Below, piece after piece: positions 1-64,000 of a stretch of DNA of 64,000 nucleotides (the first letter of the stretch is position 1; every line of letters starts with the position of its first letter). Both the position numbers and the translations under genes were made by a program. Below the pieces are notes generated by a model. That model did not search any database. It was not told the origin of the DNA and saw only the letters and a list, made by a program, of their open reading frames with translations. The stretch comes from Dichotomocladium elegans (Eukaryota; Mucoromycota; Mucoromycetes; Mucorales; Lichtheimiaceae): positions 310,001 to 374,000 of the forward strand of contig JAIXMN010000022.1 in NCBI GenBank assembly GCA_025716815.1. The letters run 5' to 3'.

Positions 1-457
1 TCAGGCTAATAATCTATACGAATAGTGCGTTTTGTCAGTTTCCAGAATCGAATCCATGTCATCCACCCTTGACGATTTTAATACATTTTCATGGTTCAAT
101 GCTTTGAGAAGCTTGAGCTCTCGGTAGGTACGCTTAGCCAAGACCGGTGCAGAAAAAGGCTTCATGATCTTTTTGACAGCTACGTTCATGCCTGTCAGTT
201 GGTCCTTTGCAGAGCTATTGTTGCTTGCTGTTAAAAAGAGCGGGTACAATACCAAGCTGCTTTCCCCTCCTCACCCTTTGACTTCTTACCAAACGAGACC
301 AAAAGCACCCATGCCAACAGGTTGTAGATCGACATATCTTATAGTACGGTCAATATCATAGCACTTCCAGTTTTCTGTGCGTGTTTACCAAAAGCAATTA
401 CCTGGTGGTAACCTCAAAGACAGTACCAAAGATGGAGAGTTTAACAAATTCAGCCAT
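1..457 (-). CDS. hog1: Hog1/Sty1-type stress MAP kinase, N-terminal part (runs off left edge)
   Basis: Stress-activated p38-class MAP kinase, cytoplasmic and nuclear, acting in osmotic and oxidative stress signalling. Four exons can be joined in frame on the minus strand: 457-402, 337-290, 214-85 and 13-1 (continuing outside). The joined protein starts [18 protein letters not shown], then [20 protein letters not shown] (glycine-rich loop), then the VAVKKI lysine motif and the [11 protein letters not shown] helix C. Exon 4 begins IISL, which is the expected next step after LNHEN in this family. Phases agree at all three introns, each GT-AG. Seen: sequence and splice sites. Known: this N-terminus is highly diagnostic for fungal Hog1/Sty1. 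The activation loop (TGY) lies outside the window. An apparent stop at positions 3-1 is only intron read-through and does not indicate a pseudogene. Confidence 0.93.
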
Positions 458-2339
458 GGTCAAGCAGATGGAAAAGAAGTGAGTGGTAAAAGAGATAACG
501 GGTGAAACGAAAGCGCGCTGCAGAAAATTCAGCCCAACCTGCTAACCTTCCCGGCCCGTGTCGGGGCTTGTAATTGAGTCTGCCACAAAAAAAGCCAGCA
601 GTTTACTGCTTGTGTATGAGAATGGAGTATTCGCGTGAGAGAGCGCGGCCTTCATAGTTTTTCAAAACAAAACAAAAGGTAGAGTTTCCTTTGCAGCGTC
701 CTTATCTTCCACTTACTTCTTTTATTCCATATGCCACATTGTGATATCTTTTAAACATCATTCTTAGAAAAGCAGCCAGGTGATGTCTCTGGTGCTTTCT
801 CTTTTGAGACGGATATCCCTTTACCTGTCGGTCGATCCATTGAGTATGTTACACACAAAAAGGTTTTACTCATTGTGTGATTCTCTGGCCATGACGTAAT
901 TGATTTTCAATGACGCTATTCCTTTTCTCCGCTCTCTCTCTTTCTCTCTCCTTGCAAGCCATACAAAGAACCCTTTGGTTAGCCACGGAGTTTCTAAATT
1001 GAGTGATGCTATTGGCTTGATAAAGCCGCCATGCGACAGAACGATCCATAATGGGCGGGCGTCTGCAGGTATTAACCTCATTCACTCTTTTTGAAAACGC
1101 GACATTGAAGGGTCAACTGCGGAGGACGTGCATAAACCGGCCCCGCTTTATCAACTTGACAATGCCGGACAGGATTGCAGAAAAGGGAAGACGAAGATGG
1201 AACGTGGCTGCTGTTGAGAATGCAAAACGGCCGAAGCAGACAGACAAAGCAAGTATGCATAACACACCAGCGAAAAAGTGTACTGAGCATGATATCTTCA
1301 AATAACTTCCAACTATAAGCAACTAAGAAGAAAATGGGGTTCGCATCGGTGACAATCGCTCTACTACAGTGGAAACACCATCAAGAGCGGGTACCAGTAA
1401 TACAAGAGGCACTTGAGACAAATGATCGAGCCTTTGTGTGGTACATCTTGACGTGTAAAGCTACATAAGCGTTGGCTCACTTAATATACATAAATTATCC
1501 ATAGTTTCGGCGACCAACTGCATCCTTGACCTCCGCGCTAAGCACCCTAATGGGCAGGCTATGTTGTTTAGTATGCCGGAATGGATGTCTCTCATGGCAG
1601 AACACGTAATAAAGCCTAAGAAGCCAAATAAGGAGGTGATATCAAGAGTCAAAGATGCGACCTTTGCCCGAAATATTGATCTTGCGCTTGATTTGGTCGA
1701 GGCTGCTGAGGTCAGGGAGTTGCAAAATCGAACAGTCGATTCGGCGTGTAGCGGTTCCGGGACAATGTTGGCACTCCTTCATTAGGACATGGCCATCGCC
1801 TGCAATCACGACTTGGACAATTCCGAACGGGGTAATTCAGCTAAGATATAGGAACCAATTCCGGAGCATCTCTTTGCAGCGGGCACCGTCAGGCTGAAAT
1901 GGTATTTTTACAACTGGATCGCAGATCCTCCACAGAATACATATAATCTTCCAGTGGCGACACTGTGTGGGCCGAGGAAAGAGACAACCTGCGTTGCAAA
2001 GTTGGTATTTGTAGGATGTCGATGTCCGCAGGCAGCTGTTCGACGTGAAGTGAGATGTCATGAGTAGCGAGGCTGCAATCCTGTCCCAAGGGCGATCCAG
2101 GTTTCTTCTAGATCACAACAAGTTACTGATCGGAGCCAAGGCCCACCTGAATCATATGATTGCGAGCGGCGCTGGCATAAAGAGTGTATTCATTCGCTGC
2201 TCCTCAGACTCGAAGCGTATCTATGAGCTCACTATTGCTGCTGATGATCTCTTCATCGCTTCTCTTGCTGCATCCCTTCGCGTAATGTCCACATCCGAAA
2301 AAATGGTTTCGTAGATAACATGTACAAGGACTTAATTGT
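458..2339. other. Gene-poor stretch upstream of the MAPK
   Basis: The first few hundred bases should hold the MAPK promoter and 5' UTR. The rest carries only short open frames on both strands, none longer than 84 codons, and I recognise none of them. A pyrimidine-rich run at about 920-955 is the only compositional feature. The stretch 1560-2310 has overlapping short frames on both strands that look like decayed coding sequence, but I could not assign a family. Confidence 0.4.
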
Positions 2340-2790
2340 GGTTCTAGGTAAGTAGGACTTTTAAGGGGTATTTGATGATACACCTAACTGTCGCCTGAAA
2401 TAGGAGAAGGTGTTGGCAGTTACTACTGTGGTCCTTGAGCAAACAGACACCCGAGACGACCACTACAAGTAAGATGAGACGACAGGAAATGGGTCTTGGT
2501 TCTTGGACATAATTGATGCTCGGCTGGACGGCGAATTCCAGCGAGGGAGCATCCATTTTCTATACCAAAATAGAACGCAGAACCCCATTTGACGATTACA
2601 TAGTCTCGATTGAAGTTCCATTTAACCGTTTATTTGACAAATAGGTGGCTAATGAAGTCGTCCACTTACGGCACCGGTGGTCAAACGTTGCCTTGAATAA
2701 ACAGCCCGCAGCAAATTTTGGGAATGCTATATCAGCGTAAGTAAATTGAAAGCAACTGCGTCTTTTTATATGAGATTGCGTTTTCATAAG
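2340..2790 (-). pseudogene. Cytochrome P450 N-terminal relic
   Basis: This stretch is a diverged copy of the start of the intact P450 at 5986-8067. The clearest match is at the membrane anchor: here TTSLATYLSNKRLNGTSIET, there ISLAIYLSSKSLNAASTET. The following nucleotides (about 2545-2640) align with 7870-7980, including the shared run ctataccaaaatagaac, which spans the first exon/intron border of the intact gene. The frame is broken, and no heme-binding region is found downstream, so this is a truncated gene remnant. It shows that the P450 was once duplicated locally. The extent towards 2340 is uncertain. Confidence 0.7.
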
Positions 2791-5700
2791 AATATGGAAC
2801 GTTCAAGAGATTGGTTTAAACAAGGGCTTTGTGCTGTTGATATTTCTTTCCATTTTTACGAGAGATCAATGCCGAATGGGAAAATGGGAAGGCGTTACTT
2901 TCTGTGTAACGAATTAAGCAACTACACTGTCCGTGCCACCAACGCGCGGTTCGTGTCGAAATTCAATCTGGACGGCAAAGGAGGTGTCCAGACTATTGCT
3001 AACGCATTAGACATATAATAACATGTTCATGAATGGTAATGACAATTGTACCAAAGCTTTTACTGCTGTCAAATCCCCAAAACCAGCAAAACGACGAAGG
3101 TGCGCCATATGAAGGGCATATGCACGATTCTTGAAGAGCATAGCTTATAAATTCGGGAAGAACATAAGGCGAGAGATCTGTGATATATCCAGCCGTCTTG
3201 ATTTATCTTGCTTACTCGAGTTTGCGAATATTGAATGGTCCTGCTGCGCCAGCCGCACCCTTGCACAGCATCCAGATTTTCAAAATGGGAAAAGTCTTGT
3301 GCAGGATGCATGTTGAGAAGAGTGGGCACATCTTTGAGCTTCACTCCAATCACCATTGCGGAACAAACCGTGTTGAACGGTACTGAGTGCGGGCGCCAAA
3401 TCACTGCCGGAACGCAGTTGCTTATTCATTCATATGTCGCTCTCTGAAGTAACCTGCTTATGATCTTGGGTATGCTCTTCAAGGATATATCAAGATTTCA
3501 TAGGATTTACGAGCAGTGCTTGCGATACATTGATACATATTACTCCATCAATGACCCTGGAGTTTGTGGAACTTTTTTAATCTGGCCACCTTCAGTTATT
3601 TTAGTTCAGGTCAAAACCTAGTAAATTTTGCATTTACCGTATTGTATTTTGACCAAACCCAAAATAACCGATAATGATCGAGTGCATTCTAATATAAATT
3701 TTATCCACACTTTCAATCAAGATATAGTATTATGATCATTGTATTGTCATCTTCCGAAATGGACATGCCATTCATATTATATTCTATCTACCTCGTGGCG
3801 TATGCGAAGGCGTAGCATATTTGTAGAAAAAAGACATCGTTGAGATAGACGAATATTCTCTGAATGGGTATTAGATGCTTTCTCCCAAGTTACGGTGGTG
3901 ACAGAACTTAATTCTATATTTATAAATGCTGAATGTATGTCTCAGACTCCAAAGATACAGATCAATTATAGCAATGCATTTGACAATTTACGTCATCAAG
4001 ATATCAAAAGAAGAAAGGCGTCGAATACGCTGGCGAAGTTGCTATGTAAAATGAAATATGTAGGATTAGTTACTATCAACTGCAAATGAGACAATAAGAG
4101 CTCTTTACCGTTGGTAATCATCTCTGTTATCATTGTTACGATTGTTATACAGTTATCATGTCGCAGTGAAAACGGTCATCAACATATAATACGGCAATAC
4201 CTTTCCTGAGCATCTTTGTCCGCAGTTACTGACTTTGCTCTTTTCACCCAGTTACTACAAGCTTCTTCAATCCTATGGGCGGCTGCTCAGTGGCACTCAC
4301 ACCTGTGCATTGGGACGCACTCTTTCCTCGGAACACTCCTCTCAAAGTTATAAAGAAGGTCTTGTTCATATTGCGCGGTGAGTTGGTTCCACGCAATAGA
4401 GGATGAGGACGATGCGCGCCCAGCCTCAGCACAGGAAGAATATCGCTCTCTGGGCGGTTTGCGGATGCAATGACGGGTCTTGCATAGCAGCTTTTACTCC
4501 AATAATACGTCGGCCTTCAATGTTGCGATATACTCCATCCAGGCTGATACTGGAAAGGTCCTCCCCATCCGGCCCTTGACTTACGGCATGATCACCTTGT
4601 TGATAATTACTGCGTTGTAGATGTTCAGGTGTTGCCTCTTTGGATCAGCAGTGGAACGCCGGGGAATGAGCTCTGTCTCGTCAGTACCAGCATATAACTA
4701 CTTGTTGTTGAGTGAGGTTGGCGCAGCCTTCTCTTCATTCTTTTTGACTACTTATGCGAGGAAGACTATCTTTTAAGAAAGGCAAGCAACTGCAACAATT
4801 TCAACATCACCATTACCACAGCACTAGGTGAGAGATACATGACGATCATATAAATCCCAGAAACCTAAATTCAACTCCAGTTGCATGAATTACATACTAG
4901 GATATGGGGGATGCTGACGATCTTGAGATCAATTTTGAAGATCGTGGCGGAGGCCCATGTAAATGAGTTGGATGAGGATGTCCATCAATTTTTTCCTGAA
5001 GACCAAGCTATTCGCCGATACCACCATCCGACTGCTCAATCTTCTTCAGCGAATTCCATAACTTAGTTTCTCATTGAGAACGAATGTCCACACGTTCAGT
5101 ATTTCCGAGCGGAGCAGGGATATTAAGGTCGCTCAAGTACTATGGGTGCGTGCATACCGATAATGCGAGAGATGAACTCAATTTTACGCAATGGTATGGT
5201 TTAATAGGCCATATGCAAATGAGATCATCGGTAACCACTTTCGCCGGCAATGGGATAAAAGGCTATTGTAGATGAAGTTAAACCGGCTCTTGATACCTCG
5301 CATCTTGGGACGTTTGCGCCCCAGTAGCTATGCAGCCGACATTGATTGTCATTTTATTAATTCAACGTCCGTGGTAGATTCGCTGGTGCTGTCGTTCGTC
5401 AGGGAAGTTTTCTATGGTTTAGCGATGTCTCGCTTACCCGTTGCAGCCTCCTTATTTCCTGCCCTAGCAGGTCCGACCGTCAAGCATTTTTTGCTTGGAG
5501 ATAGAAATCCGCTTATTCATTGCTAGCTCTCGCGTCAAAATGAGAGGAAGAAAAAGATAAGCACTATATTTCATTGTTAACATTCAATGTTGTCGAGATA
5601 CGCGAATGCATAGAAAAAGCGTGGGTGTATACGTCCATTTAGGTGAAAAAGAAGAAACTTGATGCCATCTAGGATATCTGGTGACAATTACGAATAGTAG

Positions 5701-5985
5701 ACGATACTGCTTTTGTTACCATTATGATCCCGAGATCGGTATGTTTGAATATAAATACAACACCGATGGTTAGCAGCGCTGTGGACTCGATCGTTCTGTA
5801 AAGATCTTCGTGGGGGGAGAGCAACCAATAGAAATATGGCACAATTCTACAATGGATTTCAATGACATCCTTCCATTATGTGTTTTTACTTAAGGCAACT
5901 CGTTGAGAATATAAGGTGAGACACCTATGCTCAAAAAAAAAATACGTGATAGCTAACACCTTTGTACAAAGGGTGCATTATATTC
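2791..5985. other. Unassigned intergenic stretch
   Basis: About 3.2 kb with only short frames (longest 111 codons, 3069-3404 on the minus strand), none of which I recognise. An AT-rich section lies at about 3540-3800. The minus strand at about 4300-4700 reads as several short open blocks separated by stops, which could be decayed coding sequence, but no family is evident. Confidence 0.4.
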
Positions 5986-8067
5986 TCATATTGCAATATC
6001 GGTCCGTGGCGTCAATCGTAAAGTTGTGTCAGCAGCAAAGATGATTTGACCACCATCCTTCATCTTGTTCAAGTCTGGCATCACGGGTTTTCCTTCACTA
6101 TTTAATGGCGGTTCTATGATCGATCTTGAGAGCACGCGGACAAGCATATTAAAGAGCTGTACTTCAGCCTATGTGTAAATAGAAATCTTCTCAGTAAATT
6201 TTTGGGAGAACGCAAATAAATTTGACATACGAGGTAGGCGGCTGGGCAGACGCGACTATCGGAAATCACAACAGGGTAGAAAATCAATAAGTCACTAGGC
6301 TTTTCGACTGCTCTAGCTTATCGGTTTTCTCTTACCGGCCCCACCCGAACATATAATGATCGCGGTTATCGATGTTGCAGCGTGCAGAATGCGCCATAGT
6401 AGACTGATTTGACAAGAAACGGTCTGGATCAAATTTATCCGGTTCAGTGAAGACTCTAGGATTGGAATGCATGGCGAGCATGTTGGCCATGATAACGGTC
6501 CCTTTGGGGATGAAGTACCCTCGACAAACAACTGGCCCACATAACGACGGCGTACGTAAATAAAGATGCACATATATGCTTCTATAAACACTGTATATGC
6601 TCTTACCATCCTCTGTGGCCATGTGAGGAACATTGAACGGCATTGTGGGTCTGAAACGCATCACCTCCTTTTGTGCGGATACTAGATGAGGAAGGTGTTC
6701 CCGATCAGTGTAGCCGGGAAGGCGTCCGTTTGTCTGAATAAAGGCATCCACCTCTTCTCTCAATTTCTGCTGCACATCTGGGTAAGTGCACAAGATCAGC
6801 AGAGTCCAGGCTAATGTACTGGCAATATTATGCACCCCGGTACCAACAAGTTCCCCTGAAAAATGGTTGAGAGGGGGCGGTTAATACATTAAATATATTT
6901 GCCACAAAGCGGAAATAACTACTCGCCTACGGTAACATCAATGTCTTCGTCGTCGAATTCGTCACGTTCCTTCATGGTCTTCACCAGACAGTCCTCACCA
7001 CTTGCAATGGCCTGTAAGATGAGGCGACGGAAAATGGGTCCTCTTGTTTCTCGGACAAAGCGTTCAATCTTTCTTTTAGATAAGAAATAGCTGAAAATTG
7101 AGAAGATCGGCAAGAACGCGTTAAGGTTATTGGCGAGTATCCCCATGCCCTCCTCAATGCTGCGAAGGATGGCGTCAAAATCAGGGTCTGTGATGGATGG
7201 AAGACGCTTAGCCACCGTCAATGAGAGTGCTGCGTTCAGAGCTGCAAGTTGTAAAGGTTTCGAGATATCGACGCCTTCAGGAGTCGTGATTGAGTTTTCT
7301 ATCATGTAATCGAGCGCCCGATCTGCTTCTTCGGAGAGTACTTCCTCCATCCGCTTTACATTCTGAGGGGCCATCGGCTGTTGCACTTCGAATGTGTTCA
7401 TTAAAATATTACACTAGGGAACCAGTTTCCAGTCTCGTCGGCCGCATGCGTGAAAGACTCACCTACGGCTCTTGTCTTTTTCCATAATGGATTTGGATTC
7501 GCGAAAAGGAGCCCTTTATTTCGGGCATAGACGTGTGAAAACATGTACGAAGGTCTTCCGGAGGTTATGCTGCCTTGTATGTTCATAAGTTCATGAGCTA
7601 AATAAGGGTCCGTAATGACGACCCAACGCCGCACACCCATATCGATTTGCATAATAGGACCTTTGGTGAATTCAATAGAGTGGTGTCCGGAAATGATGAG
7701 TCATATAGAGTGAGAGAGAATATAAGGAGTGGGATATGGAAGAGGAAGACTTTAGAATAAGTACCGAGATCCTTCTGCCATTCGGTGAGCATCTGAACTG
7801 GCATGACATCCCGTTTGAATGAGAGCAAGTGACCTAAGAAACGTATCATTGATACTCGGTTGGATGGTGAATTACAGAGAGGGATCATGCATTTGCTATA
7901 CCAAAATAGAACACAGAACCCTTTGGAGATGGTATGGTCTCGGTAGAAGCAGCATTTAGCGATTTACTTGACAAGTAGATCGCTAATGAAATTAGCCCAG
8001 TTACAGCCCCAGTGGTAGTAACCAAGGACTTCATCATTTCACTGGTTAGCCATGGTCTGTTGAGCAT
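5986..8067 (-). CDS. Cytochrome P450 monooxygenase, complete, 8 exons
   Basis: Heme-thiolate monooxygenase anchored in the ER membrane; substrate unknown. Exons: 8067-7902, 7833-7765, 7660-7467, 7413-6927, 6855-6607, 6531-6336, 6255-6231 and 6168-5986. They total 1569 nt, or 522 residues. Visible parts in order: N-terminal hydrophobic anchor (GAVTGLISLAIYLSS), the C-helix WKKTRA, the I-helix region GTGVHNIAST, the K-helix ExxR as KEVMR, and the heme loop FGWGRRVCPA with the cysteine ligand. The glycine usually found after CP is alanine here. Intron 4 uses a GC-AG pair (GCGAGT donor); the GT alternative 4 nt earlier breaks the frame. The heme loop itself is split by an intron, and exon 7 is only 25 nt. 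The start ATG at 8067 gives the best anchor. Divergent to the ABC transporter. Subfamily not determined. Confidence 0.9.
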
Positions 8068-8973
8068 TGTTCTGATGTATGAATAAAAAGTGATATATTC
8101 TAGGCAAAAAAGAAAACTAGCTCTCCTTTTAAATAAACTAAAAATTACAGATTTCAGGAGCTGAGCTAAGACCATTAGAAGAGGAAAGGCGTTCGCTCAC
8201 TCCTAGCCGCCAAAATAGATGGTATATTCCAGGGATTACCTGATGAGATCAATCAGCAAACAATTAGAGCAGTCTCTAAAGATCATGATACTGTCAAGCA
8301 ATTTTTTCTTTTGCAATAGACAACAATAATATTTACAGTCCGCAGTTGACCGAGACTGGGTTTTTTCTTGATCCTTCGTTAAACCGATTCGTTATCTCAC
8401 TCTACGTTCTGTATAATGCTATCCGGAGATGAGCTGCAGTATACTATAACCCTTCCAGCGGAATGCATCATTAGCCGGTCGTTCAATAATCATAGAGTTG
8501 CTAGATATGTAATGTGAAGCAGTACTCCCGAAAATGCTCTCTCCTCTGTAGTTTTGGCGCAATGCTTCCTTTGCATGGATTGCTATTGACAAAATCTTTG
8601 AGGTAACCGTAAACCAAAAGCACAGGCAATACTGTTATAACCATACGAAATAGTATGGTTTCTTTCGTATAAGTTGCGTCGATATAAATTATATTTGCAA
8701 AGCTGTTTACATATAGCAAGATGATTTTCAAGTATAAGTACGTTGTCTGCACTTGCAGATGCTAACGATATTGGTAAAGAGGAGAGGGGATTGCATTTGT
8801 AGATAGTGCGAGGATGCTCATCTACTGCAATCCTGCTGTAGGTAGGATCATAAACCCCTCCTTCCTGCATATGCAACGCCATTTGGTTTTCCGCAAGTCC
8901 GGATGGAAGGGATGTAAAAAGGGACGAAATTCTTAACTTTCTGCTCTCTGTGCACATACGAGCACTCTTAATC
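8068..8973. promoter_or_regulatory. Divergent promoter region between P450 and ABC transporter
   Basis: A 906-bp spacer separates the two start codons (8067 on minus, 8974 on plus). No convincing gene lies inside. Shared regulation is an inference from the geometry; I did not find a recognisable paired TATA box or operator. Confidence 0.5.
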
Positions 8974-11900
8974 ATGAAAGAAAAATCATCCTTCTCGACA
9001 TCAATAGGATCCGATTCAACCTGTCAGGATTCCATTGATGAAAAACGGGCCACTTCCGTACTATCCAGACAGTCTGCAAACGGCGACGATGCCAAGGTAC
9101 GAAAAAAGACGTACGTTCCTCTTTACACATTATTCCGCTTTGCGACCCCACTTGAGCTTGTCATGGTTGTTTTCGCGTCGATCGGTTCTATATCTGTTGG
9201 CGTAGCAAGTATAGCGAGTACAATCCTCTTCGGCAATCTCTTACAGTCAGCATCATCTGTTGACGCATTCCTGGATGCTGTATTTGACCTTGTGAAGATT
9301 AATATCTACCTCGCCATCGGAATCACCGTGGTGAGCTATATCAGTCACGCGTTCTGGGTCATTTCTAGTGAGAATCAAGCTCGGAGGATCAAGCAGCTCT
9401 ATGTCCATGCCATTCTTCGACAGGACATGGAATGGTTTGACAAGGCAGAAGAAGGCTCCCTGACTACACGACTCGCGACAGATGTTCAAGCAATCCAGGA
9501 TGGTATCTCTGAGAAGCTCGATATGACTCTTGAAATGGCCGCAGAGATGATTTCGGGAATGGTGACGGCGTTTGCAGTTGCGTGGCAGTTGGCAGTTGTG
9601 ATCGTGGGTGTGGTGCCAGTGATCATCTTGACAGGCGCTCTCATGGGCGTCTTGTGTATCAAGTTTGCTGCTGCCTCCCAAGACATTTATGCTCATGCTG
9701 GGGGTATTGCTGAACAGGCTCTTTATGGCATCCGCACTGTATCGGCGTTTTCGGTCCAGTCCCACTTTACCTCTCGCTACGAAAAGGCGCTGGATCGTGC
9801 TTGTGCCCAAAATAGCCGTCAGGCTGTTATACTCGGTTGCTTAATTGGGTCCCTCACGTTTCTCTTCTGCGCCAACTATGGTCTGGGGTTCTGGTATGGC
9901 TCCAAGTTGGTACGGGAAGGCGTGGTCATGGCAAATCAGGTTGTTACTGCGTTCTTCGCCATGCTTATCGGAACACGATCCCTCCAGCAGCTTGCAATGG
10001 GTGTGACAGCTGTAGCCCGTGCTTGTGCAGCGGCCAATAGTGTTTTTGGCCTGATCGATCGCGTCGCTGCAATCAATATCGATGATGAGACAGGCATCAA
10101 AACTCCACTGGAAGGCGCCGTTGAGTTCAAGAACGTTAGCTTTAGCTATCCTACACGACCCGACGTTCCGATCCTCAACGACTTCTCCTTAAAGATCTCT
10201 CCCGGCACTACAGTCGCTCTCGTCGGTCCCTCTGGCTCAGGAAAATCGACCACGGTGCAACTTCTGCAGCGGTTCTATGACCCGATCAAAGGAAGCTTGC
10301 TCATCGATGGACGTCCCTTAAAGGAGTTTAATGTGCAATGGCTACGTAGTCAAATGGGCGTTGTGGGTCAGGAACCTGTCCTCTTCAACATGACTATTCG
10401 AAAAAATCTGATGATGGGCGCCACGAGACACGTGAGCAAAGAGGAACTCATTGAGGCTTGCAAAGCCGCTCACTGCCATGATTTTATTGAGCAACTTCCC
10501 AAGAAATACGACACACACGTTGGTGAATGTGGTGGGATGCTGTCGGGCGGGCAAAAGCAACGCATTGCTATCGCACGTGCTATTCTCAAGAACCCTGCGA
10601 TTTTGCTCTTGGACGAGGTAGGGGAACTATCTTCAATTCAATTTTCAGCTCGGATTAACATTTATTTTCGTAGGCTACATCTGCCTTGGATACACATGCA
10701 GAGCGCCTCGTCCAGAAAGCACTCGATTCTGTATCAAAAAATCGCACTACCATAATAGTGGCCCACAGACTTTCGACGATCCAGAAAGCTGACCTTATTG
10801 TCGTCCTCGATAAAGGCAATATTGTAGAGAAAGGAACACATAATGACCTCATCGATCGGAACGGCGTCTACGCTGATCTGGTCCGCAAGCAAGCAATCGA
10901 CTTATGCGAGCAACAGCAGCAACAGTCGCAGTCAACGGGCTTAACAGAGGACAAATTCATACATCAAGACAACTGCGAGAATGACACAATGCCTGCTCTC
11001 CAGCGGACGACTACAGTTATCTCATCTGCTTACTCCGGCATCGACAATGAACTGCATGAAGTACGTATACAGCGAGAGCGCAAAGACAGGTTCCACAGAG
11101 CCAAAAACCCTTTCTTCCGGATCTTTGTGGAGATGCATTCAGAATGGGGACTGCTTGTAGTCGGTACCTTTGGCGCATTCCTTTCTGGCGCTGTCTTCCC
11201 ACTACTCGGGTTATTTATAGGCCGTTTGCTCGGCATTCTCTTTGATTCAAAGCTCATAGCGGAGGATCGGCCGATGATGGGTGTCAACCTCTACGCCTTC
11301 TTGTTAATCATCCTAGCTCTTGCTGGGCTGATTGGCTCATTCTGCCTCAAGGCCGGATTCCAGGTAGCAGGCGAGCGATACACTAAGCGTCTCCGCTCTC
11401 GACTTTTTACAGCTCTGACAAGACAAGAGATGGGATTTTATGATCGTGAAGAGAATAGCCTGGGAGCACTTACGACAATGCTCGCGACCGATGCCAAGCA
11501 TGTGAATGAAATGGTATCTGCTGTCCTTGGCGAACTGATGCAGATGCTGTCGAATGCCATTATTGGTAAGCTGTTCCTCTGGATGTGTACGAATGAAAAC
11601 TCAAGCACGCAAAGGTGATCTGACATGGTTTACTCTTTTTCCATCCTGGTGAAGGATCCGTCATTGCATTTACATCTAGCTGGGAACTTACGCTTGTCAT
11701 CCTCGCTTTCATTCCAGTGATGGTCGCAGCAGCTGCGTACAAGACCAGGATCCAAACGGGGGTGGTTGGTGATTCAGCAAAAGCGAGTCTTCAAGCAGGC
11801 GAGGTGACCAGCGAGGCCATCAAAGCCATTCGTACGGTTACATCACTTTGCAAGCAGAGCTACTTTGAGGACAAATATGCAGCTGCTCTCGAGTATCCCC

Positions 11901-13044
11901 ATCGACTTGCATTACGGAACGCCTATCTGGGATCTCTCGGCCAAGCATTAGGCAAAGGCGTGTCACAGTTTGCAACAGCAACTGCGTTTTATGCAGGAGC
12001 CCATTTCATGGTGTCCGGCCGGTTCGGGTTTCAGGATATGGCGACAGTGCTCATGACATGCTTTGTTGTGGCCAATACCCTTGGTAAGGGTACAAGTTGC
12101 TTGTCCAACATGGCGAGGGCAAAGTACGCTGCTCTTTCCGTCTTCGAGCTCCTTGAACGGCAGCCCAAAATTGACATGGACCTCGAGGGAACTGAGCCTG
12201 AGATGATCAAGGGTGATATATCATTCGAGCAGGTCGCATTTGCTTATCCTCGACGACCAGACCAGAAGATCTTTGACGGGCAATTTGATCTCCAGATAGA
12301 CGCTGGCCAGACAGTTGCGATCGTTGGTGGATCGGGTAGCGGCAAATCGACGATCATCGGTATGCTCCAGCGGTGGTACGATCCCGACCGAGGCACAGTC
12401 CGTCTCGATGCAACGAATGCACGAGATTATACGTTGCGTAATTTGAGGAGTCATATGGCGCTTGTTGGCCAAGAGCCGGTTTTGTTTGATGTATCTATTG
12501 GCGAAAACGTTCGACTCGGTGCCCTGGACACCAAAGCCGTGACACAGAAGGATGTCGAGGAGGCATGCAAGGCAGCAAATATCCATAACTTCATTTCAGG
12601 CCTCCCCCAGGGATATGATACCCGAGTGGGAGACAAGGGTGCTCAGCTGTCAGGCGGACAGAAGCAGCGTATTGCGATCGCACGCGCCTTAATCCGGCGG
12701 CCACGCATCCTACTCCTTGACGAGGCCACATCAGCCCTAGACAGTGAATCTGAGCAGCTTGTTCAAGAAGCTTTAGACAATGTGTTGCAAGAAGGCGGCA
12801 GAACAACCATCACCATTGCCCATCGCCTCTCCAGCATTCAGGTAAGATTGTTCTTCTTTCCTCATCACGTCAACTCCTACTCCATGTAGCCATCTAACGT
12901 ATTGCCCTCGCTTTCCAGGATGCAGACGTGATCTGTGTGATTCAGGAAGGCCGGGTCATTGAGAAAGGAACACATCAGGAACTTCTACTATTGAACGGCA
13001 CATACAAAGCGCTTGTTCAAGAGCAGTCTCTGAGTGCAATCTGA
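8974..13044 (+). CDS. Full-size ABC transporter, ABCB (multidrug/P-glycoprotein) type, 4 exons
   Basis: ATP-driven exporter of hydrophobic compounds, peptides or drugs, in the plasma or vacuolar membrane. Exons: 8974-10617, 10674-11565, 11655-12841 and 12919-13044, giving 1282 residues, the usual length for full-size ABCB proteins. Architecture is TMD1-NBD1-TMD2-NBD2. NBD1 has Walker [10 protein letters not shown], signature LSGGQKQR and Walker B LLLDE; intron 1 lies exactly between LDE and ATSALD. NBD2 repeats this with [17 protein letters not shown] and [13 protein letters not shown]-loop, H-loop (AHRLS) and Q-loop (VGQEPVLF) are present in both halves. A Gln-rich linker (CEQQQQQ) follows NBD1. 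All introns are GT-AG with consistent phase. The frame is open to a GTG at 8950, but the first ATG is 8974. No lesion seen. Divergent to the P450; converges on eL38. Substrate cannot be deduced. Confidence 0.95.
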
Positions 13045-13102
13045 GATACGCTGACATTAATAGATAGAGAGGATCCGCTTAAGATTCATCTCAATGTATT
13101 TA

Positions 13103-13620
13103 TTAGATCTCCTTCACAGAAAGAGCTATAATAAAGAAAAGAATCATCAATTACATATGAAACAACTCTCTGTCAGATCTCGCATAAACTTACTGGGAGG
13201 AAGCGACTGCTTAAGCTTGGTGGCCTTGGATTTGTCATTGACAACAAGAGTGTACAGATAGCGCGAGCATCTAACCTTGAACTTAACAGAACCAGAGTTC
13301 TTCTTGACGACGGCCGCTGTATATACACATTCACGCATATCGTTTAATTTCTGATTTACTTCTTCTTTTCCTCCCTCAAATGCAACTCACACTTGGCATC
13401 CTTGCGGCGGGTGATTTCAAGGAACTCCTTAATGTCTTTGATTTGCTTAGGCTGCAGAGAATATGTTCGAAAAATGGTCGGGAGTGAGTGGTGTGTCGGT
13501 ACGATTGAAAATATATGACTGATCCATCCATCCATTTATTTCATCCATCCATCGTCGATATTTCGCATATCGTAGCAATATCGTGGAGAATGTCGATCAG
13601 CCGTATGGTACACTCACCAT
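13103..13620 (-). CDS. RPL38: 60S ribosomal protein eL38
   Basis: Small protein of the large ribosomal subunit. Exons: 13620-13618 (only the ATG), 13451-13391, 13316-13194 and 13125-13103; 210 nt, 69 residues, close to the family length of about 70. The product reads [21 protein letters not shown], then [19 protein letters not shown], then [20 protein letters not shown] and PPTLSVKEI, all typical of eL38. Intron 1 begins right after the start codon (ATG then GTGAGT), a common arrangement in ribosomal protein genes. All introns are GT-AG. It lies tail to tail with the ABC transporter, 58 bp between stop codons, so the 3' UTRs probably overlap. Confidence 0.95.
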
Positions 13621-14770
13621 TGCGTTCGCTTAGCAGAAGAGAGAGAGCTGCTTCAAGCTCACATCGCGATTTGCCCTAAGCCCGTTTCTCCCACATGCTC
13701 TACCTCCTTCCCTCCCAACCCCAACCTCCCTCCAATGGGCGGGGATACAATTTCTACTTATTAGGATTTTTCCCCTGAAGGTAAATCGGCTGGGGGCTAA
13801 TGTACATCATTTAAGCAATACAGCCTGCTGTGAGACAACATAGCAACAGGGTTCCCTTCTCATTTCACCTGTATGTTCATCAGCGCATATGCAAACGTCT
13901 CAGCTTATTACACACATACATTGCGTCTATCAAAACGCACGCCCTATACACTGATGGCGCGATATCCATGGTCGCATGACGCAAACTTGATTGAAAATAA
14001 GAAGTTGCTGCATTTTATTATCCAAAATACTTTCGTATAAAATATCAAAAGGAAGACGTATCAATAGGTAAGAATATGTGTTAAGTATGTTAGTCAACAG
14101 AAGACTTTATATCTCCTCCACATTCTAAACTTACAATATACCGCTCTTCTGAAGGAAGAGTGTTGGCCCCGGAGGGCTGTGGTTATCCTGAGTGCGTCGG
14201 CAATAAATGACTCGAAAAATTATTATTGTAGTGGTGGCCGGTGTCATAGGAGTCTTGATCGGCCTGAGCATGTAACTCGGGGTCTTCCTGGTCTCGCCCA
14301 TTGTGGTTTCACGTGCCGCTTCTCTGGTTCAGGTTAGCCCTGGCATTCCACAAGCTGCGGTCTCTTGTGCAGTGCTTCTTTTATGAAACCATGGTGCGCT
14401 GGGGTGATGACGTCTTCCCGAAGACCACGGAGGATATGATGCATGTTAAGAGCCGCCGCTAGATTCTGATTCCATAATCTTGTTTGGCGGACGTCCTCTT
14501 CATGTCTGCTGTAGAGTTAATTAGAATATCTATTGAAATATCAAGATATTCGAAAATCTTTGGAAGTATAACACAATATGGTAGTCCTAAATACTGTACC
14601 AAAACAATAACAAATGGTGACAGGACTGTTGGGTCGTCGATGTGGGCGTGGGTTAGGGACTATTATACACTATTTGTCAAAATCAAGTCGCACCCTGCCA
14701 GTTCCGAAGTCGCAGGATCGCAAAAATACAAATCGGCATTTTGCCCAGTAATCTTTACGCGTGATGACAA
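13621..14770. other. eL38 upstream region and unassigned spacer
   Basis: The first part should contain the eL38 promoter; a run rich in C and T at about 13680-13740 is the main feature. A frame of 117 codons begins at 14484 and runs into the Tc1/mariner relic, but I do not recognise its product. Nothing else can be supported. Confidence 0.4.
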
Positions 14771-16020
14771 ATCGAATGTCACATACATATACGGAAAGAT
14801 GCCGCATATAAAAGTTTTCTCTTTTATACATTGTTGATGAGCGTGGCTATCCTGAACCTACGGACTATACCATGGATGAGGAAATGTACTCACTTCAATC
14901 CGTTTGTTCTCACATTGAATATCTGCGTAGCATATCGTGCAAAGATATCTCTGAGCTTACTCTCACACACATTCCCCAGCGAAAGGATATAGACATTCGG
15001 ATGAAAGAAGCGGGGATCAAGCGCAATTACACAGCGCACATTGGCCAAGACAAAGTCAGATTTTTCAACCTGATGTTTGAGACGGTATTGAGTTCATCAG
15101 CTGCTAGGACTCCATATTCGTTCAGTCCAGCGATGGGCATTACAGTACGAGAAGGACCCTGACAGCATCTTTAAAAAACCTGACGCGTGAGGGATTGCTC
15201 GATTATTCTCAATGAAGAGCATAAGCGCATTATTTTAGAACGTGTTGATGAAGACCCATCCATTGTCCTAGAGTAGCTGCTCCAACGATCTGAGTGTCTC
15301 AAAGCATCTAAAACGACGCTCCATCGATTTATGAAAACGTATGCAACTTCTCATTAAAAATGGTTCGATCTCAGCCTATAGGCAGGAATAGTACTGCGAA
15401 AATCTAAGAGCGCCTCGACTGAGTGCGCAGATGGGATAGGACCGACATCGACTTCAACAAGCTGCGTTTTCATGATGACTCTGGATTCCATATTAACATG
15501 AAATGCAGCATAGCGTGGTCCAAGAAAGGGACCCCTGCAGTGGTTACAGTACCAAAGACAACCACAATCGTGGGAGCTATCTCAGATCAGGCATCATTCA
15601 ATGTAGCTTGAGACTTCCGCAGCCACGAACCAATAAAAGAAGAGGGCAGGTCAATCTGAATTTGCGAGCAGAGGAACTGCAACTGGACATCATCTCAGCT
15701 TCCTTAAGGCAACAATGGGCGAGATGGATAAGCATGAACATATGAAGGCCATTAATTGGTAATGGATAATGCACCTATCCATACGGATCAGGATATCTCT
15801 AAATACATTGAGTCTGGGGGATATCGATATGCTCATCTTCTACCATACTCGCCTGAACTCAATTCTATTGAGCAGTTTTGGTCAGTGGTCAAGGGCAAAG
15901 TTAAATGCAATAGGTTCTTGGAAAGCAAGACGTTGGTAATACAAATCAGCGAGGCATCCAACAGCTTAAAGCTGAGCGATTTCGAAGGTTCGTTTATCAT
16001 TCTCATATGTGCTTAGTTAA
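14771..16020 (+). mobile_element. Tc1/mariner-like DNA transposon relic 1 (DD34E transposase)
   Basis: Decayed cut-and-paste transposon. Homology to the copy at 40.5-41.8 kb starts at the shared run aaatcgaatgtcacatacat. The transposase is broken into at least three frames. Recognisable parts are the helix-turn-helix segment with SKTTLHRFMK-like sequence (about 15300-15340), the first catalytic Asp block (HDDSGFHINMKCS, degenerate here, about 15470-15510), and the second Asp plus Glu block (VMDNAPIH to SIEQFW, about 15758-15880). The second Asp and the Glu are separated by 34 residues. Frameshifts and an internal TAG at about 15274 make it inactive. No terminal inverted repeats could be identified by eye, so the ends are approximate. 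Confidence 0.75.
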
Positions 16021-16079
16021 CTACTGCTGTATCTACTGCAGCATCGTTTATCACAAAGAATTTCTTCTGCTCCTCCTTG

Positions 16080-16690
16080 ATTTTCTATAAATAATGGACA
16101 GCCAAGGAATATCCTTTCTCCATCAACTACATCCCGACCCTCTTTTCCATGGTCTTATCCGGTATGATTACTATAATACTAAATTCTTTCATTGCAATCT
16201 AACATCCACTGTTCTTTGTAAATTAACCAATCGTACCAGTACTTGATGAGCCATGGAAGAGAGGAGATCCTGGACACTCTTCCGCTCCTTCTGCTCCATT
16301 TCGCTGCCGCCTCTGATCCCACTCCGTTCCTTTTACTCCTTTCGTCCTGGTTATCGCCAGGACACCCATACTACTCTTCGGAGGTAAGTTAAAGAGTATG
16401 GAGAAGAGGTAGTTTTTTTGTTATCTAATGTGTTCCAATCCGCGGATCCGAAATCGTTTACCTATTGATACGACAACTTTATACGATTCTATGCGTCGTT
16501 ATTTTGTAAATATCCCTCAGACCTGTAGCCAATAAACGTCACCTGATTCGTATATCTTATTCAGCAACTACCAGTCTCCAGACCTAGCCATTGGTTTACC
16601 AGCTCAGATTAGGCAGACAACGACGGGTTGTCGCAGTCAATGCGGCAGTAGTCGAACATTTTGTTGTGATACCAAGAATTTCTCCCCGCA
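16080..16690 (+). repeat. Dispersed repeat R1 (related to 41855-42230 and 60290-60830)
   Basis: Shares ordered blocks with a stretch near 60.3 kb: ctataaataatgga, then an aaccaatcgtacc-type block followed by a block ending gccatggaagagagg, then a block with ttacct, ttgat and cgacaa-like sequence. It shares the block ending atcttcgg/actcttcgg followed by gtaa with 42.1 kb. An ATG at about 16252 opens a short frame ending at a GTAAGT donor-like site (about 16384). Blocks of about 15-25 bp match with diverged sequence between them. It may be a diverged promoter-plus-first-exon duplication or a solo LTR-like repeat. Confidence 0.35.
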
Positions 16691-17627
16691 GCGTTTCTTT
16701 GCTGTGGCTCATTGTCCTCCCTCCTACTCAGCGCTTAGCATAGACTGCAGACCATTACACTAACGTTTTGTATCTTGTATCTTAGACTTGTTTATAGCCT
16801 TTAGAATAGTATAAATATCACAGCAATACCATATATTAAAAGATCATCTTCTGTCTTTCTTGTTATTGTTATCTTTCGTCGCTACCGTTAGCTACGGTCT
16901 CTTCCATCAAGATCTATGCACGACAATGCCGTCTTTTTGGCGGATAAAACCGTGACAAGTCCCAGCGACAAAATGAATGATAGAATGATGAATGGGTATC
17001 CTTTAATATTGATAATTCTATACATATATATATATATATATATGTCTAAGAGTCTGATGAGGAAAGCACTGATGCCAGTGGATACAATAGTGGAAGTATA
17101 GAACTGATTGAGACCCTTACAGGTCAGTGACAAAAACTTCTTGATGAGCAGCATCCCTTTCCTGCTTCCATTATCATAACTAAAGTGATGCGTTGCGCAG
17201 CCGCTTGGCGTAATAGACAATGGTATAAATAGAGGCCCGTTATGATAATTAAACATGATCATATACCTTCTCTACTTTTGGTACTGCCTGTGTGGCTATT
17301 TCACTTCGTGGTTCCCACTCTGCCTAATATATTCTTAGTGGTGATCCTATTCTTTGTGGTTCTTTTCGTGGTATCCAAATGTCGCAGCCTCTGGCTGAGC
17401 AATCTCTTTTGGCAAACTGCGCCTCATCATCTTTTACATGCGAACACGCAAATCCCACCGACACCGCCACACTACCAAGCCCATCTCCTACTTGCCACCA
17501 TTGCCAAGCCTATCTCGTTAACTCTGGCCATTGGTTTACCCAGCTCAGATTTGGACCGACACAAAAATACGACAACGGAGTATAAAGTTGCGACAATTTG
17601 ATTGGTCAACCAGTCTCTACTAAGTCC
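16691..17627. other. Intergenic stretch with (TA)n microsatellite
   Basis: No gene recognised. A (TA)n run lies at about 17022-17043. The run gccattggttta appears both at 16589 and at 17527 with similar flanks, so part of repeat R1 is echoed here. Otherwise nothing. Confidence 0.4.
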
Positions 17628-17634
17628 AAAAAAA
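17628..17634 (-). terminator. RNA polymerase III terminator of tRNA-Ser
   Basis: Seven consecutive A on the plus strand read as T7 on the minus strand, 34 bp beyond the last tRNA base. A T-run is the standard Pol III stop signal. Confidence 0.75.
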
Positions 17635-17668
17635 TCAAATATTCCTGAACTCAAGGAATTCAGTGATC

Positions 17669-17751
17669 CGACAACAGCAGGATTTGAACCTGCGCGGGCA
17701 GAGCCCATGAGATTTCTAGTCTCACGCCTTAGACCACTCGGCCATGTTGTC
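17669..17751 (-). tRNA. tRNA-Ser (anticodon AGA)
   Basis: 83-nt tRNA gene without intron. The 5' strand GACAACA pairs with TGTTGTC at the 3' end, followed by discriminator G; CCA is not encoded. The D arm contains GGCCGAGTGGTCTAAGGC (A box). The anticodon stem TGAGA/TCTCA encloses CTAGAAA, giving AGA. A long variable arm (class II, GGGCTCTGCCC) identifies serine. The T arm has GGTTCAAATCC (B box). The gene looks functional. Its first 15 nt, reading ctcggccatgttgtc on the plus strand at 17737-17751, recur as the flank of the adjacent LINEs. Confidence 0.95.
17737..17751. repeat. LINE target-site duplication, left copy (tRNA nt 1-15)
   Basis: 15-bp sequence ctcggccatgttgtc, part of the tRNA-Ser gene. 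The same 15-mer follows the 3' end of LINE1 (28844-28858) and of LINE2 (35143-35157). The bases outside differ (a versus t before it), which sets the duplication at 15 bp. Confidence 0.85.
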
Positions 17752-17762
17752 ACACACTTCTT

Positions 17763-18191
17763 TGTCGGTTTCCTTGTTTCCTAGTTGTCTTGTCTCTTTC
17801 CGCTTTTGTAATAATATCTTTATCCAGCCCAAAGAGTACTCAAACTAGCAGTAAACAAGAGGATATGCGCCGAGGAAGCCTTGATTTCAGGAGGAAGCGG
17901 AATATAAGAATAAGAGTAGATAGATTGACTGTTCTTTATTGTAGTAAAGGATACAGCTGATATTTATACTAATGTCTAAAGAAGATACTAGCAAAAGCTA
18001 CTGATCGTGGAGCAAGTTCCAGAAGATGCCAGGAAGCGCCATGGCATTTTAGCTTCCGAAAGGCACGTGACAAGAGGGATGTCTGGGATCACGTGCTTCG
18101 AATTGAGAGCTTGGGTCGACCGGGATTCCTGGGCTTGAATCTTTGCCTTGATTTGGCAGTCCTGGAGCCAAAACTCCGTTCGTCCACGACA
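17763..18191 (-). repeat. 3' LTR of the gypsy element
   Basis: 429 bp, identical by eye to 22920-23348. Read on the minus strand it runs TGTCGTGG to CCGACA. A TATAAATA box lies on the minus strand at 17961-17968. The last 34 codons and stop of pol (stop at 18089) are encoded inside this LTR. Confidence 0.93.
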
Positions 18192-21100
18192 TTACTCCCT
18201 CCCGAAACACTTGTTCGTCTCTGAACAATGGCGGAATCGTGGTGACCAAAACTTGCAGACCGGTCAGTCAAATGGTCTTCGTCAACGGTGTTAGTAACAA
18301 GCTTGTCGACTTCGTCATTGTCAGGTGGTAGACCCATCTTGGAACGCCATTCGGCACGAGCAGTTGTAGGGTCAAACCATGGAGTTGCCGGCTCCGTGTC
18401 AAAGTTCACTTTTGCCAAACGATCAACATGTACCCAGGAAGCAAGTGGTTGTCCCTGTAAGGTCTCCAGCTTGTACGTTCCAAAGTCTTCATTCTTGGCG
18501 GTAACAACGTAAGGTCCTTTGTACTGGGGTTCCAAACCGTAGCGGCCTTCGTGTGTAAGCTTGACATAGTCACCGACATCAAAGTCAACAATGTTTAACG
18601 CCTTGTCCCATCGTTCCTTGTCCTTTTGTCCAACAGCCTGCATTCTTGCCGTAGCAGCAGCACGAGCGTGGTTCACCTTTTCCAATTCTTGAGCAGTCAA
18701 TTCTGCCACAACTCGAGGGTCCTTGAGAGCTTCTTCCGAGATGTATGGGCGAAGGGGGTCACCTGGCAGTATTGGGTCTCTTCCATAGGTAAGGTAAAAG
18801 GGGCTGTATCCAGTAGTGGCATGTGTTCGGACACGGCAAGCAAATAAAGCAGCATCCAAGTAATCATCCCAAAGATGAAGGGCGCCATTTACATACTTGC
18901 GCAACATGGACTTCAAAGTACCATTCAAACGTTCGCACTTGCCATTGGTTCTCGGGTGAAAAGCAGATGTAAACTTGTGGGTAGTACCGATGCGCGTTGT
19001 ATAATGGGATAACACTTTGCTCATAAAGTTTGCACCGCGATCAGTGAGGATTTCCTTGGGACAGCCAAAACGCATCACAATCTCTTCGTACAAGAAGTCA
19101 GCTACAGCTTTACCAGACGCAACAGGAACAGCTCTTGCAATTGGATAGTTGGTCATGTAATCCACAGCAACTAGGATCCACCGGTTTCCACGAACAGTCT
19201 TCGGCAGTTCGCCAATGAAGTCGAGGTGCCATCTTGAGAAAGCCGCAGGGACATCCAAGGGGTGCATGACATCATGATGAGCACGATCGCGTCTACTATT
19301 CATTTGACAAGCAGGACAGGTAGACAACCAATCACGGATGTCAGCACGCATAGTGGGCCACCAATAACGAAGATGCATCAAGTCGAATACAGTAGTCTTG
19401 CCGGCGTGTCCAAATCCATCGTGAAATGTCTTGACTTTATCAGCACGAAGAGCAAATGGTAGATAACGAACTTCCTTGATAAGAGGATCACCGTCACCGG
19501 ACTTCAGCTTGATCTTGCGATATACTTTACCATCACGCACCACGAAGTGTTCTTGCTCTTGGTCCAGGAAAGCAGTTACTTCCTTGGGCAAATCAGCAGG
19601 GCGAGAGACATAATACAATGGCCAGTCTTGACGATGAGATTCCGGTAATACATTCATGCTTGCATAAAGGAATTGGGGTTCTAATGACGTATCATTGGGT
19701 GGGGCATCGTATGCTTTTCTTGAAAGGGCATCAGGAACACCGTTTTCCTTCCCAGGCTTGTACAGGATTTCAGGGTCGAAGAGTTCCAGTTCATTCATCC
19801 AGCGTGCAAGTCTAGGTGTGATTTTGGCTTGGGACCGCAAGTACTTCAGAGAATTATGATCGGTATAGATCTCATATTGACGTCCTTCCAGAAAACATCG
19901 CCACGTCCTTAATGCATGCAATATAGACAACAGTTCGCGTTCTTGCGCCGGATAGTTTCTTTCTTGAGGGGACAACTTGCGGGATTCGTACGCCAGAGGA
20001 TGCCATACACCAGTGTCATCGGGCTGTAATAATACAGCACCAACGCCGACATCTGATGCATCACATTCGACACGATAGGGCTTGCTAGGGTCGGGAGCTT
20101 GCAGCACAGGAGCAGTAGTCAACTTTTCCTTGATCAGATCGAAACTTGCTTGGCATCCGTCAGTCCATACGATAGGTCTCTTCTTGGGTCCAGAGCCTTT
20201 GGTCAAGTCGGTAAGGGGTGTCGCAATGCTCGCAAAAGATGGGATGAAACGCCGGTAATGTTGAGCTAGTCCAATAAATTGCCGGACCTCTTGGACATTG
20301 GTAGGTGGCTCCCAATCTTGAATAGCTTTAAGCTTTCCCTCTGCCGGTTTGATCCCTTTGGCTGAAACACGGAATCCCAAGAACTCAACTTCCGTCTTAC
20401 CAAACTCGCACTTTGACATATTGGCATACAACCTGGCTTCCCGTAGTCGATCCAGTACCATCTTGACATGCTTGACATGTTCTTCTTCTGACTTGCTGAA
20501 AATCAATATGTCGTCGAGATACACCAGCGCAAAACGGTCGATATAGTCACCGAGTACTCGATTCATCAGGCTTTGAAAGGTAGGCGGAGCATTACACAAT
20601 CCGAAAGGCAGTACCAAAAATGAGAATTGACCATAGCGGGTGTTGAAAGCCGTTTTAGGGACATCTTCATCCTTGATCCGAATTTGGTGATATCCCGACT
20701 TGAGATCTAAACTGGTGAAGTACAAGGCACCTTGTAGTCGTTCAAGGCATTCATCGATTCTTGGTAGTGGATGTTGATTCCGAATCGTCACCTTGTTCAA
20801 TGCGCGATAGTCAATGCACATTCTCATACTGCCATCTTTCTTCTTGACAAAGAGTACTGGGGCTCCCCAAGGTGATACACTAGGCTTGATCAGGCCAAGT
20901 TTCAACAACTCATCCAATTGGCGGCGTAGTTCATCTAATTCCAAAGGAGACATCTTGAAAGGCGGTCTTGATATAGGTTTTGCATCTCCAGTGTCGATCA
21001 CATGTTCCAGTTCCCTCTCAGGTGGCAATCCAGGTAATTCGGCACGAAAAACGTCGCTGTATTCATCCACCAATGCTTGTAAGGTAGGTGGGATATCCTT

Positions 21101-21955
21101 GGACTTGATTTCATTCTCCAACAAATGTAACATGTATACGGCTTCGACTTTGTTCTTGCGCACGGCTTTACCAACTTGTCGATGGGTCAACAAGTAACGC
21201 ACACCAGATTCGCCCAAGTACCGCTCTGGTTCCAGCTTGTACTTCTTGCCATTCAAGACGATATTCCAGACATCAGTTTTCCAGTCTGCCTTTGGTGTGT
21301 ATTCTGCCAGCCAATTCCTTCCAAGGATTACGTCAAATTTGGTGTCTAGCACATATGCATCGACCTTCATATCACAACCGGATAGTGAGAATGGGAACGC
21401 CACCTTCTTGGAGATCTTCAGTCTGTGTCCGCCAGCAGTTTCAACATCGCGCGCCACAATATCAATTTTATCCAAGTCCTTGCAAAACCTTGATGAAACA
21501 TAACTTGCACTTGCACCTGTATCGATCAGAGCCAAAATACGCTTTTTCCTTGTCATGCCACCATACAATGGTAACGATTCACCCGTGCAAGCGTTCAACT
21601 CTTCCAAGTGACAGCAATCTTCTCGCAGCTCTTTCTCCTCAGTGTGAGCATTTTGAACAGCATCATCACTGCGTTGGCCACCCACAGCTGCGTCCACCAA
21701 TCCATCACTTGGAGTAACCTGCATGCCCTCAACATTAGTATCAGACGCTACAGAACTTTCCTTGCCTTGGTGGATAACATTGGCCAACCCCACTGGAGAA
21801 TCCTTTTCTTGTGGACCCTTGTGAACAATCCCCTGATCCTCCAGCGACCGGTTTTGCTTCTTCTTAAGGGGAAGTTCATGGCTGCACGTACGTTTCCCCT
21901 TGCTTACGCACGTGCGTTGCCAAAATCCTGGCTTGATGATTGTGCTTGTGTTTGG
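18089..21955 (-). CDS. pol: Gypsy pol polyprotein (PR-RT-RNase H-INT)
   Basis: Retrotransposon polyprotein. The frame is open from 21955 (just after a TGA) to the stop at 18089, up to 1288 residues, with no ATG at its start; the first usual alternative codon is a GTG at 21793. It lies in the -1 frame relative to gag and overlaps the gag end by about 50 nt, so frameshifting is the likely route of expression. Protease: ALIDTGAS (about 21520). RT: VYLDDIL (about 20520) and PFGLCNAP. RNase [14 protein letters not shown] and [10 protein letters not shown]. Integrase: HDGFGH with CPAC zinc site, then the D-D-E residues in [14 protein letters not shown] and GKCERLNG. No chromodomain is evident at the C-terminus, which extends into the LTR. 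No internal stops. Confidence 0.93.
18192..18205 (-). promoter_or_regulatory. Polypurine tract of the gypsy element
   Basis: On the minus strand GGGAGGGAGTAA lies directly before the 3' LTR start. Purine runs at this place prime plus-strand DNA synthesis in LTR retrotransposons. It falls inside the pol reading frame. Confidence 0.7.
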
Positions 21956-22818
21956 TCATCGTTGTTGCTTCTTGGTTGTCGACATTCACGACGATAATGA
22001 CCCATTCGACCGCAACGGAAACAGCGAATACGTGAACGATTTGATTGTGCCGGGGAGAGAGCATCCAATTCCATAGGTGTTGGCTCAGAGGTAGTGTATG
22101 TGTTACGAGCAGCACCATGATGGCCAAAACCAAAAGCAGGACGAGAATTGTGTAGACCGCGAGCCACTCGTTGAGCACTTTCGTATGATTCAGCCAGTTC
22201 GTACGCCTTGTGGAGAGTATCCGGTTTGTGGATCAGCACATGCAGCTTGACTTGATATTTTAGACCGTTGGTGAAAACAAACAGAGCATCCTTGACATCC
22301 ATATTAGGTAGTTCGAGCATGATATCCCGGAAGGCACGGACGTAAGAAGACACCGAGCCACGCTGCTGTAACTCTTGAAGCTTTTGTCGAGCAATTTGTT
22401 CGGCATTTTCGGGCTTGAATTCTGTACGGAATGCATCGCAAAATTGTTGCCATGTTTGGGGGGTCGCCACATTTGTGTCGGACTCTAATTGACGCCACCA
22501 AGTAATAGCACCATCTCGAAGTAGAGCCACAGCAAACAGCACACGTTGATGATCATGGCGCATTTGCACCAATTCGCAATACTTTTCGATAGTGTACAAC
22601 CAAGCATCGACCTTGCGCGAATTACGTTCACCGGAGAAAGTGTCAGGTTTGACAGGTCGGAGGGCTTGCAAAAGAGTCCGATTGTCTTCTTGTCCAGTAC
22701 CATGCATGAATTCGTCTTCCTGTGGGACTTGCTGTTGTCGCTGCAGTAGTTGTTGCAGTGACTGCATTACCGTCATCAGAGCTTGTTGCTCGAAGGTAAG
22801 ACTGTTATCGGTGTCCAT
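21904..22818 (-). CDS. gag: Gypsy gag capsid/nucleocapsid protein
   Basis: 304 residues from a genuine ATG at 22818. A retrotransposon gag domain lies in the middle, with [18 protein letters not shown] and the region around [12 protein letters not shown]. One CCHC zinc knuckle, [14 protein letters not shown], lies near the C-terminus (Cx2Cx4Hx4C). Gln-rich N-terminus (QQLLQRQQQ). It packages element RNA into virus-like particles. The start codon lies about 100 nt inside the 5' LTR border, and the stop overlaps the start of the open pol frame. Confidence 0.92.
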
Positions 22819-22894
22819 GGTAAGTCAGTTGTCGGGTAGTAGTTCTTGTTAAGCAAAATAAAGTCGTATCCAATCTTGATCTTGTATTCAGTGG

Positions 22895-22919
22895 GAACGA
22901 ATGAGCATCAGCTACCAGT
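22895..22919 (-). promoter_or_regulatory. Primer-binding site of the gypsy element (putative)
   Basis: On the minus strand, right after the 5' LTR end CCGACA, the sequence reads AC-TGGTAGCTGATGCTC. TGG is the complement of a tRNA CCA end. I could not assign the primer tRNA. Confidence 0.5.
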
Positions 22920-23348
22920 TGTCGGTTTCCTTGTTTCCTAGTTGTCTTGTCTCTTTCCGCTTTTGTAATAATATCTTTATCCAGCCCAAAGAGTACTCAA
23001 ACTAGCAGTAAACAAGAGGATATGCGCCGAGGAAGCCTTGATTTCAGGAGGAAGCGGAATATAAGAATAAGAGTAGATAGATTGACTGTTCTTTATTGTA
23101 GTAAAGGATACAGCTGATATTTATACTAATGTCTAAAGAAGATACTAGCAAAAGCTACTGATCGTGGAGCAAGTTCCAGAAGATGCCAGGAAGCGCCATG
23201 GCATTTTAGCTTCCGAAAGGCACGTGACAAGAGGGATGTCTGGGATCACGTGCTTCGAATTGAGAGCTTGGGTCGACCGGGATTCCTGGGCTTGAATCTT
23301 TGCCTTGATTTGGCAGTCCTGGAGCCAAAACTCCGTTCGTCCACGACA
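22920..23348 (-). repeat. 5' LTR of the gypsy element
   Basis: 429 bp, matching 17763-18191 base for base by eye. The TATAAATA promoter-like box is repeated here on the minus strand. Confidence 0.93.
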
Positions 23349-23679
23349 TCTTTCGCTCTCCAATACTTTTTCTGGTTGGTTACACAAAGAAGTTTCCCTC
23401 TACCCTTACAAAATACAACAACCTTCTACAAAAAACACACAACAAAGCACGCAGGAACACTCGCCTGCATTAACTAAAGGCCCACCCGTCGAAATCCCCG
23501 TCGAAATCGGCCAACGGACCAGCTCCCCATCTCCATTGCTAACCCCCATCTCAATCATTAGCACCAAGCGTCGCCAATCACGCACCCCAGACCGCCCATC
23601 TTACATCCCTACCTTTAAAAAGAACCGCATCTCTAACATCCGGTCTACCATCACCCCGCCCGTTAATTCAACTACAGAG

Positions 23680-25086
23680 ATGGGTGCTCAAAAAAAGGAA
23701 TTGAGCTCATCTGGCCCTCGACGTTCTGCCCCTGGCAATTCGAAGCCCGCAATCTCCCCTGCCTTCCTGCGCCAGTTCCGCCTCGACTTTTCCAGTGCAA
23801 AAACGTCGATTGTGTGCCCCAACTCGGCCTGTGCAGACATTGGATCGATAAACATGTCTGCTAAAACGAACTCGGCCTACGAGCCCCCCGCGCCAATGTT
23901 CCACTGTAGATCATGCAACTCGGAATTTTTGCACACCCAGGTCACTGCTGCAATTACAGTGGCAAACCACGTGGCACCCAGGGACAAAACGATCCATCCC
24001 AAACCCCACAAGGAACCCGCGCAGCCGACAACCACAACTACCATAGACACCGAGCTGCCTCCAGGTATGTTTCTACATACTGATCCAAATATGCCTGACT
24101 GCATCCGGGAGATCCTTGCTCGCCTTACAGCAGCTGAAAAGGGCCTCTCAGATCTCGCCACAGTTGCGGCTGAAAACACTCGGCTTCTCAAACGCATTGA
24201 GAGCCTTGAACAAGCTCTTAAGGACTCCCAGGCTACCATTGCAGCCCTCCGTGCCAGCAGCCGCTCCCCAGGACCATCCCCATCAGCAGCAACAGCCACG
24301 TCTACTGCTACGACGTCGCCCTCCACGCGGGATGCATCCATTTATGCATCGCAACATGCCCCGCCCAATGCCACCCAGTCGCAAGCCACGAGCGCTCGCA
24401 GCTACGCTGCAGCTGCACGCCGTGCACCTCGGCACAATCGCCAGCCACCGTCATCCAAACGCGCAGTTACTGCAGCCGCGCGCCGTCTTACGGCCGTCCC
24501 GGAAACGCAGGGATATCAGTTTATATACGTCCCTTGTCGTCATCGTATGACCATCACTAACATGCGACAAATTCTACGAACTCTGCATGTGGATAATGGA
24601 CGGGTGCTTGATATCCACTTCCCCACCCGCCAGGTCGCTGCTCTCTTGGTCCACAACGATTTCGTTACGGAGATTACGACCATGCTTGCCGGCAAGGGTG
24701 TCTCCCTTACCACCTTCGACCCTCTCGACCCCACAACGCTCTTGGATCCCGCATTCCAAGATTGGACCGACGATCAACGCAAGGCGAAATGTGCTGAGCT
24801 CTACCACGACCGTATCGTGAAAGCGATTACCTTCGTCCGTGCCCCCGTCAAGTTTTCTGTTGCTCGCCATTTCTTCCGCGCTGGGATGCTCTCCCTCGAG
24901 GAGTTCCACAGTGTCTGCCCTCCTCGACCAGCTCGCACACCAACCACCGCTGAACACGACGCCATCCTCGCCCTTTCCGGCATGCAGCAGCCCCCAGTCG
25001 CTGACGAAATCGACGACGAGGAGATGGAATCACCATCACACACACCTTCTCCCTCTGGATCTGCTCCCACACATATTGATCAATAA
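23680..25086 (+). CDS. LINE1 ORF1 (RNA-binding/nucleocapsid-like protein)
   Basis: 468 residues from the first in-frame ATG. Visible parts: a CxxxxC...HCxxC zinc-ribbon-like region (CPNSAC and HCRSC); a heptad-rich helix (ENTRLLKRIESLEQALKD) likely to form a coiled coil; an Ala/Ser/Pro-rich linker; and a C-terminal globular part with YVPCRHRMTITNMRQILR that could be RRM-like. The order zinc/coiled coil/basic globular domain suits a LINE ORF1 protein that binds element RNA. The frame is open and conserved with LINE2 for about 95 codons before this ATG, so the true start may be upstream at a non-AUG codon. The stop TAA shares its last base with the ATG of ORF2 (TAATG). Confidence 0.8.
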   Translation: MGAQKKELSSSGPRRSAPGNSKPAISPAFLRQFRLDFSSAKTSIVCPNSACADIGSINMSAKTNSAYEPPAPMFHCRSCNSEFLHTQVTAAITVANHVAPRDKTIHPKPHKEPAQPTTTTTIDTELPPGMFLHTDPNMPDCIREILARLTAAEKGLSDLATVAAENTRLLKRIESLEQALKDSQATIAALRASSRSPGPSPSAATATSTATTSPSTRDASIYASQHAPPNATQSQATSARSYAAAARRAPRHNRQPPSSKRAVTAAARRLTAVPETQGYQFIYVPCRHRMTITNMRQILRTLHVDNGRVLDIHFPTRQVAALLVHNDFVTEITTMLAGKGVSLTTFDPLDPTTLLDPAFQDWTDDQRKAKCAELYHDRIVKAITFVRAPVKFSVARHFFRAGMLSLEEFHSVCPPRPARTPTTAEHDAILALSGMQQPPVADEIDDEEMESPSHTPSPSGSAPTHIDQ

Positions 25087-28000
25087 TGTGTGATATCACT
25101 ATCACTCTTTGGAATGCGAATGGTCTTGCCAAGCAGGCCATCTCGCCTATTATAGGTAAGTTTTCTAATTCTACGCTCATTTTTATCACCGAAACATGGC
25201 TCCTCTCTCCCCATCGCTATCCAACAGCATGGGATCAATATCACACATATGCATTACCTGTCCCTAACTCACATCGCGGTCGGATGGGCATAGCTCTGCT
25301 TGTCCACCCCGACTGCCCATATCCTATTCATGTCCTCCCCTCTTCATCCCCTCACGTCCTTTCCTGTCAAATAGCTGATACCCTCATCCATTGCCTGTAC
25401 CTTCCCCCATCCCATTCCCTCTCCACTTCCGCAGCTTTAGATATCCTCTCCTCCCTCCCCCTCAATTCTCATCATAGTACCACCAACACAATTATCTGCG
25501 GCGACTTTAATGGACGATCCGCCCGATTCCTGGGTGACTCTCGCACCAATGCTCGTGGTGCTCTCCTTGCCGACTGGTTTAGTGAGCAGGGCATCATCTG
25601 CTGGAACTCTCGCCTTGCTTTCGGACAGCCAACTTACGCTGCACACCGTGTAGACCAAGACGAAACCAGCATCATTGACCTTTTCTGTAGTACCGATGAG
25701 CTGCTCGAGCCGCAGCTCCATATTGACCATGATTTAGACCTCGGCTCTGATCATCGACCTGTTCACCTCTCGTTCCAACTTGCACAGCCACCCAACCGCA
25801 TCGCACACCCTCGTCTTCTTTGGCGACTGAGCAAACTGGCCGACCCCGACCCTTGCCATCAATATCAGGACCGATTCGCTGACCATATTTCGCCAGTCCA
25901 CGAGCGCATTGCTGCTGCTCTGGCCGATGATGAGGTGCAACCCGACCTCGATACTCTTGCTGAATCGCTTACTGGAGCGATTCACCAGGCTCTCGACGAC
26001 TCTGTCGGGCGACGCTCCCACCGCCACACGATCAAGGACTGGTTTTGGACCGATCAACTTGAAGCCGCGTTTCAAGAACGTGAGCTCTGTCACCGCCGCC
26101 GCCGGCAAGCGATTGGTGTTCACCGCCTCTACTGGCATGGTCGACACGCTGAGGCTGCCTCACAGTTTCGTTCCTTGCTACAACGACGGCGCCGGCAAAC
26201 ATGGCGTGAATTCTGCACCAAACTGGCTAGCGACGAGTTCTCCAACACAACTGCCTCCATAAAACGCATCCGCCAACGTCGTACCCATCACCCGACATTC
26301 ACCGACCCTGCTGGCCCCACTGTTGCCGCGAACCGGATGGCCCAGCATCTCACGACAGTGTATGCTGGAGACTATCTCCCTCGTGTCCGTGCTGCCCCGC
26401 CCCCTTGACCGCCTGGTCCACATTCGGTGGATGATTCGTGCCCATTTGACGAGGCATCCGTGAAGGACGCAATGGAAGTCGTCGCGCGCCGGAAGGCGCC
26501 TGGCGTTGACCATCTGCGTGCCGAGATGTTGACACCCATCTCTGGTCTCCTAGTCCCCGCCCTCACCGCCCTCTTTAAGTTGTGTTGGCGCTGGTCGTCT
26601 ACCCCTGCCGCATGGCGAGTTGCCCAGGTGGTTCCGATTTACAAGAAAGGCTCGCCCACGGATCCAGGCAATTTCCGGCCGATTAGCTTGACTTCGGTCT
26701 TGCGAAAGGTCATGGAAATCTGCCTGCGTGATGTGCTCCACGCTGCGTCACCGCCATTAGACATAGCCCAGGGTGGGTTCAGACCCCAACGCAGCGCCCT
26801 GGATCAAGCGCTATGTCTGCATGAGCTTGTCCTTCGCCATCGCGCCTACACAGGTCGTCTCCCAGTGCTAGTCTTCCTGGACATCAAGAGTGCTTACGAC
26901 ACTGTCGACCGGGCCGTCATCTGGCGCGCCCTCGAGCCACAGGCGCCTCCTGCCCTGCTCGGCTTATTACAGAGTCTTTTTGACGATGTATCAATCGAAG
27001 TTCTCCTTTCCGGCGCTCGCTCTACGCAATTCTGCCCTCCCACAGGTGTTTTGCAGGGCTCAATCCTCTCCCCCCACTTATATTCGCTCTATATTAACTC
27101 CCTACCTTCTCATCTCCGCGCACTTTTAGATATAGACTCTGACTCTGACTCTGACTTTGTGGCTCCTCGGCCGGCTTCCCGGTTGGTTGGTGGACAGTGG
27201 ATCAATTGCCTGCTGTACGCCGATGATGTCGCCCTCATTGCTGATGCCGACACCATGCCTCTCCTATTGGCTCGTGCAGAAGAACACTCCCACTCCCTTG
27301 GGTACCGTTGGAACCCTGCCAAATGCGTTGTCCTCAACCCTGGCAGTGGCCCGCCCCTCCAACTCTATGGCCAAGATATCCCCGTTGCTCCGTCGTTTCG
27401 GTACCTTGGCGTGCCGTTCAATTCTCGTTGCCAGATCGACCCCACCATGCTGGTCCAGCACAACGTGAGCTCTGCCGTCGCCGCCATGCGCACGCTTAGT
27501 TCGATTGGCTGTAGCCCTTCTGGGTTTCCTCGTCTCCTTTCTGTCCGCCTCTATCAGCAGTTCATCAGACCGAAAATGGAGTATGGCCTTGCCATTACTC
27601 CTTTTCTCAAGAAGGACCTGAAGATTCTTGAGCGCGGGCAAGATCAATGCCTCCGCCGCTTGTTCGGTGGCCACCGAACGTCCTCCACCATTGTGTTCAG
27701 GCACATGGCTGGATTGCCTACGATGGCGGAACGCGTCGAGATTCTCGGCGCAAAGTTCCTCATCCGCGCCCATTTCTTGCCGGAAAAGGCATTACTCACT
27801 GTCCTCCGCCCTCGCCTGGTACATGATCGCCGCCACCTGTGGCGCCGGCTCACCACCTCGAACGCCATCTGGAAACGGCTTCCTCCACCACCAGAAAACG
27901 CTGATAGCAAGGCGCTGAAGGCGACCATTAAGCGCTTCCGCCTCGATGGCCTGCATGATCGCCGCGCTGATCTTCACTCTGGTGTCCTTCTCTCGGCTGC

Positions 28001-28382
28001 TCGACCCGACCTTGGCGTGGATCCCATCCTCTTCCTGCCAATGACGTCTCGTGAGCGCAGTCGCCTAGTGCGCTGGCGCATGGGCTGGTTGCCTGGGAAG
28101 CCCATTGCTTGCCAATGCGGTGAAACACGCACCAGCCGCCACCACCTCATAGATTGCCTCTCTGTCGCTTCCCGCCTTGATGTGTCAGTGGATGTCTTCC
28201 CCAACCCCATCGACCATCTTCTCAACCGCCTCCCTCGCCGTCGCCCTCGTTCTGCTGCCCACCTTCTCTTCTGGCACACTCGTTGGCCTGCGCTGCTTCA
28301 AGTCCTGTCTGACATCGATCGTGTGTGCCACCCGCACGAGTCGCACACGGACGATGATGGCGACAATGGGTTCCAACTCTAA
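25086..28382 (+). pseudogene. LINE1 ORF2 (endonuclease-reverse transcriptase) with one nonsense codon
   Basis: 1098 codons, open apart from a single TGA at 26406-26408. LINE2 has CGT at the matching codon, so a CGN to TGA change is likely. Apurinic-like endonuclease at the N-terminus: WNANGL, FITETWL, CGDFNGR and GSDHRPVH. RT domain: NFRPISLTSVLRKVME, GGFRPQRSALDQ, FLDIKSAYDTVDR, GVLQGSILSPHLYSLYIN and the catalytic LLYADDVALIA. C-terminal CxC...H....C zinc-knuckle-like motif (CQCGETRTSRHHLIDC). ORF2 of a LINE nicks the target and copies RNA in place. A (GACTCT)-type repeat encoding Asp-Ser lies at about 27130-27155. The premature stop falls between endonuclease and RT, so this copy should not move unless the codon is read through. 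Confidence 0.93.
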
Positions 28383-28843
28383 GCTTGGCTCACTCCTCCA
28401 CCCCCGCCTCACCACCCCCCCTGCCACCGGCTGCTGAAGAGATGGTTCTCCTTGAGTTCGATTTCTGAGGCGTCGCGTGTGCCCGTTGTATACTTCTCCC
28501 CTTAGTTTAGATCTTATATTATATCTTATCCCATATTATTACTCGAAAAAAAGAAGACGGAAAAGAAGAAGAAGAAAAAAAAAAAAGAAAAAAGGCGAAT
28601 GCCACAAAAAAAAAAAAAAATATATATATATATTTATCTCCGATACTAACCCGCTTAGCCTTCCGGTTATGCCGTGCCTGATCCGAGACCACACTGTCAT
28701 TGTCCAGCCGCCTATAGTCTTTCTACCTTTTTCCCCTGCTCCCCCCATGGGGTTTTTCATAGCTTTCTCTTCCTGCACCTCGGGGCGGACATTAGCTCCA
28801 TTGAGCACGGTCCTTTATGCCTCACAAATAAACCAAGTTTCAT
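28383..28843 (+). other. LINE1 3' UTR
   Basis: About 460 bp. After the ORF2 stop come a C-rich segment, then an A-rich tract (about 28547-28620, mixed AAG and poly-A), a short (TA)n, and 215 bp ending aagtttcat directly before the tRNA-derived 15-mer. LINE2 has the same layout at 34680-35142. The element therefore ends in a specific sequence rather than a poly(A) tail. Confidence 0.75.
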
Positions 28844-28869
28844 CTCGGCCATGTTGTCGCCATGTTGTC
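28844..28869. repeat. LINE1/LINE2 junction: tRNA-Ser fragment copies (15 bp + 11 bp)
   Basis: ctcggccatgttgtc (28844-28858) is the right target-site copy of LINE1 and equals tRNA-Ser nt 1-15. It is followed at once by gccatgttgtc (28859-28869), equal to tRNA nt 1-11, which may be the left flank of LINE2. Confidence 0.8.
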
Positions 28870-29953
28870 TGACACGGTGTGGCGATTCACTTCTGGCCGA
28901 CCACTTTCCGTTTTCAAGAACGGAACGTTCGCTATGAAACGACCCCTCGACCTTCATCACGTGACCCTTTTTCCGGTCTGATCAAATTATTCTCGTTTCT
29001 GACTTCCTTGCCTTTCCTTTTCGGACGTTGATCAGTTATTTCGCTAAATCGTTAGCGTCATTTTATGCTCACACTATCTATCATTCCGCGCGCTATTTTA
29101 GTCCTTTCTTTATCATGGTGCTTAGTATATTTTCATTGGAACCTTCTCCGTTAACGTTTAGCTTAAGCCTATGTTTTATATGCCCTCTATGACCACTCTT
29201 TATTATCCAATTTATTTAGTCGAATTCATTCTTTTAGCTTAGAAGCAACGAGTATTTAGACAGCGAGGAGAGAAGCTAGAACGAGGTCTTCTCTTTCCCC
29301 GGGACGAAGAACTTTTATTGGAATATTCATTTCACCCACCTTCAGAACCCCTTTTGAGATTCACTCTGTATTGAAGTAGAGGAATCAGTCTTTATTTTGT
29401 TTGATTACACATACCTTTTGGAAACCCCTTCTTTGAGTGTATCGATTTTTGGAGTCGGTCGACGCAATCAAAGAGCCCGATTCTACGAGCGGATAATTTC
29501 TGTATATCTCATTACCCTTCTTTTCATTTTACGTACCCCTTTTGTTTTGGTTTACCTTTCAAGTAAACTGTACCCGGAGCTTTCTTTATATATATACTGT
29601 ACCGACGTGTCATGTCACACACTTCTTTCGCTTTCCAACACATTTTTTAGTTGGTTACACAAAGAAGTTTTCTCTCCTCCTCTAAAATACAACAACCTAC
29701 TAGCAAAAACACACAACAAACAGCGCAGGAACAGTTGCCTGCATTATCTAACACTCATACCGTCGAAATCCCCGTCGAAATCGGCAGATTGACCAGTCCC
29801 GCATCTCAATTGCCAATTCCCATCTCGACCATCAGCACCAAACGCGGTCAATCCCACATCCCAGACCGTCCGTCTCACATCCCTACCTTCAAAAAGAACC
29901 GCATCTCTAGCATCAGGTCCACCATCGCTCAGCCTGCCATCAATACCCCTGAA

Positions 29954-31384
29954 ATGGGTGCTCAGAAAAAGGATTTGGGCTCATCTGGTTCGAAGCGGGC
30001 TGCCTCGGGTAGTTTAAAGCCCGCTATTTCCACCGCCTTTATTCGCCAGCTCCGCCTTGACTTCTCCAGCGCAAAGACGTCGATCGTGTGCCCCAACTCG
30101 GCCTGCGCAGACATTGGAACGATCAATATGTCTGCCAAAACGAACCCGGCCTATGAACCAGCTGCACCAATGTTCCATCGTGGATCATGCAGCTCTGAGT
30201 TTATACACACGCAGGTCACTGCTGCTATCACTTTGGCCAACCACTCTGCACAAGAAAAAAACAAAAAACCTGCTAAAAGAATCCTGAAGCAATCTGTGCA
30301 ACCCGCCGCCACGCCCACTGCCATGTCTATCCCCACCAACATGGACACAGTCCAACCCGACGACACCGAGTTGCCTCCAGGTATGTTCTTACATACCGAC
30401 CCTAACATGCCGGATTGTATCCGTGAGATCCTTGCCCGCCTCACGGCGGCTGAAAAGGGTCTTTCAAACCTTGCCACGGTCGCAGCTGAGAACACTCGAC
30501 TCCTCAAGCGCATCGAGAGCCTGGAACAAGCTCTTGCAGATTCACAGGCCACTATTGCAGCCCTTCGTGCTAACAGTCCCCCACCTGCGCCCACAACTGC
30601 GCCACTGCCCATGGCGCAGCCTACCGCCGATGTCTCCATCTATGCATCACAACACGCCCCACTAAATCCTGCCCGAAGTCCGGAAACGAGTCCTAACAGC
30701 TACGCAGCAGCTGCTCGCCGAGCACCTCGCCACCAGCGCCAACAACCGCCATCCAAACGTGCTGTTAAAGCAGCCGCGCGACGCCTCACCGCCATCCCGG
30801 ACAACCAGGGCTACCAATACGTGTATGTCCCATGTAGACACCGAATGACGATCACAAACATGCGTCAAATCCTCCGGGTCCTGAAAGTGGATAATGGCCG
30901 TGTACTCGATATCCATTTTCCCTCTCGTCAGGTCGCAGCCCTCCTTGTGCACAATCACTTTTTCGAAGAGCTCACATCTCTCCTTGCCGGCAAAGGTGTC
31001 TCTCTTACATCCTTCGACCCCCTTGCGCCATCCTCGCTACTAGATCCTGCGTTTCAAGACTGGTCTGACGAGCAACGCGAGGCGAAATGCGCCGAGCTCT
31101 ATCATGGGCGTGTCCTGAAAGCTGTTGCTTTCATCCGCGCTCCGGTGAAATTCTCCGTGGCGCGTTTCTTTTTCCAATCAGGCGTACTCACTCCTACTGA
31201 GTTTAACGAGATCTGCCCACCCCAGTCAAAGCGTTCCCCCACAGCGGACGAAAAAGATGCAATACTCGCGTTAACCGACCTGCAACAAAACCACAGTGAC
31301 AACAATGTTCAAGACGAAGAAATGGACTCCACATCCTGCCCACCTTCTCCCTCCGGCCCTGCACTCACCCGCCTTGTCCAATAA
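29954..31384 (+). CDS. LINE2 ORF1 (RNA-binding/nucleocapsid-like protein)
   Basis: 476 residues from the first in-frame ATG; homologous throughout to LINE1 ORF1. The first Cys pair (CPNSAC) is kept, but the second is changed to HRGSC, so the zinc site may be lost. The coiled-coil segment (ENTRLLKRIESLEQALAD) and the YVPCRHRMTITNMRQILR region are intact. The frame is open back to 29651, just after a TAG, and the extra N-terminal part (VEIPVEIG, then IPTFKKNRIS) matches LINE1 with mostly third-position changes. The stop overlaps the ORF2 start as TAATG (31382-31386). Confidence 0.8.
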   Translation: MGAQKKDLGSSGSKRAASGSLKPAISTAFIRQLRLDFSSAKTSIVCPNSACADIGTINMSAKTNPAYEPAAPMFHRGSCSSEFIHTQVTAAITLANHSAQEKNKKPAKRILKQSVQPAATPTAMSIPTNMDTVQPDDTELPPGMFLHTDPNMPDCIREILARLTAAEKGLSNLATVAAENTRLLKRIESLEQALADSQATIAALRANSPPPAPTTAPLPMAQPTADVSIYASQHAPLNPARSPETSPNSYAAAARRAPRHQRQQPPSKRAVKAAARRLTAIPDNQGYQYVYVPCRHRMTITNMRQILRVLKVDNGRVLDIHFPSRQVAALLVHNHFFEELTSLLAGKGVSLTSFDPLAPSSLLDPAFQDWSDEQREAKCAELYHGRVLKAVAFIRAPVKFSVARFFFQSGVLTPTEFNEICPPQSKRSPTADEKDAILALTDLQQNHSDNNVQDEEMDSTSCPPSPSGPALTRLVQ

Positions 31385-34300
31385 TGAGTGAAATTACCAT
31401 CACTCTTTGGAATGCGAATGGTCTTATCAAGCAGGCCATCTCGCCTATTATAGGTAAGTTTTCTACTTCTACACTCATTTTCATTACAGAAACATGGCTT
31501 CTCTCTCCCCATCGATACCCAACAGCATGGGATCAATATCACACCTACGCACTCCCCGTTAACAATTCACATCGCGGTCGGATGGGCATAGCTCTACTAG
31601 TTCACCCCGACTGCCCTTATCCTATCCATGTCCTTCCTTCATCCTCTCCTCATCTCCTCTCATGCCAAATCGCAGATACCCTCATTCACTGCCTGTACCT
31701 TCCCCCCTCCGCTTCCCTCCCCAATTCAGCTGCTTTAGATATTCTCTCCTCCCTCCCCCTTAATTCTCACCATAGCATAGCCAACACCATCATATGTGGC
31801 GATCTCAATGGCCGGAATGCCCGCCTCCTCGGAGACACCCGAACAAACTCTCGCGGTGCCTTGCTCGCCAACTGGTTTGGCGAACAAGGTATCATTTGCT
31901 GGAATTCTCGCCTCGCCTTTGGCCAACCGACTTATGTTGCTCGGCGGGTTGATCAAGATGAGGCTAGTGTGATTGACCTTTTTTGTAGCACTAACGAACT
32001 ACTAGAGGCGCACATCCACATCGATCATGATGCTGACCTCGGCTCGGACCACCAGCCTGTGCACCTCAGGTTTACGCTTCCTCAACCACCCTGCCGCAAC
32101 GATCACCCTCGCCTCCTCTGGCATCTCAGCAAATTAGATGATCCAAAACCACGGCACCTATACCAAGACCGCTTCGAAGCCCTAGTCACTCCAGTCAAAG
32201 AGCGTATATCTGCTGCGTTGGACGCTGACACCGTCTGTCCGGACCTTGACGCTCTCGCGGAGTCCCTCACAACGGCCGTCCACCAGGCCCTAGACGACTC
32301 GGTCGGTCGCCGCTCTCCCCGCCGTACTTACAAGGAATGGTTCTGGACCGATCAACTTGAAGCCGCGTATCAAGAGCGAGAGCTTTGTCACCGCCGCCGC
32401 CGCCACGCCATAGGAATCCATCGACTATACTGGCATGGGCGCCACTCGGAAGCTGTCTCCACCTTTCGCTCCTTACTGCAGAGCCGCCGCCGTCAAACGT
32501 GGCGCGAATTCTGCTCCAAGATGGCCAGCGACGATTTCTCTGCCACCACTGCCACCATAAAACGCATCCGCCAAAATCGTGCCCATCACCCGACATTCAC
32601 CGACCCTGCGGGTCCTGCGATTGCTGCGGAACGGATGGCCCAACACCTCACGACTGTGTATGCTGGCAATTTTCTCCCTCGTATATGTGCTGCCCCGCCC
32701 CCTCGTCCTCTTGGGCCACATTCGGTGGATGATGCCTGCCCGTTTGACGAGACATCCGTGAAGGATGCAATGGGAACAGTTGCAATCCGAAAGGCGCCTG
32801 GCATCGATCATTTGCGAGCCGAGATGTTGACCCCCATCTCCGGCCTCTTAGCCCCCGCCCTCACTGCCCTGTTCCAGTTGTGTTGGCGCTGGTCTTCTAC
32901 ACCTGCCGCATGGCGAGTTGCCCAGGTGGTCCCGATATACAAGAAAGGCTCGCCCACGGATCCAGGCAATTTCCGACCGATTAGCTTGACATCGGTCTTG
33001 CGAAAGGTCATGGAAATCTGCCTGCGTGATGTGCTCCACGCCGCGTCGCCGCCATTAGACATAGCTCAGGGTGGGTTTAGACCCCAACGCAGTGCCCTGG
33101 ACCAAGCGCTCTGTCTACACGAACTTGTCCTCCGCCATCGTGCATACACCGGCCGCCTCCCGGTCTTGGTCTTTTTAGACATAAAAAGTGCCTATGATAC
33201 CGTTGATCGGGCTATCATATGGCGTGCTCTTGAACCACAGGCCTCTCCTGCTCTTCTCGGCATTCTGCAAAGCCTTTTCGACGATGTGGCCATCGAGGTC
33301 CTTCTTTCCGGCGCTCGCTCTACCAAATTTTGCCCTTCAACTGGTGTTTTGCAAGGCTCAATCCTCTCTCCTCACCTTTACTCGCTCTATATTAACTCCC
33401 TACCTTCTCATCTCCGCGCACTTTTAGATATAGATTCGGACTCGACTCTGACTTTGTGGCTCCTCGGCCGGCTTTCCGGTTGGTTGGTGGACAGTGGATT
33501 AATTGCCTTCTCTACGCAGACGATGTCGCTCTCATTGCTGATAATGAAACAATGCCTCTCTTATTGACACGTGCCGAAGAACACTCTCGCGCACTTGGCT
33601 ATCGTTGGAACCCAGCCAAATGCGTCGTGCTTAACCCTGGCAATGGCGCGTCCCTCCAACTCTATGGCGAAGATATTCCTATCGCGCAATCATTCCGATA
33701 TCTTGGTGTCCCTTTCAACAGTCGGTGCCAGATCGACCCCATCTTGCTTGTCCAACACAATGTCAGCTCCGCCGCCACTGCCATGAGGACGCTTAGTTCG
33801 ATTGGCTGTAGCCCATCTGGTTTTCCTCGCCTCCTCTCTGTTCGCCTCTATCAACAGTTCATCAGGCCGAAAATGGAGTATGGCCTCCCCATTACTCCTT
33901 TTCTCAAGAAGGACCTGAAGATTCTTGAGCGCGGGCAAGATCAATGCCTCCGCCGCTTGTTCGGTGGCCACCGAACGTCCTCCACCATTGTGTTCAGGCA
34001 CATGGCTGGATTGCCTACGATGGCGGAACGCGTCGAGATTCTCGGCGCAAAGTTCCTCATCCGCGCCCATTTCTTGCCGGAAAAGGCATTACTCACTGTC
34101 CTCCGCCCTCGCCTGGTACATGATCGCCGCCACCTGTGGCGCCGGCTCACCACCTCGAACGCCATCTGGAAACGGCTTCCTCCACCACCAGAAAACGCTG
34201 ATAGCAAGGCGCTGAAGGCGACCATTAAGCGCTTCCGCCTCGATGGCCTGCATGATCGCCGCGCTGATCTTCACTCTGGTGTCCTTCTCTCGGCTGCTCG

Positions 34301-34679
34301 ACCCGACCTTGGCGTGGATCCCATCCTCTTCCTGCCAATGACGTCTCGTGAGCGCAGTCGCCTAGTGCGCTGGCGCATGGGCTGGTTGCCTGGGAAGCCC
34401 ATTGCTTGCCAATGCGGTGAAACACGCACCAGCCGCCACCACCTCATAGATTGCCTCTCTGTCGCTTCCCGCCTTGATGTGTCAGTGGATGTCTTCCCCA
34501 ACCCCATCGACCATCTTCTCAACCGCCTCCCTCGCCGTTGCCCTCGTTCTGCTGCCCACCTTCTCTTCTGGCACACTCGTTGGCCTGCGCTGCTTCAAGT
34601 CCTGTCTGACATCGATCGTGTGTGCCACCCGCACGAGTCGCACACGGACGATGATGGCGACAATGGGTTCCAACTCTAA
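31384..34679 (+). pseudogene. LINE2 ORF2 (endonuclease-reverse transcriptase) with one frameshift
   Basis: 3296 nt against 3297 in LINE1, consistent with one missing base. The endonuclease motifs are WNANGL, ITETWL, CGDLNGR (Asn in place but Phe to Leu) and GSDHQPVH. RT motifs match LINE1, including the catalytic YADDVALIA. The frame is lost at about 33441-33446 inside the Asp-Ser coding (GACTCT) repeat and resumes in the next frame with APRPAFRLVGG up to the stop at 34679. The last 800 bp or so are almost identical to LINE1, including the C-terminal zinc-knuckle-like motif. Confidence 0.92.
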
Positions 34680-34894
34680 GCTTGGCTCACTCCTCCACCG
34701 CCGCCTCCCGCACCACCCCCCTGCCACCGGCTGCTGAAGAGATGGTTCTCCTGGAGTTCGATTTCTGAAGCGTCGCGTGTGCCCGTTGTATACTTATCCC
34801 CTTAGTTTAGATCTTATATTATATATTATCCCATATTATTACTCAAAAAATGACGACGGAAAAGAAGAAGAAAAAAAAGAAAAAGGCGAATGCC

Positions 34895-34926
<32 letters not shown>

Positions 34927-35142
34927 TTATATATTTATCTCCGCTACTAACCCGCTTAGCCTTCCGGTTATGCCGTGCCTGATCCGAGACCACACTGTCA
35001 TTGTCCAGCCGCCTATAGTCTTTCTACCTTTTCCCCTGCTCCCCCATGGGGTTTTTCATAGCTTTCTCTTGCTGCACCTCGGGGCGGACATTAGCTCCAT
35101 TGAGCACGGTCCTCTATGCCTCACAAATAAATCAAGTTTCAT

Positions 35143-35157
35143 CTCGGCCATGTTGTC
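35143..35157. repeat. LINE2/LINE3 junction: tRNA-Ser nt 1-15 copy
   Basis: ctcggccatgttgtc, identical to 17737-17751 and 28844-28858. It serves as right flank of LINE2 and left flank of LINE3. Confidence 0.85.
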
Positions 35158-38100
35158 CAACAGCCACGTCTCCTGCTACGACGTCGCCCTCCACGCGGGA
35201 TGCATCCATTTATGCCCCGCCCAATGCCACCCAGTCGCAAGCCACGAGCGCTCGCAGCTACGCAGCTGCTGCACGTCGTGCACCTCGGCACAATCGCCAG
35301 CCACCGCCATCCAAACGCGCAGTTACTGCAGCCGCGCGCCGTCTTACTGCCGTCCCGGAAACGCAGGGATACCAATATGTGTATGTACCCTGCCGTCACA
35401 GAATGACCATCACCAGTATGCGTCAGATTCTTCGCACCCTGAAGGTTGATAATGGACGTGTCCTTGACATCCATTTTCCTTCCCGGAACGTTGCAGCGCT
35501 TCTAGTTCACAACGATTTTGTAGCAGATTTCACATCCCTTCTTGCCGACAAAGGTGTCTCTCTTACATCTTTCGACCCCTTTGCGCCATTCTCACTGCTA
35601 GATCCTGCGTTTCAAGACTGGTCTGACGAGCAACGCAAGGCGAAATGCGGAGCCCTACCACGACCGCATTATGAAAGCGATTATGTTCACCCGCGCCCCC
35701 GTCAAGCTTTCTGTCGCTCGGCATTTCGCCCGTGCTGGGGTGCTCTCCCTTGAGGAACTCTACAATATTTGTCCACCTTGACGCATTCCCCCCTACCAAC
35801 GACGAAGACAATGCTATTCTCGCCCTTACAGGCATGCAGCATTCCACCGCCGCCGACGAAATCAACGACGAGGAGATGGATTCACCATCCTGCACACTTT
35901 CTTCCTCTGGCTCTGGACTCACGCATCTTGACCAATAATGTGTGATATTACTATCACTCTCTGGAATGCGAATGGTCTTACCAAGCACGCTGTCTCGCCT
36001 ATTATAAGTAAGTTTTCTAATTCTACGCTCCTTTTTATCACAGAAACATGGCTCCTCTCTCCCCATCGCTACCCAACAGCATGGGATCAATATCACACAT
36101 ATGCACTATCTGTCCCTAATTCACATCGCGGTCGGATGGGCATAGCTCTGCTTGTCCACCCCGACTGCCCATATCCTATTCATGTCCTCCCCTCTTCCTC
36201 CCCTCACGTCCTTTCCTGTCAAATAGCTGATACCCTCATCCATTGCCTGTACCTTCCCCATCCCATTCCCTTTCCACTTCCGCAGCTTTAGATATCCTCT
36301 CCTCCCTTCCCCTCAATTCTCACCATAGCATCGCCAACATGATCATCTGCGGCGACTTTAACGGATGATCTGCCCGTTTCCTGGGTGACTCTTGTAACAA
36401 TGCTCGTGATGCTCTCCTGGCCGACTGGTTTAGTGAGCAAGGCATTGTCTGCTGGAACTCCCGCCTGCTTTCGGACAGCCAACTAATATTGCGCACCGTG
36501 TAGACTAAGACGAAGCCAGCGTTATTGTAGTATTGATGAGCTGCTCAACCCGCAGCTCCATATTGAACGTGATTTAGACCTCGACTCTGATCATCGTCCT
36601 GTTCACCTGTCGTTCCAGATTGCACAGCCACCCAATCGCATCGCATGCCCTCGTCTTCTTTGGCGTCTGAGCAAACTGGTCGACCCCGACCCTCGCCATC
36701 AATATCAGGACCGATTTGCTGACCATATTTCGACGGTCCACGAGTGTATTGCTGCTGCCCTGGCCGATGACGAGGTGTAACCCGACCTCAATACCCTTGC
36801 TGAATCGCTTACTGAAGCAATTCATCAGGCCTCAACGACTCTGTCGGTCGACGCTCCCACTGCCGTCTGCTTAAGGACCAGTTCTGGACCGATCAGCTCG
36901 AAGCCGCGTTTCAAGAACGCGAGCTTTGTCATCGCCGTCGTCGCCTGGCGATCGGTATTCATCGCCTCTGTTGGCATAGCCGATATGCTGAGGCTGTCAC
37001 ACAGTTTCGCTTCTTGCTGCAACATCGGCGGAGGCAAATATGGCGCGAATTCTATACCAAGATGGCTAGCGATTGTTTTCCCACCACCACAGCTTCTATA
37101 AAGCGCATCCGCCAACGTCGCACCCATTATCCGACATTCACTGACCCTGCTGGCCCCGCTGTTGCCGCGAACAGGATGCTTCAGCATCTGACCACAGTGT
37201 GTGCTGGGGAATATCTCCCTCGTGTCCGTGCAGCCCTGCCCCCTCGACCCTAAGGCCCACATCCGATGGATGATTCTTGTCCATTCGATGAAGCTCTCGT
37301 AGAGGCCGTAATGGAACTCGTTGCGCGTTGAAACACGCCTGGCGTTGATCATCTGCGTGCCGAGATGTTGCTCCCCATCTCGAATCTCTTGGCCCCCGCC
37401 CTCACTGGCCTCTTTCAGTTGTGTTGGCGCTGGTCGTCTACCCCTGCCGAATGGCGAGTTGCCCCGGTGGTCCCAATATACAAGAAAGGCTCGCCCACGG
37501 ATCCAGGCGACTTCCGGCCAATTGACCTGACCTCAGTCTTGAGCGAGGTCATGGAAATCTGCCTCCGCGATGTGCCCCACACTGCGTCGTCGCCATTAGA
37601 CATAGCCCAGGGTGGGTTTAGACCCCGTCGCAGTGCCCTGGACCAAGCGCTATGTCTGCATGAACTTGTCCTTCGCCATCGCGTCTACACAGGTTTTCTC
37701 CCGGTGCTAGTCCTCTTAGACATCAAGAGTGCTCACGACACCGTTGACCGGGCAATCATATGGCGTGCTCTTGAGCCACAGGCACCACCTGTTCTTCTCG
37801 GCATCTTGCAGAGTCTCTTTTGACGGTGTCTCAATCGAGATTCTTCTTTCCGGCGCTCACTCTTTGCAATTCTGCCTCTCTACATGCGAGGATTCATTTT
37901 CTCTCCCTATTTATATTCGCTTTATATTAATTTTTTGCCCTCTTACCTCCGTTCTCTATTAGATATCGACTCTGACTCTGACTCTGACTTTGTGGCTCCT
38001 CGGAAGACTTTCCGGTTGATCAGTGGAGAGTGGATCAACTACAGATGATGTCGCACTCATTGCCGACGCGGCTACTATCTCTCTTGACTTCTCGTGCAGA

Positions 38101-38210
38101 AGTGCACTCCAATCCCCGTTGGTTACCGCTGAAATCCTGTCCGTTAGGTTGTGCTCAACCCTGATAGCAGTGCGCGCGCCTCTCCAATTCTATGACCAGG
38201 ACCCTCCTCT
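35158..38210 (+). mobile_element. LINE3: 5'- and 3'-truncated, decayed LINE copy
   Basis: Begins abruptly inside ORF1 at caacagccacgtct (counterpart in LINE1 at about 24287), directly after the tRNA 15-mer. This is a typical 5' truncation by incomplete reverse transcription. ORF1 is frameshifted near 35645. The TAATG overlap is retained at 35936-35940. ORF2 starts at 35938 but carries many stops and frameshifts (for example near 36275, 36367, 36500, 36778 and 37820). RT motifs can still be followed (GGFRPRRSALDQ at about 37610-37650, a degraded YADD region near 38045). Homology fades at about 38200. It is the oldest of the three by decay. Confidence 0.85.
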
Positions 38211-38802
38211 CTTTTTGCTTACCGAGAAAGGGCTCATATGAGACAAATTTGAATGAAATGGACAAGATTGCCAAGGTTGCCATCAGGTCAATTAAACGAT
38301 TACGATGATTCGGGCGAAAGGATATGCCAAATTACGACCTACTACGTATTTATGCAGATTTTAGACTAGGAAGCAAGTTTATCCGTGTCTATTAATGCAG
38401 CCATAAGGTGCGTGGGAGGCAAATGGCGATGATGAACCGCATTGTCATTGATGCCCGCTGCCTTAGATAACGTTCTATTTATACATATATAATTTGGATA
38501 TGGACCAGTATTTTGATTTTTTAAAGTTTGGAAAATGACAATACTCTTTGTTGGTACGTGTACTTTTTCCGCCTACTACTTCTAGCGTGTAGAGGGAATT
38601 AGCGAGCATGCTTCGCTTAAAGCAACGACATTGTGTCCCTGAAAGATCCACCGAATACCACCATCGTTCGTATTAATAGAAAATATCGCAAAAAAAAATA
38701 TTAGGAGGACGTAGATACTGAGATAGATATTCATAGCGCACTGTATTCATATTTGCTAAGCTGAGCTGTCTGAAAGCCGATCGCTGTTATGATAGGAGAT
38801 CA
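38211..38802. other. Spacer between LINE3 and MADS-box gene
   Basis: AT-rich, no open frame of note. The part next to 38803 should contain the 3' UTR and polyadenylation site of the MADS-box gene. Confidence 0.4.
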
Positions 38803-39820
38803 TCATCTTGGTAAGCCTCCTGAATCCGACTGCTGCTGTTGCTGCTGTTGTGGGAGATAAGATGGGTACGTTAAGTTGCCAAATGAGGCTGGTGGTGGGT
38901 TGCTTGTTGCTAATCCTCCATAAACCTAATTTTAGTTCCATATGCAGTACAGTTAAAGTAAATGGATAGATGTGCACACAGACGTACACTATTTAAGAAA
39001 GAACTTACCCGTCCCACGCTTGGCTGTATTTTAGCCGTCATTGTGGTGTCACTTCCCTGTGCTGCTGCCGCTCCATTTTCTGAAATAGTTGCGTCCGGTG
39101 CATTGAGACAAGATTGGATGAGATTCTTTCCTTCGGGTTTTGTGACGAGCGGCTGCAGTTTGGGGGTGGTGAAGGTGTAGACAAGGCCTGTTTCGGATAC
39201 GACCAGTAAGAGGACTTGGGTTCCCGTCAGGGTGCTCAACTCGTATGCCTGTATGTATATATACATGTGTATGCGTATGTGTATGTGTACGTGTATACGT
39301 GTATACGTGTATATTATGTATTGGTGCGTGAGTGTGAGTGTGTATGTATTTTCGAACGTGAGCGCTTGCGGCGAGTGTGTTGATACAGCCATGATTACCC
39401 ATCACCCATCGAACCGCCTCTTCCTCGCCCAATATCCGCGCACAAAACACATAAAAGTACGAGTCGCCGCTGACAAGACGAACGACGACGTTTTATTTAT
39501 GTGATTGTCCATTTTAACGCACTTGCCTTCTTCATTATGCCTGCCTTGCGTTTTGAGAATGTGATGTGACGTCGGGATTTGTCTTCGATATACTCAATCT
39601 TGATCTTGCGACGGCCGCTGCGTTTATTGCCTGCTCCCGGCTTGCTGGATCCATCATCATCTGAATCGTCGTCTTCGGCGTTGGTATGGTGTGATGATGT
39701 TTCTGTAACGGCAGCAGCAGCAGCAGCAGCAGCAGCAGCTTCGTGCTGCTGTTGCTGTTGTTGAGCCAGCAAAAAGGCTTGCGAATGCGGATGTTGGTAA
39801 TAACTTGATGGTTGCTGCAT
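38803..39820 (-). CDS. MCM1: SRF/Mcm1-type MADS-box transcription factor, 3 exons
   Basis: DNA-binding transcription factor, nuclear. Exons: 39820-39527, 39248-39009 and 38925-38803; 218 residues. The MADS box (about residues 68-125) reads GRRKIKIEYIEDKSRRHITF, SKRKAGIMKKAYELSTLTGT and QVLLLVVSETGLVYTF; KLQPLV and the SAM-like extension follow. The ITFSKRKAGIMKKAYELS signature places it with SRF/Mcm1 rather than MEF2. N-terminus: a Gln run of about 6, an Ala run of about 10 and an acidic stretch (DDDSDDDG). The C-terminus has another Gln run. Intron 1 is GC-AG (AAG then GCAAGT) and splits the MADS box; it holds TG/TA-rich microsatellite sequence (about 39250-39350). The exon 3 acceptor was chosen because it alone continues the frame. 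Confidence 0.92.
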
Positions 39821-40515
39821 GGTAATTTATTATTTGTGGTTGTTGGAACTGCGGGCGTTGGCCTATGCGCGACAACAGCTCATGTATAGAAAATGATGGA
39901 GAAGTATGACCAAATAGAGGATGTGTGCCCTCAACTGCTTGTTTTGGGGAATTATATCGTTTGTATAGGGAAAGGAGCGTGCGAAGAAGAGAAGAGAAGA
40001 GAAGAGAGAGGGAGAGAGAAGAGGGAAATGCACACACACACACACACACAGACGCCGTGTCCGGTGGTTGAAAAAGGGAGAAAAGGAAGAGACAAAAAAA
40101 AAATTACCCTTCCCTAAAAAGGGACAACCTTTTTCTCATGGGCCTACCTTGTCAGACAACGACAGGACACTGACGAGGCTCCCAGCCTTTGGTTCTGGTC
40201 ATCATTTAGCACAGTTTATTCTCATGAGGCTGACACGGTCTGCTTCTCTTCAGATGTAGTACTTCTTGTCTCTATACGCGCAAGGATGCTATGAGACTGG
40301 AACGGCGTAAAATTATTTTATATCTTCCATCGTACTCAAGGGTGCGCTCCTTTCTTTATTGCGCATATATTCTCAATGAGGAGGACCCGGAACCCTGCCG
40401 ATGTTGCATAAATTTGGGGCGCAGTGGAAAAATATATTGTGTCCGTGGGTCAAGTGGCCTTGGAGTACAGTAGAACATTAGCCTGATGATGGCATACACA
40501 ATTTTCCAGCTCTGT
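39821..40515. other. Upstream region of the MADS-box gene
   Basis: Likely promoter and 5' UTR for the minus-strand gene. Contains a purine tract (about 39985-40025) and a (CA)n microsatellite at about 40031-40050, plus an A-run near 40095. No gene recognised. Confidence 0.4.
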
Positions 40516-41780
40516 GAAATCGAATGTCACATACATACACGGAAAGATGTCGCACAAAAAAAGCTCACTCTTATACACTTTTACATTCTGTAATGAGCAA
40601 TCTAATTTCTTTTTTACCAAGATGACCAAAGTAAGTCGTTGATGAGCGGTGACTGTCCTGAACCTATGGACTACGTTGTTGATGAAGAAATGTACTCTCT
40701 GCAATGCGTTTGTTCCCGCACTGCATATCTGCGTGACATGTCTTGCAGAGATAACTCTGCTCTTACTACCACACATATTCCCAAGCGCAAGGATACAGAC
40801 ATTTGGATGAAGGAAGGGGGACCACGCGCAGTTATCCAGCGTACACTGACAAAGACAAGGTCAGATTTTTCAAACTGATGTTTGAGAAGGTGTTGAGTGC
40901 ATCAGTTGCTGCAAAACAGCTAGGAATCCATGTTCGTTCTGCCAGCGATAGGCATTCAGTACAAGAAGGACGCTGCTAGCATCTTTAAGGAATCTAGCGC
41001 GAGGGGTCGTTCGCGTATTCTCAATGAAGAGTATAAGAGCGTTATTTTAGAATGCGTTGATGAGAATCGATCGATTGTCCTAGAGCAGCTATATCAAAGA
41101 TTTGAGGGTCTCAAAGTATCCAAAACGACGCTCCATCGATTTATGAAAAACGCATGCAACTTGTCACTGAAAATGGCTCGGCTTCAGCCTGTAGACAGGA
41201 ATAGTGCTACGAAGATCCAAGAGCGCCTTGACTGGGTGCGCAAATGGGACAGGACCGACATCGACTTTACAAAGAACTGCGTTTTCTTGATGAGTTCTGG
41301 ATTCCATATTAATATGAAACGCAGCATGGTAGTCCAAGAAAAGGATTCCTGTAGCGATCACAATACCAAAGACAAGAGCAAAGATAACCACAATCTTGGG
41401 AACAACCTCAGCATCAGGAATCATTCAATGTAGCTTGGGACTCCCGCAGCCACCAATCAAGAAAAGAAAAGGCAGGTCAATCTGAAGTTGCGAGCAGAGG
41501 AACTGCAACTGTACATCATCTCAGCTTCTTTAAGGCAATAATGGACGAGATGGATAAGTGTGAACATATGAAGTGACAATATTTGGTAATGGATAATGCA
41601 CCTATCCATAAGGCTGAGGATATCTCTAAATACATCGAGTCTCGAGGATATAGAAGTGCTTATCTTTTACCATACTCACCTGAACTTTATCCGATTGAGC
41701 AGTTTTGGTCAGTTGACAAGAGCAAAGTAAAAGGCAATAGGTTACCCTTGTTCCTTTATGCAATCTTCTAATATTACGGA
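40516..41780 (+). mobile_element. Tc1/mariner-like DNA transposon relic 2
   Basis: Best preserved of the four copies but still broken. Blocks: N-terminal EPMDYVVDEEMYSLQCVCSR (about 40660); helix-turn-helix and linker in one 167-codon frame (40930-41433) with SKTTLHRFMKNACNLSLKMA and DRTDIDFTKN, ending in the first catalytic region SSGFHINMKRS. The first catalytic Asp appears replaced (LMSSGFH against LDESGFH in relatives). The second half is in another frame (41583-41771), with VMDNAPIH and PIEQFWS separated so that 34 residues lie between Asp and Glu. At least two frameshifts. No inverted repeats found by eye. Confidence 0.78.
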
Positions 41781-41854
41781 TCCTCTGTAGATAACGATAT
41801 CAGCCTAACCCATGTGCGTTGAGAGGAGAGGATATGGGCTTTGGGTAGGACCGT

Positions 41855-42230
41855 CATTTGGCTGCACCCGCACAAGTCACTATCATGGCTTTGTTGAGGT
41901 GCTTTTGTCTTTGTCTGCTTCTTCATTGCTTCCCCGATGATTCTGCCGCTGATGTTGCCATCGGTCTGTCATCGTCCCTCCTCGTTCCTTCCTCCATCCC
42001 TTCCGCCGTCACATCCGTCGTCAACGCTCAACAGCTCCCGACCCTACCTTGTTCCCTATTCCGCCATTGTTACCACAATGGCATACCTGGCTATCTTCGG
42101 GTAAATTGAAGAGTAAGAAGGGGGCTGATATTTTCTTTTGACCAATGGATATGTTTCCGGCCTTCTTTATCCATGCGACATTTTCTTGTACTTTATACAC
42201 GTCATGGTTTTCCTCCCTTACGAACTTTTT
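41855..42230 (+). repeat. Dispersed repeat R2 (related to R1 and R3)
   Basis: An 84-codon frame (41858-42109) includes an ATG followed by a leucine/cysteine-rich, signal-like stretch (MALLRCFCLCLLLHC). It ends at ATCTTCGG followed by GTAAATTG, aligned with ACTCTTCGGAGGTAAGTT in R1. The later atgcgacattttcttgtact also resembles R1 and R3. It may be a decayed first exon plus promoter. Function unknown. Confidence 0.3.
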
Positions 42231-42823
42231 TTATAAATAACATACAAAATTGGGTTCGAAGAATAATGTCACACCAAAATGCTAAAGAAAAAAAGTCTAC
42301 AAACTTATCGTATTAATAGTGGCGAAGCTAAAGCAGTTATCCGTTTCCGTTGAGTTACCACCGGGCTTGACACCGCAGTGTATCCAGAAGTACATGTGGC
42401 AATAGCCACAGCGAATTACTGGAGGTAACACCAGAAGGAAGGCAAGGAGGTCGCAGGGATAAGGCACGTGCGACTTTAATAGCAACGGTTCTTCTGCAAG
42501 AAAAAGGGAACTGCCTTGTGCAAGAAAGCCAGATCATGGCCCTGGCGAAGCATCCGGCCCCATCTGGACCTCCCTTTTCATGATTGACTTGGCATTGGTA
42601 CGATTAGGCAATCCCGAAAGAAATGGATGCTGGATTGCAATAATATAATTCCGTATTATGGCGATCGAACTGGGTACGGCCATGGAAGAGAGCGTACAAA
42701 TGGAAAAACATTTTGATCAGATATCCATTGTTTATTAGAGACCAATTATTTAATGCCGCTGATGTATCACATGATAATCTCTTTCAGAGAACTTAACGTA
42801 TACAACACTTATCGGCATTGCTC
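42231..42823. other. Intergenic, nothing recognised
   Basis: Only short frames below 65 codons on the minus strand. No supported feature. Confidence 0.4.
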
Positions 42824-43560
42824 CTATCTACTATGATTCAGAGATTTCGCATACAGCGCAGAAAGGCGTAATAAACAAAGAAAAAAAAAAGGGGGGGGCT
42901 TTTGTAGATATGCCAGATCGTGTTGGCAGCAAAGGTCATTTTCTTGGATTTTCCATAGCTTATTACATGCATCTTCTCCTGGAAGTCCTCCAAGGCTCGT
43001 TAGAATGACTCGCCTGGATTTTTGGTTAAAGGGTGATTGTACATGTAGAGACAATAGATTACTGAATGCACTTACCGAAAGTGCTGGAGATCACCCTGAA
43101 CAATGGTTCCCAGGGGAACGAGCCATTCGGCGGGTGACAAACGTTAGTTGATAGCTATAAAGTCACTCCCACCCAATACTCTCTATCTTGCTTATTATCC
43201 TTTCGCGATAAATAGGCAACCCATTCCAGAGAACCTGGATGACCTGTCATGCAGTACGTATCAAGCGCTTCTTTGGTCCGGTTCTGGGTTAAATCCATTA
43301 ACCTGTATTAAAACGATCTGGCGCAACGTGTGAGAATCATGTAACGGATAAAGAAGCTGACTTATAGATAAGGGACATCTTGGATCTCCCAAAAGGAGCA
43401 ATAATAGTGATGCAGGTTCCGGGGAGAATAAGAAGATGGGTGTCGTGGCTTCAGCTGCAATATAAATGTAGCCATTCCAGTCGTAACTAATATGCTCGTG
43501 GCACTCCATGGCATTCTGCAGCGTCAGTTGCCTGCATAGGATTTCATGTATCACGATCTC
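42824..43560 (-). pseudogene. Acyl-CoA ligase (AMP-binding, 4CL-like) relic, middle part
   Basis: Two short minus-strand frames. The 42824-43054 frame contains RRVILTSLGGLPGEDACNKL, which resembles the 'lRVilsGgAPLGeel' segment of adenylate-forming acyl-CoA ligases, followed by CCQHD where the family has the GxGYGxTE motif. The 43261-43554 frame may be the preceding part but shows no clear motif. No start, no Walker-like A3 motif and no C-terminal domain are seen, so it is a fragment. Another relic of the same family lies at 49.7-50.96 kb. Confidence 0.5.
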
Positions 43561-44819
43561 GACCTCCTTAGCCTGTTCCTTAGCGGGTGATCAAGGTACG
43601 CACAGAAGAGGAACAGGGAGAGAGTGCTTTTAACTGCAAAACATTGCATGAAGGGTGTTCCAAAACCTATCAAAATATGAAATGAGCGCCACTGATTTAA
43701 ATATATGAAATCTAACATCAAATACTCATTGTATATATACGCATTTGCTATGACTGTCCTTAGCACCTATGGCTATTCTCATAATTAAGATGGGGAGTCC
43801 TCATTGAAACATATCGGTTGAGCGCTGCACCCCCCTTGCATCATAGGCTGCTAATTTATTGTTATCCTTACATCTGACATAAGCAACAGCTTTACGGTGT
43901 TTTCAATTCTCTGTGTTGTCACTGCTGGCAGTGCCTGGTTTGGGCATGAGGATAATTCAGATACATACCACAGAAGAAACCTCAACCTTCCTCTGCGTGA
44001 GAAGGGTGTTTATCATATGAGTTGTGTTATGTATGTCAGACCACTGACTATCCACTGCGCAAGAGGCTTAATAAATATACAACGGCACTTTGGATGACAC
44101 CGCTTACCGTTATCATGTTTAGCTCATAATTAGAGTTCATCCTTCCTAGGTATATTATCCCAAGAGCTTATTCAATCTGGTCCCACTCCTTTTTTTCAAT
44201 CACGTGGTATGATGATCGCAGTAGAATTATCTTCAGTCGGATTATACTCGAAATCGCCCGCTTTAGCTGACTGACGTTGCAGCCATCCACATCATCAACC
44301 TCTCACTTTCCAGGAGTATGGTTTGTTTTAGCCTACTTTTGACAGCCGATCAAGGCCGGCCGAGAAAATGACTTCAGGCCTGCATGATGGAGTACAGTCA
44401 TACCGACGAAATAATGTCCCGTGACAGTTCCCTTGCTTACCAATTCGAATTGGCCGTCTTCCATTCAGACTACACGTAATAATTCCCTGATATCGAACAT
44501 TACTTCCACGCCTGTTGTTGTCTCTGCTCTTGTCTTTGATGCCATAGCCACTGTGAAGTCCTCGCCTTAGACCCTGTCATGCTTCATTTCACTTAATGCG
44601 AAAAATCCCGAATCATCAAGGAAAAAAAAAAGTCCAGTGTTTTCTAAAGTCGATATAAGCCATGTCCCGTAGCCACATCCGTTGAAGGCGGCTCTTGGGA
44701 CGTTGCGTTATCTTCCTCTTTAATAACAAGATGCATTCATTGTTCATAAATACATCAATGTCCTTTTGCTTGGGGTATATGGGCCGGCAACAAGCTCAGA
44801 GTTGCCCTTTTATATTGAG
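43561..44819. other. Intergenic, nothing recognised
   Basis: Short frames only (below 75 codons). No recognisable protein, RNA or repeat. Confidence 0.4.
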
Positions 44820-45130
44820 TATCTACATATTCTGCATGAGAGCAAACAGGTTTGAAGAGAGATGCGTTTCATCGTAAACGCCATAGTTCATAGGCTCGAG
44901 ACAGCCATTCTCATCAGCAAGTCGGGCTCTGTCCTTCCTGAGGTAGTGCTTTATCTCGTCGCTAACACCGTTTCTGAGTGATGGGTAATGAAAAGCCGCA
45001 CACCACAGAGTAGGTGGAAGGAATAGAACGCATTGGTGGTGTTTGGAAAACTGAACGCTAATGGCAGCTATAAATGAAGCTTCTAACAATGTCTTTAGAC
45101 TATGTGAATAGTTTCGATGGCTTTGTTTCT
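44820..45130 (-). mobile_element. Tc1/mariner-like relic 3 (N-terminal fragment)
   Basis: Minus strand reads ADENGCLEPMNYGVYDETHL, aligned with SGDCPEPMDYVVDEEMYSLQ in relic 2; the nucleotides also match (for example gagcctatgaactatgg against gaacctatggactacg). On the plus strand at about 45205-45240 the string SKTTVSSVWK resembles the helix-turn-helix SKTTLHRFMK of the family, suggesting a second, inverted fragment. Heavily decayed. Confidence 0.55.
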
Positions 45131-45339
45131 TACATTTTAAGACGACCTTGCCTAACTTATTAGCAGACGAAGAATTGAGTGGTGCCGTCGAATATCAGAC
45201 CATCATGGCTCTCCAAACATCTAAAACGACCGTTTCGTCCGTTTGGAAGCTAGCGATGTCTTGTGTGTGTGGACGTGGCTGCATAGAAGCTGGTGTACAG
45301 ACGAGCAACATGGACACCTGCTATATTGCTAAGACATGA

Positions 45340-45766
45340 TGCTCGGAAACGTCAAGTGGCGGTTGATCCGACTGGACCCTCCAACCCACGCTTTCTGTGT
45401 ATCACTCAGCCTTGGCAGCAAATGTATATATAAATGCTGTTTGTTGCAACTCGCAGAACCATAGGGAACGATTCTCTGATAATGAATGGTTTTAACTGTT
45501 CATTTCTTTATTTCATTATTTATATATATTTATATATGTTGGTATGTACTCGGCACTTTACATTGTGATAAAAAGGAACTGTAGGGAATGTCAAATTCGT
45601 TTGTGACAACAGCAAGGAGAAAAATGAACAACAAGAATAGATGAGAAAGAGAATGAATGGACGAATGAGATCGGCGGATGGGGGAGGGGGAGAGCGTGTG
45701 CAAGGTGGAAGCGAGCGTAAGAAGGAAAAGAGATTATTATAGGAATAGAAAGGAGTCGATCATCTT
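45340..45766. other. Spacer downstream of NoxR
   Basis: Contains (TA)-rich sequence at about 45520-45540 and probably the 3' UTR of the NoxR gene. No gene seen. Confidence 0.4.
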
Positions 45767-47495
45767 TTACGTAGTGCACCAAATCTCCATTCTTTCAATG
45801 TTGGCATCCCCGCTCCGCATCTTCGAGATCTGCCTTGCCATATTCAAGTCATCATCATCGATCATGATAACCATTTCATCATCTTCGTCTTTATATTGCA
45901 GCCGAATAGTTTCTGGAGCATCGAACTTGAAGCGGATCCGGTCAAGCAGTTCGTCAAAGGTGACATTTGTCGGCATGAGCAGGACGCGTGTATCTGAGTA
46001 GTGAACTTTGATTTTGATCTTATTGCTTGCCACCGATGAGGCGGATGTGGAGGGTTGGGGCGTGGTAATGGTCATGTTATGCATTGATCCATACATATCT
46101 TCGAGCTCGGAGTCGTATCGACAGCCATATGTCGCAATCGGATCAAATTCAGCTGCTGCGGAAGAAGCATCGAACGACTGCTGATTGCGGGGGATCGGCG
46201 GTACAGGAGGTGGTGAATAGCGTCCCAATGTTTTGTGACTCCGTGTGGAATTTCTGCCTGTCGAAGATGACGTGGACGAGTAACGGTCTTCATCAAACCC
46301 ACTGTCAATACGCCGACCATCGGCTCGGTACCGCGATGAGCTGAAGGACGAGGTAGAGGATGAGAAGTCATCTGAGGTATTATAATTGTACATATTGGAA
46401 TCTTTGCGAGGCCGTGTTGGTATTTGCTCCTGATGTAACGATGAGGGTTGAAGTTGATGGGAAGAAGGTGCACGTCGTGCACGCAAAACCGAATTTTGTC
46501 GACCAAACTTGACCGCCCCAGTCTGGACCTTTTGAATGTTGGCGAACATGTCGACGCCGCGCATTTGCCGCAAACGATTCTCGGGAGGTCTGTAGATGAT
46601 ACCGGTAGGAATTGAGTAGACTGAATAGCCCTTTCCGCGTTCCCGCACAGCCTGATCAATGATCTCATGTTCCTCTGTCATCTTCGCTTTTTGGGCGTGG
46701 TAAAGGTCGGTGAGTCCAGCATCAATCTTGCCCAGATAGAGTTGACAGATGCCTCTGTTAAAGAGAACTTCACATGAATACAGTCGAAAGGCCAGCCCCA
46801 ACTGCGTATAGTTGATGGACTGATTGCTACGAAGTTTCTAATTAAAGTGCAATGTCAACAAAAACAGGCCATTTCGATAGAATTTTAAGGAAAGTACTTA
46901 CTTGATAAGCTTGATCGAAAGCCTGAGTTGCAGCCTCCATATCGTTCATGACAAAGTAAGAGACGCCCATTTGGAAATAGGCTACTGCAAAGTAGGGATC
47001 CATTCGAATGGCGTTGCCATATGCAGTGATCTAAAGAAGAATTAGTTGCGTGGATTTTATATATTGCAGGTACCACATGAAAATCCGAATCCGCTCGCCA
47101 TCCACATTCTTCGATGCCGAATCCCAACATACCGCTTTTTCGTGGTTTTCCATGGTCGCATAGATCAATCCAATATTAAAGTGCATCTTTGCGTTATCTG
47201 CTGTTCTCTGCGCGTATTATATCCAAAAATATCGGTTAGGTTCCATTGCATTCTTTTTCATACACCTCGCTTACTGGGAGGAACGACGAAAGTATGAAAC
47301 TAAGTTTTATAAGAAAGGTCCAAGACTTACAATAAACAGTTGTAATGCCCCGTTATAGTCTTTGTTATCGAAAGTCTCGCAAGCATATTGCCATTGCTCT
47401 AATTCCAGCTGTAGAATCTGTCAGCAAATACAAAACAGGCGATCGAGAAAGATGCTGAAGAGTAGCGAGCATGATGAGCTTGCCTTGAGCGCCAT
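45767..47495 (-). CDS. noxR: NADPH oxidase regulator NoxR (p67phox-like), 5 exons
   Basis: Cytosolic activator of fungal NADPH oxidase, working with Rac and polarity proteins through its PB1 domain. Exons: 47495-47484, 47408-47331, 47207-47133, 47030-46902 and 46837-45767; 454 residues. The N-terminal half is TPR repeats (LELEQWQYACETFDNKDYNG, ADNAKMHFNIGLIYATMENH, AYGNAIRMDPYFAVAYFQMG, LYSCEVLFNRGICQLYLGK). It is followed by the activation-domain-like RGVDMFANIQKVQTGAVKFG, a Ser/Pro-rich linker (SPPPVPPIPR), and a C-terminal PB1 domain with acidic OPCA-type motif (YKDEDDEMVIMIDDDDL). Intron 1 sits after only four codons and is GC-AG (AAG then GCAAGC). All exons join in frame. Confidence 0.92.
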
Positions 47496-49669
47496 TCAAA
47501 AAACAGAGGCGAGGATGATTGGAAGCTCGAGAGTAATACGGAAGCAGCAGTGAGAATGAAAGAAAAGAAAAAAAAATGAAGACGGAGAGAGAAGGGGAAG
47601 CGAACACGACGTGGTATATGAAGGGGGGGGAAGGTGGGGACACAAGAGAGAATTTGTTTTTGTAGGTGCTGCTTTTCCTGTGTAACACGGCGTTTGATTT
47701 TTTTTTTCTTGTGGCAACTGAAGACAGCTTCCATCACCTCTTTTTCTGTTCATTGGCAATGTCTCAACAACATCGCCTCTAATGACTGAAGATTCACAAG
47801 GCGCCTTCAATATGCTGACCGCCTCTGTTCGTCTGATGGTCTAATATACCAGATGAGAGGGAGTAAGAATAGAACTCCCATTCTCCTTTAAGAAACCGTA
47901 GAAGAAAGTGTGCGTCCATCGCTTTAGTGTCCGCGGTTAACGTGTTACAGCATCTGATCGCCCAAACGTGCTTCATTTCCTCCTTGGCAGGAGGGAAAAC
48001 AATAGCAATTGGACCCTGCACCATTAAACTAAGGCTGCATACTGGGTGTACTTTCTGTCTTTTATATGTATTCCCCAGTCATTTTAATAGCAGTAATAAA
48101 CCGACCAAGGTGACTAACCACTCGACCTGCTTGCTAATCCAACGATAGTTAGTTTACACAGTAAGAAGACAAAAGAACACTGCACATCTTTTGATCTATT
48201 TACGATTCATTTTTGCCTTCCTCATTGGTTTAAAATTTACTTTCCTAAGTTTTGACCTGGCACGGAACTTGCCCGGCATTCTTGTCGACTATCTTACTCC
48301 TGCAATACTGCGACATTTGCTGAAAGCACTCAGGCCCTTTTCCCTTTCATTAAATTACCTCATGTTATGCATAAAGAGACTTTAAGTCAATGTAATTCCT
48401 AAAAAGAAAGGCTCTCTTTAACGTTCGCTTGAATATCTTTTTTACAAAGCACTACTCATATTGCTCCATATGGTCTACTTTTCCGGATATTGGACTCATG
48501 ATCCTCCCATTACGCGGAATAAATAGGTACATCTATCTGCAAGTGCCGCTAGCAAGTGTATTCTCCTGTTGTTCGGTTAGAATATATTATCCACGCGTAA
48601 TTATCTTTTTCATTCACGAGACCGACATAGGGCTGATACGTCTATCTGTATGAGTGTAGTGTAATAACTGCTTTCACTGTATGTTTGTGCAGAATATTGT
48701 TATGCATCCTGCACATGTGAAGACAGATTCCAATACAGACAGATAAGCTCAACCGCACTATCAACTCTTCCAAAAAGTTCTTGTACAAGCAGTCTATCGG
48801 TAACATGTGGTCCTGTAAATACATATATTTCGCACAGGTGTTAGATAACTGGCTTCATGATCTTCCACAACCATCTCAGCAACAATGTGCAGTGCACCGA
48901 TTGTGAACGACTGGATAAGCAATACCCCTTATGAGGTCTGGCTGCTCATCCGACACTATTAAACTCTGAAAATTGTTCAAGAACAGTGGCGTACGGGATA
49001 ACGCTTTTAGGGGCACTCTGATTCATAGAGACGGATATGTTTACAACAGTGTATGGTATAGCATGGCAAAGAGTTACATTTATTCATGGCTGTCGTGTCC
49101 TGAGTGATTTGTGTCGCGATATCAAAAGTAGAATAATTTTAGTAGTGAGGGCCACTCCGCTGGCAGTTTGGTTTATACAGACGTACACTCGTATTACGAA
49201 TCGTGGTTCTTTTCTCTGATAAAGTTCACTACCTTCGAGTCTCACGACTTATTATCGTTTGTTTACGCCATCTACTGCAATGGCGTGCCTCCTCAAAAAC
49301 TATCTTCTAGGAATCCAGCCTCTAGATTTCTTTCAGTATTATTTTCGACTGAGCTGAGTAGCAAGTGAACCTTTCATAAAGGCATGATCTCAAGACAGAG
49401 CAAAGGGACGTCAGGCAGATCTCGTGATCTGCATGTAATGATGAACAAACATGGCTATTTGTACAATGCAAGTTGTCGAACCATTTTCTAGATCAATGTA
49501 TATAGCCTGAAATAACAAAGTATGAATCTTGGTATATTGTGACCTATAAAATCAGAACAAACACCCCAAAAGGAGATCTATGATTTAGCCGTAGCTATTC
49601 CACACAACAACACTGGCACAAAAGAATGAAGAGTATATATCAGATATAGACCTAAAATCATGGATGTGT
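47496..49669. other. Intergenic, NoxR upstream region and unassigned sequence
   Basis: The first few hundred bases should hold the NoxR promoter and 5' UTR; homopolymer runs of G8 (about 47623) and T11 (about 47698) occur. From about 47.8 to 49.67 kb only short frames are present and I recognise nothing. Confidence 0.4.
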
Positions 49670-50960
49670 CGTTCTCTAGCAGAGGTCTTTCTCTACCATC
49701 TTTCGGAGAAGTCCACAGTCCACCTTTATTGACAATATCGTTGGAAATTCGGCCATAACTTTTACGCCTCCAGTTAGCTGCATCCAATTGTGGGGAACGC
49801 ATGTATTGACATAGGTGGCTAACTCTTGCTCAAGGCTTTCCGCTGCAGTCTTTTCTATGGTAATTCTTGTGTCAACAGGCAATACGTAGGCACGTATCAA
49901 AACGCATTCAAGCTTTTTGTTAAATACTCCCACGATCGCGCAATCTTCAAAAAGTTCCAAAGGACATCTTTGAAGAATCGCATTACGTAAACGGAGTTAG
50001 ATTTTCCATCACTGCAGCTCCGGCCAACTTGCACAAAGATCACCAATGAGTTTTCCATTCAGCTAGGAACTATTATGAGTCATGTCTCCACTCATTCTCG
50101 AAAATCACACACATATTCATTTGTCTTTTTTCTGATAGAGTAGCATTTTCGAGACCAGAATGTGAGTTCTCCCGCTTCGTTTTGAGCGAATATATCACCT
50201 GTTCTAAAATAACCTTCGTCGCCGTATGGTTGCTCGTCTTTGGCTTTTTATGATACCCCTGCATAATTGGTTTTCAGCAATTGACACGTTATGCATCTCC
50301 AGATGTACACAGCAAGTAAGTCGCTTTATGTTCACCGGTTGCTGGAAGCTGGAAGCCACACTCTCTGTGGTGATATCGACAGTGTGATTGCTGCAAAGAG
50401 TTTCGACTTCAAATGCGCTCTCATATAGTCCTAGATCATTTCCGCTTCCGTTTCCAGTTAATAGAATAGGAACTTTGAACTGGCTACTTCTACCACGAAG
50501 AATGTTCCTGTCGACTGCAGATATACTTAAATGCGCGATAATAGCAAAGCAGCATCAAGAGACATGCAACGCAATCTGAAAAATAAATGAATAACTGCAA
50601 GTAGCTCTTTTTTGGAATATTTATTGAGATGTTATCCGTAACTGCAGCTCTGATACCATGGAAAGCGATAGGATGCTCGATCTAAGAAAAACAAGTCATG
50701 TTCCCTTCGATAATGGAGCCATATAGTTTAACACCAGAATCCTTTTTTTTTTCGTTACGCCACTCGACGAGAGTATCCAAATGACATCTCCTTCCCACAG
50801 TTGGAACTCTGGACCTCGAAGTGCTGCTGCAGTTGTTCGAACAGCCATCTTGAGCTCATTGAAAGTTAGATAACATTCAGGATTTGCAGCGTCAACCAAT
50901 AATGTGTCATTATCTGAACTGGACCTCCGGAAAGAACTGTCTTTGAAGACCATCTCATAA
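49670..50960 (-). pseudogene. Acyl-CoA ligase (AMP-binding, 4CL-like) pseudogene
   Basis: Three blocks in correct order on the minus strand. N-terminal: DNDTLLVDAANPECYLTFNE then LKMAVRTTAAAL (50960-50700). Middle: MQGYHKKPKTSNHTATK, shifting frame into EGYFRTGDIFAQNEAGELTF (about 50260-50110), which contains the A7/A8-like RTGD motif of adenylate-forming enzymes. C-terminal: DCAIVGVFNKK to ELATYVNTCVPHNWMQLTGG (about 49960-49680), where the catalytic-lysine region is degraded (VDCGLLRK). The central ATP-binding part is missing and several frames are used, so it is dead. Intact relatives make CoA thioesters of fatty or aromatic acids, often in peroxisomes. Confidence 0.75.
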
Positions 50961-53743
50961 AGAGATGTGAAAGGGTTTCAGACGAAAGCATTTCGAATTA
51001 TCCGCTATCTATAGTGTTTGTCTCTGAGCTTTGGGGATGGTCGTGGGAAAGGTAGGGTGGACAGTAAATTGGCAGCAGCGCTGGGTGAAGATCCTTGGCA
51101 GATTAAAAACTCAAGGTCCTTGATACCCGTGGGCGATACACCTGAGAATAATGGATCAGCTTAAGAAACCGGTGACCAAAAGCATACTTCCATTGCGGAG
51201 CCCTGCAGCAGGATCAAGATGGCGGTGGAGAACCAAGAACATTCTAAAGTTCAAGTCAAGACAATGCGGAGGAACTCGACGGAATATCATATATTGGCGT
51301 CATCTTGGTCGTTAGCATCCACAATGCGATCAACAGAACTGTAAGTTTTCGTATGATGGCAGCGTTATAAATATATGCTGCGTTAAAAGTTGTCAATGAG
51401 ACGGAGAAAACGATCCATATATTTGAACATGCTCAATACCAAGTTCTTTCTAAAGATTGTGCACAAGGCGCGAAAATACTACATTGCATCGACAAGCTCA
51501 ACAATTACACAAAACACCCCCTGAAGATAAATCTATACACGCCTATATTTGGCAATACGAAATAAGAGATGCATACAGCAACCGCTTGGGTAAAACAGGC
51601 GAGCAATTTACGCAGGTCAAGGAGACTTTAAAGAAATGCTGTTCGCCTCATGTCGTAACATTGGCACTGTACTTCTACAGACCATGGTGAGTGGGATTAC
51701 TGATTTATCCGGTCTCAAGGACTCATCGCATTTCGTTGCCGGAGAAAACCTTAGAGACCACGAACATTCAACATCATTCATGTTTTTGTCTGCCATTTTT
51801 ATACATATCTTCAAGCTCAGAACATATTTTTCTTGCAATGCTGCATGGGTCATTTTTGGAGACGCCTTGTCCCATTTTTGGTCAAATACGTTCTAGTTGA
51901 CTGATGCTTATTGCTGCATTGTCAAGCTAATTCCAAGAATTTAAGAAAACAGTACAAACGCTATGAGGCAATTTTTCTTCACAACTTGCAAACTTTTGCT
52001 ATTGTCGCTGATAGAATATCTACCCAAAAAACTGTAGTGCTTAAATCTTATTCTTTGGTGTTACCCAGAATTGTGCCATTGAGTTAAGCTCAGGCACATT
52101 TGTTATCATCCGCATATGGATGCATTAAATATATATATATATATAATTATGCAATGTCCTTTCATTTGCGGATGTCAGTCCATTTCATCGAAGGTCATTT
52201 TTAAGAAGCAGAGATACTGGTCCTGAGTTTATGTATTCTTACTTAGCAGATCTTGGCTTTTTACGCCGACTGTGACCAAACCTACTGCAGAGATAGTGCC
52301 TAATATGGAGGCTAATCAAGCCCTCTAGCGTCCCGTATTGATATATCCAAAGCAGGGTTATCCAAAAATAGATAGTTTACAGACCCAACCTAGTCTATGC
52401 TGGACCATTTCATCACAATAAAGAGATTAATGTCACTGAAGCTAATAACAGGCGCTTTGTGCTCTTCGCTCTAGGCGCTTTTATGACCTCAAAAATACAA
52501 TCAAAACATATGCTATGCCGCCTTTCCCGTACACAAAGCAGCCCGAATATGAATGTCCAACTGCTCGCAACGACTTGATGGGTTCAATCTTTAGATCGAG
52601 CATCCAGCTTCACGTTGGACCGTATACCCGTGCATCTCTTCGTCTTTTGGCTTTTCTACCTGCAATAGAAGCGGCTTAGACGGTTCGTTGGAAGTTGTAT
52701 TCTCAAGTAAATTGCTTCATTCTGACTAACAACATATTCCACAGACTCAGAGTCGCCTTTTCATTTCAGATAAAAGTCTTGAAAGTTAAAAGAAGGTCTA
52801 ATTTATATTTTTTCTCGTGCCAAGAAAATCACTGTGACACGACATTATTTTCAAATATAAAAAAGTGCCATGACCACTAAAAACACGACTTCCATATCTG
52901 AAATTGAGAAATTGATTGATGGGCAACATCGCTTTTTGAAGTACTATATGAGCGATGTGATCATTTTCATATCAAAGATTGATAAGGAAAGAAAGGAGTA
53001 ACACTAATTGTATGTGTGCAAGGGCAGAAAGCAAAAGATACGCACAGCGATCGTCACACCTTTTTTCTCTGCGGCCGTACAAAAAATTAATTTTGTTGCT
53101 ATAGCTACGGATGTGGAAGAATGCGGGCCTGCTTTTGCTCATGGCTTTTACTGGGAAAAGAACAGGTTCCATCTCCCTTCCAGTGCCCCTCAGCGGCTGC
53201 TAACGTGCTTAATAAGGGCTCGATACAGAGGTTGGTTCTCGTTGGAAGGGTGACATGATCACCCGATTGATAGTCCATATCTCAAGGAGACCTGATTCCC
53301 AAGAAAAGTAAGCCAACCTGTGCCTAGCTTTGTCTTTTGCGTTAAAATTTGTTCTTGTACGACAAACCTGCCCTATTTTGGTCAGCCAACCGACCCCTTC
53401 TCATCGACTCTATGAAGCCATTAATGTCTAGGCTCTGTCTTATTTTCCCTCTCCTCTTTTCTTACCCATCTCCATCCCTCACGGGAAATGCATTCCTTCT
53501 TTATTCTGTTAATGACCCCTCAATAATCTGTTTTCTTTCTGAAACGGCAATTACTATACGAGCATCTCACTCTCACTCTCTCACTCTCATTCTCTTCATT
53601 CTTTCGTTCGCTCTTTTCTCCTACCCTAGGACTCTTCCTCCAACCATCCTCCCCTGCTCAACGATTGCCATCCGCCCCATTCCTTCCTTTCACCCAAGTA
53701 TAACTAACGCACGTCTCCACCGGAATATACGATACCTCTTATA
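50961..53743. other. Intergenic, nothing recognised
   Basis: Short frames only (below 90 codons up to about 53.3 kb). A (TA)n run lies at about 52130-52145. The 53349-53744 frame of 131 codons is pyrimidine-driven (CTCTCACTCTCA-type repeat near 53565-53600) and most likely represents the kinase promoter/5' UTR. Confidence 0.4.
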
Positions 53744-56470
53744 ATGTTATCCTCCCCTCGTTCCAGTATTCATAACCAGAAAGCAAAGGTAACACGAGAG
53801 TTTGATTAATATAATCTGCCACTGATTTCATTTGCTTCATAAGCTTGCCGCTGACTACAATGAACTTCTCAAACAACTCGCGTCGCCAAAAATCACCGTA
53901 ATTGGGTGCTACAACATCGGAGAAACCATTGGCGAGGTGCGTGTATCTCAACTTTTTAGCTCTTGCACAGGCACCCACATCTTATATTCCTCTCTTTCTT
54001 CTCCATCCAGGGCACATATGGTAAAGTCAAACTTGGCACGCACCAGATCACCGGGAAGCGCGTCGCCATCAAAAAGATCAGCAAGCAACATGCGCCGCTT
54101 ATGGCCCGCGAAATCCATCACCACCGACAGCTTCGTCACCCAAATATTGTCACGTTATACGAAGTACTATCGACCGAGTCTGCTATTTTCATAGTATCCG
54201 AATACTGCCCGAACGGCGAGCTTTTTGATCTTCTAGCAGACACAGGTCGATTCACAGAGGAGCAGGCGCGGTTGTACTTTCGCCAGCTCGTCGATGCTGT
54301 TCGGTATTGTCACGAACGTAACATTGTCCACAGGTTAGTTGAGAGGCTGTACGCGAAAATAAAAATCTTTCTTTTGTTCAATGTCTTTAACCAGAACAAA
54401 AAATTAGAGATCTGAAACTAGAGAACATCCTCCTCGACGCTGACCAGCGTCCGAAGATTTGCGATTTCGGATTTGCACGCCATGCAGAGGACAAACAATT
54501 ATTGGAAACATTCTGCGGCAGTCTCGCATATTCTGCACCTGAGATCATTAGCCAGAAAAAGTATACCGGCTCTGGTTAGTTTGATCAGCCCTCGTGCATT
54601 CTTTCATATGTTTACTTACACCAAAGTAAACCAATAGAAGCAGATATCTGGTCGCTTGGTGTGATCCTGTACACTCTTCTCGCCGGAGAGCTACCATTTG
54701 ACGACGATAGCGAGCTCGTTATGAGGCGCAAGATAGTGTCTCTAGATTATGAACTTCCTAGCTACTTTTCGCCAGGTAACTCCTGCGCAAGCTAGCGCAC
54801 ATTGTGGGTTCTTTGTGCTTATATTTTTTCTCAATAGATGCCCAGGATCTGATAGACAACATCTTGAAACTCGACCCAAAGCAGCGTTTAACAATGAGCC
54901 AAATTTTGCGGCACCCTTGGATGTCAGGCGACAATGAAATCGCGAGTGTGACATCAACACGATGCTCGATTTATTCAGACGTTGATTCAATTTTCTCTGG
55001 ACCGACGCACCCTGATGATGACTATGATACATTCTCGGAAGCCTCTTCTTGTCCAGGAACTCCAAAGCATATCAGCTGGAACCGTAACAATAAACAGAGC
55101 TTGGTGACTATCCAAGAGAAGGGTCGCTTTTCACCTACTCGTCCTCCGCGTTATTCAGCACCGACTGTCAGTAGCCGAGCCCGTATTACACAGCCTCATC
55201 ACCAACATTCGAGTCGATCTTCGTTACCCAGCAGTCTTCCTTCGTCCAAAATCGGTCGACGCTCGATGATGTACGAGGAACCAGCTATGGGACCCATGGA
55301 AAAGCGTCTTTTTGCTGCACTTACCGCTGCTGGTTTCGATGAAAGTACCGTTAGAAAAATGCGGACGTCTGATTCAGGCAATGCTCTGGGAGCCATGTGG
55401 CACATGCTTATGGACAATCTGAATCAACAGACAAACATCCAGGAGGCACCAGTGTCATCCAGTGGTTATGTTGATATCGCAATCCAGACCGACCCCGTCG
55501 CCATTGAAGCAGTTGTTCCTCACGATATAGATTGCTCTGTAATGTCAGAGCCATGCCCCCCTCGGAAGTCACAGCAACGTCAACCTCTGCCGCCGCCGCC
55601 ACAGCGAACGTTGGAGCAGGTTCAGGCAACTACAACAACTCAGACAAGCGTGAGCTCGAGCAACAGCGGCTCCGCCAATGGCAAATCGGGTTGGTTTACG
55701 TCCGTCAAGTCATGGTTTGGTGCGAAGCAAAGTGAGGGATCGTCATCAGCGTTGGCTTCGACTTCCATTCCATCATCACAGCAGCAACAGCAGCAACCTC
55801 TAATACCCTTCTCGCCGCCTGAGCTTGCCCGCCCTATGGCAGCCCACAATAGACCGTCACTCGACAGCTACTACAAAGCAGGCAATGCATTCGGGCCCTC
55901 GCGGAATGTGCAAGTTCCGAACCCCAAGATCATATCCGCACTCGCCACTCCGAAGCCGGTGGCTGTCGAGCTCAATGACACAGCTGAAAAGCAAAATCAT
56001 CCTCGGCTGGCACAGCCCGTGATGGCTGGCTCGCCAGTGTCGGATCCTTCTGACTCTTCATTGACCGGAGAATACGAGGATGACGAAGAAGGTTCGATTT
56101 CATCTTCGTCCTCTTTGGCAACGCTGGAAGACGAGGTGGAGAACAAAGTCGCTGCTGAGAATAGCAAACCTCCACCTGTATCGACGATGCAAGAGCAACC
56201 ACAGTCCGAGTCTAGGCTTGCGGCGCCTCTTCCAACGCCCTACCCGACGCGATCTTGGCCTTTGGTATGTTGGGCGAGTTTTGAATAGCCAATTTATTAA
56301 AAACTAACTTGCTTTGGCTCTAGGCCATCCGTGAAAAGAACAATACAGCACCAAAGCGTTTTGATTTTTCAGCGCCACGGTCGCAGTTGGGCACGTATAA
56401 AGACGCAGGACGCCGGAAGCCCATGGCAGCCAGAGCTATCATAGAGGAAGAGGAGGAAGAAGAGGAATAA
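53744..56470 (+). CDS. CAMK-like Ser/Thr protein kinase with long regulatory tail, 7 exons
   Basis: Cytoplasmic serine/threonine kinase of the AMPK/MARK/Kin4-like group. Exons: 53744-53788, 53844-53936, 54011-54333, 54408-54574, 54638-54775, 54838-56264 and 56324-56470; 779 residues. Catalytic motifs in order: IGEGTYGKVKLG (ATP loop), VAIKKI (Lys), HRDLKLENILLD (built across the exon 3/4 junction), DFGFAR, GSLAYSAPEI, DIWSLGVILYTLLAGELPFD and HPWM. After the domain comes a Ser/Pro-rich tail with a possible UBA-like segment (FAALTAAGFDESTVRKM), a Gln run, an acidic region and a conserved-looking C-terminus (FDFSAPRSQLGTYKD) ending in eight Glu. All introns are GT-AG. The exact family (Kin4, Ppk or other) is not certain. 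Confidence 0.9.
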
Positions 56471-56752
56471 TCTTGTATACTATATTCCTGTGAACCGCAA
56501 AAAATCCCCCCCCATCTTTTCGCGAAGTTCTATATTACCACCCTCTCCACCTCCAAGTTCCATATTTTTGTATACTTTATTTTCTCCGTATTCTAACATA
56601 ATGCTTGCCCCTTTCCTCCTCCCACCTTTTCGACCAAACGCAACTACCATACATATCCACTCCATCTTCCGTTTCTTCTTTAATTTTTTATATAACTCTT
56701 TTATACCGTTTCTGGCGCAAGAAAAAAAAATACAATTTGCTGTAGTTACAAT

Positions 56753-57711
56753 TTATAGGACTTTACCATTCTCATTTTTCCGATACTCCAATTTCTCGAC
56801 CTTCACTTCGTTGTCAATCAGCTTGTAGACATAGGTAATCACCACGCTTCCCTGGATATCCATAAGCACAAATGAGGGTATAGGGTCACTAGACAATATA
56901 TGTCATTAACACTGTGCAATATCAGGAGGATGAAGAGAAAAGCTTACGCGTTTTCCGGGATAGATGAATAGGCGCCGGTAGCGCTGCCTGGGTTGATGAA
57001 GAACTTGTTGTTGCTTTCGTAGGCTTCGAACCGGTGGGTATGTCCCGACAGAAGCACATCGACCTGCATCTGGCGGGCAGTGATATCGAGGGCTTCGGGA
57101 TCGCCCCAGGGGATGACCTGATGGCCGTGTAGGACACCCACGCGGATAGCGCCGTGGGTCACGACCTTGCTCTGGGGAAGGCTCGGGTTCTATAGTATAT
57201 GCATGACATGATATAGGTTTAGAAGGGCGGCTGCGGCGGCCATCTTTCGATTGTATCTCTCCCGCGCGCGCTCTCTATCTCTTTTTCTACCCCTCCATTC
57301 CAACGTGCTAGGATATAAAAACTCGCTTGACCTCGTCGAAATCGCCCTTCACAACCGTGATATCGCCAGCAATGGTGCGAAGGTAGTCGAGCGTCTCTTT
57401 GTCGCAAATGTTGCCGGTGCAGATGATTTGCTGAATCTTTCCGGGAACCTAATCATAAGCATGCATCCGTTTTTGTTGAGATGAGCGTTTTGGGAACTGC
57501 TGAAGCAAAGGGCACTTTTTTTACCAAAAGCTTCTTGAATTTGGCAGGGAGGTCATGGACCCGATGGGGAATATGAAGGTCGCCAATAACAAGAACGAGC
57601 TATGGGGTTTCGAGATGATGAGTGATAGAAGGCGTAAGCGCGTCACGGCAAGAAGAGCCTGTCCATTTTGCGCATCGTATGCGATAGAAAGAGAAGGTGC
57701 CAACTCACCAT
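56753..57711 (-). CDS. VPS29: VPS29, retromer subunit, 5 exons
   Basis: Metallophosphoesterase-fold subunit of the retromer, which returns cargo from endosomes to the Golgi. Exons: 57711-57709 (only ATG), 57599-57525, 57448-57332, 57189-56948 and 56888-56753; 190 residues, near the family length. Product: [94 protein letters not shown] and [20 protein letters not shown], all diagnostic for VPS29. Intron 1 starts right after the ATG (GTGAGT). The exon 3 donor is a less common GTCAAG. Tail to tail with the kinase (282 bp between stops). Confidence 0.95.
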
Positions 57712-58129
57712 ATCGCAAAGGTTGCGGGAGGGCGGTAAAAAAAAAAAAAGGTGCAGAAGTAATAAAGAAAAGGGGACCCGAAATGTGGAATTTCGACGGT
57801 ATGAGAGAGAACAGCGGGGTGGGAGGGAAACCAGAATTACCTCGCTTTTGGGAGCAGGGCCCCAAGTAATTGATATGGGGGGGGGAACGTCCACCAAATT
57901 GGCTGAGCAGTGCCACCAAAGATTCCCGACGAAGCCAGGCTTTTTCGTTTGACGCGTCGAGGATTCTTCTACAGCCAACAGTCCTCCCTAATCAAAAAAA
58001 AATATTGTATACGATATCGCGTAATCACCGAAAAGATGCAGCAGGTCATGTGATCGAAGAACGTGGCTGCCCTGAGCTTTTTTAGGGGGCGGGCGAGAGG
58101 AGGAACTATATAGTGTAGACTAGCTCGCT
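57712..58129. other. VPS29 upstream region
   Basis: Should hold the VPS29 promoter and 5' UTR. Homopolymers occur: A12 (about 57738) and G9 (about 57878). No gene recognised. Confidence 0.4.
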
Positions 58130-59225
58130 TTGCGGACGGGGACTCTGGGCATACTTCCCAAGCTGAAAAAGGAAATCAGACGAAAGAAACCGACTTTAAG
58201 CGCGACTATACAATGCACACAGACAAAGGATAAGCTCAGATTTTTTAGATTGATGTTTGACAAGGTCTTGAGGGCAATCAACTGCTGCAAAACAGCTAGG
58301 AATCTATGGTCGGTCAACTCAGCGATGGACATCACACAGCATCAAAAGGATATGACAATGTTTTTAAGAATCATAGAGGCAGAGGTCGTTTATGTATTTT
58401 CAACAAAGGGCATAAGAGTGCTACGTATTTTAGAATGGGTTGATGAGAACCCGTCAATTGCCGTAGAGCAATTGCTCTAGAAATTTGAGGGTATCAAAAA
58501 TGACGCTCCATCGATTTATGGAAAATGAATGCAACTTGTCATTAAAGAAGGCTCGGTTTCAGCCTGGAGACAGGAGTAGCAATGCAAATATCCAAGAGCC
58601 TCGTGTTGACTGGGTGCGCCTATGGGAACATGGCTGCCATTGACTAAGAGAAAAAAAAAACGTGTTTTCCTTGATGAGTTTGGATTCCGTATTAACATGA
58701 AGCGCAGCATGGCACAATCCAAGAAAACGGACTTCTGCGGTCGTTACAGTGCCAAAACCAAGAGCGAAACTACTACCATCGTGCGAGCAATTTCTGCATC
58801 AGGCATCATTAAATGTAGCTTGAGAATCCCACAACCACCACTTAGAAAAAGAGCAGGACAGTCCATAGCTGTAAGCAAAGGGGACTGTAACCGGACATGA
58901 TCTCGGCTTTCTCAAGGCTACCATGGATGAAATGGATCAGTATCAGCATATGAAGGGCCATTATTTGATAATGAATAATGCACCCGTTTATAAGGCTGAG
59001 GATATCTCGAAAATCCATCGAGTGTCGAGGACAGCGACGCGCCTACCTTCCATCCTATTCGCCTGAACTTAATCCTGTTTCGGTCAGTTATGAAGAGCAA
59101 ATTAGAACGCAAAAGTCCTTGGAAAACAAGACACTGATGACCCTAACTAGTGAAGTATCGAATAGCTTAAAGTTGAAGCGATCTCGAAAGATTCCTCTCT
59201 CATTCTTACAGGTATCTAGTTAATT
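58130..59225 (+). mobile_element. Tc1/mariner-like DNA transposon relic 4
   Basis: Decayed transposase in at least three frames. The N-terminal part (58130-58480) includes LRFFRLMFDKVLRAINCCKT and ILEWVDENPSIAVEQLL. The first catalytic block is LDEFGFRINMKRSMAQSKK (about 58670-58730), with Asp and Glu kept. The second block begins NNAPVYKAEDISK (about 58975), where the catalytic Asp is changed to Asn. LPSYSPELNPVS follows, and the Glu block is degraded. The matching order of blocks ties it to relics 1 and 2. Confidence 0.72.
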
Positions 59226-60289
59226 GTCGTAATAGGGAAAAACCATCATCTGACTAGTGATCATTCTAGAGACAATCACGGTATGTATATGGATATGAAT
59301 ACGAGAAGATATCGATTCCCAGATTCCTTTGGATATGTCGAAAGAATTGTTGAGATATGAAGAGCATTACTTCTCTGTGGTATGTAGTTTTTGTTTATAA
59401 TTGATAACATGAGCATAATTTCATACATGTTCAGATCAAGCTCTGTCATGGGTAGCAGTACAAAAGAACCGAAAACTCCATAAAGACGTTACAGTGGGGG
59501 TTTAGTACACAGCCCACAGGTCTCAGCACGAACCATCTCCACTAGCTGAGTTGCATGTGGATAATCGCAATGCTAGACCTCATTACCAAAACGACATCAC
59601 TTATGATAGTTTCCATTACCTTTGATGAGATGCTTGGGGCTAAACAACCTCTCTCTTGAATCAATCGCCTGTGTGTTTACTGAGCATGCATAGATGAACC
59701 TGTCAAGGGGAAGGGGCTGTGAGATATGCGAGCGCATGCAGTCAATTGACGCTGCAGGTCGCCGTGCAGTGCAGTATTGTGGATGTCTTGATTGCGACAC
59801 GAGTCATTCCGGTGACTTCGCAGATGAAGCTACGATATTTGTTTTTCTGTTCCCCTACCATAAACCACAATTACTGTTTCTTTTTGGAGCTTTAGGATGA
59901 CCGTTCCATAGCATAGTCTTTCGTTTACCTGTTAGAAATCCTCTCCTTGTGCCAAATTGTTCTAATTCAACCGCTGGATCTGACTCATACCCGAAACAAA
60001 GAAAATCTTGCTAACTGTAGGAAAAGATGCATATTACCCTCTAGTCTATGGAAAACCATGGAAATGACCTCTGTCGACAACACAACCAGTTACAAACTAA
60101 AAAAAAAACATTAGTCTGCACCAACAATGTGAGCTTTACGTTGAATATCTGGTATACAGTAACCCTCGCGAAGTTGCAGCGATGAGCATCGTATATGTAA
60201 GCTTTCTGAAGAAGGATGCAGTAGCATATGTTACATCACGGCTTGTCCGTCACAGATAGTCATCCATGATCGCCCATCCCCCTAATCCA
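59226..60289. other. Intergenic, nothing recognised
   Basis: Only short frames below 70 codons. No supported feature. Confidence 0.4.
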
Positions 60290-60830
60290 CCTCGTTTTCC
60301 TATAAATAATGGAGATCTTGGGAAAACTATTGCTTTTTTATCAAATGCATCCTTGGCCTCTCTTCTATGGCATATTCGTTATGAGTCTTTATAGCGACTT
60401 GTTTGTCGTTCGAATCTAGTACTTTCTGTCCATTCTAGATTGACCAATCGTACCCGTACTGGATGAACCATGGAAGAGAGGTAAACAAGAATACTGGACC
60501 CCTCTGTGAGGTCGCGAGTTGTCTGCCTTCGGGCATGGCTCCCCTCTCCTATTTTTTTTTTTAAAAAAAAAAAACCGAGCCGTTGCTTCTGGCGTTGTCT
60601 GTCCTTGCTCCTTCCGCTGCTCCTGGAGCACTACCCAATCCCTCCGCCATGTGCCACTCAGGATACGCCGGGTGTGAGCCGAGTTGGTATGTCAAGGTGT
60701 AAAAGGGATGGGGTTAATAGTTCCTGTTGACTAACGAAACCTTTTTACCTGTTGATGCGACGAATTTCCTAAAATTTTATGCGAAATGTGGTGTACCCTG
60801 TTACGAAGGAAGGAATGTCCTCCACAATGG
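60290..60830 (+). repeat. Dispersed repeat R3 (related to R1 and R2)
   Basis: Shares ctataaataatgga, the block gaccaatcgtaccc...tggatgaaccatggaagagagg and the block ttacctgttgatgcgacgaat with R1 at 16.08-16.5 kb, in the same order and similar spacing. The ATG of R1 is kept, but a TAA follows after four codons here. A perfect T12/A12 palindrome (about 60553-60575) is inserted within it. A diverged repeat of unknown nature. Confidence 0.35.
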
Positions 60831-63289
60831 TTACGTTACAAACGCAAAGACAACGACACACAATTATTGGGAAGCTGCCGCTGCCCGATACCGCACAAGG
60901 CTTCCGCAGCACCCAAGCCAAGAAGAAGAGGAGGGTGGGGGAACTCCTTTTTTCTCTTCAGCACCCCAACTCCCGGGCCAGAGTGGCAAGCAAGACATTC
61001 TCTTCGCTCCCTTGACCGCTTTACAATGAACGAGATGCATATGTAATAGACCAATGACAGAGTGTGGTAGTGCAATGCTTCCGTAATGGGAAAGCATAGC
61101 CATCCACCATACATTTGGACTTGGATGTGGTTATGACGAACCCGTTGCCGGAACTCTGTCCCAAATTGAGCATCTTTCGGCAAGAGGTTAAGGGCGAGGT
61201 TAAAGAAAAACCCAGCAGCATGTTCGCAGAACTGCAAGCCGTTGGTTGATGGCACAAAAGAAACGACGGGAGAGGGCTAAGCTGAGCAATGTCAAAGGGG
61301 TCCTTCCTGGCCAGCCACGCCAGAGGATTTTTTGTTCATTCAACCAAAGAATTGTAGAATCGAGATTCCCACCCCGCCCCCGCCCCCGCCCCCGGCCCCG
61401 GGAAGCCGCAGCACCAGCAGCGAATCTTTAGCATGGATCCTAACTATCCTTTGAGGGTGGTCCCCTTCAGGAAGATGGTTATCATCATCCCCATCCCGAG
61501 AAAAAGGTTTCACAGTAGGAGTCGGTGCACAGATGGTGTTAGGATACCGCTGTGTGAGGAGCGGTCCGCGTTGATCGTAGAGCATGTGAGACACCACGAC
61601 GACCAGTGCCTGGAAGAAACCCATGAGGTGTGTAGCACCGGGATAGAGTTGAGCGGGCATATCCAGACAGTTTTCCACAGGCGCGCACTTTGGAGATATC
61701 ATTTATATAGAAGTAATATATAGTAGCCACCTTGTGGAATTCTTTTTTATTTTGGCCAGTTTCAATGGCACGTCGAGCCCAACGGCTCGCCCTGATAATA
61801 GGAGCATTAGAATTTGCGATGCTTGCTTGCAAAGGAAGGGAGACCGAAACCACGCTCGGCAATATTATGAACAACAGCAGTATATAGGGGGTTTGTTGGT
61901 TGATTGGTTATTGTTCATGTCGGAGAAATTGCGGCGGAGCAAACACAACACTTCCGCTAGATACACATACACATGGAGAGAGAGAGAGAGAGCAATCAGA
62001 AAAAGAAACGTTCCATTGCTGTTGTTGGGTGCTGGGGGGAGTATGTACGTACGAGGCCGAACATTAGGGGGGTTTAGCGGTGCCTGGAACGCTACTCGCT
62101 GGAGCGTCACCGGATTGACCAGAAGACTGAAAAAGGGAAGGAAGCAGAAAGAAAACCCCCACCCCACCCAAAATGCAGGTAAAAAGGCCCTTGCATTCGA
62201 TGCACCACCTATCGACATTGTCATATTCGAATAAACGGATTAATGGATAGCAAGCGTATAAAGGATGACATGGTCAGCCAAAAAGCATGGTGCGGCATGA
62301 ATGAAGTACATCTAGTAATAGTGAGCAAAATAAGCCAAGAACAACTAACCACCGATAGCGTGTAGGGGTGTCGCCTGTCTTGTTCTAATGATATGTACGT
62401 AATCAAGGGAGACAGACATACACACATAAACCTAACCATCCTACGGCATAAAGGAGATAGAAAAAATATCGCAGTATAATCAAAGCAGCGGGTCTCCAAC
62501 GCCATCCTTATGGGTGGTAGTTTACGTATATTGAGTATGCGCCATTTTCAGCTGCCTGTTATAGATACCAATGGGCGGCGGTTTTTAGGCAACCAACCCC
62601 CCCCCGGGACACACACATCATCAAAGGCCGAATGGCCCAGTAAGTCGGTAGTTTTTGGGGGGGGGGGCAGGCAGATCCCGCTCGCTGCCCATTGTTTGTA
62701 GTTATTGCAGCCGAGCAGAAAACTCGGATCGACAGACAACCAAACCGAACCAGTCCTGCCTCGGTTGGCTTGAGAAGAAAAGATAAAAAAAAAAGTACAA
62801 AGGATTATCAGGTGGGAGACAAAAAATTCTTTCTCCTGCCATTGAGGAAGAATAATAACTGAAGGAGGGTGGAGAGGAGAAGGTGACATAGTTGTGCCCA
62901 AGGGAGACTGAGAAAGGAGGGGGGGACAAAAGAGCACGAGTTTCTTTCTTGTTGCGCGCGTATACATTCTGTGCAAGGACGAATGAAATCATCCTTACTC
63001 AGGAGAGACAGAAGCAGGGAGTCCGTCCCATGTCAAGTCGCTTACGGGCAACTTTATTTCCTCGAACTCAATGCCGGGGCGTACTTGCGACTTTGCCGCA
63101 TCCTAGTGACTTATATAATATAAATATATGCCTCTCCCTGTCCCTTCCTCTTCACTTTAAGGCATCCACACAACCCCCATCAGACAGCCAGACGGTTGCC
63201 CTCATCGCACAAGTCAAGCGTTCATACATACATATATATATATCTGTGCGATTGTGTGAACGCGTTAACAAGTGCGTCTATTGCTCTTG
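60831..63289. other. Unresolved stretch with possible minus-strand exon fragments
   Basis: Several minus-strand blocks look like exons with plausible splice borders but cannot be joined with confidence. Candidates: an ATG at about 62692 starting MGSERDLPAPPPKNYRLTG; PIGIYNRQLKMAHTQYT (about 62575-62525); QDRRHPYTLSV before a GTTAGT donor (about 62385-62350); SSGQSGDAPASSVPGTAKPP and stop after a TTTTTCAG acceptor (about 62125-62065); SRWARRAIETGQNK (about 61785); MGFFQALVVVVSHMLYDQRG, a possible membrane segment (about 61625-61565). I recognise no family. Homopolymers C9 (about 62588) and G10 (about 62658) and a CCCGCC-type repeat (about 61371-61400) complicate reading. One or two genes may be present, or none. 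Confidence 0.25.
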
Positions 63290-63955
63290 ATGTCGCCCTC
63301 GAGTACAATCGATCTCGCTGTGTTTCTTGCCACTACGGGACCGAGCGAAAACATCCATAGCCGTAGAAAGGCACGATCGTCTGCAACAGCGACCCAGCGC
63401 GGTAGGCACCGTACATCTGCCTTTTCTAGATTTTACCGAGCTACCACCACCTCCACCGCCCCACGCAATTCGGTTGCGCCTAAGCATGTCCCTTTGCCGG
63501 TGAACTACGAAGCCAGTGAGCTCCCCAACACCCGCTGGGCCGGTGATGGGGCTAAAACGTGCACACCTTCCTCATCGGCCACAACAACAACAGCATTTCT
63601 CGCCTCTGCCTTCCCTCAGGTCCCTTCTCCTCCGCCACAAGCCCATCCGCCATCGCCACCTACTACACCACCCCAGCCGGATGATCCATCATCATCATCG
63701 TCGTCATCATCATTTTCCTGTCCGCACTGTGCGCGACCCATCCACGTTCCACGTTCCCACCATCGCCCACGGAGGCTGCGGAGGGAATCCTGTCCGGCTG
63801 CAATAAGGTACACCGAGCAACCGCAGACAAAGCCGGGACTGACGAGCCAAGAGGCCAGAACCCTCCTTCAGATGATCGAGGAGCTCCAGAAGCAAATCAT
63901 CAAGGAAAAGGCCTATCGCCAGGCATTGGAGGACGCATTATATTTGAATGTATAG
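63290..63955 (+). CDS. Unknown small protein with CxxC motif and C-terminal helix
   Basis: 221 residues from ATG 63290; the frame is open slightly further upstream from a GTG. I do not recognise it. The N-terminal part is basic (RRKARSSATATQRGRHR). The middle is Pro/Ser/Thr-rich with a Ser run of 8 (about 63688-63713). A single CxxC (CPHCARPIHV) follows, then a charged C-terminal helix likely to form a coiled coil (LLQMIEELQKQIIKEKAYRQ). Low-complexity composition means the frame could partly be chance, but the ordered C-terminus and a stop followed by a T/C-rich tail favour a real gene. One unspliced exon assumed. It could be the last exon of a longer gene. Confidence 0.5.
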   Translation: MSPSSTIDLAVFLATTGPSENIHSRRKARSSATATQRGRHRTSAFSRFYRATTTSTAPRNSVAPKHVPLPVNYEASELPNTRWAGDGAKTCTPSSSATTTTAFLASAFPQVPSPPPQAHPPSPPTTPPQPDDPSSSSSSSSFSCPHCARPIHVPRSHHRPRRLRRESCPAAIRYTEQPQTKPGLTSQEARTLLQMIEELQKQIIKEKAYRQALEDALYLNV

Positions 63956-64000
63956 TATACGTAAAACGTTTTTTTCTCTTCTTCTTCTTCTTTTTACAAC

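Follow-up and report, generated by a model that had tools for sequence, protein, structure and literature searches.

Several families of non-LTR retrotransposons have been described at or close to tRNA genes. In the dictyostelids, TRE5 elements integrate 40-54 bp upstream and TRE3 elements 40-150 bp downstream of tRNA genes, both with oligo(A) tails, and NLTR-A, which like NLTR-B carries an RNase H, inserts upstream at only 2-6 bp from the mature tRNA, closer than any other reported position (PMC5006619, PMC5391098, PMC5911963). The tRNA-specific LINEs NeSL-1_TV (tRNA-Pro), LIN15_SM (tRNA-Arg) and LIN25_SM (tRNA-Glu) are of the RLE type (PMC4640811). Dada DNA transposons use several tRNA types with 6-7 bp duplications in the gene, some of them inside the A box (TAGCTC) (PMC3706591), and Ty3 and its relatives integrate next to the site where Pol III starts on tRNA genes (PMC5911963, PMC8632968). 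For the L1-like LINEs of fungi, Zorro3 of Candida goes to poly(A) (PMC7175516), and Grem-LINE1 of Mucor is described as pericentric in a paper where the word tRNA does not occur (PMC7377519). In these sources, the known LINEs near tRNA genes are a few to tens of bases off, and the known tRNA-specific ones are listed for one tRNA each and use another endonuclease.

We analysed a window of 64,000 nucleotides from Dichotomocladium elegans, for which an initial annotation had proposed a LINE family that targets the start of a tRNA-Ser gene. The tRNA-Ser(AGA) gene it named as intact was recovered by ARAGORN (17668-17752, minus strand), and mature nt 1 was set manually at 17751, guided by the acceptor stem and by seven other tRNA-Ser genes, so that the 15-mer CTCGGCCATGTTGTC on the plus strand reads tRNA nt 15-1. 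Within the gene, this duplicated target of nt 1-15 occupies 17737-17751 (minus strand), the A box beginning at nt 8. A window scan allowing up to two mismatches returned three matches, all exact and all at the positions claimed (17737-17751, 28844-28858 and 35143-35157), against 0.12 expected from shuffles, and a count of three was reached in 0 of 100 shuffles. The whole genome has 14 exact matches, made up of eight tRNA-Ser 5' ends and six 3' ends of this LINE, against about 0.07 expected from composition alone in 39.4 Mb.

LINE1 begins, as had been claimed, on the base next to the tRNA 5' end (17752, ACACACTTCT...), and the uninterrupted copy at C34 has the same start. What the earlier reading overlooked is a Ty3-like LTR retrotransposon (about 17763-23348, coding on the minus strand) that splits LINE1. 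Its first 11 bases (ACACACTTCTT, 17752-17762, plus strand) stay flush with tRNA nt 1, and since the insertion lies 11 bp past the first base, nearly all of LINE1 is found at 23349-28843 (plus strand). The inserted element is 5.6 kb long, has 431-bp LTRs that are 100% identical and an apparent 4-bp duplication (TCTT), and is classed as Ty3-like by the gag, protease, RT, RNase H and integrase domains between its LTRs. The remainder of LINE1 contains an ORF2 region (25086-28418, plus strand) for an APE endonuclease and a reverse transcriptase, with two internal stop codons and 88% identity to the intact ORF2 at C34, followed by a 3' UTR with an A-rich tract and a precise 3' end (...AAATAAACCAAGTTTCAT) that joins the flank without poly(A). 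Next to it are the target-site duplication of tRNA nt 15-1 (28844-28858, plus strand), an additional 11-bp repeat of the tRNA start (GCCATGTTGTC, 28859-28869, plus strand) and a 743-bp solo LTR (TGACACGG...CGTGTCA, 28870-29612) with an apparent TGTC duplication and 97.4% identity to one LTR at C91. Because the solo LTR separates LINE1 from LINE2, the start of LINE2 was placed at 29617. LINE2 (29617-35142, plus strand) is full length with broken coding frames and a 5' subfamily unlike that of LINE1, and its 3' end carries the second duplication of tRNA nt 15-1 (35143-35157, plus strand), which is abutted by LINE3 (35158 to about 38201, plus strand), a 5'-truncated and decayed remnant about 75% identical to the C34 copy.

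Throughout the genome, 12 3' ends of this LINE (lineage A) were found. Eleven were readable, and ten of these carry a tRNA 15-mer (nine exact, one 13/15), which speaks against most copies being flanked by non-tRNA DNA; the exception, an old copy at C112:452091, counts against the model. The 15-mers vary with the target and equal nt 1-15 of Ser-AGA/CGA, Ser-TGA, Leu-AAG or Leu-CAA. The Leu(AAG) 15-mer has six genome matches (five tRNA genes and one LINE 3' end) and the Leu(CAA) 15-mer four (three tRNA genes and one LINE 3' end), and the LINE 3' end with the Ser(TGA) 15-mer lies 6.7 kb from the sole tRNA-Ser(TGA) gene found. Since one and the same 3' end occurs with four or more different 15-mers, according to the target tRNA, we rejected the idea that the 15-mer is a fixed LINE 3' end. 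At C34 a complete insertion can be read as tRNA, 5498-bp LINE, 15-mer and then other DNA. The duplication measures 15 bp in all five copies that have both ends and a local tRNA, C112 being counted among them only with an inferred LTR insertion; it is 15/15 identical in four and 13/15 at C29. The 15-mer matches the local tRNA at C34, C38, C91 (proximal copy) and C112. Copies truncated at the 5' end are LINE3 and those at C112 and C29, the last with about 65 bp of extra sequence between tRNA and LINE fragment, which counts against the model. Among 18 class II tRNA genes examined, ten have a LINE whose 5' end lies at most a few bases from nt 1 (two scored on 9-11 LINE bases only), two more have 5'-truncated copies, and six have no clear LINE, again counting against the model. 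RF00005 scored 63 of 1319 candidates, a scan that does not amount to a tRNA census. The proposal that the duplication restores a whole tRNA is borne out, and the proposed tRNA-Ser target holds for Ser and is too narrow, as the site lies at the edge of the A box in both Ser and Leu genes and a second lineage uses Phe, Thr, Lys and Asn.

The ORF2 at C34 is intact (1129 aa) and contains the Pfam domains RVT_1 and Exo_endo_phos_2, as does the ORF2 at C75; with both enzymes in ORF2 and no LTRs, the element is a LINE. An APE endonuclease, an RT and a C-terminal CCHC (C1008, C1010, H1019 and C1023, invariant in ten relatives), with no RNase H hit in ORF2 by Pfam at E <= 1, agree with the L1 group. 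Among relatives of solved structure, human L1 ORF2p scores best (E 2.5e-12), followed by R2 (9.4e-10). L1 was also first in the fold search, with a full-length model that is poor outside the endonuclease (pLDDT 63 and pTM 0.32 overall), and the endonuclease model of the C34 ORF2 matches the L1 and TRAS1 endonucleases. The nearest named ORF2 relatives are from Mucorales; those of ORF2 and of an ABC transporter include Mucor, Rhizopus and Circinella, with many plants and animals also listed for the transporter, so that the host is likely a mucoralean fungus. An NCBIfam search yielded nothing beyond a group II RT hit below the cutoff, and ORF2-alignment scans of genome-contig and viral-contig collections, which include no fungal genome collection, gave no relatives.

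Target-site duplications and 5' truncations are the marks of target-primed reverse transcription, and lineage A has 15-bp duplications in five copies as well as 5'-truncated copies. We conclude that lineage A is very probably an L1-like, APE-type LINE that inserts by target-primed reverse transcription at a fixed place in class II tRNA genes. The endonuclease would nick the tRNA gene on its RNA-like strand, at the A-box step from nt 15 to nt 16 (TGKCCGAG/YGG), and the exposed 3' end of nt 15 would prime reverse transcription from the precise LINE 3' end. A second cut, 15 bp from the first and precisely at nt 1, would open the other strand, and fill-in would duplicate nt 1-15, so that the tRNA-side copy remains a complete gene and the LINE would come to lie upstream of the tRNA in opposite orientation, its own 5' end flush with nt 1. 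The base-exact junctions, the 15-bp duplications, the truncated copies and the change of the duplicate with its target are read from the assembled sequence; the order in which the strands are nicked, the way the reaction is primed and the recognition of either A-box DNA or the Pol III complex there we infer.

A related lineage (F), with 38-40% ORF2 identity to lineage A, appears from its sequence to have the same geometry at other genes. All seven copies are flush with nt 1 of tRNA-Phe, Thr, Lys or Asn, with one common 5' sequence after nt 1 of five tRNA types (Phe, Thr-AGT, Thr-CGT, Lys and Asn). Ten of 11 readable 3' ends of lineage A and seven of seven 5' ends of lineage F lie at the same site of their targets. 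In all six testable copies of lineage F a 14-base tRNA-start pattern is matched at both ends in the same orientation, 5313-5320 bp apart; the pattern is degenerate, with 76 genome-wide matches against 69 for the reversed control, which counts against the model. The target A boxes read TGKCCGAG/Y for lineage A (Ser/Leu genes) and TRGCKCAR/Y for lineage F. Lineage B adjoins tRNA-Val in the one copy read, and lineages C, D and E (one copy read each) have no tRNA within the 0.3-0.43 kb read, which also counts against the model, an Rfam search of the 5' regions of C and E giving only sub-threshold hits. The lineage ORF2s are 38-52% alike, with target sets of Ser-AGA, Ser-CGA, Ser-TGA, Leu-AAG and Leu-CAA for A, the five types above for F and perhaps Val for B. 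On balance we lean towards a LINE radiation in this genome for which the A box of Pol III genes serves as the address, and in which each lineage would have its own tRNA set and keep the cuts at nt 15/16 and nt 1, with the tRNA rebuilt.

Like TRE5, TRE3, NLTR-A and NLTR-B, these are APE-type non-LTR elements beside many tRNA types in a small genome, where several insertions at the same tRNA form tandem arrays without breaking one another. Unlike in the TRE family, the junction is at nt 1 and the duplicated sequence is nt 1-15 of the tRNA, so that the TRE distances do not occur, and the 3' junction has no poly(A) where TRE5 and TRE3 have oligo(A) tails. In contrast to NLTR-A, there is no RNase H hit, and the junction is at 0 bp in most copies. 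The NeSL and LIN elements share sequence-specific insertion in tRNA genes and differ in using a restriction-like endonuclease with one tRNA listed each, whereas here an APE endonuclease goes with at least five isoacceptors per lineage. Dada shares insertion into tRNA genes but is a DNA transposon with duplications of 6-7 bp rather than 15 bp; Ty3 is placed similarly to the Ty3-like element of the window but belongs to the integrase-based LTR elements, which insert upstream without duplicating tRNA sequence; and Grem-LINE1 and Zorro3 are likewise L1-like fungal LINEs with two ORFs but are described from pericentric and poly(A) sites, respectively. No report of a fungal LINE of such kind was found in the open-licence literature. 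With a duplication that is itself the tRNA start, the element would cut within an essential gene without lasting damage and renew its site at each insertion. Sister lineages with different tRNA sets would allow endonuclease residues to be mapped to A boxes, a direct test of how LINEs change targets, and so compact a sequence-defined safe harbour may be of interest for gene insertion tools.

It is possible, if less likely than not, that the Pol III machinery (TFIIIC/TFIIIB) sets the target in place of endonuclease reading of A-box DNA, as has been proposed for Dictyostelium TRE5-A. In line with this, two lineages whose target sequences differ insert at the same position with respect to tRNA nt 1, the second cut falls at nt 1 in every case regardless of the bases found there, and a Ty3-like element and LTRs of another family are situated 9-12 bp from nt 1; TRE5-A itself depends on a working B box, and the protein of its ORF1 is a TBP binder (PMC5391098). 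Yet the junctions are base-exact where TRE5 has a 40-54 bp window, and lineage A was encountered at Ser/Leu genes alone and lineage F only at other A boxes, which suggests sequence reading, with the ascertainment differing in that A was located via Ser/Leu-type searches and LINE ends and F via ORF2. That insertion is near-random and selection leaves only the copies beside tRNA genes is scarcely credible: harmful insertions are purged from compact genomes, but selection cannot yield a base-exact nt 1 position with a 15-bp duplication at ten isoacceptor types. Very improbable, too, is a 15-mer that belongs to the LINE's own 3' end and is carried in the RNA with no target duplication. Six copies do have the same Ser 15-mer, and the distal copy at C91, with a Leu beside a Ser 15-mer, fits an RNA with 3' flank; as a general rule, carriage in the RNA is refuted by the varying 15-mers, at least four of which follow the same 3' end, each equal to nt 1-15 of a tRNA of the genome, and by the matches to the local tRNA.

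The arrays raise the question of whether unequal crossing-over or tandem duplication, rather than repeated insertion, mainly produced them, which we consider unlikely. LINE1 and LINE2 are 97.8% identical over their last ~1 kb, which indicates that recombination or conversion took part, and the 5' and 3' halves of the copies group differently. Over the first ~850 bp, however, the two are only 77% identical, whereas LINE1 matches copies at C91, C59 and C119 at 99% identity and LINE2 another C91 copy at 98%; on these grounds pure tandem duplication was rejected as the main source. The clean single insertion at C34 and the truncation of LINE3 at its 15-mer also argue for repeated insertion. Head-to-tail junctions where a 15-mer stands alone do exist. 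The proposal that older copies are moved away from the tRNA by each later insertion agrees with the window, where the distal LINE3 is 75% identical to C34 against 84% for LINE1 and 82% for LINE2, with C112, where an old copy is distal to a fragment 97% identical to C34, and with displaced Ty3-like LTRs, since LTRs beside lone 15-mers lie at 9-11 bp, the same distance as LTRs beside whole tRNAs. It does not agree with C91, where the distal copy (85.5% to C34) looks no older than the proximal one (80%) and is bordered by a Ser 15-mer at the 5' end and by a Leu 15-mer at the 3' end, which counts against the model; thus recombination also shapes the arrays. Because identity to C34 mixes age with subfamily, we do not claim a strict rule of the youngest copy nearest the tRNA.

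TATA-like sequences are found in the LINE 5' ends at TATATAAA (-47) in lineage F and at TATT/TATAC (about -24) in lineages A and B, and the LINE 5' end, now upstream of the tRNA, may supply a TATA-like element for it.

We searched the host assembly (39.4 Mb, 122 contigs; the window corresponds to C38:310001-374000) for the 15-mer, nt 1-15 of the tRNA-Ser gene, and found 14 exact matches. Eight of them mark where a tRNA-Ser gene with anticodon AGA or CGA has its 5' end, and six directly follow the LINE 3' end TTTCAT. A genome search with the LINE 3' end returned 13 matches that represent 12 copies, because two matches belong to one copy, and 11 of the 12 3' ends were readable (the C75 copy runs off its contig). 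An exact tRNA 15-mer follows nine of these 11, a decayed one (13/15) follows the copy on C29, and none follows the old copy at C112:452091. The LINE 3' end at C91:13103 carries CTCGGCCATCTCTCC (nt 15-1 of tRNA-Leu(AAG)), that on C111 carries CTCGGCCAAGTTACC (nt 15-1 of tRNA-Leu(CAA)), and that at C112:447383 carries CTCGGACAAACTGAC (nt 15-1 of tRNA-Ser(TGA)); the source tRNA genes of all three are present in the same genome. The Leu(AAG) 15-mer has six genomic matches (five tRNA genes and one LINE end) and the Leu(CAA) 15-mer four (three tRNA genes and one LINE end). These three copies rule out the 15-mer as a fixed part of the LINE end. The initial annotation had named the start of tRNA-Ser as the target, which fits the Ser 15-mers at LINE ends but is too narrow for those from Leu genes.

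On the tRNA side, we examined 18 class II tRNA genes (five Ser-AGA, three Ser-CGA, one Ser-TGA, five Leu-AAG, three Leu-CAA and one Leu-TAG), a set matched by search patterns and not a census. Alignment confirmed a LINE start at, or a few bases from, nt 1 in eight of the 18: those on C38 (the window), C34, C59:120963, C91 (9 bases short), C76, C13 (2 bases long), C75 and C119. At the C59:111893 and C105 tRNAs an LTR follows after just 9-11 bases of LINE 5' sequence, and on C29 some 65 bp of unexplained sequence come before a LINE 3' fragment of 55 bp. At the C112 tRNA, where the interval was read in part, ten LINE-matching bases are followed by a stretch with LTR-like ends and then the LINE 3' end, and we infer a putative 5'-truncated copy. 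A clear LINE was absent at six of the 18 (Ser-CGA on C28; Leu on C1, C57 (ambiguous), C28 and C46; Leu-TAG on C46). Duplication length was measured on the five copies that have both ends and a local tRNA. The repeat was 15 bp in all five, and the following base differed between the two sides each time; identity was 15/15 at C34, the window's LINE1, the proximal C91 copy and C112, and 13/15 at C29. The plainest insertion is that on C34, in which the tRNA, a 5498-bp LINE, the 15-mer and other DNA follow one another.

In the window, the 15-mer is present without mismatch at each of the three sites where it had been reported. The tRNA-Ser(AGA) gene (17668-17752, minus strand) abuts LINE1, which starts at 17752 in plus-strand reading and is followed by a 15-mer at 28844-28858; LINE2 starts at 29617 and is followed by the 15-mer at 35143-35157, and the 5'-truncated LINE3 runs from 35158 to about 38201. 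The borders first assigned were correct, but two LTR insertions had been missed. A Ty3-like retrotransposon with gag, protease, RT, RNase H and integrase domains and identical LTRs (about 17763-23348) splits LINE1 11 bp past its start, and the interval between LINE1 and LINE2 contains a solo LTR (28870-29612). An extra 11-bp tRNA-start copy, GCCATGTTGTC, follows the LINE1 duplication at 28859-28869, and the solo LTR is inserted in its last 4 bases. The window also holds a repeat roughly 1 kb long (14833-15916, 40638-41743 and 58217-59115; 69-82% identity between copies) and exons of a B/MDR-type ABC transporter, an ordinary host gene (8854-12889).

The further claim that new copies land between the tRNA and older ones agrees with junctions running from a LINE 3' end through a 15-mer into a LINE 5' end, which were found at C59:145991, C59:186707 (LTR-interrupted), C91:18616, C111 (4 extra bases) and C112:447383. 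By their 5' parts, LINE1 and LINE2 of the window fall into different subfamilies (77% over about 850 bp), and their last 1 kb or so is 97.8% alike. Five whole tRNAs have an LTR 9-12 bp from nt 1, and two lone 15-mers within arrays have one at 9-11 bp, a spacing expected if those 15-mers were once part of whole tRNAs. One Ty3-like LTR family is so placed in the window (17763-23348) and at C59:111893, C76, C28, C105 and C59:186707, and a second family at C91:13103; placement near tRNA genes is likewise true of Ty3-type elements. However, C91 breaks the simple order: at C91:13103-24123 a single LINE copy is preceded by a tRNA-Ser 15-mer and followed by one from tRNA-Leu, which points either to recombination between tRNA loci or to misassembly. 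Successive insertion next to the tRNA would account for part of the array structure, and recombination also matters.

In the C34 copy, ORF1 is open over 588 codons (stop to stop, which may take in upstream sequence). ORF2 is intact (1129 aa), and its start seems to coincide with the ORF1 stop in the overlap TAATG. ORF2 contains an endonuclease of the APE type as well as a reverse transcriptase, a domain search of it gave no match to RNase H, and its C-terminal C..C..H..C pattern is invariant across ten relatives. Among solved structures, the reverse transcriptase is nearest to human L1 ORF2p (2.5e-12), followed by R2 (9.4e-10). The predicted endonuclease part matches the L1 and TRAS1 endonucleases with a TM of about 0.7-0.77 by target length, the remaining model being weak.

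ORF2 has at least 47 matches in the genome (41 of 241 candidates scored), and the scored candidates include lineages at 52%, 50%, 49%, 47%, 43% and 38-40% identity; the LINEs of the window form lineage A. Each of the seven copies in the 38-40% lineage (F) adjoins a tRNA located independently by Rfam, and the LINE 5' sequence GAGACCTTGTCGAGC stands directly after nt 1 in all of them (tRNA-Phe, Thr-AGT twice, Thr-CGT, Lys twice and Asn). A degenerate 14-base pattern, built for six of these tRNA starts, matched (as a pattern, not letter by letter) at the far end in 6/6, in the same orientation and 5313-5320 bp off. Since the pattern is common (76 matches against 69 for the reversed control), the evidential weight lies in the six placements and not in the match total. 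In lineage B (52%), the one copy read has a tRNA-Val(AAC) 1.77 kb from ORF2, the same spacing as in lineage A, and its 5' border may be flush with the tRNA. For lineages C, D and E, one copy each (on C31, C97 and C43, respectively) was read over 0.3-0.43 kb and had no tRNA there, and we therefore do not claim tRNA targeting for all relatives. Sub-threshold ribozyme-like matches, one to HDV-like ribozymes at 34 bits (cutoff 50) and one to CPEB3-like ribozymes at 15 bits (cutoff 35), lie on the strand opposite the LINEs of lineages C and E, in the LINE-edge stretches L081 (190-268; C31:494450-494850) and L082 (137-203).

LINEs adjoining tRNA genes have been described in dictyostelids, lying at closest 2-6 bp away (PMC5006619), whereas here the duplication is exactly the tRNA start. 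The relevant sections of a 2018 review give the dictyostelid cases as the only non-LTR ones at tRNA genes and state that fungal LINE targeting is not worked out (PMC5911963). RLE-type LINEs are known in single tRNA types (PMC4640811), unlike the present APE-type elements, which use ten isoacceptor types over two lineages. Among the open-licence papers searched, no precedent emerged for APE-type LINEs that duplicate precisely the tRNA start, here in ten isoacceptor types and two lineages within a single fungus, and such elements appear to be new.

Since the LINE 3' end is joined at tRNA nt 15, the standard target-primed scheme would place the nick after nt 15 on the RNA-like strand, with priming there. 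A second cut would fall 15 bp off, at nt 1; because the sequence at nt 1 varies, this cut is probably set by distance. The bases around the proposed first nick are those of the A box in lineages A and F (and in B, if flush): the nick would separate TGKCCGAG from Y in lineage A, TAGCTCAG, TGGCTCAG, TAGCTCAA or TGGCGCAA from T in lineage F, and, if flush, TGGTGTAG from T in lineage B. The A box may be recognised either as DNA or through TFIIIC/TFIIIB. Read toward the tRNA, the 5' ends of lineage F carry TATATAAA at about -47, and those of lineages A and B have TATT/TATAC near -24; these motifs could possibly provide the tRNA gene with a new upstream element.
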